From positions 39,525,242 through 39,589,241 of the forward strand of contig OX438743.1 in assembly GCA_949316235.1 (NCBI GenBank): a stretch of 64,000 nucleotides of DNA, read 5' to 3'. This document shows positions 1 to 64,000 of the stretch, piece by piece (positions within the stretch are counted from its first letter, which is position 1; each line of letters opens with the position of its first letter). Source of the DNA: Oegoconia quadripuncta (lineage: Eukaryota > Arthropoda > Insecta > Lepidoptera > Autostichidae). The notes under the pieces are model-generated. The model was given only the letters and a program-made list of their open reading frames with translations, was not told where the DNA came from and made no database searches. The translations under genes were made by a program, and so were the position numbers.

Positions 1-462
1 TTTAAAAATCTGGAAAATTAAATATTCTAGTAAGTGTGTCAGCTGCCGATTTTTTTAAATTGCCGCCGTTTCACTGGGACAGCTTTCGTTGGTCAGACTC
101 TACCTACTTTACGTAACCCGACCCGACACATTATACAGTTTACCGCCTATTTAATACGTATACCTCCTATGTACTCATCCATCAGATTGCTACGTATTAT
201 AGTTGACCAACTCATTATAAGGAAGCCGTCTACTTACCTCTTGTAGCCCCACACATTATACACTATACTTCGAAAAGAGCCTAATTTAGGGAAATTCTAA
301 GAGGAGCTCGGGGAAAATCATAATCAGAGGGTGGCAACACTGGTGTGCGTTTGCGCCATAGAGATGATAATTCCTTCGTCATTGGTTTGCGCATAGTGTT
401 CTGTGGTGTGCGTGCGCTCGCTTCCCATACCCATCCAAAGTTACACCCACAGCATGCACCCA
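1..462. other. Gene-free left edge
   Basis: No convincing coding region or repeat is seen in the first 460 bases. From about 300 the base composition becomes richer in GC than the surroundings. This GC-rich stretch runs into the palindrome and the putative leader of the SAM-domain gene, so it may be the promoter region or terminal region of that unit. Confidence 0.4.
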
Positions 463-502
463 GCCAGCGAGCGGCCATATATCAATATGGCCGCTCGCTG
501 GC
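463..502. repeat. Perfect 18-bp-arm palindrome
   Basis: Two perfectly complementary 18-base arms (463-480 and 485-502, core GCGAGCGGCCATAT) flank a 4-base loop. It sits about 340 bases upstream of the SAM-gene start codon in a GC-rich stretch. It could be a transposase-binding or terminal structure, a transcription-factor site, or the relic of a small foldback element. Confidence 0.7.
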
Positions 503-519
503 CTTCTCTTTGTGGTTGA

Positions 520-838
520 GTGAGCACTGAGCCAAGCGGGCGGCGGGCGTCTTGATTTGTTTGGTTTTTTATTTGGTGAGGTGAGTGATTCTTGGATCAG
601 AGTGTCGATAAGGGGTCACTGAGAGAATTTGAAAGACAAGTTATTCTGAGTTGTAAAAATAAAAATTTAACCTAGCCGAACAACAGTGTCGGATTTTACT
701 ACGTCTTTTCTCTCAGTGCTCCCTTGACTACAATCCAACCCTTTTTTCTAAGTGCCCCCCTAATCCAACCGCGTTTTCCTTAACCATAATGTTGGGTATC
801 TGTTATTATAGGTACTTTTGCAACATAGCAGAGACAGA
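520..838 (+). promoter_or_regulatory. Putative 5' leader of the SAM-domain gene, with an intron
   Basis: A donor-like GTGAGTG at 581 and an acceptor-like TTATTATAG ending at 811 would remove 231 bases and place a 27-base untranslated stretch before the ATG at 839. The part before 581 is GC-rich. Transcription start and core promoter cannot be fixed from sequence alone. Confidence 0.25.
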
Positions 839-917
839 ATGGACACAATGGAACTAGCATCGGTATCTTTAACTCTGGAGACATTAGGTCTCCAGGAATA
901 TATTGACGTGTTTGCTG
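839..917 (+). CDS. SAM-gene exon 1 (first half of SAM domain)
   Basis: It encodes residues 1-26 plus one base, starting MDTMELAS. A second in-frame ATG lies three codons on. The donor is G|GTATGT. The single leftover G joins AG of the next exon to make Glu, restoring an uninterrupted SAM helix. Confidence 0.65.
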
Positions 918-3900
918 GTATGTTACAATAGGGCCTACCTACCTATCTTTTACTATCCCTCATAAAAAAGTAAAGACGGAGCATCAATATAATGACAAGT
1001 GAAGTCACTTTTTAAGCACGTGGTGCGAGTTATCGGTGCGCACTGCGCGCAATACCACAGCAACAGAATCCTAAAAAGGAAAGCCATTCCTTAAAAGAAT
1101 TTAATTTAATTGATGAGCATGGTTTTGGCGTGTTGTGTGAGCGGAAACCGTGTAAATAGGCGCACGCCGCACGGCTTGTGACTGCTTTTGGCTTCACCTC
1201 TTCGGTGTGGCGCGCTTTGTCTTACTTTTTTTTTGGTCTGAGCCCATAATAAATAAGACCTTTTGTTTTCCGCGTTTTTGTTCTCAGAGAATGAAGTTGA
1301 CCATACTGCGTTGCTCTCATTAGAAGATGCTGAGTTAAAAGAGCTCATTCCAAAGATAGGTCATAGGATAAAATTAAAGAATTACATAAAATCATACAAG
1401 GAAAGTAAACATGGAGAAGTAACTTTCACGGTAAGTTTTACCTACCCATATAATTATCATAAAAGTCTGCTTTTGTAAATTAATGTTTTTTGAAAGTAAA
1501 ATAACCAAATATAAAACAAACAAATTGATTTACAGTTTGTGGATAACTTGGATACACAATGTTTAGAATCTACACCTAGTGATAATATTAGCCTACAGAC
1601 AACTAGTGATGAAACTACCCTGAATGACCGTGTGACCGAAGAACCATTAAACAACCAAATAAGGAGAGATGATAACACAAATGTAAGTGATATTTATATA
1701 CATAACTACGAGGCCTATGACATTTTGTTGCTGTTGTGATGCTATCTTGCTCTAATTTTCTGAAATTTTCAAGGATTTAAAAAGAATCATTGTGATAATC
1801 GAAAAAAGAGGCCGCTATAAAAACTTCAAAGTAACTTTACCCATGTTCTAAAAATATTTTAATTTTGAAACCTTACATCGTTTTATAGATCTAGGTGCCC
1901 AAAGAAAATATTTTTATAGGACACGGATAAAGTTACTTTGTAGTGGCCTCTTTTCGATTATCTATCACAATGAATCTTTTTAAATCTTTACAAATTTCAG
2001 AAAATTAGAGCAAGATCATCACAACAGCATTAAAATGTAATATGCCTTTAATGTAGCTCTGAAAATGTTGAAACTGTTTAACTTCACCTCCCATTGCTAA
2101 ATACTAAAGGCTTCCTGGGCGGCTGATCTGGAGGTTCTGCATTCACTTTGTGCGACTATCCTGTTTGGTTAGGAAATTGCTGATTGTCCGAAAAGTAACA
2201 CTTACAAAGTGCTTCCTCCTCATCAGTCCGTAGCTGTATACATCCCACTACTAAATACCTTCCCTTACAAAGTGCTTACCTTACAAAGTTTTTACTAACT
2301 TTACAATTTATATACATTGAATTCATTTTACAGGTAAAAATGTTGGTAAACAATATGGTGGTTAAGTAACACTGTGAGCTACCATTTTGGCATACCAAAC
2401 ACAAAGCAAAAAAAAAGTAATATCTGGGTTAATGAATTAGAAATTTATATTACAATACAATGTCAATATGTCGCTGGTAATGTCAAAAATGCGAAATATA
2501 ATAGTAGTTTATGCGACTGCCGTATAAAAAGGGGATATTAAGACACAAGTGTCTGTGTATTTGTAATGTGTTGCTGTCTGAATGGGTCAAATAAATTATG
2601 CTTATTCTTTATTACCGTGATTTGGAAAGCATGTTAAGCTGTGGGATCTACATTCATTCGTTAAATGAGCCATATCAGTTTGGCGGCTTAATAACTCTTG
2701 ATACCTGTTTATGTGTAAATATGAAACTAATGTGGACCCGTGGACATTCTAGTAAATTAAATTGAAATAATATAAGCCTGCAATATTATTTGTTTGTTGC
2801 AGGTAACTGATATAATAAATGTACGTAATTTCAATTAATCCATGCATTACATTGATAAAGTACCTGTGTAATTGCTTGTAGAAAATATAGTTAGTCCTGC
2901 ATTGCATAAAAATGTAAGTACCTATTAGTTATTAGTTACATTTCATTTTAGATGCATTTAAAAAATTTGCATGTGTACTTTTTAACACGTTTTTATTAGC
3001 TTCATCTGTAACTAGTTACTTGACAAACAAAATGTTGGACCTAGTCTTTCCAGTCCGATGAATTCAACCGACCAACTGAAAGCGATAAACTTTTTTTTGT
3101 TCTCAATGATAATGCATATTTATATATGTATATAGATGAGCTTTGATTGGGGCTACTGGCCTCGTCATCTCTTATCCCAAAGCAATATTAGGTATTTTTT
3201 TAGCTGACTGTTGATATTACAATAGTATTTAAGTATACGTAGTAATTTTTCTATATTGATAATACTTATCAATAGTTTTCATAAATTGTGCTATCAATAG
3301 TATAGATTAAAAACTATCGATAGTATCGATACTATAGTTTTTGCAATATTTTGAGGAATAATTGTCTAATTGCATTGTAAATTTTTCACTGAACACTATT
3401 TTTCTTCTGACAAATATACTAACAGTGATAGTATCTACAAGAGAAATCGCCAAAGAAAGACTCAAATTGCAGTTAAAATCAATTTGGATTTTGGACAGAT
3501 CATTTGCGCGCACACCAATGTATGCACTGTTTTCACAAATTGGACCGTAGAGCATACTGTTTTTCTTAGTTTAGTTTAAGTACAAACAACAGGGGCGCGT
3601 TCCGAGCCTGCATCCGGACATTAATTTGTAGTAAGTTAGTGTTTCGTTTTTACCATTATCAGAATTAGTCTTTTTTAATCTATGCAAATGTCAATAATTA
3701 GAGCGAGATAGCAATGAAAATGTAAAAGGGCTCTTAAAACTCTAAAGCTAGCTTATATTATTTTATAATTGAATTTTAAAATATTGGTAAAGTATCATTA
3801 AACGAACATATCCTTGACATGAAATGAACGTATCCCTGCACAAAAGTTTTTCGCAATAGTTTTGTCTCTTTCAGTGCCAAGGTATTAGTAAATATGTGTT

Positions 3901-6900
3901 TCTTTCTAAAGTTGCATTTGTCAATGTCATTGCTCATGTCGAAGTATCGCCCACAGAACACTATTACACCTAGCGGAGGTTATATTCATTCATTTATTTA
4001 GATTCTCTTTAGAGTTTGGTTATCGGTTCTCTGCACAAGTAAAGAGCGGCAAATTTAAATAAATAAGGGTAGGAAACACTAACTATAATCGGAAAAAAAT
4101 AGTTTGATACTTTCTTTATTTATTAATTTTTGATATACTAAATTGAACATTTGAAACTATTCTGTCATTTTAAATGAATGTATGGTAAGATGTAACTTTC
4201 ATTGAAGCCCTGTGTGTATCAGCAAGTTGATATATTAGTTATTCATAAAAGCGATTTACATTTTTCCAAAATAGGTGACAAAAAATACATTACCTACTTA
4301 CAATCTTTTTAAACTCGTAATTTTCAAAATGTCTTTCACTAACTTTATAATCATGCACATATTCATAATGTTTCATTACAATTGGTCTATTAATTCACTC
4401 AGGCTAGTTTAGAAGGGAGAGCTATCCTTCGTGAAGGACACCTAAACGCTGGCTTATTGCAAGAAGGATCACGCAGAAAATTAAGCCAGCTCCTCATCCA
4501 ATGGATCCTGGAAAATCATCCTGAGAAAAGGATTACTCCGCAAGAATTCAATGAACTTGCACAAAGCATTGTAAAACTATTTCCAAAAGAAAGTGCTGTT
4601 GTTTATTACTCAGCATATTCTGCCGCTCCAGATAAAGGTGTCAATAAGAAGAACTCAAGTGGCAAACTTTACGAGAGCTATATTAATAGAAGAAGGAAAT
4701 TTCGAGAAAGTGGATGCCTTCCTGCATCGAGCCGTTCATCTTCAACAAGTACCATTAGTTCTACAAGAGTTGCGAATGAAACAGAAAATAATACTGATGA
4801 TGATGATAATAGTATGTAGAAACTTGTATTTTTAGTGAGTTTTAATTATTTTTATTTCCACTGGAAGCACTTAAAAATCATATTACATTACATATTACAG
4901 ACAATCTGCGTAATAAAGAGAGCTTGACATGGTTAAACAATAATGTAGAACCATGGAAAACAGTAGAAGAAAAGTGGGATGAGACTACTCAAGAGCGTCT
5001 GAATAATAGTGGTGAAGGAGATATTGCTAACTACTTCAACAACTACCCAGCTTTAAAGCAGCCTGATGGGTATACATTGGTAAGTAATTCCTTTATTCAT
5101 TTAACCAACTTTATAAAATGAAAATTCTCAATTTAACTATATTTTTAACACACTTATAGAGTTAAAATCTACGAACTGGATTTTGACCCTCTTTTAGTTG
5201 TTGAATAGATTTCATATGTTAAAATTTCTGAAAAAAAGGTCCCTTTATTTTTTTTTTATTTAAACAAGCTTTTATTAATTAAAATTAACTTGAAATATTG
5301 TATATTATGTATGTTCGGGTCATAATCTTGTAAGGCAAATTTAAACCACTTCCTCTAAACTTAGGACTTCAAAATTTTGCATGCTGCTTTAGTTCCGATA
5401 ACAATATATTGAAATGATAGAAATTACCTGATGCTGCAGCCAGGATCGTCTCCTTATGAGGGCAATCCTTAACTGTTAGTAGCACGGACACGAAACTTAG
5501 TATATACATTTAATTTTGATAGCTAAACATGATCTTGACCATGAAACTGATGCTGCAGCCAGGATTGTCTCCTCATGAGGCTCGACGGTTAGTAGCACGG
5601 ACATGAAACTTTGCACATTTATGATTAATTTTGAATTTTGATGGTTATACATGGTCTTTATCATAAACTGATGCTGCAGATAAATCAGGTTACTAAAAAG
5701 AAAAAGACTTCATATAAAAGTTTAGGTAAGCTGTCAGACAGAATTAGGATTGTTCATTTCACATTGCCAAAGTAACAAGATTTAAGTACAGAAAATAGTT
5801 TTTTTTTTCAAGATCTTATTTAAAATCTATGATATTTGTGAATTGTGATATAAATTAAAGCAATTTTGTCTACGAGAAGTAGATGGTAATGGGTTTTTAT
5901 AGTAGATTGTTGACTAATAGCCTGCGCAAACGAGGGACTTTTTGTCCGCGTCTGTCCGCGAACTCCGTGTGAGTAAAAGGTACGGAAGCATTCTCTATCC
6001 TTTTTACTCACATGGCTTTCGAAAAAAGTCCGCGGACAAAAGTCCCTCGTCTGCGCAGACTTTAAGAGGATAATGCAGTATCTTATGTTGCGGGCAACAT
6101 ATTGAATCTCGAGCGTAACAAAGGATTTTAATGTTAACTCCCGAGAGTAGTACCTTGACTGTATCACTAGCTGGGAATAGATACCCTCTTTCATTCCGCA
6201 CATCCCCCGTATGTGACCACCTTTAAGTAGAAAGAATGAGCTTGTTAAACTATGCTTACTGGATGGTATAATATAATTTTCACTTCTCATGCTCTGAAAG
6301 TGCTTATTTGTGCAGGATATAGGCTGCACAAAATCGATTTTTGTGCACAAAGTGAGTATCTACTCATAAATGTATCTATATTAAAGCAAAGAAAATGAGC
6401 CATACAGCCAAAAAACAATAAAAAGTTCGTAGACAGAATTTGTTATTTTTTTATATTTACTTTAATTTATTTGCCTTATGTGTTTTTTAAGACACAACAC
6501 AATTTCCTTCAGTATTCAAAACTGTACTAATTTCACTTTTAATTAAAGAAATGTTATGTTATACTACTGTTTTATTTCCTTGCAATCGAAGTGAAAAGCA
6601 GAGTTTATAACTCGTCCACAAAACCATTTTATCCTCGACATTACTATCAGTAAAAGTCTCGGATACAAATGGTTCGTTTTGTGCACTTGTTGTAAAATCT
6701 ACTATTTTCCACATAATTTACTGTGTTTTTGTTTAATTTACAGCTTCTACGCGACTTCAAACATTTGTACCCTGAAAAAGAAACCTGTCTCTTTTCGAAC
6801 ATCTTACTGAAAAAAGAAGAAATAATCAGTTACGCAAAGCAGAAGTTGGGAAAGACACGTGATAAAACATTAAGAAGCAATGTATCGGAAATCTTACAGC

Positions 6901-8877
6901 TTTTGAATGGTAAGTGTACATACACATAATAATTTATGGAGTTGTTTTATCAATTTTGTTTATTTACCTATACATACTATCTATTTTCAGTTACTTTTTA
7001 ACTGACTTCCAAAAAAAGGAGGACATTATCAATTCGAGAGTATGTTTTTTTTTTGTGTGTGTATGTTACGCTCCGACAATTGTGAACCGATTTCAACGAA
7101 TTTTTTTTTATAAGAAGGGTATAGTTCACGGGTGGTCCCATTTTAATTTGGTGCAGATCGGATCATAACCGTCTTCAAAAAAAAAGGAGGAAGATTCGAA
7201 GTCTGTTGTTTTGCCAATTTTTGGCGGGTGATTATTAGTAGTCTGTTACCGAATGGTGCAAACGGGATCCTATGACTAAACCTACTCTTTCTGTATGTCT
7301 GTCTACCTTTACCACAGAATAGTGCCTTTACGTCCTACTTACCTTTAAACATATGTCTTGTTCTCGATCCATAATAGATAGTTTGAAATTTCACTGAATG
7401 TGTTATTCCCCAATAAGTATAAACTGGTGTCGATTCGGATGTACAACGAACTAAACTAAATTTAAATTATATCTATCCTTTTCTAACCACTAATATATGA
7501 AAAGGATGACATATAATTAAGTCCTGTCAAATTAAGTTTAAGGATCAACACAAGCACTGACTTCTTCAATAATTTTAGGTGTACACCTAGCGACGTCACG
7601 ACTAAAATACTATGGAGCGACTTGTTTTGACAGCTCTTAACTTAATTTGACAGGACTTATTTTAAATCGTCCCTTTCATGTTAATAGTGTTAGAAAAGGA
7701 TATAATATTTGATTTAACATGCCGAAGTTAATGCATATCCTCAGGAACACGGTACTTAGTGGGAATCCCCGTGATAAATGAGGGGATTATTTGTCACTTC
7801 TAAATTTGAGTGGCAGTTACAAAGTACCTTGGAAAAACAAAACGTTTTTTCTTCAGAAACCTTTCTCTAGTGTCAAGACTGTTGCTCTAGCACAGTGTTT
7901 CCCAACCTTTTTTAGGCCATGCCCCACCTTAACATTTCTAAAATTTTTATGCCCCCCCCTACATAATTTTTAACCTTTAAAAATGTTTTGTTCCCTTAAG
8001 AAATATAAATGATAAGTTTTAGGAAGAAGAAGTTTTCTTAAGAAATATAAAATTGTTATCAAAACATCGCAAGTAAGATTTCATTTGCATTGCATTTAAA
8101 TAACCCAAAGCGATAGGGTTAAAGTTGTGTCGAGTCCATTTTTAAATTGCCCCCCTTAACTATCAAATTGCCCCCCTGTGGGGCGTGGGCCCCACGTTGG
8201 GAAACATCGCTCTAGCAGCAGCCGCCTTCAGAGATCTAAATTTTCTTTTTTCAATAATAATTTATTGTGTAGTGTAGTTGTGTAGCGCTAGTCCGACTCG
8301 CACTTGGCCGGTTTTTTACTTGCAGTGGGTTTTTGTATTTACTTTTTTACAATTTTTACAGTTAAAACTAAGTATTTTATATTTTTTACCAGAAAACGAC
8401 GAAGAAAACGGGAAAAACCTGGCTTTGATTCTACTGGCATACACAATCAACATATCTCCACTTAGAAAAAAAAAAGGCAAACCAAACTGGAAACCTTCAA
8501 GAGCAGAATCACTCAACGGATACATAATGCAAGTAGCTTCAGAAGCTGAGGTCACAAGCTCCATAATATCAAAAAGAGAAAAATTACAGAAACTTGAAAG
8601 GACAATGCAGCCATACGTAATCTATGTGGGCACATCAGTAGTTGATATTAAAGCTGCCTATGTTGTTATCAATGACACAGTATATCATTTTACTAAATTG
8701 ATAACTGCTGTTGATTGTGCTTTTAAGATATTTCAAGCAACGGGGGCATGTTACCCAGAAGAATCTGCAGATATTTGGTTATTCATACAAGTGGGATTTT
8801 ATAAAATTAAAACAAAGTATGACCGATACACCCAAGCCGTCAATACACTTTTGACCGACCTCGGATTAATGTTCTAA
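839..8877 (+). CDS. SAM-domain protein, seven coding exons, gene 1 of a two-gene transposon-like unit
   Basis: Seven exons (839-917, 1288-1430, 1536-1682, 4403-4811, 4901-5079, 6744-6909, 8393-8877) join in phase without a stop into 535 residues. Residues about 9-68 form a sterile alpha motif: a LGLQEYIDVF-like first helix, DHTALLSLEDAELKELI, and a final IGHRIKL helix. A Thr/Ser/Asp-rich linker follows. The middle exon has a basic YINRRRKFRE motif after a helical region. The last exon holds a conserved-looking block (QPYVIYVG, then AVDCAFKIFQ) that I recall from animal proteins encoded next to TNP2-like transposases. SAM domains oligomerise or bind protein or RNA, so an accessory transposition factor is inferred. 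The stop lies 2 bases before the ATG of the transposase-like ORF. A host gene is the alternative. Confidence 0.68.
1288..1430 (+). CDS. SAM-gene exon 2 (second half of SAM domain)
   Basis: The acceptor is TTCTCAG and the donor GTAAGT at 1431. It encodes ENEVDHTALLSL through KESKHGEVTFT and ends in phase 0. A damaged duplicate of this exon lies near 11584. Confidence 0.7.
1536..1682 (+). CDS. SAM-gene exon 3 (polar linker)
   Basis: The acceptor is TTTACAG and the donor GTAAGTG at 1683. It gives 49 codons rich in Thr, Asp, Asn and Ser (FVDNLDTQCLEST to RRDDNTN). A second copy of this exon lies at 11817-11965. Confidence 0.65.
1711..2050. mobile_element. Foldback element in intron 3 of the SAM gene
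   Basis: Imperfect inverted arms of about 130 bases (roughly 1711-1845 and 1925-2050) share blocks such as GCTGTTGTGATG, TTGCTCTAATTTTCTGAAATT and AAGTTACTTT. The shape fits a non-autonomous foldback MITE. A related single end seems present near 3690-3720. No clear target duplication was identified. Confidence 0.6.
2051..4402. other. Rest of intron 3, no gene recognised
   Basis: AT-rich sequence with no convincing exon. Short open frames here have no recognisable domain. The only structure noticed is the single-end similarity to the preceding foldback element at about 3680-3735. Confidence 0.4.
4403..4811 (+). CDS. SAM-gene exon 4 (helical region and basic motif)
   Basis: The acceptor is CACTCAG and the donor A|GTATGT at 4812. 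It gives 136 codons starting ASLEGRAILREG and including LIQWILENHPEKRITPQEF, an aromatic VVYYSAYS stretch and the basic YINRRRKFRE motif. It ends in an acidic DDDDN run. Confidence 0.65.
4901..5079 (+). CDS. SAM-gene exon 5
   Basis: The acceptor is ATTACAG and the donor GTAAGT at 5080. It encodes about 59 codons including LTWLNNNVEPWKTVEEKW and PALKQPDGYTL. The two leading bases complete the codon split with exon 4. No named domain is recognised. Confidence 0.62.
5395..5690. repeat. Tandem copies of a GCTGCAGCCAGGA repeat
   Basis: Two full copies and a partial copy of a unit of roughly 125-150 bases share CTGATGCTGCAGCCAGGAT, TCTCCT(T/C)ATGAGG and TTAGTAGCACGGACA. The same family recurs near 40615-40905 and 41165-41345, so it is a dispersed element with internal repeats. 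Its class is not identified. Confidence 0.55.
5920..6060. mobile_element. MITE-like foldback, about 140 bp
   Basis: Outer arms at 5920-5952 and 6030-6060 share TGCGCA, ACGAGGGACTTTTTGTCCGCG and its complement. An inner pair, GTGAGTAAAAGG and CCTTTTTACTCAC, continues the hairpin. It lies in intron 5 of the SAM gene. Confidence 0.7.
6744..6909 (+). CDS. SAM-gene exon 6
   Basis: The acceptor is AATTTACAG and the donor G|GTAAGTG at 6910. It encodes 55 codons with LLRDFKHLYPEKETCLF and a Lys-rich helical tail ending EILQLLN. The split G joins AA of exon 7 to give Glu. Confidence 0.65.
7000..7260 (+). repeat. Dispersed LINE-like fragment
   Basis: It begins ACTGACTTCCAAAAAAAGGA and contains TGTGAACCGATTTCAACGAA and a GGTGCAGATCGGA motif, a signature I associate with widely dispersed lepidopteran retroposon tails. 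A weaker relative is at 50950-51030. Confidence 0.45.
7464..7712. mobile_element. MITE-like foldback, about 250 bp
   Basis: A perfect 21-base inverted core (7518-7538 and 7639-7659, TAAGTCCTGTCAAATTAAG) extends outward with imperfect pairing to arms of about 75 bases. It lies in intron 6 of the SAM gene. Just left of it, 7427-7455 carries a single end of the GGTGTCGATTCGG family described at 44419. Confidence 0.68.
7885..8217. mobile_element. hAT-type MITE with 8-bp target duplication
   Basis: The element at 7893-8209 (317 bp) is bounded by CTCTAGCA at 7885-7892 and again at 8210-8217. Its ends, CAGTGTTTCCCAACC and the complement of TTGGGAAACATCG, are near-matching inverted repeats of hAT type. 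Poly-C tracts (GCCCCCCCC) lie inside both ends. It interrupts intron 6 of the SAM gene. Confidence 0.85.
8393..8877 (+). CDS. SAM-gene exon 7 (C-terminal block and stop)
   Basis: The acceptor is TTTTTACCAG. It gives 160 codons, starting ENDEENGKNLALILL with a basic LRKKKGKPNWKPSRAES segment, then TMQPYVIYVGTSVVDIKAAY and AVDCAFKIFQATGACYPEE, ending DLGLMF and TAA at 8875-8877. The next ATG follows after only AC. An upstream ATG at 8278 opens the same frame but lies in the intron. Confidence 0.68.
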
Positions 8878-8879
8878 AC

Positions 8880-11354
8880 ATGTTTACATGTTATTATTGT
8901 AAAAAGAACATTTCAACTGTACGTGCATTGATTAGTCATATAAGATTCTTTTGTAAATCTACTGGTACTAATTCTGACTATCGATGTGGTGAGCAAGATT
9001 GTTATCGTCATTTTTTTTCATTTAGATCGTTTAAAAAGCACTTACTCAGGGATCATAGCTTAATATCGGAAACTTCGCAATTGGAAAACAGTGGGAGTGT
9101 AGTGGAATCAACGAGTACTGATGTTATATCAGTAATACCTTCAACTAGTGCTGCACCAGAAACAACTATTAGAGCAAACCTCAAGTCTACTATCATGCAA
9201 ACAGACGATAATTCTCTTGTTTACCATGCTTCGAACTTAATATCTTCGTTGTATAGTAACCCCATAATACCCCGTAAAACTATTCAAACTTTAATAGAAA
9301 ACCTTCAAACATATTTCTCCAAATCTCGGGAGACTTTGTTGCAAAAGTTTTACGACTTAGTACCTTCAAATGAAATGACCACCAATGTGAATAACGCTTT
9401 CAAAAGAACTCTTGATGTTCATTGTGAAATTTTTGATGTTTTTGATACGGAACATAAACGTTTTCAATATTTCAAACAAGTGGGATCTTATGTAGAGCCT
9501 AGTGAAATAGTCATAGGTCATCGTTTAGAGACTAAAAATACATGTACTGGTTTGTCATTAGTACCAGTTAATTGCACGGAACAATTAATGCCATTTAAAC
9601 ATAATTTAGAACGTTATTTTTCATCAGAAAATATTTTGAAGGATACCTTAGATTATTTAAACGTTTTGCGAGATAGTCGCTTTGGCTCTGAGAACATTGT
9701 GCAGGGTACAGTGTGGACAAAAAAACAACTTTGCATGAAACATGATGAAATAATTTTGCCATTAATAATTTACTTTGATGATTTCGAGATTGGTAACCCT
9801 TTAGGAAGTCATGCAGGGATTCACAAATTAGGTGGTGTTTATGCATCTGTACCATGTCTTCCTCCCAACCGTGTTTCACTTTTGCGCAACATTTTCATTT
9901 TGGCTCTCTTTCATTCATCAGATAGAACTTACTTTGGAAATAACTTAGTTTTTCAGAAAGTTTTTGAGTTACTCAATGACCTAAAAAATAATGGCATAAA
10001 TATTGACACTGAAGTATTTAAAGGTGTAATCAAATTTCATCTAGCATGTGTCACAGGAGACAACTTGGGTTTGAATGCGATGCTAGGGTTTGTTGAAAGT
10101 TTCTCTGCCAATCGCCCATGCAGAATTTGCAATGCTAATAAGGAACAAATTAAATCTTTGGTTTATGAAAACATTTCATTGTTGAGAAACAACCATAATT
10201 ACGCGGGCGATTTAATATTACGAGACATTTCATTAACAGGCATTAAAGAAAAATGTGCATGGTTGGCTGTAGAAGGATTTGACTTATTTGAACACGTCGC
10301 AGTCGATGTTCTACACGATTATCTTGAAGGATGTTGTCGTTACGTAATGACGTTTGTTATAACAAATTTAGTTCTAACTCGGAAACTAATTTCTTTTGAA
10401 AATTTGTCTACGAGAATACGATATTTTAATTACGGACCCGATTCGTCTTCTAAACCGTCGAATGCAATCTCAAAAGAGGGATCACATATAAAGCTCAAAT
10501 GTTCAGCTTCTGAAATGCTTACACTCGTTCGTTATTTTGGCCTTATTGTTGGACGTAATGTACCAGATGAAAATGAAGTTTGGTTGTTGTACATAAAATT
10601 AAGACAGTTATTGGACAAACTATTGAGTCATAGAATTTATGAAAGTACCGTAGACCAAGTTAAATTCTTAGTAGCCGAATTAAATGAGCTTTATCGAAAT
10701 TTGAGTGGAACAGACCTGAAACCAAAATTTCATTTTTTGACACATTATCCACGAATGTTTCAGAAGTTTGGGCCTTTAATACAAATATGGACAATGAGGT
10801 TCGAAGCGAAACATCGTTTATCTAAATTTGTTGCAAGAGCATCACATAGCAGAGTAAATATTTGCAAAACCATAGCTATAAAGCATCAGTTGATAATGAA
10901 TGATTTCTTTTTAAAAAATCAATGTACAAGTATACATTCAATAACAACGGGTAAAAAGAAAAAGTTAACAGAAATCGAGATGACCAATGTTAGAATTAAT
11001 TTTAGCCTGGATGTAAACCTAGATAAGTGCTGTTCGTTAACATGGGTAAAAATTAACAGTATAAAATTTCAGTTATCCTCTGTTATAATCCCAGATATTT
11101 CAGAATCTACTTACTATCCAGTATTTGCAGAAATACAAAACATTTATATGAGTAATGAAAATAAAATAATATTTCAATGTCTCTTATTAGAATGCATTGA
11201 TTTCGATCAACATTATTTTGCGTATGAGGTTAGAAAAACAACTGACAACCATTTGTTTTATAGCTACGGTAATCTAATTTCGCCTGTACCTTGCACAATG
11301 ACTGTTATGTCAAATTTAAAGCAATACATTACTGTTCGGTGGACCTTAGACTAA
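8880..11354 (+). CDS. CACTA/EnSpm (TNP2-like) transposase with N-terminal zinc fingers, gene 2 of the unit
   Basis: An uninterrupted 824-codon frame. The N terminus has two Cys/His knuckles: C4, C7, H20, C25 and C36, C41, H54, H59. After a Ser/Thr-rich linker comes a body typical of TNP2-type transposases: IYFDDFEIGNPLGSHAGIHK (about 296-315), GDNLGLNAMLGFVESF (about 393), a CRIC knuckle (about 413), VDVLHDYLEGCCRYV (about 475-489), KPKFHFLTHYPRMFQ and MRFEAKHRLSKF. D300 or D301, D394 and D476 or E483 are candidate catalytic acids. It would cut and paste DNA in the nucleus. The frame being intact suggests recent activity or selection. Whether it is translated from the same mRNA as the SAM gene is unknown. 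No CACTA-type terminal repeat was found. Confidence 0.75.
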   Translation: MFTCYYCKKNISTVRALISHIRFFCKSTGTNSDYRCGEQDCYRHFFSFRSFKKHLLRDHSLISETSQLENSGSVVESTSTDVISVIPSTSAAPETTIRANLKSTIMQTDDNSLVYHASNLISSLYSNPIIPRKTIQTLIENLQTYFSKSRETLLQKFYDLVPSNEMTTNVNNAFKRTLDVHCEIFDVFDTEHKRFQYFKQVGSYVEPSEIVIGHRLETKNTCTGLSLVPVNCTEQLMPFKHNLERYFSSENILKDTLDYLNVLRDSRFGSENIVQGTVWTKKQLCMKHDEIILPLIIYFDDFEIGNPLGSHAGIHKLGGVYASVPCLPPNRVSLLRNIFILALFHSSDRTYFGNNLVFQKVFELLNDLKNNGINIDTEVFKGVIKFHLACVTGDNLGLNAMLGFVESFSANRPCRICNANKEQIKSLVYENISLLRNNHNYAGDLILRDISLTGIKEKCAWLAVEGFDLFEHVAVDVLHDYLEGCCRYVMTFVITNLVLTRKLISFENLSTRIRYFNYGPDSSSKPSNAISKEGSHIKLKCSASEMLTLVRYFGLIVGRNVPDENEVWLLYIKLRQLLDKLLSHRIYESTVDQVKFLVAELNELYRNLSGTDLKPKFHFLTHYPRMFQKFGPLIQIWTMRFEAKHRLSKFVARASHSRVNICKTIAIKHQLIMNDFFLKNQCTSIHSITTGKKKKLTEIEMTNVRINFSLDVNLDKCCSLTWVKINSIKFQLSSVIIPDISESTYYPVFAEIQNIYMSNENKIIFQCLLLECIDFDQHYFAYEVRKTTDNHLFYSYGNLISPVPCTMTVMSNLKQYITVRWTLD

Positions 11355-11406
11355 TGAGGAAGAAAATTACCTGACGTTGGTGCCGATTCGGTTTTCCACA
11401 AACTAA

Positions 11407-11980
11407 TGATGAGCATGGTTTTGGCGTGTTGTGTGTGCGTAAACCGTGTAAAAAGGCTCATGGCTTGTGACTGTTTTTGGCTTCACCTCTTCGGTGTGGC
11501 GCGCTTTGTCTTACTTTTTTTTTTGGTCTGAGCCCATAATAAATAAGACCTTTTGTTTTCCGCGTTTTTGTTCTCAGAGAATGAAGTTGACCATACTGCG
11601 TTGCTCTCATTAGAAGATGCTGAGTTAAAAGAGCTCATTCCAAAGATAGGTCACAGGATAAAATTAAAGAATTACATAAAATCATAAAGGAAAGTAAACA
11701 TGGAGTAGTAAGTTTTACCTATCCATATAAATATCATAAAAGTCTGCTTTTGTAAATTAATGTTTTTTGAAAGTAAAATAACCAAATACCTATAAAACCA
11801 ACAAATTAATTTACAGTTTGTGGATAACTTGGATACCCAATGTTTAGAATCTACACCTATTAGTGATAACATTAGCCTACAGACAACTAGTGATGAAACT
11901 ACCCTGAATGACCGTGTGACCGAAGAACCATTAAACAACCAAATAAGGAGAGATGATAACACAAATGGAGAAGTAACTTT
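11407..11980 (+). pseudogene. Broken duplicate of SAM-gene exons 2 and 3
   Basis: From TGATGAGCATGGTTTTGG on, this segment repeats 1111-1690 at high identity, covering intron 1, exon 2, intron 2 and exon 3. Exon 2 has a one-base loss making TAA after the KNYIKS codons, and it lacks the AAGTAACTTTCACG segment at its donor. Exon 3 is preserved with one extra codon but has lost its donor: AAT is followed by GGAGAAGTAACTTTCAC (the sequence missing from exon 2) and then the satellite array. It cannot encode a working SAM domain. Confidence 0.85.
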
Positions 11981-11983
11981 CAC

Positions 11984-14900
11984 CTCATACATGTTAGGCT
12001 TGTTTTGGCATAGCAGCCCAAGAAGCCTCTTAAAGACGGCCTGAGATAAATCAGTGTCTGCAATATGTAAAACTTAACAGGGTAGGTCGACCAAAACCCA
12101 CCTGTCGTGTGATGCTTCCCGGCACGACGACGGACGATTTTTTTTGTAATTTTTATGGTACATATTCTGGTTTTTAAATGTACTTAGTTGTACCGTAAAA
12201 ATAAAAGTTTGCCAGGTATGGCAGAACCACAATTACTACCACAGGAGTACAAATATTTATTTTTACGGTACAATTATGTACAATTAAAAACCAGAATTTG
12301 TACCACAAAAAATTTCAAAAAATCGACCGTCGTCGTGACAGGAAGCATCACACGACAGGTGGGTTTTGAGTTTACCTTTGGTTTGGAATATGAAGATGTC
12401 ATGTCGAGATGAATATTTAGGTTAATTAACTTGGCGTTGATGAAAAATCTACTGTGGGCGTATATTATGTTATTGTACAGTAGCTCTTTTTTAGTCAACC
12501 ACCCTTAAACTCATACATGTTAGGCTTGTTTTGGCATAGCAGCCCATGAAGCCTCTTAAAGACGGCCTGAGATAAATCAGTGTCTGCAATATGTAAAACT
12601 TAACAGGGTAGGTCGACCAAAACCCACCTGTCGTGTGATGCTTCCCGGCACGACGACGGACGATTTTTTTTGTAATTTTTATGGTACATATTCTGGTTTT
12701 TAAATGTACTTAGTTGTACCGTAAAAATAAAAGTTTGCCAGGTATGGCAGAACCACAATTACTACCACAGGAGTACAAATATTTATTTTTACGGTACAAT
12801 TATGTACAATTAAAAACCAGAATTTGTACCACAAAAAATTTCAAAAAATCGACCGTCGTCGTGACAGGAAGCATCACACGACAGGTGGGTTTTGAGTTTA
12901 CCTTTGGTTTGGAATATGAAGATGTCATGTCGAGATGAATATTTAGGTTAATTAACTTGGCGTTGATGAAAAATCTACTGTGGGCGTATATTATGTTATT
13001 GTACAGTAGCTCTTTTTTAGTCAACCACCCTTAAACTCATACATGTTAGGCTTGTTTTGGCATAGCAGCCCATGAAGCCTCTTAAAGACGGCCTGAGATA
13101 AATCAGTGTCCGCAATATGTTTTACCTGTCGTGTGATGCTTCCCGGCACGACGAAGGCCGATTTTTTTTTAATTTTCATGCTACAAATTCTGGTTTTTAA
13201 ATGTATACTTAATTGTACCGTAAAAATAAAAATTTGTACTCCTGTGGTTTTCCAGTAAATTGTCTTCTTGGCACGAACACGCTGTTTTCAAGCTATCTTA
13301 AGCTATAATAGTATATAAAGCTGGATTTTACACAATAAAAAGTATTTCCAGATAAATGTGCCAAGAAGTATGCTACCTGGCAGGACCACACTTTACTCAA
13401 ATACCATAGGAGTACAAATTTTTATTTGTACGGTACAATTATGTACATTTTAAAACCAGAATTTGTACCACAAAAAATTTCAAAAAATCGACCGTCGTCG
13501 TGCCAGGAAGCATCACACGACAGGTGGGTTTTGAGTTTACCTTTGGTTTGGAATATGAAGATGTCATGTCGAGATGAATATTTAGGTTAATTAACTTGGC
13601 GTTGGTGAAAAATCTACTGTGGGCGTATATTATGTTATTGTACAGTAGCTCTTTTTTAGTCAACCACCCTTAAACTCATACATGTTAGGCTTGTTTTGGC
13701 ATAGCAGCCCATGAAGCCTCTTAAAGACGGCCTGAGATAAATCAGTGTCCGCAATATGTTTTACCTGTCGTGTGATGCTTCCCGGCACGACGAAGGCCGA
13801 TTTTTTTTTAATTTTCATGCTACAAATTCTGGTTTTTAAATGTATACTTAATTGTACCGTAAAAATAAAAATTTGTACTCCTGTGGTTTTCCAGTAAATT
13901 GTCTTCTTGGCACGAACACGCTGTTTTCAAGCTATCTTAAGCTATAATAGTATATAAAGCTGGATTTTACACAATAAAAAGTATTTCCAGATAAATGTGC
14001 CAAGAAGTATGCTACCTGGCAGGACCACACTTTACTCAAATACCATAGGAGTACAAATTTTTATTTGTACGGTACAATTATGTACATTTTAAAACCAGAA
14101 TTTGTACCACAAAAAATTTCAAAAAATCGACCGTCGTCGTGCCAGGAAGCATCACACGACAGGTGGGTTTTGAGTTTACCTTTGGTTTGGAATATGAAGA
14201 TGTCATGTCGAGATGAATATTTAGGTTAATTAACTTGGCGTTGATGAAAAATCTACTGTGGGCGTATATTATGTTATTGTACAGTAGCTCTTTTTTAGTC
14301 AACCACCCTTAAACTCATACATGTTAGGCTTGTTTTGGCATAGCAGCCCATGAAGCCTCTTAAAGACGGCCTGAGATAAATCAGTGTCCGCAATATGTTT
14401 TACCTGTCGTGTGATGCTTCCCGGCACGACGAAGGCCGATTTTTTTTTAATTTTCATGCTACAAATTCTGGTTTTTAAATGTATACTTAATTGTACCGTA
14501 AAAATAAAAATTTGTACTCCTGTGGTTTTCCAGTAAATTGTCTTCTTGGCACGAACACGCTGTTTTCAAGCTATCTTAAGCTATAATAGTATATAAAGCT
14601 GGATTTTACACAATAAAAAGTATTTCCAGATAAATGTGCCAAGAAGTATGCTACCTGACAGGACCACAATTTACTCAAATACCATAGGAGTACAAATTTT
14701 TATTTTTACGGTACAATTATGTACATTTAAAAACCAGAATTTGTACCACAAAAAATTTCAAAAAATCGACCGTCGTCGTGACAGGAAGCATCACACGACA
14801 GGTGGGTTTTGAGTTTACCTTTGGTTTGGAATATGAAGATGTCATGTCGAGATGAATATTTAGGTTAATTAACTTGGCGTTGATGAAAAATCTACTGTGG

Positions 14901-15040
14901 GCGTATATTATGTTATTGTACAGTAGCTCTTTTTTAGTCAACCACCCTTAAACTCATACATATTAGGCTTGTTTTGGCATAGGAGCCCATGAAGCCTCTT
15001 AAAGACGGCCTGAGATAAATCAGTGTCCGCAATATGTAAC
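11984..15040. repeat. Tandem array of palindrome-bearing 526/639-bp units
   Basis: The landmark CTCATACATGTTAGGCTTG recurs at 11984, 12510, 13036, 13675 and 14314, and with one mismatch at 14953. That makes two units of 526 bp, three of 639 bp and a partial last one. Each unit contains an inverted pair (GTGTGATGCTTCCCGGCACGA and its approximate complement) around an AT-rich core. In the 639-bp units the core differs and carries an inner pair, CTTCTTGGCAC and GTGCCAAGAAG. Units are nearly identical, so the amplification is recent. Apparent 74-codon frames here are artefacts of the repeat. Confidence 0.9.
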
Positions 15041-15062
15041 ACTTACCAGGGCAGGGTTGTAT

Positions 15063-15212
15063 ACGTCGACCGTTTAAATGAGTCCTCGCCCGCGGAGTAC
15101 AGGGGCGAGCGTGCGCGGCGGAATGGCTATGCGCGCTACAGCCCGTACGCCTCGCTCACCTCCTTTGTCATCATACCCCGCAAGCGAGGACTCGTTTAAA
15201 CGGTCGAGTTAT
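15063..15212. mobile_element. MITE-like foldback, about 150 bp, GC-rich core
   Basis: Arms of about 30 bases share TCGACCGTTTAAA(T/C)GAGTCCTCGC and flank a GC-rich middle with CGCGG-type motifs. It follows directly on the end of the tandem array. Confidence 0.72.
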
Positions 15213-15361
15213 AGCTGTTTACAGCGGCCTCAATGAAAAAAAAACACCTCAAAGACTAATAAAAAAAACTAGTAGTACTTTAGTGATCTGCCAGACAGTT
15301 TATAAATACTCGTTGCATTTACTGACTTACATTTTTTTATGAGGGCGCTAGTTGACAGGTG

Positions 15362-15483
15362 GTGTGATGCTTCCTGGCACGACCACAGTCGTTTGCAATT
15401 TTTTGTGGTACAAATTTAAAAACCAGAATTTGTACCAAAAAATCTCAAAAAATCGACTGTGGTCGTGCCAGGAAGCATCACAC
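15362..15483. mobile_element. Minimal 122-bp MITE with perfect 30-bp inverted ends
   Basis: Ends 15362-15391 and 15454-15483 are exact complements, beginning GTGTGATGCTTCCTGGCACG. The same terminal motif is at the arms inside the 12-15 kb units, so this is a solo member of the family that seeded the array. Confidence 0.85.
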
Positions 15484-16050
15484 TATGATTAGGTATGTGG
15501 GGCTATACAGGCCATCACATTTATTTTATTAGGACGTGATTTATTGTGCCGTACGTTAAATGTACATCATGTACGTGCATTATTTGGGTTTAATTATTTA
15601 TTGTTATTAATTGTACTGCTTCAATATCTAACATATTTAGTAAGATAAGAAATAAAACTTGGAGATCGGTTCTGTTTTTTTCATGCAACTTCTTCATGTA
15701 TGTATGATTCAAATTTATAAAAATAATTATGTTACAATATATTAAAATAAACGGACAGTTCATTAAAACAAGTATATCATTTAAAAATATGTTTATTACA
15801 TTTATCTTACCTACCTGTAACAATGCTGTATAAGTACTATGATCGTCTATTGTTTTTTAAGCTTTTAAAGCTGAGACATTTGAATATTTTCATAGTAGTT
15901 TAATTTGTTTAGAAATGCTGTATTATTGTGATCTTCCACTCTTTTAATTAACTTAAGGCTGTAACTCATTGAAAATTTACGTACAGTAATCGCTGTACAT
16001 ATGTTGTATTGTATGTCGTCCGTCCCTGTCCCTTTCTAGTCGTTCGGAAT
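15484..16050. other. AT-rich interval, no gene recognised
   Basis: No domain-bearing frame is seen. The longest minus-strand frame (15590-15823) is a low-complexity, hydrophobic translation without recognisable similarity. Confidence 0.4.
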
Positions 16051-16151
16051 CATCAATTGTTCGAGCGAGAAAACCGACAAAGCGCGGAAGCGCCCAATTG
16101 CATTTCACGTGCGGAAGCCCGTGAACGGGTTTCTCGCACGAACAATTGATG
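16051..16151. mobile_element. Small foldback element at the left edge of the satellite
   Basis: Arms CATCAATTGTTCG(A/T)GCGAG at 16051-16074 and 16128-16151 are near-perfect complements, with a GC-rich loop. It lies about 150 bases left of the first satellite-like repeats and may be a terminal structure of an element that carries the tandem repeats. Confidence 0.65.
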
Positions 16152-16297
16152 TTTCTGAGCGAGACGTATGGCGACAGCTACGGAAAAATGTGGAGGCGTG
16201 CTGGTAAATGGACTACAATCCTTTTGTACTGGAGATGGCTACTTACAGGTACTGTTGCGAGTATATGGTTTCGTGCTGTGTATGTACTTATATTATG

Positions 16298-16635
16298 GGA
16301 CTATCTACTTAGGATAAGGTTGCAGCTACAGGGTATCATGTTCTTTCTTAATTATGTACTGTGACAGCCTACTTATGTTACTATTGCTGTTATAATGCGC
16401 AAAAGTATCTTAACAGGCGATCACAGTACATAAGTATGAAAGAACATGATGCGCTGTAGCTGCAACAGTATCCTAAATAGGTGGTCACAGTACCTAAGTA
16501 AGAAACAACATGACGCCCTGTAGCCGCAACAGTTCGGTAAGTAGCCAGCTGCAGTACATAAGTACGATGCAACATGATGTCATGTAGCCGCAACAGTACA
16601 TTAAGTAGACGGTCACAGTACTTAAGTAGCAAACA
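16298..16635. repeat. Diverged 64-65-bp repeats with an inverted first copy
   Basis: CAGTAC(A/C)(T/-)AAGTA landmarks recur at about 16423, 16488, 16552 and 16616, each followed by an AACATGATG and TGTAGC(C/T)GCAACAG block. The segment 16298-16366 carries the same blocks in reverse complement (TTGCAGCTACAGGGTATCATG), so the array starts with a head-to-head hairpin. It grades into the 85-bp satellite. Confidence 0.72.
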
Positions 16636-18547
16636 GCATGCTGTACAGTATCTGCACCATGATGTAAGTCGGCTGCCTACTTACGATAGAGAGGCAGGCA
16701 CATTACATAACTAGCAAACAGCATGCTTTACAGTATCTGCACCATGATGTAAGTCGGCTGCCTACTTATGATAGAGAGGCAGACACATTACCTAAGTAGC
16801 AAACAGCATGCTGTACCGTATCTGCACCATGATGTAAGTCGGCTGCCTACTTACAATAGAGAGGCAGGCACATTACATAACTAGCAAACAGCATGCTCTA
16901 CAATATCTGCACCATGATGTAAGTCGGCTGCCTACTTACGATAGAGAGGCAGGCACATTACATAACTAGCAAACAGCATGCTGTCCAGTATCTGCACCAT
17001 GATGTAAGTCGGCTGCCTACTTACAATAGAGAGGCAGACACATTACATAAGTAGCAAACAGCATGCTCTGCAGTATCTGCACCATGATGTAAGTCGGCTG
17101 CCTACTTACAATAGAGAGGCAGACACATTACATAAGTAGCAAACAGCATGCTATGCAGTATCTGCACCATGATGTAAGTCGGCTGCCTACTTACGATAGA
17201 GAGGCAGGCACATTACATAACTAGCAAACAGCATGCTTTACAGTATCTGCACCATGATGTAAGTCGGCTGCCTACTTACGATAGAGAGGCAGACACATTA
17301 CCTAAGTAGCAAACAGCATGCTGTACTGTATCTGCACCATGATGTAAGTCGGCTGCCTACTTACAATAGAGAGGCAGGCACATTACATAACTAGCAAACA
17401 GCATGCTCTACAATATCTGCACCATGATGTAAGTCGGCTGCCTACTTACAATAGAGAGGCAGGCACATTACATAACTAGCAAACAGCATGCTGTCCAGTA
17501 TCTGCACCATGATGTAAGTCGGCTGCCTACTTACAATAGAGAGGCAGACACATTACATAAGTAGCAAACAGCATGCTCTGCAGTATCTGCACCATGATGT
17601 AAGTCGGCTGCCTACATACAATAGAGAGGCAGACACATTACATAAGTAGCAAACAGCATGCTATGCAGTATCTGCACCATGATGTAAGTCGGCTGCCTAC
17701 TTACGATAGAGAGGCAGGCACATTACATAACTAGCAAACAGCATGCTTTACAGTATCTGCACCATGATGTAAGTCGGCTGCCTACTTATGATAGAGAGGC
17801 AGACACATTACCTAAGTAGCAAACAGCATGCTGTACTGTATCTGCACCATGATGTAAGTCGGCTGCCTACTTACAATAGAGAGGCAGGCACATTACATAA
17901 CTAGCAAACAGCATGCTATGCAGTATCTGCACCATGATGTAAGTCGGCTGCCTACTTACGCTAGAGAGACAGGTACATTACACAAGTAGCAAACAGCATG
18001 CTGTACTGTATCTGCACCATGATGTAAGTCGGCTGCCTACTTACAATAGAGAGGCAGACCAATTACCCAAGTAGCAAAAAGCATGCTGTACGCTATTCGC
18101 ACCATAATGTAAGCAGCCTGCCTATTTACGATAGAGAGGCAGACACATTACCTAAGTAGCAAACAGCATTCTCTACAGTATCTGCACCATGATGTAAGTC
18201 AGCTGCCTACTTACAATAGAGAGGCAGACACATTACATAAATAGGAAACAGCATGCTCTGCAGTATCTGCACCATGATGTAAGTCGGCTGCCTACTTACA
18301 ATAGAGAGGCAGACACATTACATAAGTAGCAAACAGCATGCTTTGCAGTATCTGCACCATGATGTAAGTCGGCTGCCTACTTACGCTAGAGAGACAGGTA
18401 CATTACACAAGTAGCAATCAGAATGCCACATACTATCCGCACCAGGATGTAAGTCGGCTGCCTACTTACAATAGAGAGGCAGACTCATTACACAAGTAGC
18501 AAACAACATGCCATACAGTATCTGCCCTATGATGTAAGTCGGCTGCA
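16636..18547. repeat. 85-bp satellite, about 23 units, with 510-bp higher-order repeat
   Basis: TCTGCACCATGATGTAAGTC recurs exactly every 85 bases from 16651 (16736, 16821, 16906 and so on) to about 18521. Variant positions before this motif (GCTTTACAG, GCTGTAC, GCTCTACAA, GCTGTCCAG, GCTCTGCAG, GCTATGCAG) recur in the same order every six units. Blocks starting at 16651 and 17161 are complete and a third starts at 17671. Units after about 17900 are more diverged. No protein coding is implied. Confidence 0.95.
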
Positions 18548-19128
18548 TATCGCCTATATCAGTATATACGTAAATTTGACAGGAATACCAGCTACTTAGC
18601 AATAAGTAGCCCGCGCGGGTTACTTAAGTAAGTAGCAAAAAGCTCCAACAGGGTTTACGTGATCCGGCACATGACGAAATTAATGAGCCGGGCTACTGAC
18701 TGTCAACACAGTAAGCGTAATGGATCCGGCTACAAGTGTACTGTTGGGCCTCCCGGTTACGTAATTTAAGTAGGTGGGCGGGGGAAATTTTTCTCAGTGC
18801 ATCTAAACTATTCATGTTGCAAAAATTTTTAATTACACGTTTTGATTCGTAAAACATTACATGCTTATTTTTCTTATCTTAAAAGCAAATAGGTATACGG
18901 CCTATTCTTTCATTTCTTTGGAAAGTTAGGTATTTTGTTTATTTATGTTTTTTTTTTTTTTTTTATTATTAAAAACTGGTTTTGCGTTATGTATATCAAT
19001 AATTTAATCAAATGGAGTTATTATGACACAAAACCACCGACAGAAATGTCGAATAGCCTGACGATCAACAATATTGTACGAAGAAAAAGATATTGTTAGT
19101 TTAATACCTTATAATTTTATTTTTTCAG
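18548..19128. other. Right flank of the satellite, no gene recognised
   Basis: It holds short satellite-like pieces (CTACTTAGCAATAAGTAGC, TTACTTAAGTAAGTAGC) and a GC-rich stretch to about 18790. AT-rich sequence with a poly-T run near 18950 follows. Confidence 0.4.
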
Positions 19129-19197
19129 AAACCCCCTGCACAGTTGAAAATATCTTCATGGCAGCAGCACACAAAATTGAACATTTTAAATTAAAAT
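19129..19197 (+). other. Possible orphan terminal exon
   Basis: A good acceptor (TTATTTTTTCAG) is followed by an open frame of 22 codons reading TPCTVENIFMAAAHKIEHF, then TAA overlapping an AATAAA. The hydrophilic peptide and the coupled poly(A) signal look like the last exon of a gene, perhaps a transposon gene. No upstream exons were recognised, so this is tentative. Confidence 0.22.
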
Positions 19198-19363
19198 AAA
19201 TAATACATTGTATGTTACTTTATATTTACTAATTCGTGAATATTCATATAAGATTAAACGTGATTAAACTAATATACCTATATAATTGTTGTTTTCTTGT
19301 AACAAAATAAGTGTATTGCAATACAATACAATACAAATACTCTTACAGGTAGGGTTACTACCA

Positions 19364-19795
19364 ACTAACGTACGTGTTGCTGGTAACGTACGTGGTGCTA
19401 CACAAAGGAGAATTAAGCTATTTTGATATGTCAAAAAACTGTGCTGAAATAGTGCCAAATAGTGCCCAAAGGAAAAAAATAGTGCCACTGTAGTTTAAGA
19501 GACATTTAAGGTATAAGTGAGCATTCTGGCGTCACGTGTTGCTGGTAACGTACGTGGTGCTACACAAAGGAGAATTCAGCTATTTTGATATGTCAAAAAA
19601 CTGTGCTGAAATAGTGCCAAATAGTGCCCAAAGAAAAAAACAGTGCCACTGTAGTTTAAGAGTTATTTAATGTTTAAGTGAGCATTCTGGCGTCACGTGT
19701 TGCTGGTAACGTACGTGGTGCTACACAAAGGAGAATTCAGCTATTTTGATATGTCAAAAAACTGTGCTGTAATAGTGCCAAATAGTGCCTATAAG
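19364..19795. repeat. Three tandem copies of a ~162-bp repeat
   Basis: ACGTACGTGGTGCTACACAA recurs at about 19386, 19548 and 19709 (spacing 162 and 161). Copies share CTATTTTGATATGTCAAAAA and repeated AATAGTGCC words. A fragment (GTGAGCATTCTGGCGTCACG) is also at 45008-45030, and an inverted piece is near 20465-20490. Confidence 0.85.
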
Positions 19796-19971
19796 TTTTG
19801 GGCAGCTTACAAAAAGTCCGTCGTCTCTGCTGCCCCATTTCATAAAGACATCTAAAGAACTTCGATGTTTTTGAAGAATTGTTAACGGGATTTGTATATT
19901 TCGGTGGCACTATTTATGCACAGTTTTGACGAAATACAAATAATATATAAATAAAATTTTTGCACATACAC

Positions 19972-20395
19972 ACAGCGCCATCTAGTTCCACACTAAGCAA
20001 CTAGGCTTGTATTATGGATACCAGATGTTTGATAAACTTTTTTTTTTTTATGCACGACGATTTATAACCCTGATGTTAAGTGAAGGTGAGGTCGAAGGTG
20101 GAAGCGTACTGACCCCGAAACCCCAACACATTTGGGGTACTGGCTATCTTATCTCTGACAACCGGATCACAACAATGCTATTAACACTGCTGCTTGGCGG
20201 CAGATTTAGATAAGAGGGTGGTAGCTAGCCAGGCGGACATTTAAAATGCCCTACCACCAACCAAACCAAGTACTTAAACATGTACCCCGCTGGGGATCTA
20301 ACCCGCGACCTCCGAATCGTAAACCCAATGTTGTTTACATTGAGCCATGGAGGTGGTTAAACAAACTACACAAATACATTTTTTTTTGTAAATAA
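19972..20395 (-). mobile_element. SINE family 2 copy split by a SINE family 1 insertion
   Basis: 19972-20030 matches the 3' part of the SINE2 copy at 43972 (CGCCATCTAGTTCCACA, TGGATACCAGATG), and 20360-20395 continues it (AAACTACACAAATACATTTT). A complete SINE1 lies between them. A short TAAAC repeat at both joints may be the target duplication. Confidence 0.7.
20037..20357 (-). mobile_element. tRNA-derived SINE, family 1 (nested)
   Basis: Read on the minus strand it starts with a tRNA-like head (GGCTCAATGT A-box region and GGTTAGATCCC-like B box). The body has GGTAGGGCATTTTAAATGTC, a palindromic TGTTGTGATCCGGTTGTCAG part and ATCAGGGTTATAA, and it ends in an A tail seen as poly-T on the plus strand. 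Confidence 0.8.
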
Positions 20396-20526
20396 ATACT
20401 AATATAAATTATAATTATAGTTAAAGCTGTCTCTTCGTGTGAGAAAGAGGATTCACAGCAATACGTGACGCCAGAATGATCACTTAAAATACTGAACAAC
20501 TATTACACCACAGTAGCAGTAGTTTC

Positions 20527-20838
20527 TTTTTTTATCCACAACGGGTTAGCACTTGACTTCAATCACACCTGATGTTAAGTGAAGATGAGGCCGAAGGTGG
20601 TAGCGTACTGACACGGAAACTCCATCTTATTTGGGGGACTGGCTATCTTATTTCTGACAACCGGAACACAACAATGCTATTAGCATTGCTGTTTAGCGGC
20701 AGATTTAGATAAGATGGTGGAAGCTAGCCAGACTACCACCAACTAAACCGAGTACTAAATATGTACCCCGCTGGGGATCGAACCCGTGACCTCCGAAACG
20801 TAAACCCAATGTTGTTTACATTGAGCCACGGAGGCGGT
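20527..20838 (-). mobile_element. tRNA-derived SINE, family 1
   Basis: A full-length copy: tRNA-like head at 20760-20838 (minus-strand CCTCCGTGGCTCAATGTAAA and GGGTTCGATCCCCAGCGGGG), body, and poly-T at 20527. The head carries the extra ACAACATTGGGTTTAC stretch that the copy at 49131 lacks. Confidence 0.85.
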
Positions 20839-21054
20839 TTTATAGTGTACAATTGGCACTATTTTAGCATAATTTGTTGAGATTATCAAAAAGCTATTTT
20901 GATTTTGAACAACTTTGTGTGTTCCAGCATAACGCACATTAATTTAGATATACCAAAAGCATTGCATTTGAATTAAGATATACTTCGCCCGAATCTCAAA
21001 GCACTGACTATTAAGTTACCCTACCTAGTCTCCAACCTAACCCTATATCTCTCT

Positions 21055-21840
21055 CTCTCAGTCTCTCAGTTTTTTACAGGATACATTTCGGGGAGTGTGC
21101 GTTGGAATTACATAATCTTATTCCACCGTCACCCTTCCATCTTCGGACCACTAGGCGTGGGGAGGGATTCCACCCGTATATAGTTAATATACCGAACAGC
21201 CAATGCATGGAACTCCCTTCCGGCGTCAGTCTTTCCTGAATCCTACTGTAACGTGACGGTATTGCGTCTCGTTGGTGATTTTAGTTAGTAATCTTTTTGT
21301 TCTTTTTCCTTTTCGTTTCTCTATATTTAAATTCAAAATCCTATTTCGAACTCAGACGGCCGAACAAAACAACGTCATTATATTTTCAACAGTTCTAAAG
21401 CTCGGACGTTTCTGTCAAACTTATTATATTATAACCCTATTCTATTATATTTCCGCTGAGTGCGCTGGAGCTTCCAGTATCATAAAATTCATTATCATTT
21501 GTAAAGGCATTGTTTTATAACAGTGCCTTTTTATTACAATACAATATTCAAGTGTTCCTGATTTTTATTATTTATTGCGGCCTACTCCTGAACAATCAAT
21601 TGGAAGTCTGGTTCAGGAGTAGTGCCACATTGGCGCCCCACGTTGGGCGCTAATGCGGCCTACTCCTGAACAATCAATTGGAAGTCTGGTTCAGGAGTAG
21701 TGCCACACTACAACCTTGGGATCTTCAAGAGCAGAGTGAATAGGCATTTACTGAGATCGCGTGCTTCATCTCCGACCACGTCGTCACTTTCCATCAGGTG
21801 AGATTGTGGTCAAACGCGAATCCAGTCAATCATAAAAAAA
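21055..21840 (+). mobile_element. Jockey-like LINE 3' fragment, interrupted by an LTR remnant
   Basis: 21060-21246 and 21708-21840 together match the C-terminal reverse-transcriptase region seen intact on the minus strand at 40060-40431 (CTTTCCTGAATCCTAC joined to AACCTTGGGATCTTCAAGAG). The tail has GATTGTGGTCAAACGCGAAT and ends in an A run. The reading frame is broken. Confidence 0.75.
21243..21711 (+). mobile_element. LTR-retrotransposon remnant: LTR, primer-binding-like site, second LTR end
   Basis: The insert starts TGTAACGTGACGG at 21247 and ends GTGCCACA at 21707, flanked by CTAC at 21243-21246 and 21708-21711. A 383-bp LTR (21247-21629, TG..CA) is followed by TTGGCGCCCCACGTTGGGCG, which resembles a tRNA primer-binding site. 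A repeat of the last 53 bp of the LTR follows (21577-21629 equals 21655-21707). All coding sequence is gone. Confidence 0.75.
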
Positions 21841-22553
21841 AAATATATTGAAATACTCTTATTAAATATCAATGATGTCAGTATTATAAAATTCTTTTGT
21901 AAGTAGATACTTCAAACTGACTTCAAAAGGAATTGTAATACCATACATATAATAAAAAGACAATGTCAAGTAGCAAATTGCCGGTTTGTGGAGTTTATTC
22001 ATGAAATATTCAGGTTCTTTCCCCTTTATTAGCGGCGGATTGAGTTACAAGTTCTAAACTGTGGTGTCGGTAAGTGACATTGCATTATAAGTATAACAAG
22101 GTACCTAATTACTATGTTGGCTTCATACGTTCCATAGAGTCTCAGCTGATATGCGTAGAATAGGTATTTATATATAACAAAAGCTATTTACGAAAAAAAT
22201 GGTCCATTTTTAATAAAGGACAGGTGCCACTTTTACTCCCTAGTGAGCGTCATTTTTCTTCTTTGCCTTCCTCTATCTTTTAGCTAGGTATAATTAAAAA
22301 ATTTAGAAGACCCCGGAGAATACAAATGATTATACCTATCATCCAGATAAACCGAACCAACAATTTTTAAAGTTAAATATCATCGCAACGGCTTATCCGA
22401 TTTCTATAAAATATGGCTTATAAGCCTATAGAAAGAAATTTCTATAGAAAGTATCGCGAAAGACGATCATTTAAATATACCAAAACCATAACTTATTAGT
22501 AATCTGTGCCAAAACACTGTGTTAAAGCTACATATCCTCGAAACTGCTTAACT

Positions 22554-22798
22554 ATTTTTTTTATGCACAACGGGTTAGCACTTGACCTCAATCACACCTG
22601 ATGTTAAGTGAAGATGAGGCCGAAGGTGGAAGCGTACTGACCGGGAAACCCAAATATTTGGGGAACTGGCTATCTTATCTCTGACAATCGGAACACAACA
22701 ATGCTATTAACATTACTGTTTGGCGGCAGATTTAGATAAGATGTTGGTAGCTAGCCAGGCAGACATTTAACCACTACACCAAACAGGTCGTCAATTAA
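22554..22798 (-). mobile_element. Chimeric SINE: family 1 body with family 2 head
   Basis: The body and A tail (22554-22766) match SINE1. The 5' end on the minus strand (GACGACCTGTTTGGTGTAGT, 22768-22795) matches the tRNA-like head of SINE2. The join falls at AAATGTC of the SINE1 body, so the SINE1 tRNA head is absent. Confidence 0.7.
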
Positions 22799-22993
22799 CC
22801 ACTATTACAGAAGTATACGTCTAATTCTCAATTAAGTGGTGCAGAAATCCGTTCATGCAGGAAGTCCATGGTTGAGCTCTTCTCTATTGGATTCTCTTGG
22901 ATCTGAAGATAGCTTTCAACATAAATTTTGGACGCTCCATAGGATCGAATTATAAAATCGCGGCCACGAAGATTGGCGTTCTCTTTAAGGTCA

Positions 22994-23275
22994 GGCGATA
23001 TTTCACACTGAAACAATGCTTCTCTATCTCGAATGTACTATATATACTATACATGTTACCTCTGGGATGGTTCCGGCAAATACCGTCAGGCGATATTTCA
23101 CACTGAAACAATGCTTCTCTATCTCGAATGTACAATATACTATACATGTTACCTCTGGGATGGTTCCGGCAAATACCGTTAGGCGATATTTCACACTGAA
23201 ACAATGCTTCTCTATCTCGAATGTACTATATATACTATACATGTTACCTCTGGGATGGTTCCGGCAAATACCAAC
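22994..23275. repeat. Three tandem copies of a ~94-bp repeat
   Basis: GGCGATATTTCACACTGAAA starts at 22994, 23089 and 23182. Each copy continues through TCTCTATCTCGAATGTAC and GGGATGGTTCCGGCAAATAC. It directly precedes a LINE reverse-transcriptase fragment. The open frames on both strands come from the repeat itself. Confidence 0.88.
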
Positions 23276-23560
23276 TAGCTGCACTCGACTATGGAACGGC
23301 AAGCCAGAAGGCTCTTACATGACTCAATTCGACGATTGCTAAATTGCAGAGCTTTGAACACCGTCGCAAAGTCGCTTGTTTTTTACAGGATGCATTTCGG
23401 TGAGCGTGCGTTGGAATTACGAAATCTTATTCCACCATCTCGCTTTGAATATTAGGTGTCCGACCATTTGGCGTTGACATATCGGAACACTTGCACCAAG
23501 TGGTTTGACTGCCAGGACAGGGAACTCCCTGCAGAAGTCTTTCCAAAATCTTATAATATT
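23276..23560 (+). mobile_element. Jockey-like LINE reverse-transcriptase C-terminal fragment
   Basis: Translated in shifting frames it reads MERQARRLLHDS, FEHRRKVA, then FYRMHFGERALELRNLIPP, the familiar end of jockey-clade RT proteins. One frameshift and later stops make it a relic. Confidence 0.65.
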
Positions 23561-23956
23561 GCTTTTTTTTCATAGAATCAATAGCATTGTTACAAATTCT
23601 TATACAGAAAACTAATACCAAACTTATGCAAATTAAAGATTCTTATTATATTACTAACTATGGTTACCGTTATAATTGAATGGGTAATGTTTTAATTAAA
23701 TTACAATATAATTGGTACTTTTACATTATTAATTAATTAATTAAGAAAGAAAGAAATTATTTATTTGCTAGAATACAGTTTATAAGGTCTGATAAGAAAT
23801 TTAGGAATCATGTATTCAATCTGTATGTAGATGTGCAAAATATGATTTGTCACACTTTAAATAATTTAAATATTCCTTAACATCATAGAAACACCTTGCT
23901 TGAAGCCATTGTATCAATCGAATTTTAAACATTTTGTCATTAACTAAATTTATCTC

Positions 23957-24533
23957 GTCAGTGATATACGAGTCGTTATGTTAATATGTCTAAATTACAT
24001 CGTATTGAAAGTCAAATTAAATGAACCAAACAATCATAAGCCAAATGAAAATGTCAAAATTATAGATCTATAAATATGTACAAAATATGTGTGTTGTGAG
24101 TGTCTGTGTATGTAAGACTTAGTGTGTGTGACAGTTAGGCTCGTATTAATAGACCAATCTCAATACAAGTCTTGAGGCTGTATCACCCGAGATATGTCTT
24201 AAGAAGTTGTCGCTATCTCAGTGTCAGTTTCAGTGTTTCAGTTTCAGTATTGGTTTATATATACGGAGCTTGAGAGCGACAACTTCTTAAGACATATCTC
24301 GGGTGATACAGCCTCAAGACTGGTATTGAGATTGGTCTATTAATACGAGCCTAACTGTCACACACACTAAGTCTTACATACACAGACACTCACAACACAC
24401 ATATTTTGTACATATTTATAGATCTATAATTTTGACATTTTCATTTTGGCTTATGATTGTTTGGTTTATTTAATTTGACTTTCAATACTATGTAATTTAA
24501 ACATATTAACATAACGACTCGTATATCACTGAC
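23957..24533. repeat. Large hairpin: ~264-bp inverted arms around a 50-base loop
   Basis: Left arm 23957-24220 and right arm 24271-24533 are near-perfect reverse complements with only scattered mismatches. The loop (24221-24270) is a GTTTCAGTGTTTCAG-type repeat. There is no coding potential. It may be a young foldback transposon, or if transcribed would form a long double-stranded RNA. Confidence 0.9.
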
Positions 24534-24817
24534 TGTCTCGTGTCAGACTTTCTCGTGGTCTACTCAGCTGAGATCACTTCTCAAGTATGAATTATGGTCT
24601 TGAGTTTCGTTTATTAATACGTGAAACTCGGCGCACCTCTCAAGTGAGTACTGCTTGAGTATCCACGTGCGTTTCAGGTTTCAAGTTAGGTTTATTAATC
24701 AACGCGTATACTTGAGACCGATCACAAGACTGTTCTAAATCTTAATTAATACGGGCCTTGCCTTAGTGTGTAATAGTGGTGGGTCCTGCATGATGGAGTA
24801 AATTTTTGTGATCAGCC

Positions 24818-24940
24818 AGCGCAGATTGAATAGGTAATGTACTGAGATCGTGTGCTTCATCTTCGACCACAATCCACATCGTCACTTACCAAAAGGTGAG
24901 ATTGTGGTCAAACGTATAATTAGTCAATCGTAAAAAAACA
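24818..24940 (+). mobile_element. LINE 3'-tail fragment
   Basis: It matches the tail at 21725-21840: GATTGAATAGGTAATGTACT, TGTGCTTCATCTTCGACCAC, GGTGAGATTGTGGTCAAACG, then an A-rich end. Confidence 0.65.
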
Positions 24941-24954
24941 ATTTTTTCATCATA

Positions 24955-25085
24955 TTAGTCACAGGACGTCCGCTGCTGAACATAGGTCTTCCATAGATTT
25001 CCAGAGCAACCGGAAGCAACCTGCATCCAGAGATATCTGGCGAATTATATCAGGTTGTCGGTCCACGGTGGACGTACCAAAACAT
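24955..25085 (+). mobile_element. Dispersed LINE fragment
   Basis: CACAGGACGTCCGCTGCTGA, ACATAGGTCTTCCATAGATT and TCGGTCCACGGTGGACGTAC match a LINE segment I recognise as common in lepidopteran introns. It is too short to class further. Confidence 0.55.
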
Positions 25086-25379
25086 TTATGGGCACATAAA
25101 TATCTAAATGCATATTTATTTTTCAGTAGGTATATGTTATCTATTAGGTCGGTGAAAAAGTTTATTTGTGATGAATTAAGTTATCACCTTCGTCTTCTAT
25201 GAATAATGTTACGGTCTCAGGCTATAAATCCTGAGTTATTTATTTCATCGTTTATTGATGCCCGATGGATCACCTGACGTAAGCCACCCATCGGTCAGTA
25301 GGCGGACTTGGTACAGTTACACGATATAGTGGAACCTAAACATAATAACATAATATATAATATAAATCTAAGAACTAAA

Positions 25380-25600
25380 CCACGTATACAAGGCAACGTA
25401 CTCGTGGCGCAGTCCGTTCGCTATTCGTTTTCTATTGGCGAAGTTAAGCAATATCTGGTGCGGTTAGTGGCATTTTAATACGAGTTTTGCTATGCTTCGG
25501 AGAGCACGTAAAATAGTTGGTCCAGGGTGTTTTCAATTGAAGGCATTCGTTAAGCCAAGTTGGTTACCTACAGGGTCAGCTTAAAACCCTTAAAAAAAAG
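25380..25600 (+). repeat. Dispersed repeat with CGCAGTCCGTTCGCTATTCG
   Basis: It shares GCGCAGTC(C/G)(G/T)(T/-)TCGCTATTCG and TTTTCAATTGAAGGCA with a reverse-oriented copy at 30165-30310. Weaker pieces are near 35935-36065 and 60065-60135. The element class is unknown. Confidence 0.45.
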
Positions 25601-28600
25601 CTTAAAATTATCTGAGACTAGTGTCAGGTGGACACTAGTCTCACGTAATTGCGCGTGGGATTATGGCCCATACCCTCCAATGAGTGGAGACTGGGGCACG
25701 TGGTGAGGACGTGTTAGGCTGTTGATGATACAAAACGACCGTTACTATTAAATATCTTTCAACTAGACCTCGCATTATTGAGATACATCTGGTCAAAGAT
25801 TAGATAGCGGAACACATAGCGACAGACGTTTTTCGTTGGGGCTTAATAAATACAAATACTGACACGTATGCGGACAATTGAGAACTCTGCGTATTCGAGT
25901 TTTTTATGTCACCTTTAGTGGTATTCTGACACAGACTTAAGAGAGGTGAAAGAATCCATACCTATTTAAAGGAATCCCATAACCGCAGCATTATTTGAAA
26001 GTCTGAAATAATAAGATTTATTACAAGAATGACGCTAACACAAAAATAGTAAGAAACACCTTATTCACGGAGTTCTTGTATATATTGTTAAGAAATGAGA
26101 AATAATTGAAAATTTATATTAACTCACATGGATATAACATTTTTATTGTTTTTTATTAATCGACATTTCTTTTAATCATTATAGGGGACTAAACTTGGTC
26201 AGCTTTAGAAGATCTGCGAGGGGCCAACCTGTTGCCAAATTAGGGCAAAATAGTCAGCACTATTTATCAAATGGTCATATTCTCGTTATTACTTATTAAA
26301 TTGAATAACTAAGTTCAAATTCACATCAGGGCGGAACACTAATTTATGTAAAATTCTCATCAGAATTATCTACTTGCTGAAAGCACCCACTTATTGAAGA
26401 AAGCCCTAATGCATTATGTGATTGAAGTATGATGCCTTAGCTAGTTATAGCTAGTATAGTTATATTTTAACTAGATAATGTTTACCAATTAATGCCGAAG
26501 GAAAGAAAGTAAAAAGGTAAAACGTAATAGATAACAATATTGCTTTTTATTAAGAAGTTGTCAATTAGCTACAACTTGTTGTTGAGTTTAAAATACGAAA
26601 TAAAAATAGGATAAGGAAACAGAACTTACGATTGGAAAAATTTGGGTGAGTACCTAAATTAACACAACTAAAGGCAACTTAAAGATTGTGATGTGAGCAC
26701 AGCACGATAAACCAAAGATAGGAGCAACGTCATTGGTCTGCTCCTAAAAATTTATAATCGCCAACGTGGCTAATATAGCGAAATAATCCATTAATCGAGG
26801 GCCCGCTTTCATAATTTTGTCTGCAACACAGTACTACTGAACACAGTAGGAAAAGTTTTTAAAGTTGAACACCAGTTTCCCCTGTGGATGTACTCAACCC
26901 CGCCCGCCATTTATGGCAATGCAATACCGTCAAGTGTTCCATCGACTGTCTCCGTATTCGGACCACTTACTGTGCGGTACGTACATATTTTAAAACTGGT
27001 ACGAATAAATAAATCCATGGATCAATGGATATAGCATAAAATATTATATAATTTATTTGACTTTGAGTCTATCGCTTGAATGACGTTGTTCTTAAATTTA
27101 AAATTTTTCAACGTTTTCAAGTATATATTTTTAATAATATTTGAAAAAGTATCTGACTGTACAATTCGAAACACAAGTGGTTAGTAGCTGAACTTTTAAG
27201 AGCACATTAAATCTTATTATTCAGAGGTCCCCTGCTGTTATTGAGAGGGTTAATGATAATGCTATTATTTATTTTCTTGAAATTTTTCATAAATTTTTCT
27301 TTTTAAATGTGAGCAGTGCTACAACAAATGTTAAGTTTCTCCTTACCTGATACCTACCGTTAAAGTTATTAACATGCTAAATCTTTAGCAGACATTTTAG
27401 TGCATACATAGCATAGAGTAATTGGCTTTTGACATAAATAAAATAAAATGTCACATATTTTAAAATCTAACCAACAAATTGAAATAAAAATTGACGTATG
27501 TTTCTAAATAATAATATTCGCGAATTAAAACTGCGTCGCATTCTATCAGTTAATATTACATTTCTGGCTATGGTGGTGTTACGAAAACTTCCTTAATACC
27601 GTTGCGGAAATCGCGCAAACAGCAAAATTAAGGTATTCCTTTCAACTTACAAGTATGCGCAGGAATTGTACATCGATTGTTATTGTACTTTATAAAATAA
27701 CACAGAGAACTAGTACATTTAAAAAAAAATCATTATTTCGGACAATTACACCAATCATCTAGTCCCAAACTCAGCAAAACTTGTACTGTGGATACTAGAT
27801 TACAGATAATTTAAGTGGGTATATAAAATTTTAAAAAAATCGACACCGTATTATTCGGGCACCATTCCGATTTTAGGATGCCTTATCTAAAGCTTTCGCC
27901 GCCGTTCTTTCCGCTGTCCAACCATTTGTCACAGATTTAGCCGTAATCTCAATCGGGACTTGAATGGAAAAAATTAGGACTGGGACGAAATGCATAACAA
28001 TGATTACAAATAGATATTTTTGCGTTGTTGGCAGCTTGTGCGTTCTTCCTTCGCTGACTGATAAACCAGGATTTTCGGCGTCCCGTTTGCGTGCTGGAAA
28101 CCTCCTCAGATGCTCCTGGCAACACTAATGTCAATCGACCTAATTTATTTCAGTGCGATTGTAAAACCTTCACGTTTCTTTTATGAATGACTTTTATATT
28201 TTTCCGATAATCTTGAACTTTCATAAGCTTATAGTTGATGATAGCTTCAAGCAAGCGCAATGCCAAGCGCGTGTGAACCGCCACCGGTTTGCTTATTAAG
28301 TAGGTAATTGCGCTTCGATTCCGCGATGCCTAAGGATTGTCACAGAAATTATACCTCATTAAATTATGAATAATCAAAGGTCTTATAACTGTTTCGATAA
28401 CTATGTCCGCGACCCTCATTAATATGGAACTATCTTTTATTTCAATAGGCGTATAAGTTCGCTTCAAAATTTCTACAGTTTAGATTACTTGAAATAGGCC
28501 TGTTCAGAGAGGCAACAGGACGACAGGTCTAGGTGACATTTCTTTTGCCCTAATTTACACTCTTCCACTAAAAACCACCATTGTACCTACGGGCGGTATT

Positions 28601-29387
28601 AATAAATCGATTTTGTGATTATTTCAAACTTACTTGAGTTTGATTGATTCCGAATTCAAAATCGCTTTATATCCCGGCTTCTTCAAAAGTAATCCTGTGT
28701 GTGTATTAATCGTTCAATGTGTCCTGACAGCAGTTTCAAATTTCGAATGTAGTTTTGCTTACGCCAACGGCTTCTACTTCTTTTTTTCTTCCTACCATAA
28801 CATTGGCAACCTTCAGCCAATTCGGACGGTATTGCTGCCAATGTCGAGTGTGATAATGACTCCAGTTATTAAATTAATCGTGTTTTTGGCGGCTTCTTAT
28901 GGGAACACTAAAGCTATTTACTTATTGCACGATATTCCGCCTTTATACATCAAAACACGAAATATAAACTTCAGGAAATATTAATGAAAACGCCACAACA
29001 TTCGCCGAAATTCAAAGTTGTTGAATGCATAACTTTCTGTCTTCTGCTTGCGGATGTATTCACAAAATTTGTATTTAAAGTTTGAGCAATGCTGTGTACA
29101 CCTAAAAGATATGTCACCATGTATGTATTATGCTTTCATTTAAGACTGTATATAATGCTGTTGGTATATTATAAATAAATCATAGCATTTTTAAGAAAAT
29201 ATTCCGGGCCTACTGTTGAAATATATGCACGATACTTAGTCCTCTTTCCGTACGCTCATTTCCTGCCAATTTTTTCTATATCCCTAATTTCTGATGCAGA
29301 TAAAAAGTGGTGTAAGTAGCCATAGAGTAAATAATAATATGCTATGCTGGTGTTAACTACTGTATATTTTTGCAGGAAGTTCCGACG
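25601..29387. other. Upstream flank of SNMP1, no gene recognised
   Basis: AT-rich DNA without a recognised gene or repeat. A non-coding first exon and promoter of SNMP1 may lie here. The bases TATTTTTGCAG just before 29376 form a plausible splice acceptor for such a leader. The 116-codon frame at 28634 has no recognisable domain. Confidence 0.4.
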
Positions 29388-29501
29388 ATGCAGCTCCCGA
29401 AGCACTTGAAAGTGGCGGTGGGATGCGGAGGCGCCGCCATCTTCGGCATTCTTTTTGGATGGGTTATGTTCCCGGCCCTCTTGAAAGGACAATTGAAAAA
29501 G
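29388..29501 (+). CDS. SNMP1: SNMP1 exon 1 (start and first membrane segment)
   Basis: It begins with ATG and encodes 38 residues, MQLPKHLKVAV to GQLKK, ending at a GTATGA donor in phase 0. An acceptor-like TTTTTGCAG lies 12 bases before the ATG, so a non-coding leader exon is likely. Confidence 0.93.
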
Positions 29502-32500
29502 GTATGAAGAACCTTTCTCTAGTCATCGATATGTCAGATTAACCTGACTACAGCTTCTCATTGTTGTTGTATTGCCTTACGACATAGTCCATAAACACCA
29601 GCAAGTTCAATTTCTTCAACATCGTATTCGAATTACTCTTTACCTGATGATTGCATCAGCTTCATCAATAGCTTTCCACGTCCCCACTATTGGGACATAG
29701 CCTCCTGGGAGACTGTATAGACCACAAGGCCCCAGAGCAGAATTGTGGCCACCTGACAGCAGTGGTGTGTCCTCATAATTTTTTTTTTATGCACGACGGG
29801 TTCGTAATAGACCTCAATCACACCTGATGTTAAGTGAAGATGAGGTCGAAGATGGAAGCGTACTGGCCCGGAAACCCCAACACATTTGGGGGACTGGTTA
29901 ACTTATCTCTGACAACCGCAACACAACAATGCTATTAATATTGCTGCTTGGCGGCAGATTTAGATAAGATGGTGGTAGCTAGCCAAGCGGACATTTAAAA
30001 TGCCCTACCACCAACCAAACCGAGTCAGTTGCGAGAATTGCTAAAGAGTAAGTTATTATTTTGTAGTTGTATTTATTGTCACATAATAGGAAATTTTATC
30101 ATTCTGACTACTCTGTGACAAAGCGCTGTGAACGCCACTGCCTTCAGTCAGTATTTTAAGCCGCTTCTGTAGGCCAACGACTTGGCTTAACGACTGCCTT
30201 CAATTGAAAACATTCGAGATCGACTATTTAGTGTGCCGCGTAAGAATTCGGTTGAATTCGTTAATCGATAACGAATAGCTAATAGCGAATACGACTGCGC
30301 CCCGAATGCTTCGTACAATAATTACTACATAATAACCTATAGGATATCAATATAGCTACGTAACGTCACTACTTTTATCCCAAATGGGGTGGTCAAAGAT
30401 ATCCTAAAATGCCCACGCGACAGGGGGTGAGCCCATCGCTGTTAAACTGTGAAAATCGATATTGTTTTTTTTTTAATTTATTTATTCAAGAAACCAACAG
30501 CTTTCTTAATAGTAGATACAAAGTAACAAGTAATACATAAATATAACCAATAACAGGTTTCGATATATTAGGTACTTCGCAGTAATAGTATTTTATAATT
30601 TGAATAGTTCCGTGATTTTAAACTGACTGTTAGTGGAAAGACTCTAAGACCCGTATTAATAAACCGTTCTCAAGATTGAGATGACCTTAAATTGAAGCTT
30701 GAGAACCTTTTGCATATTATAAAAGCATAAAAAAAAATGTATTGAGACTGAGACGCGATCTCATTCTCAAAATCTAGGGCCCTTATATAGTCGCCTTTTA
30801 GGACTCCCACTGGAAGAGATGGGTTGGTTCTACTATTTTATGTGCGGATATCATCAACACTGTTCCGGTATAAATGGACAGCGGATAGCTATCATCAATG
30901 TCCACGGACATATGAGGCAACGTCTGTAACTAAATGTCATACACGTATGCACAACCCATGTCGTAATCAGTTTCCATACGACTAACTTCAAACAACTCAA
31001 TCGGAACTTAGCTGAGGAAAGTGCAGTACATGCAGCCACCAAAGAATAATAGTTTGTGCATTTCTTGGAACTGTTGGAGGGTGTTGATTATTATTATTAT
31101 TAAATTCTTTATTGCACACAAAATAAAATACAAAGAACATTTAACATAGATGATGAAGTGTACAAAGGCGGTCTTATCGCTGATAGCGATTGCTTCCAGA
31201 CAACCTCAGTTAAAGAAGCTTTTTTAATAAGTAGTTGGATAGTGCAAAGTAAAAGCTGAATAACTTAAATATCAGTAGGTACACAGTCGATACATAGAAA
31301 ATACATAGGTATAGTGGAATACATACAAAGATAAACACTTACTAAAATAAACAAACCATATAAATAAGTACAATAATAAAATACACATTATATACAATTC
31401 ATTAAAGAGATAAATAATATTCCTTTAGACGCTGTTTAAACACTAGCTGCAAGCGATTCTGCGTGACGAATATTTGTTGATTATTCGCTTATGTGCGGCT
31501 ATCGTCTGAATCCCCGTCGAGACACCAAAATACTACGAACTATAATTACGATGTTTATTCAGGCGCGGTTTGTAATAGTACTTTCATAAATACCTAATGA
31601 GTTTTTTTACGGAAAAAAAATAGGGCATAAAGGCTGGTGCAGCGGCTGATGCAGCCCAAAATCAAAATCAAAAAATATTTATTTCGTAGGATAAAAATTA
31701 TCACTTGAAAACGTCACATTTTTTATCTTATTATTAAAGTTTTTGACATTATTGCTCATTCACAAAGCTGATTCCCCAGAGAAGAACGAGCAAGAAACTC
31801 AAGGGTTGCTCTTTTAAATAAATCTGGGTTACAATTATATTGTATTGTATAATTAGACTGAATATCGCCAAGCGGTCTATTTCCATGCTTGCTTATCATC
31901 CAGATAGTCAGAAATTTTATAGTAGCCTTTGATAAATAATGTCTGTTTTATGATGGTTTTGAATTTATTTAGGTAAAGGTAAATTTTGAATGTCCACTGG
32001 AACCTTTTTATAAAAGCGTATACATTGCCCCTTAAATGACTTAGTGACTTTGTGTAAACGGCTGACATGAACAGCAAGTTTATTTTTATATCTGGTGTTA
32101 ACATTATATATATATATCACTATTTTTCTTAAACGATTCTAGATTGTTTCTTACATACATTTAGTTTTCGTAAACATATTGTGAAGCTAATGTTAATATA
32201 TTAATTTGTTTAAATTTATTCCTAAGAGACACTCTGGGGTTCAGTTTATAAATCGCGCGAACCGCTCGTTTCAATTTGCAAAAGATCAAGATTATTATAA
32301 TATAGAGGCATCGGGCCCCAATATAATTTTATTCCTTTTAGGTCCTTCTAGGTCCTTGGGGCCCCGGAGCTCTATCTTTTTATAATGAGCTGGCGACCAG
32401 ACTGGTCGACGTCTCAGGCGACCCAAGAGCCGGCTTTTATCTTGCCCAAAGATTAAGCATTGCCATCCAGCGAGGTAATGCAGCCAGCATCTTGCGTACT

Positions 32501-35500
32501 CTCCCACACCGGCCGAACCTGTGACACCTTCTAAACTAAGTGATGAGGTGGCACATAGGCCATTGTTCATGTCAGATTTATGAATGTTCTTATTTTGTAA
32601 AATTTATAGTAGTGTAGATAATAGATATGTATAGATTCGAATTTTATATTCTCATATTAGGTAATTGAAATAGAAGTTATTGGCATAGGTAGTTTAATTT
32701 TTTTTTTCATCATCATCATTTGAAATCATCATCGACTCACGATAGGCCGGATATTGACATGCGACTGGCGGGATTCGCAGGGTTCATGCGAAATTTATTT
32801 GGAACTCATTATTTTCTCCAATTTTTTTTTAATTTATTTTATTTAATGATGCAATTATTATATTACATAGCCTATTGGCTACAAACGCGACCGTCAAATG
32901 ACACAAAGCTTTATTCGATGATCGTTGTAAAAAAAAAAATTACACTGCCTATGCCAATAACTTCTGTTTCACTTACCTAATACGCCCTATTTTTTCGTTT
33001 ACGCTAAAAAAACTCATCCGGTATTTTCGGAATATGACAAAACATATAATATTTACTTCCGGAAGTAATTTTTGAAATGCACAGCGTGCCATTTATTTAA
33101 TTATGTATTTTATTTATCATTTATTGCACACAAGAAAAAAACATACAGATACAACATAATAGAGACGACACAACAGGTTCTGCTTATTTCTACAATTATG
33201 GTCATTCTCAGTAAATTTTTCCAATAGTGACGTCACCGTGTGATAGGTTGTGCCGCCAGCCATTGTTTATTCATGGTGAGATTTGTAGACTACACTGGGT
33301 TTTTCTTATCCGAACAGAGAGGTTTCAACATAACATAATTGACGAACATAAGCCTTAAACCTGTATCTGTCGCAAAGTAGCTCCCTGGTTTGATTTCGGT
33401 CCCTCTTACTATTCCTTAGGCAACATTCCATTCAGGCTTCCTCTCTCTAGTTTCCGCTTTTTAGCGTCCACTTAGCATAGTATTATATATTATTGCCCTT
33501 CTTCTTTTCCTGTCGAGGCAAGCTTCAACTTTTATTGCACCAAAACTTAGCCACTCTAACAGCACTGTCTGTGGTGTTAAGAAGGTCGTCAAAGGTGCAG
33601 CTGTCAGGTCACGTGGGGCAAGACAATACGTGATCCATTGTCTGTGGGGAGACTCCGCACTCGCATCGATCACTCCCGCCATCGGAGAAGTCCCAATTAA
33701 ATTAAGGTCGTGTCAATTATTGCCCTGCCCTCTTGATAAAGCATGACGCCATCTACCTTAACGCTTACATGGAACTAAGTTAAGTTGATTTTAACAGTCA
33801 GATTAATGTCTGTATTTTTTCTAGGAATGTTGTTATGCTCTTACTCCCTCTCTTCCCCCTCCTTAATCCTTCAAAGAGGACCGTATCTCATATACAATAC
33901 CATTTCACTTACGTACATAAATATATAAGCCCTTGTTATTTATCTATATTATATTTCCTTTAAAAGTGTAGCTATGTTTAGGCTAGGTCGAGGGTGGGGT
34001 CGTCACAACTGGGTCACAGCATATCAAAATTTTAGGCTGATACCGTCACGTGGTGTCAATCTACATTGATTCCAAGCCAAGTGAGGTTACTATCTTACAT
34101 TTGGGGACCCTACACACACATGCACAACGTGCATGAACGTCTCCGTATTAAGAAGCGATATGTTTCGACGTTTCTGTCAATAGACGACCAAAGATATGTA
34201 CACGGTTTAAACGTTATCATACAATGACGTTATCATTTTTTTTTTATTTAAGGATTTAAGGGACATTATATAGAACGCGACGACAGCATGGGCATCGCGC
34301 TTGAGAGTGTTAATAAAGCTCATGGCCACTGGAAATCTCGCCGCGGCTTCGGATGCGAGCCAGCGTCAGAAGTCGTTTGACATCTCGCCGTGAATTTCCA
34401 TGCGAGTTGCGCCTGTGAGCTTACGGAATAACATAGCTGGCCTAGATATCTCTCACTTTAATCCTTTTATCAAGCACTTTGTTTTAATTTTTAGGGCCAC
34501 TTACGCAAGTAATAAGTATTATGCAGAGTAATTTCGCATCGAAACTATGCACTCGTGAATTTCCCCTTCAAAGAGTTTTGGTTTCCCAGGAAATGGCATT
34601 GTCGAAGAAAACGGACATCCGCGAGATGTGGTCGAAGATACCTTTCGCGATTGACTTCAAGGTATACCTGTTCAACTACACAAATGCAGAAGAGGTCCAG
34701 AAGGGTGCAATTCCTATAGTCAAGGAGATCGGACCTTACTATTTCGAGTTAGTATGGTTTTATGATTTCACCTATATTATATTCACTAACAAGGTGTGCG
34801 GACGACCTAATGAAAGTCGTGAAAAGTCACTGGATGCATCCCGAATCCAATCGGCCGCTCTGAAGGAAGACTATCTTCAGCAGTGGACGTCATGTAGCTG
34901 ACATGGTGATGGTAACTATTGCCATTTGAAAATTGGTCTGGGGTCCAAGGTAGCAATAGAATCACATAGGGCACCGTCTTCACCTTCAGTAGGCGCCGTG
35001 TCGAGTACCACTGTTGATCCTGGCTTACAGGAGTTACAGTGGGAGGAGTGTGGAGGCGGGATCTGCCATTTGAAAATAACGAAGTAGCGGAAAATAAAAC
35101 ACACAGTACCAGAAAGCTTATTGTGTGTACATCCGAGCGACTCAGAGACGACTTCGATATTGAGAGTAATATTGAAGAATATAGAAGGTCGTCATCGTTG
35201 GGTTGTTCACTTTACTTTATTTCTTTCTTTCACTAGTCTGGGGCCCAAGGCAGAAATGGAGTCACGTAGGGCACCGTCTGCCTGAGTATCACATTATAGA
35301 GGTTGTAGTGGATGGAGTGAGGGGGCGGGATTGCCAGTCCTTTTACACATGTAGATGTAATGTACCCAGGCGTCCACAATATCTAGCGAACCCAATATCA
35401 ACTTCAGGGTTCTGTGGATACTTCCACATTATTGCAGATGTTTGTAGAGGCGCGAGTATACGAAAGAAAATAAACATAAAGTGACTTGATAGTACACTCC

Positions 35501-38500
35501 GCTAGGGTGATCTAATTTATATTTGGTGAAGATCTGATGATGAAGTCCTAAAGGTAACCGAACTCACGGTGATGATGCGGCCGCATGACATGACAAAGCT
35601 GATACAGGCATTAAAAGGAAAGACATAACGATCGGAGTAATTTAATAGATTTTATAATGTAGATCTAACTTAGTTGATGTCCCATGGTATAACAGAGCTG
35701 ATGATGAAGTTAAACGGCAATCAACACAACTCCATAATGACTAACATCACGGTATTCAATGTCACGTAAACATCTTTCTAAATCACGTTCCATCTACAGT
35801 TTTTCTCATTCATTATCATCAGCCTTACATGTTCCTACTACTGGGCACTTCCTCTCACTGGAAAAGCATAAACCACTACGCGAACTTAGTGCGGATTGGT
35901 GGATTTGTATCATACTAGTGGTTTCCTGACAAGCAGTATTATTAAGCCGCCCCTGACAATCGAATTGAAAATAATTGGGACCGACTATTTAACTTGCGCT
36001 CCGAAGCACGGAAACGTTCAAATTAAAAGGAATAGCGGATGCGACTGCACCCCAAGTGTTTTTCACATTTCGCTCAAGTAGCTAAAAGGATTTATTAACA
36101 TCGCATGAAAATGAAAAGACGAGTTCGAAGCATTCGACAATTTCCATTTTAATAGCTTTTGTTTCGCTTCAGAAATCACAAATTTTCCTTATGATACGCT
36201 TAGAATACAAGGTCGTTACAAAGCAAATAATTGAGAAATATAAACCTACCTATAGTTAGTACGTTATTATTTGCAAATGAAGACACATATTACTTACTTT
36301 GAAGTGATTACATTTAATGATAACTTCTGCAGAAGTCGCGACTTTTCTAATCGTCTCATGCTTGACTTACGCCATGTCACTCTGTCAGTGTACCCTAAAT
36401 TTAAATACCTTTGTCACAGAATTAATATAGTACTAACGTACCTTTGTGTTACTGAATAAAATGTTGTCTCTGTGGAGTCATGTCACTTCGATATCTACAA
36501 ATGTCCATAAAATGTATGCAGAGCCGAAATTGTTAAACAGCGCCTAAATTACTATTACCCTGTTGTACAAGCTAGATGCCCAGCCATCTCGACAGCGAAA
36601 TTAATCAAACTCTCCAAAAATAGCCCTGCAGACTATGAGAGCTAACTTTCCAGGGCGAAATTCTATTAATTTTATATTTCCTAGGGAGTGGAAGGAGAAG
36701 GTGGAAATCGAAGACCACGAGGAAGACGATACAATCACTTATAAGAGACTAGACATGTTCTACTTCAGGCCTGATCTGTCGGGTCCAGGACTGACGGGTG
36801 AAGAGTGGATTGTAATGCCGCATATATTTATGATGGTAAGCTCCCTAATTTTAGCTGTATCCAGTCTTATCAGTTCAATAACATTTCGGTTTATTGTTAT
36901 CTGACACGATTCTTCACCAGCAAGTGTTTCTATAAGGTTTTCTATTTCCAAAATCTATTTGATAGACTAGACCAGCTGATGCAAGAAATGACCAGTAAGG
37001 AGCAGAGGCCAAAGTCAAGTACTTGTACGATTTTATCTAGCTCAATAATTAGCTATTTCTTATAAATGGTAAAAGATTCAAAAAAATTATAGACCTACCT
37101 TATTGTTTTCCTGTTTTTGTTTCATTGTACATCAATAGTAGGAATGAAGACATTATGCGTATATTTTATGATTTGGTTGCTTCAGGGCATGGTAACAGTG
37201 GTCGCTCGCGATAAACCAGCCATGCTGAACATGATCGGGAAAGCCTTGAATGGGATATTTGACAATCCTCCGGATATGTTCCTAAGGGTGAAAGCGATAG
37301 ACATAATGTTCAAAGGCGTGATAATAAACTGCGCGAGGACCGAGTTCGCTCCAAAAGCCGTCTGCACTGCTCTAAAGAAAGAATCAGTATCTGGAATATC
37401 GTTTGAACCTAACAATCAATACAGATTCTCGTTGTTCGGATCGGTAAGTTAAAATTAGCTTGTGTTGTGATTTCTGGTATAAGAAAGAACAGGACCAATC
37501 CATTTCTTCCCTCATATGTAGTAAAACCACCAAACCCACAACCTCTTGCAAACCATTTTTGTGTTTCGGGTTAAAACTTGAGAGTTGATTGATTTTCTCC
37601 AAATAAATATTCTTCTGATGTAGTTTTACCCTTATGGGGCATATATGTAAAAAGCGACAAGGAATTATTATTGAGGGATGGCAACTTAGAAGAGTGGAAA
37701 GGACTCCACCGATAAAAGCATAGCTCTGAAATTGAAGAGATAAATCAACATAGGCGATCACCAATCCGCCTGGCCAGCATGGTAATAGGGAATATCTTCC
37801 CATAAATGGCAAATCGCATCCCAAGAGAAACCTCGATCCAGCAGTGGACCATTCGGAGTTTAATAAACATAGAAGAATTGTAAATTATGAAGGAAAAGTT
37901 TGTACTTGCATATTATTAAGGATATTTACTATAACCTGACCATCTAAATAACATGACAAACCTTTGACAGCCAGCAGCTCTGTCTGGTCGATCGCAAACC
38001 CACTTCACCTTATTTGGGTATTGCGACAAAATTCTCTTAAAATTTTATGACAATAGTTATCAATGACTCATAATTGGTTTCCAGCGAAACGGCACAATTG
38101 ACCCTCACGTCATAACAGTCAAACGTGGTATGACGAATGTAATGGACGTGGGACAGGTGGTCGCCGTCGATGGTCACCCGAAACTTGAGATCTGGCGTGA
38201 CTCCTGCAACGAGTACCAGGGCACCGATGGTACGGTCTTCCCTCCATTCCTGACGGAGAACGATCGTCTGCAGTCGTACTCGACAGATTTATGCAGGTAA
38301 GGGATATTCAACTTCTGATGGTTTTATATGTAGAGATATCTGTTATACCTTAACATATTTCTCAGTTGACTTTTTCGCTCTCAGCGACATTCAGCCAAAT
38401 GTTATGCAATTCTACAACAGAATCGTCCATTTTGCGTGTGTGAATACATTCTGACTGCTGCTTCATGGGGGCGAAGATCAATTTTATTTTCCTTTTATTT

Positions 38501-41500
38501 TAGAGATTTTTATTAACCCATGCTTTTTATGTTAATTTAATTGAACTATATTTACCTAATACATTAAGTTTTCCAACGTGCGTACTTTTACAGTTATCAA
38601 ATATTCCAGAATCTTGATTGGTATTTTCAAATGGAAGGTTTACTATTGAATCTTCGACGTTTATGTACAATAGGGTTTGTAAGTGCATAATAAAGTCAGT
38701 CAGTACAATCTCAGCTCAATCGATTTAAATTTTATCGATCGCCTTTGTATTTATGGAAAGCATCGAACACTAATTTGGTGACCTTGAACTGCACAAGAAT
38801 TAGGCACACTTAAAAATCCTTGCATGTACCTACTAAACTGTCTATATGTCTGTATAAATTTATCTACTCTTACAGATCTTTTAAGCCCTGGTACCAAAAG
38901 AAGAGCTCGTATAACGGTATCAAGACCAATCGCTATGTTGCTAACATCGGCGACTTCGCCAACGACCCAGAACTCCAATGCTTCTGCGAGGCCCCTGACA
39001 AGTGTCCCAGAAAGGGTCTGATGGATCTCATGAAGTGTATGAACGCGCCGATGTTCGCTTCAATGCCCCATTTCCTGGACAGTGACCCAGGGTTGCTCGC
39101 CACAGTGAAAGGGTTGAACCCAGATGTCAATGAACATGGAATCGAAATTGATTTCGAACCGGTGTGTGTTACCTTAAATAAAATTTTATACTCTCACAGG
39201 AATAGGTAACTACAACTTGCAACGGGAATCTCGCGAAACGAAAATGTCACCCAGATGAAGATGAACATTGAAAAGACAGCTGACTGCTGTTTCACGCACA
39301 TCCAAATTTTTTACTATGCAATAATATCCCTCGTCTTCCGTATTCAATTGGATATCCCATTGACGGGACGATGGAAAAAATAATATAACCGTAGACCCAT
39401 TTGCTTATGGGACCACCGATATTATAACAATAACTGCTGTTCGATATTGCTTTGTGTCTCTCATACCCCACTGTCTCCACAGAATATCAGCGCTTTAGCA
39501 TTGCACTTCCTGCTGAAGCACGAGCTGAGTGGACGCTATTTGAGATATAATTACACTTTTTCATGATAATATATATCTCATTTTCGATCAATAACTTATA
39601 AATTATCGCAATAAAGGTATTCTATTATATAAACAAACCTACTGTGTTATAAACTAAATATCTTCCAAGCAGCTACACCAATCTCGATCAAACATTTAGT
39701 CACGGCTCATTGCTCAAATAACAGCTTTTGGAAATTCTTATCTGGGTGTCTGTCTGTGCATTGTAACGCCAAAAGGGCTTTACTGATTTATAATCTGGGA
39801 AAAAGTCAATTCTTATTTTGGTACGAAAAAAGAGGAAAAACCGACGGTTCTCTACTTTCGAAAACTAGTTTTTGCGAGATGTTTTTTTGCGCTTTAGATG
39901 GAAATCGTTAGCATAATAGCTCCGTAAGTTTGTTTTTAAATTTATGTTACCTATTATAATTAATAAGGCAGATTTGATTTTCTTGGCAGGTAATACGACA
40001 AGCGGACTGTTAAGTTACTGTGATATTGAAGAAATTTACTAACGCCAAAATATATATTTATTTTTTATGATTGACTGGATTCTCGTTTGACCACAATCAC
40101 ACCTGATGGAAAGTGACGATGTGGTCAAAGATGAAGCACGCGATCCCAGTAAATGCCTATTCACTCTGCTCTTGAAGATCCCAAGGTTGTAGGATTCAGG
40201 AAAGACTGAAGTCGGAAGGGCGTTCCATGCCTTGACTGTTCGAATGATGAAATCGAACTTCTTAGTTCGGTTCGTTCGGTAGTGTTCGGTATATTTACTA
40301 TATACGGGTGGAATCCCGTATGTATAGTAAATCTGCTTGAGTTCAGTGTCCTTAATATTTATCCAGGACTTCCGACGTCGGTAACGTTCTAACTTACTTC
40401 CTATGTCTTTCCTATGTCTGTCTTTATGCAACTAGCGACGGTAACTCGTCTGCTCTGGGTGCGACAGTGCAGACAGCTCAGCATATAGCTGAGCCATTTC
40501 CCTTTCGCTGCTGCGACACTTATCTCAGTGTTCTGTTATTTTATTTGCCTAACAATTGTTGTATGTGTCGAAGTGGCGAATAAACAGTTTCTTTCTTTCT
40601 TTCTATGTCAGTTCATATAAGTTCAAAATTTGCACGTCTAATTAGAACCACTTCCTATTGCATACTCGTTCAGTTCCGATGACAATAAATTTCTGTGATA
40701 AACATAAACTATTGCTGCAGCCAGGATTGTCTCCTCACGAGAGGAATTTCTTTACGGTTAATAGCACGTATTCTAAATTTTGCATACTTGCAAGTCAAAT
40801 TAGAACAACTTCCTATTGCATATTCGTTCAGTTCTGATGACAATATATTTCTGTGATAAACATGAACTGCTCCTGGCAGCCAGGATCGTTCACGAGGGGC
40901 ACACCAAAATCAATAAATGCTTTATTTTGTAGGTACACAGGGTACACTTAAAATAGTCAGATTTTACATTTTTTAAGCTACTGCTTGTTCAAAAGGCAAT
41001 TTTCCCCTGAGAAAAAAAAGCAAGAAGCTCGAGAGGTTGCTCTTAAAAAAAAAAGGTTTTTATACTACAAGATTAATAATATTTCATTATTAATTGTAAA
41101 ATAACCTGGTTATGCAAACGGGCTGTTTATGTCCATGAATGTTTATCATCCAAATAATCTGATATAATAGCACGGATTCTAAATTTTGCATACATTGTTA
41201 GTTTTGAAACATGACTTTCGTGATGACCTGATGCTGCAGCCAGAATTGTCTCCCCAATCTTCTTTAATGTTAATAGCACAGATACGAAATTTTCTATACA
41301 CGGTTAGACTATAGAATAATATGTGATAATCATGATGGAGTTAATATAGAACTTATTAAAACAATTTTCACCATTGCAGATTACTGGCACTCCCTTGGTT
41401 GCTAAGCAACGGATGCAGTTTAACATGCAACTCTTTAAGACTGAAAAACTGGAGCTCTGCAAAGATCTGCCGGACACGATTGCGCCTCTGTTCTGGGTAG

Positions 41501-44500
41501 ACGAAGTAAGTTACACTAAACTTGATACTTGATAAGGTAACTTGATTTTGAAGCGTGTGTGCGGCAGCTCCAACACCATCTTGAGCACACTGGCGATCAG
41601 GTGGGATTCCGTGATGCTGCGGCACTGGATACGCTTGCATACACCCAAATAGTGCTGATTGTGCCGCAGCAGTCGTATGGTCCCATTCGGTTCACAGTTT
41701 TATAGAATAGTATAATTTAAGTTTATGGTGGTAGGGCATTTTAAATGTCCGCCGGGCTAGCTACCACCATCTTATCTAAATCTGCCACCAAACAGCAATG
41801 TTAATAGCATTGTTGTGTTCCGGTTGTCAGAGAAGATAGCCAGTCCCTCAAATAAGATGGGGTTTCCGGGTCAGTACGCTATCACCTTCGGCCTCATCTT
41901 CACTTAACATCAGGTGTGATTGAGGTCAAGTGCTAACCCTTTGTGCATAAAAAAAAAATAAGTAGAATAGTATAATTTTAATTTAATGTTTAATTTTCCT
42001 TTTTCGTATCTTGTTACTAACCAAAATATGGGTCTAATCCTGAAATAAATGATTTTTATTATATTTTTATTTATAATTGGTGTAAGTGTCCGCGTTTTTG
42101 CATATACTTAAGCTTTATGCGAGGAAACAGCCAGCTCTCGAGTCACCAGTGACGTCGACTAAACGCTTAGAAATTGAAGAGCCCCCGACCCCCAAGGACC
42201 TAAGTTTAAGAGTCCGAAAACAAGAAAAATTTATTCGGAACCGATGTTAGGGACTTATTAATTTGGATTTTTTCTGCAATCTCGGCGGCTGCACCTGCTG
42301 TAATATACATATTATAAATAAAAACATCCATAACTCGGGTACGCGTGCCCGTTTTCCTGTATAATAATTTTGAAGCTGACTGTGTCTTGTGTGAACTTGC
42401 ACCTATATTTATTTAATCACTTTGTGACTCACCCCAGTCATGTTAATTAACGGCGATATTATTATAGCATGTAACAATTAGCAGAATATTAACTTGAATG
42501 TCATTCATGGGAACAGCCATATGGCTAACATGGCGCTCCGATGCGAATCGTTCCCACATTACAATGAATGTGACTAAAGGTCAATTTACATAGGGAAATT
42601 GAGGACAAATTCGATTTTACACTTCATTATGAAATTATTGTAACCTCTTTGCCGTGACGTATTTCTGTATAGACAAGGGGGCGATCGCTGGGCGTGTCAA
42701 TTGGAGTATGTAACATATTTCGACAATCATTGGTGCGATAATATTACATCGTGTAACAATTAGCAGAATATTAACTTAAATGTCATGCATGGGAACAGCC
42801 ATATGGCTAACACGGCGCTCTGATGCGAATCGTTCCCACATTATAATCGATAGAATAATCATCATCTCAGCCCGTAAACATCCCATTGCAGGGATATAGG
42901 CCTTCCCTAGTATAATGAGGGAGTATGGGCCGTAGTCCGCCATGCTGGCCTAATGTGGGTTGGGGACTTTACATGCCTCAGAATTTTTATTGGTCAGGTA
43001 TGCTGGTTTCCTCACGATGTTTTCCTTCGCCGTTTAAGAGCATTAAGTTATTAGATTAAATTTAAAAAGTCATTGGTGCATGGACTGCCTGGGAATCGAA
43101 CCCGGATTTTTTAAATTGTGAACGCGAAAGCTTAGTCATATTTTCACTGACACAATCACTGACATTTGCTGCACATTATCAATAATCTGCCTTTAATATA
43201 CAGAAAAATGCAAAAGCGCTCGCTTAATTCCTGCCATTTGGGTTTGTTATCGGCAATTTCGTTCGTCCATTCGCAATTGTTCGCTCGTTGTCGTTCGTAT
43301 CGTCGATCGCTGTTTTTATAATGACAAAAGCATTGATGTATTCAAATTGTGCGAGTATTGATATTACAATAATTTTAGGATATTGCCGGAAAATAAACTG
43401 TTTCATGTTTCATTTGAGTTTAAAGTAGACACTTTTTTTAAGCACAACGGGTTCACACACCAACACCTGATGTTAAGTGAAGATGAGGTCGAAGGTGGAA
43501 GCGTACTGACCCGAAAACCCCAACACATTTGGGGGACTGTCTATCTTATCTCTGACAACCGGAATACAACAATGCTATTAACATTGTGCTAGGCGGACAT
43601 TTAAAATGCCCTACCACCAACCAAACCGCTGGGGATCGAACCCGCGACCTCCGAATCGTAAACCCAATGTTGTTTACATTGAGCCACGGAGGCGGTTAAA
43701 TAGGACCTATTTAGATATGTTTAGAATTAGTAAATTATAGAACTCATTTTTAACTTTGCCGCGATACGAGTAAATTAAGTACGAGTATAATAAAACTAAA
43801 TTCGAACACCAGGGGCGCAATATACCGGAAATACCAAAATACGACCCTGACTTTTTTGTTGAAATAGGCGCGAGGGGTCACTCGTTCGATCCAAGCGGCG
43901 ACGTATAATTATACTATTACCAGACTGCCCCAGGAAGGAGGGTAATGTTTTGTAGATTTATATAATAAATAATAAATAAATAAATAAATATCCTTAGACA
44001 TACACACAGCGCCATCTAGTTCCACAGTAAGCAACTATATGCTTGTGTTGTGGATACCAGATGGTTGATATAATACATAAATATTTTTTTTTTTTGTAAA
44101 TAAATACTTATTATAAATGAAAACATCCATAACTCGGGTACACATGTCCGTATTCATCACACAAACATATGCCCCTAGCGGGATTCGAACCCGCAACCTT
44201 TTGGTATAGTGGTCAGAGTTGGTAACCACTACACCAAACAGGTCGTCAATTTATATGTAACCATAGGTAGATTAAACTGTTTGACCGATTTGGAAATGCA
44301 AAGTATCGTTAGATTCGTTTTGGTCCCCAGATAGTCAGATACCTACATTTTATGGTAAAAAAATACAACATGGCGCCTGCAAGATACCAAAATATGCCGT
44401 CACTATTACTATACAATGATGTCGATTCGGATGTACACCAACTAAACTAAAACTAGTTTTGGAGTGATGTCGTCGCATCGTACTGTTTCAGTGAGAAAGA

Positions 44501-47500
44501 AACAGTACTACTCTAAAACTGGTTTTAGTTTAGTTGGTGTACATCCGAACTTCTTTTGTTTTGTTATGTTTTCATCTAACTGAATTAATTTATTTGACGG
44601 CTCACTGAAATTTTTGAAAAACGTCGTCGATTCTTCAATATCAAAATTATCGCTTTTTAAAGACAATTCGAGTTTATTTCCCCCAACTGTAAATAAGCGT
44701 CGCAATACGGCTCGCTCCTTCTTAAGTTTCTCCATAATTAATCACACGGTCACCACAATATAAAGATACAAGGAAAGATAGCCAGGTTAATATCTTTATT
44801 TTGACTGACAGCTAGACAATATTCTTTTTTAGAAAAAACGGCATTATTCATGTCGATTCGGATGTACACCAACTAAACTAAAGCCAGTTTTAAAGTAGTA
44901 CTGCCTCTTTCTCCCTGGAACAGTACGATGCGACGGCACCACTCCAAAACTGGTTTTAGTTTAGTTTAGTTGGTGTAAATCCGAATCGACACCACTGTAA
45001 TATTTTAAGTGAGCATTCTGGCGTCACGTGTTCCTGGAATTGTCATTTCTCAAAAGAGACTGCTTTACCTTTCATTATAAATTATATTCCTCACCACACT
45101 AAAGTACAATTCGGTGACCTTATCGCCTACCATGGGTGATGCCAGCCACCATTACGTATTTGGGAATGACATCTAAAATAAACAGGCTATAAGAACATAG
45201 GTTCGACATGAAAGCAGGTACAAGTTACGTGAATTAATCATACGTGATCTGTTACATTCCTCTTATTATACTAACTTTGAGCCAAATTTCATTAATATTG
45301 GCCCACGCGTTTAAGCTGTCCGATTATTTCTGGGTCAGTCAGTCACCACTGCAGGGATATTTATAGGCCTTCCCTCTTATAATAATATATAATAAGAAGT
45401 ATGGGCCTTATAGTCCACCACGCTGGCCCATACAGGTTTCCTCATGATGTTTTCATTCACCGTTTACGAACAGTCGGATAAATGCACATAAGTAATTAAG
45501 TTAAATTTAAAAACTCATTGGTACATGGCCTGACTGGGAAACGAACCCCGACCTCCCAAATTGGGAGACTGCGTCTTAACCGCTGAGCCACGAACGCTCC
45601 TTACCTTGCCTTTTAATAATATAGTTTAATTTAATGTTTCGCAATTATTTCCCTACAGGGTCTTGCTCTGAATAAGACTTTCGTGAACATGATGAAACAT
45701 CAGCTGTTCATCCCGAAGCGAGTGGTGGGCGTACTGCGCTGGCTGCTGGTGTCCTTCGGAACCCTCGGCATGATTGGTTGTGTGATCTTCCACTTCAAAG
45801 GTACACAGCTCCGGACGGTGAGACTGGGCTTTGTTTCTTAGTAACATGTGTTAAGTCTGTGGTTGAATAGAATATAAAAGATATTTACTTATTCATTACA
45901 AAATAAATTATTGAGGTAAATAGACAAAGTCTTATGGCTTATCGGATAAATTAAGATTTCTTTATAAATACAGATTAAATAAAAAAATTCATGTAAAATT
46001 AATCATTCAAATTATTAAATGATTAGTTTTCTCTATCGACTTTTGTTTCTTAATCTTTCTGCATCATAATAGGTGGCGTTAGCAGTAAGCGATAGCCATC
46101 AATCAATCAATCAATCAAGTACACTTTATTGCACAAAAATTCTACAATGCACTTCATAAACATAGCTTCAAAAAAACAATAATTGTACTACCAGGCGATC
46201 TTATCGCTATTCTACCAGACAACCTTGGGGTAGAGAAAAAAGTAGAACGGGATAAAAGCAAGTAGGTTGTGCACCAATGACTTAAAAAAATATATAAAAA
46301 ATAATAGATACCAAACAATAGATATAAACATACATACGTTAGATATGAACATCAACTTATATGCAATAATAGTGTAAAATATACCTACATATATAGTGAT
46401 AAATTGTTATATATACATATACAATATATGTGACACCAAACAAAGAAAATATTGGATACTATAATTATCAAATCTCAGAACCACGAATATGGCAACAGTC
46501 AAGACGCTAGAAAATGTGCCTTGACTTGTGCTCTAAAAGTAAATGATGATTGTGCACGATGCGACGTATAGACTCGGGAAGGGCGTTCCATAAACGAATT
46601 GCTTGCAGAGTATAGATAGATAGATAGATAAACAGTTTATTGCATAAACTGAAGAGAGAAATATAAATACTACATTAACAGACAAGAAACAAACCTTCAT
46701 GAAAACAACAAGAGACATACAATTTAACAAATATAAACAGATGTAAAGAAATATATCATAACAATTAAATTTTTCCCAATACCTTCAAGACCTGCCGATT
46801 CATTATATGTGGGCATGTGTGCAACAGTCATGCAACAAGGTCATAGCTCAGTGCATTAAAAATGATCAATGAAGAGCAAGCACTGATTTTTAGCTATCAC
46901 CTAGGAGGCGCGCGGGAATAAGCATAAAAATGAAAAAAAGAAAAGAAAACTAAGAGTGGAAGTATGCAAATACAATACAATACAATACAAATACTCTTTA
47001 TTGCGCAAAATAATTTACAATAATTTTGATGATAACAATAGAACACAATTAGGCGGTCTTATCACTAAAAGCGATCTCTTCCAGACAACCCACAGCTACG
47101 GGACATTTGTAGGTAGAAAAACAGGTAGGGTGCATGCATAAATATAATAATAATATCATATTAATGGACGATGTGTAGTGTAGTGGTGCGCTGACGTGAA
47201 TGAAAGGCATAAATAAGTGATTTCGTCTGCTTAAAATGATGAAAATATAATATTATTAAATGAATTAAAGTAGTATATTATTCCGTCTATGAGTAGTGCT
47301 TAGGAATACCCAGGTTTTGTTTATCTAGTAGGTACGATATATGTTGTTTTCTAAACGTACATTTTGAACCAAGTAACCTGACAGGAGGAGGATTGTTATT
47401 CCAGCACTTCGTCGCATTGTTAACGGAAACTGCCGGTAAATGCTACTGTACGGTGCAAGCTTATTGCCAATGGGTTACGATTATATCTAGTAATATATTC

Positions 47501-50125
47501 AGTATATATATTAAATAATGTTTAATTTTATCTATATGCAACTGTTATATTTAGTTATGTGGATGGATTTGCACAACTAGTACAACTTTCCGCATCGTGT
47601 CGGAGGCTCTTGATGCTGAGATGGAGTCCATTTTTGACATCACACTGCACTCACCGCATTTCAAAATCTGTTTCTGTATATTGTGATAATTTTCTTGTTT
47701 TTATTAATATTGTTGTTGCTATAGTGTGGTGCCAAATAAATATATGTCTATGTCTAATTCTAAATAATACATAAATGGCATTGATGGGAATTATTTTCCA
47801 GAATTCGCGATTATAAAAATCAATAATTTTAAATTGTCGAAAATAATCGTAATTATAGCAATTTAGGTATAATTTTTCCAAAAAGTATTCAAAAAGAATA
47901 CTTAATTTATCCAATGACACCACTGGACAGGTTAAGCCCTCTTAAACCTTGAACAAGCTTGCGAAAAAAGTTTAGAGATTCAGCAAAGCTGCTGGTTTTC
48001 AGTCCTAAATAATCAATAAACTATGACCAACTTTCACCTTGAGACCACAACAGACTTGTTATTTGGAAGCAAAGCGAACATAAAGGGTAAATGGCGCTTC
48101 TGTTAACGAGCTATCGTTTCCATCCAAAGATATTAATTATAGTTTTGACGTATGAAGAAACAACTAGAAAGAAATTAGATGATAGACCGCTTTTAATTGT
48201 CTCCGTGGCTCAATGTGAACAACACAGGGTGTACGAATCTGATGTCGCGGGTACAACCCTATGTGACAAAGCTATGTGCTGATTGTCTTCAAACATTATA
48301 GTTTTCTAAATTGTAACGTGTGACGTTAACTTATTCATTTTAAATTCTATAGACGCAAAGTGTTTGCTTTTGTTGATTTCCCAGATTCCAAAATAAAAAA
48401 GTCTAATTTTTTAAAACCTACACAAGTAGCTTTACTTTGATTTAAAAAATAGGGTCTGTAAAAACCCCACGCGAGCAACTATGTAAGTTTTTAGTCGCGA
48501 ACATTTAAGGGTTAAACTTACACACTGTATATATTTAAAAATTTATTAAAAAGACCTTGCATAGGCTTTTGCTGCTGCAATTTACGTGTGCATGTAATCG
48601 CAAAGTAGGAATCAACTGCTATACATTCTGATCCAGTAGTTTATGGAACTGCAATAGCAGCTGATTTTATATTCACGATTTTAAAGTGCACTGAAAATCC
48701 GTTTAACCCCGATTGGGAACCGATTTTTTATTCGTTCGTTTTTGAATGGGGCACGCATGCGAAAATTACAGATTCACGCTCGAATTGCCAAGTTCCCATT
48801 TTTTAAATTCATTTGGTTCGTATTCCTCATGTATTAATGAGAAATCTTTGTGTATGCCCGACGCGTGGGCTTACCCATTGGTTTACACAACCCCATCTAG
48901 TTCCACACTAAGCAACTATGCTTGTATTATGGATACCAGATGATTGACATACTACACAAATACATTTTTTCTGTAAATAAATAAATGTATAAATAAAATG
49001 TATGTAAAATGTAAAAGTGAGGAAACGCGGACACTTACACCAATTATAAATAAAAATAAAATAAAAATCATTTATTTCAGGATTAGACCCATGTTTTGGT
49101 TAGTAACAAGATACGAATATAATAAATATAACCGCCTCTGTGGCGCAATGGGTTTGCGATTCGGAGGTCGCGGGTTCGATCCCCAGCGGGGTACATGTTT
49201 AAGTACTCGGTTTGGTTGGAGGTAGGGCATTTTAAATGTCCGCCTGGCTAGCTACTACCATTTTATCTAAATCTGCCGCCAAGCAGCAATGTTAATAATA
49301 TTGTTGTGTTCCGGTTGTCAAGTTATAGTAGTACAGCAACAGGAAAACACATACACACAAACATACACACACACTAATAATTAAAACTTCTTGTATACTC
49401 CCCCTCCCCTCAGGTTCCAAACCCGACAAACTTTGGCAATTGCACGTACATGGCAATAAAATAATATATTCATTAAAAAAACTAGCCTTAAAAATTTTAT
49501 TTCCGAGATAAAAAATTAAATGTAAGTACAAATGAAAATACACATTAACAGGCTTACTTCATTTCGATTGTACCTTGTTTTATCAATAAGAAAAAACCAG
49601 GCAACGTTCCATTGATATGGAAGACGCCAAAGGGGGTGGCGGGGCACAGGGCGCAACCAATCACAGCAAGTCGCGGCGGCGGCGCCGGGGCAAGCGCCGG
49701 CGGCGGCGAGCGGCGAGTGGTCGCCTTTCGGCGTCTTCAAAGATACCGCGGCACGTGTTTGTGTTGTGGCAAAGTACTTAGAGCGCTCGGCCATTAAGGT
49801 CCAACTCACAAAATTTACATTTCTAAATTTTATTTTTTGAATAAAATCTGTTAACTTTATTGTTTTATTTTTTTTTCGTAACAGGTACATCCTATACATA
49901 CACTCTGCAACGTTTGTCGGGTTATTTTTGTTAGACCCTATATATGTATCGAAATTTATTGCAGCGTTATTTACATTAGCTACATTTGTTGCAGACCACA
50001 TAATGCGCTTCGCTGTCGATCCATCCTCATCCTCTACAGAAGTCAGCAAAGTGAGCCCTGTGGAAGTCCAGAAGGAAGTGAGCGTCATCGGTGAGGGCCA
50101 AGAGCCTGCCAAAATTACCATCTAA
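29388..50125 (+). CDS. SNMP1: Sensory neuron membrane protein 1 (CD36 family), nine coding exons
   Basis: Exons 29388-29501, 34590-34747, 36685-36835, 37186-37443, 38085-38296, 38876-39161, 41380-41505, 45659-45800 and 49995-50125 join in phase to 525 codons, the usual SNMP1 length. A short cytosolic MQLPKHLK start precedes a membrane segment (about 9-31). The CD36 ectodomain has glycosylation sites N67, N229 and N440 and the Cys-rich LQCFCEAPDKCPRKGL loop. A second membrane segment (about 457-481) and a cytosolic tail ending GEGQEPAKITI follow. In moths SNMP1 sits in dendrites of pheromone-sensing neurons and passes lipophilic ligands to odorant receptors. Introns are large and filled with transposons. 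A UGT gene lies tail-to-tail 5.3 kb downstream. No lesion is seen. Confidence 0.96.
29785..30025 (-). mobile_element. SINE family 1, 5'-truncated, in SNMP1 intron 1
   Basis: Poly-T at 29785, then the reversed SINE1 body ending at CCAACCAAACCGAGT. The tRNA-like head is missing. Confidence 0.8.
30165..30310 (-). repeat. Reverse copy of the 25380 dispersed repeat
   Basis: GACTGCCTTCAATTGAAAAC, GCGAATACGACTGCGCC and GTGCCGCGTAAGAATTCGG mark it. It is inverted relative to 25380-25600. Confidence 0.45.
30465..30610 (-). mobile_element. LINE 3'-tail fragment
   Basis: A poly-T run followed by AATTTATTTATTCAAGAAAC is typical of LINE 3' ends lying in reverse. It is short and no coding is left. Confidence 0.35.
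31085..31450 (-). mobile_element. LINE 3' end (GCGGTCTTATCGCT family)
   Basis: TTCTTTATTGCACACAAAAT, GGCGGTCTTATCGCT and TTGCTTCCAGACAACC also occur at 46120-46250 and 46985-47100. Reversed, they read as the 3' untranslated end of a non-LTR retrotransposon. Confidence 0.6.
31655..32270 (-). mobile_element. LINE reverse-transcriptase C-terminal fragment and tail
   Basis: On the minus strand a frame reads FKTIIKQTLFIKGYYKISDY and ends LDDKQAWK, the pattern of the C terminus of jockey/Daphne-like proteins. The tail (GAACGAGCAAGAAACTCAAG, GTTGCTCTTTTAAATAAA) follows at 31670-31840. A related tail is at 40905-41060. Confidence 0.65.
34590..34747 (+). CDS. SNMP1: SNMP1 exon 2
   Basis: The acceptor is TTTCCCAG. 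It encodes EMALSKKTDIREMW to IGPYYF plus two bases of a Glu codon, with a NYT glycosylation site. The donor GTTAGT at 34748 is non-canonical but acceptable. Read-through would continue 51 codons to a stop. Confidence 0.93.
34780..34915 (+). mobile_element. RTE-like LINE 3'-end fragment in SNMP1 intron 2
   Basis: It reads like the end of an RTE-clade protein (a CGRPNES... stretch and LQQWTSCS before TGA, with CTTCAGCAGTGGACGTCATG). The same motif ends the LINE piece at 59400-59950. Confidence 0.5.
34930..35480 (+). repeat. Two direct copies of a ~300-bp-spaced repeat in SNMP1 intron 2
   Basis: GTCTGGGG(T/C)CCAAGG(T/C)AG and TAGGGCACCGTCT occur near 34937 and again near 35236. Each is followed by a (GTAGTG/CAGTGG)-rich and GGCGGGAT stretch. 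This looks like a local duplication or two retroposon copies. Confidence 0.55.
36685..36835 (+). CDS. SNMP1: SNMP1 exon 3
   Basis: The acceptor is ATTTCCTAG and the donor GTAAGC at 36836. It encodes EWKEKVEIEDHEEDD to VMPHIFMM, phase 2 in and phase 0 out. The join restores YYFEEWKEK. Confidence 0.93.
37186..37443 (+). CDS. SNMP1: SNMP1 exon 4
   Basis: The acceptor is GCTTCAG and the donor GTAAGT at 37444. It has 86 codons, GMVTVVARDKPAMLNM to QYRFSLFGS, in phase 0 at both ends. It has conserved cysteines in INCARTEF and VCTALKK. Confidence 0.95.
38085..38296 (+). CDS. SNMP1: SNMP1 exon 5
   Basis: The acceptor is TTTCCAG and the donor GTAAGG at 38297. It encodes RNGTIDPHVITVKRGMTN to YSTDLC plus two bases, and includes the IDPHVI motif and glycosylation site N229. 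Confidence 0.95.
38876..39161 (+). CDS. SNMP1: SNMP1 exon 6 (cysteine-rich loop)
   Basis: The acceptor is CTCTTACAG and the donor G|GTGTGT at 39162. It encodes SFKPWYQKKSSYNGIKTNR, ANIGDFANDPELQCFC and PHFLDSDPGLLATVKGLNP, ending GIEIDFEP. Confidence 0.95.
40060..40431 (-). mobile_element. Jockey-like LINE C-terminal fragment and tail in SNMP1 intron 6
   Basis: The minus-strand frame reads ERYRRRKSWINIKD, GIPPVYSKYTEHYR, FIIRTVKAWNALPTSVFPES and YNLGIFKSRVNRHLLG. This is the C terminus of a non-LTR reverse transcriptase, still open for 130 codons. An A tail (poly-T on plus) is near 40060. The same family is at 21055, 23276 and 24818. Confidence 0.8.
40432..40606 (+). mobile_element. Retroposon 3' end with TTTC tail
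   Basis: GTGTCGAAGTGGCGAATAAA is followed by CAGTTTCTTTCTTTCTTTCT. A poly(A)-like signal plus a simple-repeat tail is typical of some LINE 3' ends. It directly abuts the preceding, oppositely oriented LINE. Confidence 0.5.
40615..41345. repeat. GCTGCAGCCAGGA repeat copies with an inserted LINE tail
   Basis: Copies of the 5395-5690 family (TTGCTGCAGCCAGGATTGTC, GTTAATAGCACG, GTTCAGTTC(C/T)GATGACAAT) occur at 40615-40905 and 41165-41345. Between them lies a reversed LINE tail (40905-41060) matching 31670-31840. Confidence 0.55.
41380..41505 (+). CDS. SNMP1: SNMP1 exon 7
   Basis: The acceptor is CCATTGCAG and the donor GTAAGT at 41506. It has 42 codons, ITGTPLVAKQRMQFNMQLF to DTIAPLFWVDE, in phase 0 at both ends. 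Confidence 0.95.
41703..41978 (+). mobile_element. SINE family 1, 5'-truncated, with 16-bp target duplication
   Basis: TAGAATAGTATAATTT occurs at 41703-41718 and 41963-41978 around a plus-strand SINE1 body (from GGTGGTAGGGCATTTTAAAT) ending in an A tail. The tRNA-like head was not copied, as expected for incomplete target-primed reverse transcription. Confidence 0.85.
41999..42095 (+). mobile_element. Retroposon 3' fragment, inverted copy at 49024
   Basis: TATCTTGTTACTAACCAAAA, GGTCTAATCCTGAAATAAAT and AATTGGTGTAAGTGTCCGCG recur in reverse complement at 49024-49125. It is probably a LINE 3' end. Confidence 0.6.
42468..42848. repeat. Two ~100-bp direct repeats
   Basis: GTGTAACAATTAGCAGAATA, GGGAACAGCCATATGGCTAA and GATGCGAATCGTTCCCACAT occur at about 42470-42568 and 42752-42848, with few differences. 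Each copy holds a GGGAAC...GTTCCC inverted pair and the palindrome GCCATATGGC. Confidence 0.75.
42857..43135 (-). mobile_element. tRNA-derived SINE, family 3
   Basis: CAGCCCGTAAACATCCCATT, GTATGGGCCGTAGTCCGCCA, TTTCCTCACGATGTTTTCCT and GGGAATCGAACCCGGA match the copy at 45345. The B-box complement lies near 43090, so the element points left. Confidence 0.65.
43425..43700 (-). mobile_element. tRNA-derived SINE, family 1
   Basis: Poly-T near 43433, the body, then a tRNA-like head at 43625-43697 (minus-strand GGGTTCGATCCCCAGCGG). The head carries the palindromic ACATTGGGTTTAC insertion. An internal stretch of the body is deleted around 43588. Confidence 0.82.
43972..44255 (-). mobile_element. 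tRNA-derived SINE, family 2
   Basis: On the minus strand: head GACGACCTGTTTGGTGTAGT, B box GGGTTCGAATCCCGCTAGGG, a CGAGTTATGGATGTTTTCAT body, an AT-rich spacer and a final TAGATGGCGCTGTGTGT. The sister copy on plus is at 53577. Confidence 0.85.
44419..44549. mobile_element. GGTGTCGATTCGG-family MITE, copy 1
   Basis: Inverted arms of about 38 bases (TCGGATGTACACCAACTAAA and its complement) surround an AGTACTGTTTC-type core. It interrupts the gag-like fragment lying to its right. Confidence 0.82.
44550..44735 (-). pseudogene. Retroelement gag-like N-terminal fragment
   Basis: The minus-strand frame starts MEKLKKERAVLRRLFTVG and continues with a polar helical stretch (LSLKSDNFDIEES, IQLDENITKQ), then runs into the MITE arm. 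The opening resembles the Lys-rich start of DUF1759-type Gag proteins of BEL/Pao elements. It is a short relic and the assignment is tentative. Confidence 0.4.
44851..44993. mobile_element. GGTGTCGATTCGG-family MITE, copy 2
   Basis: The same terminal arms as at 44419 and 54527, with an AGTAGTACTGCCTCTTTCTC core. The right end reads CCGAATCGACACC. Confidence 0.82.
45345..45600 (-). mobile_element. tRNA-derived SINE, family 3
   Basis: The minus-strand head reads GTGGCTCAGCGGTTAAGACG then GGTCGGGGTTCGTTTCCC, the two polymerase III boxes of a tRNA-like head. The body and CATCATGAGGAAACC segment match 42857-43135. It lies just upstream of SNMP1 exon 8. Confidence 0.78.
45659..45800 (+). CDS. SNMP1: SNMP1 exon 8 (second membrane segment)
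   Basis: The acceptor is TTCCCTACAG and the donor GTACAC at 45801. It encodes GLALNKTFVNMMKHQLF, then the hydrophobic VVGVLRWLLVSFGTLG segment, ending FHFK plus one base. Confidence 0.95.
46120..46632 (-). mobile_element. LINE 3' region and (GATA)n
   Basis: CACTTTATTGCACAAAAATT, GGCGATCTTATCGCTATTCT and CAGACAACC mark the same reversed LINE end as 31085. Degenerate coding of the C terminus (GGGAAGGGCGTTCCATAAAC) is near 46575. A GATA microsatellite sits at 46612-46630. Confidence 0.55.
46970..47480 (-). mobile_element. LINE 3' end with coding remnant
   Basis: ATACAATACAAATACTCTTT, GGCGGTCTTATCACTAAAAG and CTTCCAGACAACCC give the reversed tail. To its right a minus-strand frame with ATKCWNNNPPPVRLLGSKCT looks like the end of a reverse-transcriptase protein. 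Confidence 0.58.
47481..48186. other. SNMP1 intron 8 interval, nothing recognised
   Basis: AT-rich, with no gene or clear repeat. The open frames near 47559 and 47651 overlap on opposite strands and show no domain. Confidence 0.35.
48187..48290 (+). mobile_element. SINE family 1 head fragment
   Basis: TCCGTGGCTCAATGTGAACA, ACACAGGGTGTACGAATCTG and TCGCGGGTACAACCCTATG match the tRNA-like head in diverged form. The body is missing. Confidence 0.5.
48880..48995 (-). mobile_element. SINE family 2 tail fragment
   Basis: CCATCTAGTTCCACACTAAG, TATTATGGATACCAGATGAT and TACACAAATACATTTTTTCT match the 3' half of SINE2 at 43972. Confidence 0.65.
49024..49125 (-). mobile_element. Retroposon 3' fragment, inverted copy of 41999
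   Basis: It contains the reverse complement of the 41999-42095 segment, from CGCGGACACTTACACCAATT to TAACAAGATACGAAT. Confidence 0.6.
49131..49320 (+). mobile_element. SINE family 1, 3'-truncated, intact tRNA-like head
   Basis: CCGCCTCTGTGGCGCAATGG and GGAGGTCGCGGGTTCGATCC are the A- and B-box parts. The head lacks the palindromic insertion found in other copies. The body ends abruptly after GTTCCGGTTGTCA. Confidence 0.8.
49621..49745. repeat. GC-rich island bounded by inverted repeats, SNMP1 intron 8
   Basis: Ends AAGACGCCAAAGGG and CCTTTCGGCGTCTT are near-complementary. Between them lie GCGGCGGCGGCGCC-type runs, an ACCAATCAC (CCAAT-box-like) site and many CpGs, in a region otherwise AT-rich. 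It could be a small GC-rich foldback element or an intronic CpG-rich regulatory segment. The 61-codon frame across it is of low complexity and not taken as a gene. Confidence 0.65.
49995..50125 (+). CDS. SNMP1: SNMP1 exon 9 (cytosolic tail and stop)
   Basis: The acceptor is TTTGTTGCAG. It encodes (D)HIMRFAVDPSSSSTEVSK to EGQEPAKITI, with TAA at 50123-50125. An AATAAA lies at 50925, but the true poly(A) site is not certain. Confidence 0.95.
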
Positions 50126-53100
50126 TCCACCTTCCGACGGCTTCTTACCTTCTTTCTGGTTTGGAGTCGTCGTTATGGGGTCTCGGCTAAAGGAATCGGA
50201 ACGCAGACTTTATTTTATTTGTTGAGACGTGTTAGAAGGGATTACAGAAACTGAAGGGAATTCTATAGCTACAATTTGGCTGAGTTTACGCTTAATCTAA
50301 ATTTAATTTTTGAGTTTGTAGTCCCACCCTCCTTAAGCAACTGCGGGGCATCGTAAAGTTTATTTGAAAGAATATATGATTTCACCTAACTGAATTAACC
50401 TTTTACAACTTTGAACTTGCTTGAAAATGGGTGTCCATCATAAATCAGATTAAAGTGCACTTGTATCGAATAATTTGCTGAAAACGTGACCCTCACTTGA
50501 CCCGCTTTTGTTTCTTCAAACATAGGTATAGCATCTTGAGATAGTGATAATGATAAGAACGTTTGTGAATACCAAATATTGAGGATTGTGATCTATAATG
50601 TTAAAATTGTAATTGTAATTATTTAACCATTAACTTAGGTTCACGTGAAGTTGATAACATATTATGATATCGATGTGATAGCCAGGAAAGAACGAGCCAG
50701 ATATAGCAGGAAAGTATGTACCTTAAAAAACTGTAAAATGCTCACAAACAGAAACAACTAGAAAGAAAATAACTATAACAACAAAAGATTATGTTTCTTT
50801 TGAGTAAAATTTGGTATAACTTCAATACTGGTCTTTCCCTGCATGTTACGCACATTTATTCCACCCTATAAATCCGCAGGTACTGTCTGAAACAGAATCA
50901 ACCTTGACAGGCCAAAAACATACAAATAAAGTCTTGTTTGGGATTCACGACTGGGTTTAACCGACTTTACAAAGAAAGAGGTTCTCAATTCGGCCGTTTG
51001 TATGTTTCTTTTTTCGATAGTAGTTTTAGTTTTTTGTCGAAATAATTTCATGATTTCCGCGCATTTTATTACGCGCCTATACGCCGGCGTTTTTCGTAAT
51101 TATTAAAAGTTATATAGAAAAAGAACTATAATAGTAATGCATTTATTTCTTTTTGTACTTATATATTAGAGTAACTGGTATTTTAATTTCAAAGAGAAAA
51201 CAAATTTTTTATTGTTATTTATTTTAAAAACTTAACACTAAAATGCCTTTTTGGAAAAAAACTGACATAATCGTGATGGATTATGTGTTTTTTTTTTCGG
51301 TTCGTAATCGTTCTGTGTATGGTACTTCTCAGAGCAGGTATAGTAGCAGAGTGGAATATTACAATGGACAGTAAAACGATGTTTGCTTCCTTTCACGTTA
51401 GCCTGTCTGCTTTTTATAGTATCCACGCAAACCTGCAACCTCGTATGACATTCTTGTAGGTCGATATAGATGGAATACGTCTGTAAAACGTGCCTTCTTT
51501 GCCCCTGCTTGCGTACGTAGCTAAAGAATGTAGTTACACATTGTAACAAACGCCAATGACGACGAGCGTCGTGGTTTTGTGAAAATTCTAAATCGGATCA
51601 CTAGCTGGGGTTGTTAGCGGCGGCCTACAAGAGAAAAAAAAAAGAGCATCATGATCGGCTGTCAAAGTGTTAATTTGTGTTATATTGGCCTGTAAAGATT
51701 TATCTGTATCAGACTGTACTTATAAATGAAGCTGTACTATACGATTATAAAAATGAGATAATATCAAGAGGGATAAACAGGGGTTGTCGCATCTATCACG
51801 TTGTGTATGTGTATGAAATGTACGTAAAGCCAAAATTGCTATACATGCTTCATTCTCTTGAGTTTGTATGTGTGAAAAAACACACACTGCTTTAAAAGCG
51901 GCGACAGTAGAAGCCGCACTATTTTACAATGACAATATTATATCTCTCGTTTTTAAGATTTGAGACTGCACTGTAGTAACACCACACAATAGAACCTATT
52001 CTAGTCTGTAAAATTTCACAATTTGTTAAGTAGTTACTTAAATGAAATTATAAGCTTATTTTCATTAATTGAAATTATAGTTTATTTTTCAACCCATCAC
52101 TAAATACTCGATGTACGTATTTCGTACATTTGTTTTCAATTACAGGTCAGACAAAGACCTTTTTAATAAAAAATTGGAGCAATTTAACAAATCACGATTA
52201 ATAAAATTACTGTAAAAGTTGGTACTTATCTTAGTCGGTGGAATAATTTTGAAATAAAAATCTCAGGTCAGTAAAACATTTTAATATAAAACTTATATAC
52301 CTATATAAATTACAATAAAATCCTTGTTATCTTACATGATTGTGAGCAAATTTATTTAAGTCGTAGTTATCTAATCTTCAATACCACCGAAATGAGGAGC
52401 GGTTGAAGCGACATTTTTGAATAGTGTTATAAAATCTTCCGCTCAATAGTACGACGACGCCTTATACGTTTTGTTGGCAAATTTATTACATATCCTGAAT
52501 CACATCTAAGATTTTTGGAAACCACATGCCTCTTAAATGACAATGATTTTTGGTACGATGATGATATACCAAACTAAGGGATCTCAAAACGACAAACGCC
52601 GGAGTAAGCATTACTCACCTATTTTTAGGTTTGACATATATAGCTTTCTGAGGTTAATCACCACTACATTTTGTAACTGCAGTAGATAACGCGCCATATG
52701 ACGGAACACGATTTCTTTTGGATCACTTGATGTTCTGTCCATTGTACATAAATCTATGAAGTTTTATTTGAGATCGCACGGCAAAATCGTGTCAGTTTAT
52801 TATGTTAACGTTTTACATGCCTTGATATAAATTCTTAGATAACCAAAACACAAATTATTGATTCAAACTATTGCAACAAAACGTACGTTCGTCTCAACGA
52901 AATTGACAGAAAATACAGTGTCATCTTGATGTCATCTGTATTTCGTTCGACTATTAGATTAGGTATCTACCTACCCCGACTTCATCCTGCTATAAATATA
53001 TCCAGACTGGATCCTGACCTCAATCGCACAGGTCCCGATTCAATTTAGAGTCGTCTAGGTTTGTTACCGCGCTTGAAACTCGGACCGAGATGTATTAGAT

Positions 53101-53576
53101 ATAACCACCTACCATCCGAGATCGTCACACAGTACCTATGTCAGGAAATAACTCGTGATATCGCACTCAGATGAATTTCCGTTCTGAAATCAGTTCCTCA
53201 CAAAGGCAGCAGCCTTCGAACTGTGATATGACCTGTTGCACAGAACCTTATCACTCAAATTATGTAGCCGTCCATTTAATAATCTATATTATCAATGAGC
53301 AGTCCTTACAATATTCCTTAGCTAAGCCTTAAACAATATATTTACAATTTTTAATATAGAGAACATTTTGTAAATATCACCTGTTATCAAAACAATCTCT
53401 TTTGGTAACATTTATGGTAACTATTGGTCTTAAATACAAATACTATACTTAAGTTCGAAGATATTGAAATGACATAAACAAGACCATATCACCAAGAAAT
53501 ATTCACCGTGGATACAATAAAAAATTATATAGGCAATATTAAACTGCCTCAGGAATTATTTTTTTTTATATATATA
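50126..53576. other. SNMP1 3' flank, no gene recognised
   Basis: It probably includes the SNMP1 3' untranslated region. A weak dispersed retroposon piece (GGTTTAACCGACTTTACAAA to GGTTCTCAATTCGGC) is at 50950-51030. No frame shows a recognised domain. Confidence 0.45.
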
Positions 53577-53845
53577 TCGACGACGACCTGTTTGGTGTAG
53601 TGGTTAGAAACTCTGCTACTATACCAAATCGGGTTCGAATCCCGCTAGGGGCATATGTTTGTATGATGAATACAGACATGTGTTCCCGAGTTATGGATGT
53701 TTTTCATTTTATACATGTATTTATTCACAAAAAAAAAGTATTTGTGTAGTTTATCAACCATCTGGTATCCATAACACAAGCCTAGATGCTTACTGTGGAC
53801 CTAGATGGCGCTGTGTGTTTGTGCAAAGACATTTATTATTTTTAT
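53577..53845 (+). mobile_element. tRNA-derived SINE, family 2, full length
   Basis: Head GACGACCTGTTTGGTGTAGT, B box GGGTTCGAATCCCGCTAGGG, body CGAGTTATGGATGTTTTTCA, 3' end CCTAGATGGCGCTGTGTGT. It matches the minus-strand copy at 43972. A retroposon-like AACTGTGAACCGATTTTGAT stretch follows to about 53995. Confidence 0.88.
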
Positions 53846-54526
53846 TATATCTCCACTAACTGTGAACCGATTTTGATATTACATGTAATTTTTTTATTAG
53901 AAAGGGTTTGTCTACAGCGATGTTCTATATACATTTGGTGAAGATCTGAGGATGCACTCGAAAAATAAAAAGTGAAAACGAACTCCAATAAAATCAGTTG
54001 TTCAGCCAATTTAAAGTGGTTGAATTACTTAAGGGGACACATTTAAGTAAATAATTATATATATCCTATAGGGAAACTGTACAGGCTAAATTTGAATTCG
54101 TGTTTTCGTGTAATTCCCATTAACTAACGCCATTCTTAAAACGACTTTCCCTAAGGAATCATAGTAGTATTAGATCAAAAAAAAATCGATTACCCATACA
54201 AAGTAAACCATTCTGAAACCGCCTTTAGTAAGGAAGTCCAACAATTTTCGGCTGGTGACTCCACTCCTGATTAAGAACAACTATCCTTTAGGATCCATAG
54301 CCGAAATAGCCGAATATCGTTGGACTTCCATTTATCTTATTAAAACGATTTCGGTGGACACCGTGATTCGTTTTAATGATTGTGGATAATCTGAGGAATG
54401 TTTAAATATTTGCTGGACTTTAAAACATCGGAATCCAAACCAAATTACAGCTCGACGTTCTTTTGTTTACCAGTTTTGGCTTTGTTTCTTTTCTTCAGTG
54501 GTTGCACCGTCTATTGTCATTTCAAT

Positions 54527-54673
54527 GGTGTCGATTCGGATGTACACCAACTAAATTAAACTAAACTAAAACCAGTTTTAAAGTAGTGCTGTCTCATTTT
54601 CCCTGGAACAGCACGATGTGACGGCAAAACTTGTTTGAGTTTAGTTAAGTTGATGTACATCCGAATCGACACC
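54527..54673. mobile_element. GGTGTCGATTCGG-family MITE, copy 3, with AAT target duplication
   Basis: A 147-bp element with terminal inverted repeats GGTGTCGATTCGGATGTAC, flanked by AAT at 54524-54526 and 54674-54676. A 3-bp duplication suits PIF/Harbinger-type transposition, but the superfamily is inferred only from that. Confidence 0.85.
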
Positions 54674-54939
54674 AATGTCCACCTTAAATTATAACCTTTT
54701 AAAACTTAAATAACTTCTGATTGACTATCACTTAACTAAGTGGGTAATTATAACAGGCAGGCCAGCCCGGATTAATTAGTAGAATATATTCAGACACAAC
54801 ACAATATAGGTATGTCACCTTTGACATTATTAATCGCGTTGTAATATAAGTCGATTTTTCCCACGTCTACAGATTCCCAATACTACTGATTACCAATATT
54901 ACATAAACCCTTGTCTACAGATTGTCAATATTACAGATT

Positions 54940-55008
54940 CCCGTGTGTACAGATTTCCTGTAAAGGAAATCTGTACACACGGGTATTTCCTGTAAAGGAA
55001 ATCTGTAG
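54940..55008. repeat. Perfect 19-bp-arm palindrome with a repeated half
   Basis: 54940-54958 and 54965-54983 are exact complements (CCCGTGTGTACAGATTTCC) around a TGTAAA loop. Part of the hairpin (TTTCCTGTAAAGGAAATCTG) is repeated at 54986-55005. Confidence 0.85.
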
Positions 55009-55389
55009 AATTGGCACACACCCATATAAGTTACCTATTCATATAGGCGGAAATTACTATATGGTAATTACCTTACATCTTCATTCTTTAATTTTATAGT
55101 ATTCGTAATTTGAGACATTTTAAATTGACGATTTTTGGACGTCCTCTCCTATAGATCTTATGAGTCCAATCGTGTCCAGTGGACTTTGATAAACTAGTCG
55201 TGCCCATTTTTATGCGTTTTCTGTACACTTTCCAAAGGCAACTTCTCTATCGTTATGAAGTTTCTTTGAGAAAGTTACTATTTTCCAAAATATTAGTTCA
55301 GGCATTTGCGCCTGCTCTGTTTATCGCAGAGAGAATTATTCCGCCTATAATTATTGCGTTCACTATAAAATATGTTGTGACATCTTTCT

Positions 55390-55970
55390 TCACAATCTTT
55401 TCTTTGATAACGTAGTTTGGTCTATTAATTTCTTTGACTGCTTCAATAAAACATTGGACTTGAATAACAATTTATCCATCCTTCTGTTTTGTAAGTAATC
55501 GGCCAATATCTTAAATCCAAACCTTAGCAGACATGAAACAAGAATGAACGAGGTAAAAATAGTTAACAGAAGAAGTAAACATACGTCTATTAGGTAATAT
55601 TGGAAGATATTCAAATCTTTTGCAGGCGACTGTAGGTGGTAGGCACCTTTATGCCTTATTACGTACTCCGTCCAATATATTGCTCTTTCTAAAGGAGTTT
55701 CCTTCTGATCTCTTAATAACAGTTGTCTCCTTTTCACGTCTACTCTATACTTAGGTTCGGTTATAACTTCTTTGATGGCTCTATATAGTTTTTCAGATGT
55801 TAAATATTGTAGATCCAATTTTTTCGCGTAACCATCGAGCTCTGCTTTAGCAGCGTTTGCGTCGTGATCGCAGAAGACAGGAATGGAGACTATGGGGACA
55901 CCGTGGTAGACTGTTTCGTACATGCTCAGCAAACCGCCGTGTGTGATGAATGCTTTAATTTTTGAATGAC
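55390..55970 (-). CDS. UGT last exon (signature, membrane anchor, KKRL end)
   Basis: The minus-strand acceptor is TTGTTTTCAG. It encodes (G)HSKIKAFITHGGLL through WTEYVIRHKGAYHLQSPAKD, the anchor and SKKRL, with stop TGA at 55392-55390. The frame stays open 5' into the intron for 27 codons but is not expected to be translated there. Confidence 0.93.
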
Positions 55971-58900
55971 CTGAAAACAAAAAAGAAAAATTTAAGTCAT
56001 GAGTCACAAATCTCTTAGCGCATAGCATTTCAGACGACATTAGAAATGCCATTTTAAAACTTTACACATAACTAAATATATCGTGTAATGCAGCAACTTC
56101 AATGCATGCTGAGTTGAAGCCAATGTTTCATTCTTTTTCAATAATTTATTTAGATGTTATTTTCAGCAAATAAAGTGTTCTGTAACTTCAGCGATTGATC
56201 GTTGTCCAAGGAGAAAACGCCAACTTTTTGAACAAGCGATGAGCCAACACGTCAGAACGAACATATAGGTATAACATCAGACCTAGAAAAGAATCTATAC
56301 TTTCCTTTTACCAATCATTTTGTACTGCAATTTAGAGTTTTAGTCTGTACCTTAGTACACCTTTACTTATGACGGGACACGTACATAAATATAGTGTAAG
56401 GCTTTGCTTTTGATTTCTCACAAAAGAAGCCGCTAAAATCTTCCACAAGGGCTGTCACATCAATCAAACATGAATAATTTACGTACTGTTGTTATTATTC
56501 CACTCTAAACTAGCGCACAACAGTCGCCAGTAGTAGATAGTAAAGAAAAAGGATTACTTTAAGCGACATAGTTAGAATTAAATAATAAGTAAAAGGTATT
56601 TATTCACCACAAAGTTAATTTAACAAGCAATTAATTGATAATAAATTAGGTCAAACTGTGGTGAAAAAGTAGGGACTCAGCAGATTTGTTGATTTTCAGT
56701 CCGCCCCAAGTAGAGTAGTTGCTGCCACCAAGGAATTAATTACTATTACTCTATGAATAAATTTAAACATTAACTAAAGTAAACAAAAAAAAACCTATAT
56801 CTAAAATCAACTCAAAAACAACTACAAGTGATAAACCATAAAAAGCTAGAAAGTTATCATATAGGTAGGTATTTGGTAAAATTTCAATACTTATGTGTGA
56901 ATGTGCGAGTGTATTTAATTGTTCTCAAATTATTATTACTAATTTAACAAATTTAAACCATATCCGAATCATACTGGCAGAGAAACACCCGTCCAAGAAA
57001 CTATTTATGTAAGGTAAAATGCACACCTATATAGTTCATTCATCAGCAAATGACAATTTACAGATGTAGATCTATACGATTTCTGTAGGTACCTACCAAG
57101 TAGATCCTGCTGCGGGAGCCACCTATACAGCCTCACGTTGGAAGGTATATCCGTCATGTTCTGCTCAGCGTCCTGTTTCCACAACACCCTCTGGGGAAGT
57201 CTGCCCAGCGCGTTGACGATCATCCGATGAGCTGAAAGCGGCATCTTCTTAGTCCTCACTGACGAGCCCATGGAAACGTATACAAAACCAGCGTCTCCAG
57301 CACCCGAGATCCATTCTTCAATATCCTGGCAATGTGATATGGTGGTATTGGAAGTGTGAAGTAAGTACTAAGTTAGTATGACCAGTTAGGTTATGCCGAT
57401 TTATGCCGCAACAAACTCGTATCTACTTTGGTTGTAATGTCCATGGTATAGAACCATACTCAAGTAATGATCTTAAAAGATGTCGAAAAGGCAGCCGCTA
57501 ACGAGTAAATAATATTTAAATTCGATCGGCTAATGCCTGTGCGATAGTGTGATGAGATGAGTATCTATAGATCACTCAATAGGGTTCAAAAATGCCTGTC
57601 AAGTCCCAAGTAGAAGATTTTTCAGAATATCTTTGAATTTCAAACGAAAAATATTTTTAATGCTTGTACAGTCAAACGTACTTATGATTAGTAATTGATA
57701 CTTGCTTTAAAACAAAGATTTTCGGAAAAATCGAAATCTTTTGAGCAGGGATTTGTTATGAGCTTATGCACCGGATATATGCGACAAACATAAACCATAT
57801 ATTTATTATTGGTCTAGCCGAAAATTTGAATCTGGACAATCATTACCTGTTCTGAACTGAACTGAATCTGAACTGTCCAGCCTCCTACCCGCAGATACCC
57901 CATTCCTGCCGAGTAACCCTTGTATGAGGTCCAAAGTATGTACTTTGTCTTTGGAACGGTACTGGTATCATCTGGGCCGTAGTAATCACTCTCCATCAGG
58001 TGAACTGTTCAGGTACTCCTAGATATAAAATAAAGTTATGGAATACTTACTGGATCTAATCTCTTCGATTCCTTGCAGTGAATACACGCAACCTCAGCTA
58101 CATTAGGCAAATAAGGCCTTGGATACGACACAGAGTAGTGTCCATTCTGGAGAATGAAGCTCACATTCTTTGCGATATCGTACACATGTGGCACTTGCGG
58201 CCCAAAATGTCTCCTGAGGACTCCTTGTAAGATCATGGTCATTAGACTATGGGCCGAATATGCCATGACATACCAGGCTGTGTTCACAGCCCGCTCTAAA
58301 AGCGACATGTTGTCGGTGAAGGCTTTACCGAAGAACGGGGTGACGGAAAATGGTGTGGGGCTCCCCGAGTTGCTGAACGGCATGGCGTAGAAACCGACTG
58401 TGTTGATATACATGAACGGAACTTTGAGGCGATGGGCAATGCCTAGAGCGCATTCAGGGTAGGAGCCATCTATGATGATAAGATCGAAGTTTCTTCCTGA
58501 TCGGAGGAAGGATCTCGTCTCGTAGTCGCTGAGGAACGCGTCGCATGCCTGTAGTAGTAAAAACCTTGGTTAAATCACAAAAGAAAATGCACATTGAGGT
58601 AACGCTATGACCTCAATCACATGAAGTGTAATTTTAAGTAACTTCCTAAATAATTTTAAGATTCAATGATTTTGCTGTTACGGGTCTGGACCTAATTTCT
58701 AAGCTTCAAATGCATTTCTAGACTTTTGAAATTACGTTCACAATATGGCACATTTAATTTTCATTAGTATTTATGAAAGCAAACGAACTGACAGGCCACC
58801 TGATGGGAAATGGTCACCGCCGTCCACGAACACTTGCAATATCAAGAGCTGCCCTTGCGTTACTTTGACAGCTCAATTCATGCGCCCCGCTTGAACTCTT

Positions 58901-60480
58901 GAGTAACCTCATTAACCCATCATTGCTTTGTGGGGAAAAATGTCAGAGGATAGATTATGGCACAGCTTGCACAAGATGGTGCACTTATTAGGTATAACAT
59001 AAAAGTAATTAAAAAGTTTCTCATCCACCACCTTCTACCTCATATCCATATCTGAAGATATCCTTGAAGGGTAGCGGCTCCTCCCCCCTCATCCTGGCTC
59101 CAACCAGGTCCCAAGCCATGTAACCCCTCACATAGGAGACCAGACCCTCGGGAGCGATCTCCTCAAGCCCTTGTATGTGAAAGTCCGGTGGAAAGGCGCT
59201 GATGAATGTGATGTTGTGATTTCTGAAATAAACAGAAAGCCTTAGGTGAAACTCTACAATTTATTTTTATATTGAGGATATTTTAAGGTCAACAGATCTG
59301 AATAGATAAGTCCCAGTTCGAGAAACAGGCCAATCGTCCAGGTCAACTCAGATGGGCATAGTTCAGACACATGTAGAACGTTTTCTCGTCCAAGATTACA
59401 ATCACATATTGAACACATATTGAATCATAACACAGAAACATCAGAGCAATGGCTCTGAAACGTGAGTCTGACTATGGACTTCATAGAATAACTCAAGGTC
59501 ACACGACGAGCGATGGAGAGGGCGACACTCGAATGTTCAATACGAGTTCGAATCAGGATTGAATAAATCTGTAGAAGAATGGATATCACCGACATAGCAC
59601 AGCGGATTTGTAAGTTGAAGTGGCAGTGGTTAGGGCACATAACATTAAAGTCCTAGAGTACAGACTTCGCAATATGTATGTATGTAATATGTGTATAGTT
59701 ATTATTTCATTGTTTTATGTTTGACAATCACTTTTATTTTAGCAATCATAAATTTACGGAACTGTATGTATGACATGATATTGTAAAAGTGAACTAAATA
59801 AATCTATCTATCTATCTATCTATAGAAAGCGCGCGTGAGACGCCTACCGCCGGCAAGGCAGACGGACGCCTTTGGTCAGACCGCTTCCAACCGGTCTCTC
59901 TGAAAATCTATTGGGTAGGCCTATGTTTACCAATGGACATCGATGGCGGAGAAGCACTCCTGGCATAACGGTATTTGGTATTTGTTCTCCTATTTGTTTA
60001 GCGAAATTAAGCATTGTTTGGTTTGAAAGTCTTTATAGCGTTTTCATACTAGTGCTTCTGTGATTCGAAGCGCACAGCAAACATTGGTTTTGATTCGTTT
60101 TCAATTGGAAGCAGTCGTTATGTCAAGTTGTCAGTCAGTAAAAATACTGGCATTTGACAAAAATCCGCCAATCAGCGGTTTGAAACGCCTAACGTTTTTT
60201 AAGATATGCTTGCTCAATCAACAATGGTTCGTTGAGGAATGAACCAGCGAAAGTTAGATGGTGTCTCTCCTCACGCACATTTAGTTCGCGTAAGATTTAC
60301 ATTCTTTGTTTAATTAGTTTCTGATTAGGCTAGTTACCTCCTGATAAGCCCTCTGGCGAGTTCCCAGAAGGGCATCTTATGCGACTTGGTGCCGCCCATG
60401 GTGATCATTAGCATATCGCTGCCACATGCTGACGCAGCCAACAGGATCGGTAGGCAGAGGAACGGCCACCGCGACTCCAA
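55390..60480 (-). CDS. UDP-glycosyltransferase, five coding exons, 5' end not found
   Basis: Exons, in order on the minus strand, 60480-60338, 59222-59039, 58548-58051, 57325-57097 and 55970-55390 join in phase to 544 codons plus stop. A hydrophobic signal-like stretch (WPFLCLPILLAASACG) precedes MITMGGTKSHKMPF, which holds the likely catalytic His. The C-terminal half has WLPQQDLLG, the UGT signature FITHGGLLSMYETVYHGVPI and PVFCDHDANAAKAELDGYA. A membrane segment (VCLLLLLTIFTSFILVSCLL) and an ER-retrieval KKRL end follow. Such enzymes sit in the ER lumen and add a UDP-sugar to small lipophilic molecules such as xenobiotics, plant compounds, odorants or hormones. The usual DQ after the second P is DH here. 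The first exon starts without Met, with an in-frame stop upstream of its acceptor, so a further 5' exon is expected. Confidence 0.93.
55971..57096. other. UGT intron 4, nothing recognised
   Basis: AT-rich intron without recognisable repeat or exon. Confidence 0.4.
57097..57325 (-). CDS. UGT exon 4
   Basis: The minus-strand acceptor is CATTGCCAG and the donor G|GTAGGT. It encodes DIEEWISGAGDAGFVYVSMG to NVRLYRWLPQQDLL plus one G. The WLPQQDLLG helix belongs to the UDP-sugar-binding half. Confidence 0.93.
57326..58050. other. UGT intron 3, nothing recognised
   Basis: AT-rich intron. No mobile element was identified with confidence. Confidence 0.35.
58051..58548 (-). CDS. UGT exon 3
   Basis: The minus-strand acceptor is TACTACTACAG and the donor GTAAGT. 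It has 166 codons in phase 0, ACDAFLSDYETRSF through FDLIIIDGSYPECALGIAHR to PYLPNVAEVACIHCKESKRL DP. Confidence 0.93.
58775..58960 (+). mobile_element. Dispersed LINE fragment in UGT intron 2
   Basis: GACAGGCCACCTGATGGGAA, ATGGTCACCGCCGTCCACGA and CTGCCCTTGCGTTACTTTGA resemble a LINE segment often found in lepidopteran introns. Confidence 0.5.
59039..59222 (-). CDS. UGT exon 2
   Basis: The minus-strand acceptor is TTTATTTCAG and the donor GTAGAAGG. It encodes (R)NHNITFISAFPPDFHIQG to PLPFKDIFRYGYE. Confidence 0.9.
59400..59950 (+). mobile_element. RTE-like LINE fragment in UGT intron 1
   Basis: Plus-strand frame pieces read LKVTRRAMERATLECSIRVR, a stop, then MDITDIAQRICKLKWQWLGH, the well-known end region of RTE-type reverse transcriptases. 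The 3' part (GGGTAGGCCTATGTTTACCA) is near 59910. A TCTA microsatellite (59802-59823) lies inside. Confidence 0.65.
60338..60480 (-). CDS. UGT first recovered exon (signal-like segment, catalytic His)
   Basis: The minus-strand acceptor is GTTTATTTACAG and the donor GTAACT. It encodes LESRWPFLCLPILLAASACG then SDMLMITMGGTKSHKMPFWE to LIR plus two bases. It begins in phase 0 with Leu. No in-frame ATG occurs before the TAA about 48 bases upstream. Confidence 0.88.
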
Positions 60481-63000
60481 CTGTAAATAAACACAAACAT
60501 CTTGTAACTTGTATTATTGAGTCCACTCGCATTAAAATATTTTCCGTCGCATAAAACTAGCTTCTCTTTTGACTTTTGTAGAACATTTACAAAAATAAAA
60601 TTTGAAAATGGAAAAGGTCACAAGACCTGAGGTCCTTTCCATTTACATTTCATTTTTGTAGTTTTTCAGATTGTTTAAAAAGGAAACAATCTAATTTGTG
60701 CATAATTCATTCAGACAATTTAGAACAATAGAATGAAGCAAGAGTTCGATTATATAATTTCGTTAAAATCGTCATCGGTTACGTTCTGACGTGTGATTGG
60801 TTGACTCATCAGTCTCTCGGCAATTAATGGTTTCTCATTGGTCAACGTTATCGATGTTATATAATTTAAAGGTTCAAATTTCGAATGCGTTTCCGTAATC
60901 AAGAACGTTCGAAGTTAGCAATTTTTAATAATTAAAATACGGGGGATCCACGATAGTGGTTTGGGTACAACAATGTTATTCAAACAAGAAACATGGACAT
61001 GTAAGATCTTTGATAGGTAGTTGTGTGGATTTACATTGTCACTAAAGATAAGATTATTTTATATTATGCCAACTTGATTAAAAAATATGTGCATATCGAT
61101 TTATCTTTGTCATACAATTATCGTTATTGATTTATTACCTATATGTGAAAATGTTAGATATATCGGATAATAGCAAAACCTTTTGCCCACTACTTCTGAA
61201 AGGAAACTCAAAGTCATGCTAATCGTCCAATATAACATAAATTACATGCCATTTTAAATTTGGAACATCGGCCTGTTAAATTTCATTGTTTTCTTCGCAT
61301 ATTCGTAGACTTTGATATTTGAAGCTCTATATCGAATATATCGTATCGTATAAGTCCAAAATGAAAAGAAGGTTAACTGCGAGTAGACATGTCCTACTAG
61401 ACCTGACGGTTTGTACTTTAAATTACAATTGACAAACTTTTTAAACTGACAAGCTTAGTTACGTATATATGAACGAAATCGCAAAGTTTTTCACATGATA
61501 AATTACACAAATAATTACAGACTTTTAGTTTTCAGGGTTTTCAATTTTTTTATTTCATTTAATGATTAAACCCGTGGTTAGGTTCTTTTGTGTTTGATGT
61601 AAATCGGTTAAGCCGTTCCGAAGATATTTATCCTTTAAAACATAGTTGGTTTGGTCATATCCAATTTATCGATTATACTTGGATATTTACATTGTTTAAA
61701 TCTCAGCTTTGTATGTTAAAGATGTATCATTCTTGTTGGTGTTATGTGTTACTTTGTTTATTATTTGTTAATTATAGGCTCTTTCTTTGTTTTCAATAAG
61801 CTTCTTATCTGTCTACCCTGAGAGTATCACCGTCTTTTTTAAAGACTCCTTACAAAAATCTCCATAGCGGCAGTGGCGTGTAATTGCTTATGACTTAGTG
61901 TCAGATGCTGAGTTACATAATTAAGGCATGTTTCACCACTAATAGGATCAACGTGACGTATGATGAATTAAAATATGTGTGTGATTCATTAGAGTAGTGG
62001 AGGAAGCAGAAGATCTCACTGTTGACGCAATAGAGTCAGTTCTCATGTGCCTACTTAAAAAAAAATTAAGCATTAACTGGGACAACAGTTTGGAGGGTTT
62101 ATTCCGTCCCGAGGCGCCCTCGTTGCATAAAACATTTCTTTTTAAATTTAGCATAAATCAAAAATATTGCTCTGACCTGCACTTGAAAAGCCTCCAATCT
62201 AATTATGAATAATACCTAAATAGCTTTAATTACGGTTATTTTCGAGATTTTCAAATTATTCGTAAAAAAACGGCCACTTTGTTTATTTGTGAATTCTGGA
62301 AAATAACCGTCTCGAGCGCAAGTCGGAGTGATTTTCTTAATTTATCCAATGAGGGCGCCACAGGACCGAATAAATCCCTCTTAAACACTTTATCTATCTA
62401 CTCTGACGGTATCACCACAGATTAACTAACAGCCCTTACAGTATAACTCTTATTTAAAGATATTAGAGTAATGAAGTAAACAGAAAATCTCAATGATGAG
62501 GCAATAGAGTCAGTTCTGATGTACCTTCTCTAAAAAAGTTTAAGCATTAACTGGGACAGCAGTTACGGACTTTATGGACAGTGAGGTCGATGGCCGCTTA
62601 CTTGTTCCTCGTATGTTGCACAAAAAATAATGTGAAAATGAATAACTAAACGGTTAGTGTGGTGTCTCCATTGTAGTACCAACAACTCTGTCAAGGCTGT
62701 TGAAAGGAGTCCCACGGTATGCATGTATCGATTATAACATGATAGTAATTATACATTGTATGGATAATGCGTTAATTATAGAGGTATGTATGATGCCCCA
62801 CTGTTGAAGCACAGCATAGCCTACTCTCACTAAAAGAGATAGGCTTACATACAGGTCATATTCCAGCATTCGGGCCCAGTGCGGACTGGTGAACACCTCG
62901 GTCAGTGTTCTCAAGCCGTCGCTGTAAGCCACCGACTTGGCTTTGTAACAGAATAACAAGGCTTAACATGCCCTCTGAATCATTTAAAGACTCGTATAGA
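60481..63000. other. UGT 5' flank, no gene recognised
   Basis: The missing UGT start exon and promoter should lie here or beyond the window. No exon with ATG and a matching donor could be picked with confidence. A retroposon-like piece (CATTCGGGCCCAGTGCGGAC, GCTGTAAGCCACCGACTTGG) is near 62865-62940. Confidence 0.4.
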
Positions 63001-63009
63001 TTTCTATGT

Positions 63010-63425
63010 TACCTCCTGTAGCCTAAACGGCTTGACCGATTTTGAAGTGCAATCGTTCGATTCGTCTTGGTCCCTAGAGAGTCGTAACTCTCTAGGGGCC
63101 AAGGCGCCCGTAATATTTAAAAATGCTGTCGGGTTTTTGGTTTTTAAATACTTAAACACTTACATTACTCCACCGACAAGAGCATAGCTTTTAAATTGAA
63201 GACTGTTTAATAAATAATTATTTAAGTTTTTAAAAACCAAAAAACTCGACAGCACGTTTTGTATTTTGCGGACGCCATGTTGGATTTTTTACCATAAAAT
63301 GTATCCTATGATACTCCGGATACCAAGACGAATCTAACGACACCATGCACTTCGAAATCGGTTATCTTTATAGGCTACAGGCTGCGCCAAAAGAACGGAC
63401 ATACATACATACAATCGAGAAACAT
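63010..63425. mobile_element. Element with internal foldback
   Basis: The inner arms TGCTGTCGGGTTTTTGG and CCAAAAAACTCGACAGCA (63122-63256) are near-complementary. Outer parts (GCTTGACCGATTTTGAAGTG at left, TTCGAAATCGG, ACCATAAAATGTATC at right) share motifs in inverted order, and resemble 44270-44400. Confidence 0.55.
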
Positions 63426-63514
63426 TACCCCCTTGCCTTGGGCAGTCGGGTAAAAAAAATGGGACTATTTACCGTCAGATTTAAATTGAGTACGACTTCC
63501 TTACTATAGGTACC

Positions 63515-63775
63515 TGTTTTTTTTTACGCGGGGTAATGCGTTTTGCATACCGCTCGCCTGGGGGACGGCGAGACGGTTATGTGGGACTCCCTGCCGGGAG
63601 GGATATCCCCACCATGACCCCGAGGCGACCTTCCTCGGCAGTAAGGAGGATCTGGGTACGCATAAGCGGCTCCAGGTCCCCCCTCGCCCTGCCCCCCTCA
63701 CTAGGGGAGGCGATCAGCGAGCGGTATGAGGCGCGACACGGCCCGATGCGACGACACCCCCCGGTCATCCACAGT
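63515..63775. repeat. GC-rich dispersed repeat
   Basis: It starts after a poly-T run with ACGCGGGGTAATGCGTTTTG and contains ATATCCCCACCATGACCCCG. Its GC content is far above its surroundings. I associate this sequence with a repeated lepidopteran element, but cannot class it. Overlapping frames on both strands are low-complexity products of the GC bias. Confidence 0.45.
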
Positions 63776-64000
63776 TAGCTATACATCAGATATAACACTT
63801 CAACCTTTAGACCGTCCGCTCATTGTATGAACACGCTACCATACGAGAGCTCATCTTTTACTGGTAGTGTTAAGCGTGACTGCGGGCGACTGTACCTTCC
63901 CAAACACCTTGTGGTCCACAATAATAAGCTAATCTATTATTTTAATCTCGATCAAAGGACGTGTTCATTTGTTTTATGGGCATCTCATAAATATAATAGA

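Follow-up and report, generated by a model that had tools for sequence, protein, structure and literature searches.

A SAM-domain gene and a RAG1-like transposase gene in tandem in Oegoconia quadripuncta: a probable intact copy of a large two-gene CACTA-like transposon

Gene structure of the locus

The stretch of Oegoconia quadripuncta DNA analysed here (64,000 nucleotides, the window, to whose first letter all positions refer) carries, at 839..11354 on the plus strand, a SAM-domain gene of seven exons followed by a transposase open reading frame (ORF) in a single exon. The features of the two genes are as follows.

839..917, plus strand: SAM gene exon 1, start of the SAM domain (GT donor and phase; no match among other species' proteins)
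1288..1430, plus strand: SAM gene exon 2, rest of the SAM domain (matched by P0121, P0122 and P0124)
1536..1682, plus strand: SAM gene exon 3, linker (splice sites and phase only; unmatched in other species)
4403..4811, plus strand: SAM gene exon 4 (58% to P0121 over 104 residues)
4901..5079, plus strand: SAM gene exon 5 (55% to P0126 over 65 residues)
6744..6909, plus strand: SAM gene exon 6 (51% to P0126 over 55 residues)
8393..8877, plus strand: SAM gene exon 7, conserved C-terminal part with the QPYVIYVG block (63% to P0121 over 167 residues)
8875-8877, plus strand: SAM gene stop codon
8880..11354, plus strand: transposase ORF, 824 aa, starting 2 nt past the SAM stop
8883..9056, plus strand: two C2H2-type zinc knuckles, residues 2-59 (conserved residues; profile matches to zinc fingers of PDB chains)
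9207..10931, plus strand: RAG1/Transib-like catalytic core, residues 110-684 (conservation, fold)
9777-9779, plus strand: catalytic D300
10059-10061, plus strand: catalytic D394
in the catalytic core, plus strand: C414xxC417 and H618xxxH622
10803-10805, plus strand: catalytic E642
10935..11330, plus strand: BAH-like C-terminal fold, residues 686-817 (structure match only)

The original prediction, of seven phased exons encoding a 535-residue SAM protein with a conserved QPYVIYVG block and of an intact 824-codon frame behind them, was borne out in the window copy at the level of sequence. All six introns of the SAM gene are GT-AG, the exons join in phase into 535 codons and a stop, and exons 2 and 4-7 are matched across species. 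The transposase frame is open over all 824 codons, far above the longest stop-free stretch (207 codons) obtained in 200 Markov sequences of 8 kb. An inverted repeat at 464-501, with 17-nt arms (464-480 and 485-501) and a 4-nt loop, was noticed by eye ahead of the SAM gene.

The SAM stop ends at 8877 and the transposase ATG lies at 8880 in the same exon, leaving a gap of 2 nt, and the transposase frame is closed upstream at 8820. Since the spliced message holds 32 ATGs ahead of that of the transposase, plain scanning from a SAM promoter would hardly reach it. The 2-nt gap suggests a dicistronic or alternatively spliced message, and judging from the sequence the two ORFs would share it. The SAM stop and the transposase ATG are also adjacent in the related 62% family (by eye). 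In the 59% family, however, 128 nt separate the transposase ATG from the last SAM codon that could be matched, so that such close spacing is no general rule. Maize Spm and SmTRC1 are likewise described as having tandem ORFs on one transcript (PMC1636069).

The SAM partner and its relatives

The SAM_1 profile matches residues 8-64 (E 1.6e-9; 38.4 bits versus a Pfam cut-off of 23), which identifies a SAM domain. The nearest solved SAM domains by sequence are those of DGK-delta, BICC1, SHANK2, ANKS and Polyhomeotic; SAM domains are of a type that often forms polymers, as many of these do. The structure model of the SAM protein was poor (pLDDT 64.7) and no fold match was obtained with Foldseek or VIA-align, an absence that is no evidence of a new fold.

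A profile search for the partner retrieved 12 proteins at E<=1, the weakest at 1.7e-3, and an earlier search scoring top candidates only had found at least five. They include proteins of the moths Scirpophaga incertulas and Spodoptera exigua and of the beetles Popillia japonica and Ceutorhynchus assimilis, besides others. A 46-residue match to P0095 (E 0.013) was dropped because it looks like chance. The partners P0129, P0131 and P0091 share 34-38% identity with one another and 23-29% with that of the window, so that at least two types of SAM partner exist, both of them in Scirpophaga. The distant type in S. incertulas is P0129, which shows 27% identity to the window's partner over 508 residues and is nearer to the beetle partners; two lineages of the pair may therefore coexist in one genome.

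The transposase

The predicted C2H2-type knuckles are evident from the conservation of C4, C7, H20, C36, C41, H54 and H59 and from profile matches to zinc fingers of PDB chains; the Pfam zf-C2H2 model, the sole Pfam match of the window transposase up to E 1, stayed below its cut-off (E 0.093). Across 120 homologues the DDE triad is conserved together with C(2)C and H(3-4)H motifs between the second D and the last E, and this catalytic layout places the transposase in the CMC clade. Structure comparison corroborates the assignment by a RAG1 fold over residues 110-684, at 9-14% identity to RAG1 and BbRAGL. The label "TNP2-like" given at first is not borne out by the Pfam tnp2 (Transposase_21) model, to which the window protein has no match at E<=1; among the relatives scanned the best, P0054, scored 25.9 bits against a cut-off of 28.6.

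The C-terminal part has a BAH fold, but neither a PDB sequence at E<=10 nor, in 20 members, a Pfam BAH match was found with it, and the domain is therefore called BAH-like only. No relative was found in prokaryote and IMG/VR collections, and the best match in a viral structure library had an E value of 0.11.

Genome copies and conserved pairing

The genome (622.6 Mb, 45 contigs) was searched with the transposase and yielded at least 61 matching stretches, including at least 44 stop-free frames that begin no later than residue 3 and reach residue 789 or beyond (39 as single rows, and five of the 55% family that were each split over two rows). These counts are lower bounds because 55 of 201 candidates were scored. 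Differences within families amount to 0-2 of 2,460 nt (10 copies), 0-5 of 2,463 nt (7 copies), 0-2 of 2,200 nt (5 copies) and 0 of 2,484 nt (2 of 4 copies compared). In the 59% family, two copies are 99.87% identical over 18.2 kb and 99.94% identical over a further 1.6 kb, and a third aligns over about 17.9 kb in pieces. Near-identity on many contigs points to recent spread, which would have occurred by transposition. Open frames above 2,200 aa and a seeming loss of 5' sequence in the 62% family both stemmed from unreadable letters and were discarded as artefacts.

Homologues of the SAM exons beside transposase ORFs had been named as the test of the pairing, and they were found both in this genome and outside it. 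Of the 30 top-scoring loci, taken with 1.5 kb flanks, 27 have exons of the SAM partner upstream of the transposase, among them the window and its broken relative; the other three loci contain unreadable letters. One copy of the 59% family has partner exons for residues 24-79, 125-231, 265-341, 320-374 and 372-534 in this order before the transposase. The weevil protein P0091 consists of the C-terminal part of the partner followed directly by the transposase, and is most simply explained as a gene model merging two neighbouring ORFs.

Element body and termini

The element was originally confined to 839..11354, but its sequence runs well past 11,354. The features flanking the two genes are listed below.

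617..629, plus strand: CACTGAGAGAATT, a motif like a terminal repeat, matching the right end at 12/14 positions; either an alternative left end or a subterminal copy
11407..11967, plus strand: partial duplicate of the stretch from SAM gene intron 1 to exon 3, 92.8%
11979..15055, plus strand: tandem array of 526- and 639-nt units with internal inverted repeats
16614..18546, plus strand: 85-bp tandem array, 22.7 copies, 91% matches, ahead of the probable right end
18785..18799, plus strand: AAATTTTTCTCAGTG, probable right terminus of the window copy, of the same type as the sharply defined ends of two families

The partial duplicate is probably part of the element, since it is also present in the second genomic copy of the window lineage. 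This copy also shares the first part of the 526/639-nt array, in which long inverted-repeat arms occur (e.g. 82 nt, 85-87% complementary). The succession of this array, the 85-bp array and AAATTTTTCTCAGTG indicates that the window copy probably ends at 18,799. In the 62% family, the three of ten copies that were followed downstream have common sequence up to ...CTTTTTTCTCTCAGTG and then diverge, while other copies vary in their 3' repeats; in the 59% family, three of seven copies have the common 3' end ...GGGTTACGTACTTTTTTCTCAGTG, beyond which they diverge. Right ends in ...CAGTG were thus seen in 3/3 examined copies of each of the two families, and also at 18,799 in the window. Shortly before the right end both families carry a tandem array, which in the 62% family likewise has an 85-nt period and has no DNA-level match to that of the window. 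Near the 3' array, one copy of the 59% family contains about 2.1 kb of extra sequence that is absent from the two other copies compared (L041/L020/L042 vs L043/L023/L044). The bases past the right ends are TA in 3/3 copies of the 59% family and TA, TG and CA in the 62% family, and are uninformative since there are no left ends to compare.

The best candidate for a left end of the window copy is located 6,138 nt before the window starts and matches the right end at 13/14 positions, a score equalled with the same flank in 1/60 shuffles. Candidate and right end have a 2-bp flank, CA, on both sides, and the third base differs; nothing between the candidate and the SAM gene matches the 5' part of the 59% family at the DNA level. 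The motif at 617, with an inverted counterpart at 706-718, is a weaker candidate whose flanks show no target duplication match. Within the window, the search for terminal inverted repeats returned only AT-rich inverted matches of 13-16 nt, and a scan for ends with a target duplication returned 0, compared with 0-3 in five shuffles. CMC-clade elements are expected to have termini of the form 5'-CAC..GTG-3' and, as predicted at first for a CACTA-like element, a 2-3 bp target duplication; CAGTG right ends were seen in the copies examined, and a complete pair with its duplication was not proven.

When the 10 kb upstream was compared with the downstream side for inverted matches that might be termini, those obtained were mainly dispersed repeats and were rejected. 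Such repeats, noted at locus L007 and in the window near 20100-22800, include some with a tRNA-like GTGGGTTCGATCCCC stretch and are perhaps SINEs. Elsewhere in the window, an open frame at 55390-56052 on the minus strand resembles UDP-glucuronosyltransferases over its residues 27-181, which correspond to their C-terminal part (PF00201, E 1.1e-44); by its sequence this frame is probably an exon of a UGT gene of the host, or a piece of one.

Comparison with known systems

The closest known relatives are the plant CACTA elements with an ORF2 and the animal TRC elements. Plant CACTA elements have repeats near their ends, which read CACTA/TAGTG where the right ends here read CAGTG. The second ORF of the present element encodes a SAM protein and lies upstream. 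Unlike the plant elements, it has zinc knuckles and a BAH-like domain, and its window protein misses the Pfam Transposase_21 cut-off. What is shared with CACTA/EnSpm elements such as En/Spm is the combination of a DDE transposase with a second ORF, which supports transposition in some families (PMC4158355), and, with Spm, the tandem arrangement of the two ORFs on one transcript (PMC1636069). SmTRC1 and the animal TRC elements are described as combining an ORF of the Transposase_21 type with a tandem-repeat region; their transcripts are spliced, and a second ORF occurs in a transcript (PMC1636069). They resemble the present element as animal elements with a transposase ORF, tandem repeats and a second ORF, the proteins being likened by description only, but TRC ends begin with CCC and the ends here, read inward from the right, with CACTG, so that the termini are not of the TRC type.

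The transposase shares its fold with RAG1/RAG2 transposons (BbRAGL) and Transib. RAG is a two-protein partnership in which RAG2 carries a PHD finger; here, by contrast, the partner is a SAM protein and not RAG2, and the BAH-like domain resides on the transposase itself. The C(2)C/H(3-4)H layout, given as part of the CMC definition, is likewise common to the present element, RAG1/BbRAGL and Transib (PMC12730594). Extra genes on CMC-clade elements are described in the fungal CMCT group including Plavaka, whose elements carry TET/JBP genes (PMC12730594) and differ from the present element in the gene carried and in the host kingdom. The Pfam Plavaka model gave a weak match to P0091, below the cut-off.

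Nature of the locus

Very probably the locus is a large two-gene CACTA-like DNA transposon of the CMC clade, present as an intact copy. A two-gene CACTA-type element with a SAM accessory, as originally proposed, fits best with the gene structure, the pairing at 27 of the 30 best loci, the catalytic layout and fold, the right ends common to the copies examined and the near-identical copies. The alternative that was raised with it, a co-domesticated pair captured by the host and kept for a host function with loss of mobility, is improbable. It could draw on the intactness of the window copy beside a single broken close relative and on the lack of a proven complete terminal repeat pair, but in several families the pair recurs as many near-identical copies spread over different contigs, with common CAGTG ends in the copies examined, and the window copy itself stands amid element-like features (the partial duplicate, the arrays and a similar right end). 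Less probable still is a transposon inserted by chance beside an unrelated host SAM gene. SAM domains are common in host proteins and the SAM gene has seven exons versus one in the transposase, yet chance neighbourhood is contradicted by the partner exons upstream of the transposase at 27 of these 30 loci and by the pairing visible in the weevil gene model.

The families may be mobile while the window lineage itself is an inactive remnant, intact only through youth or luck, a reading to which we give somewhat less than even chances. One other copy of this lineage was found among the at least 61 stretches (93%; next 62%), on another contig, truncated and broken, covering window positions 8038-12310 at 97.5% identity. 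The transposases of the two copies differ by 20 nonsynonymous and 10 synonymous changes and two stop codons (dN 0.012, dS 0.022), which fits neutral decay of one copy. The window transposase keeps 53/53 of the columns conserved at >=95% in 88 others, which is not special since other homologues keep 98% on average. Against an inactive remnant, the disabling changes (four small frame-shifting indels, a 17-nt insertion and the two stop codons) all lie on the second copy and none on the window copy. Compared with the partial duplicate, moreover, exon sequence has fewer differences than intron sequence (5/277 vs 14/284, gaps left out), a weak sign of constraint. These data fit an intact, low-copy lineage and do not prove present activity. 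The identity of copies suggests that the pair has recently been active at the level of families in this genome, and "live" would apply to these families; for the window copy it is intactness, and not present activity, that is implied.

As a CACTA-like element, the pair could work as follows. The zinc knuckles would bind the transposon ends or the tandem arrays, which are thus candidate binding sites, and D300, D394 and E642 would cut and join DNA. Via its SAM domain, the SAM protein may assemble on the repeats of the element or on the transposase, and in this accessory role it may help to pair the ends, by analogy with some plant CACTA families, in which ORF2 aids excision and transposition. 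The BAH-like domain may contact chromatin. One may speculate that a RAG1-type transposase with its own BAH-like chromatin domain and a polymerising SAM partner coating the arrays forms a transpososome parallel to RAG1/RAG2 with a different partner, although we regard this full scheme as unlikely. Vertebrate SAMD3-like genes could conceivably descend from the SAM accessory gene of such an element.

Among the matches listed, no account of such a SAM partner or BAH domain was found in the open-licence literature. Animal CACTA-like elements are little described. Intact, near-identical copies some 20 kb or longer, whose transposase has a RAG1 fold, provide a second case in which the cooperation of a RAG1-type enzyme with a partner protein can be tested, and possibly an instance of a DNA transposase that has a chromatin-binding domain of its own.
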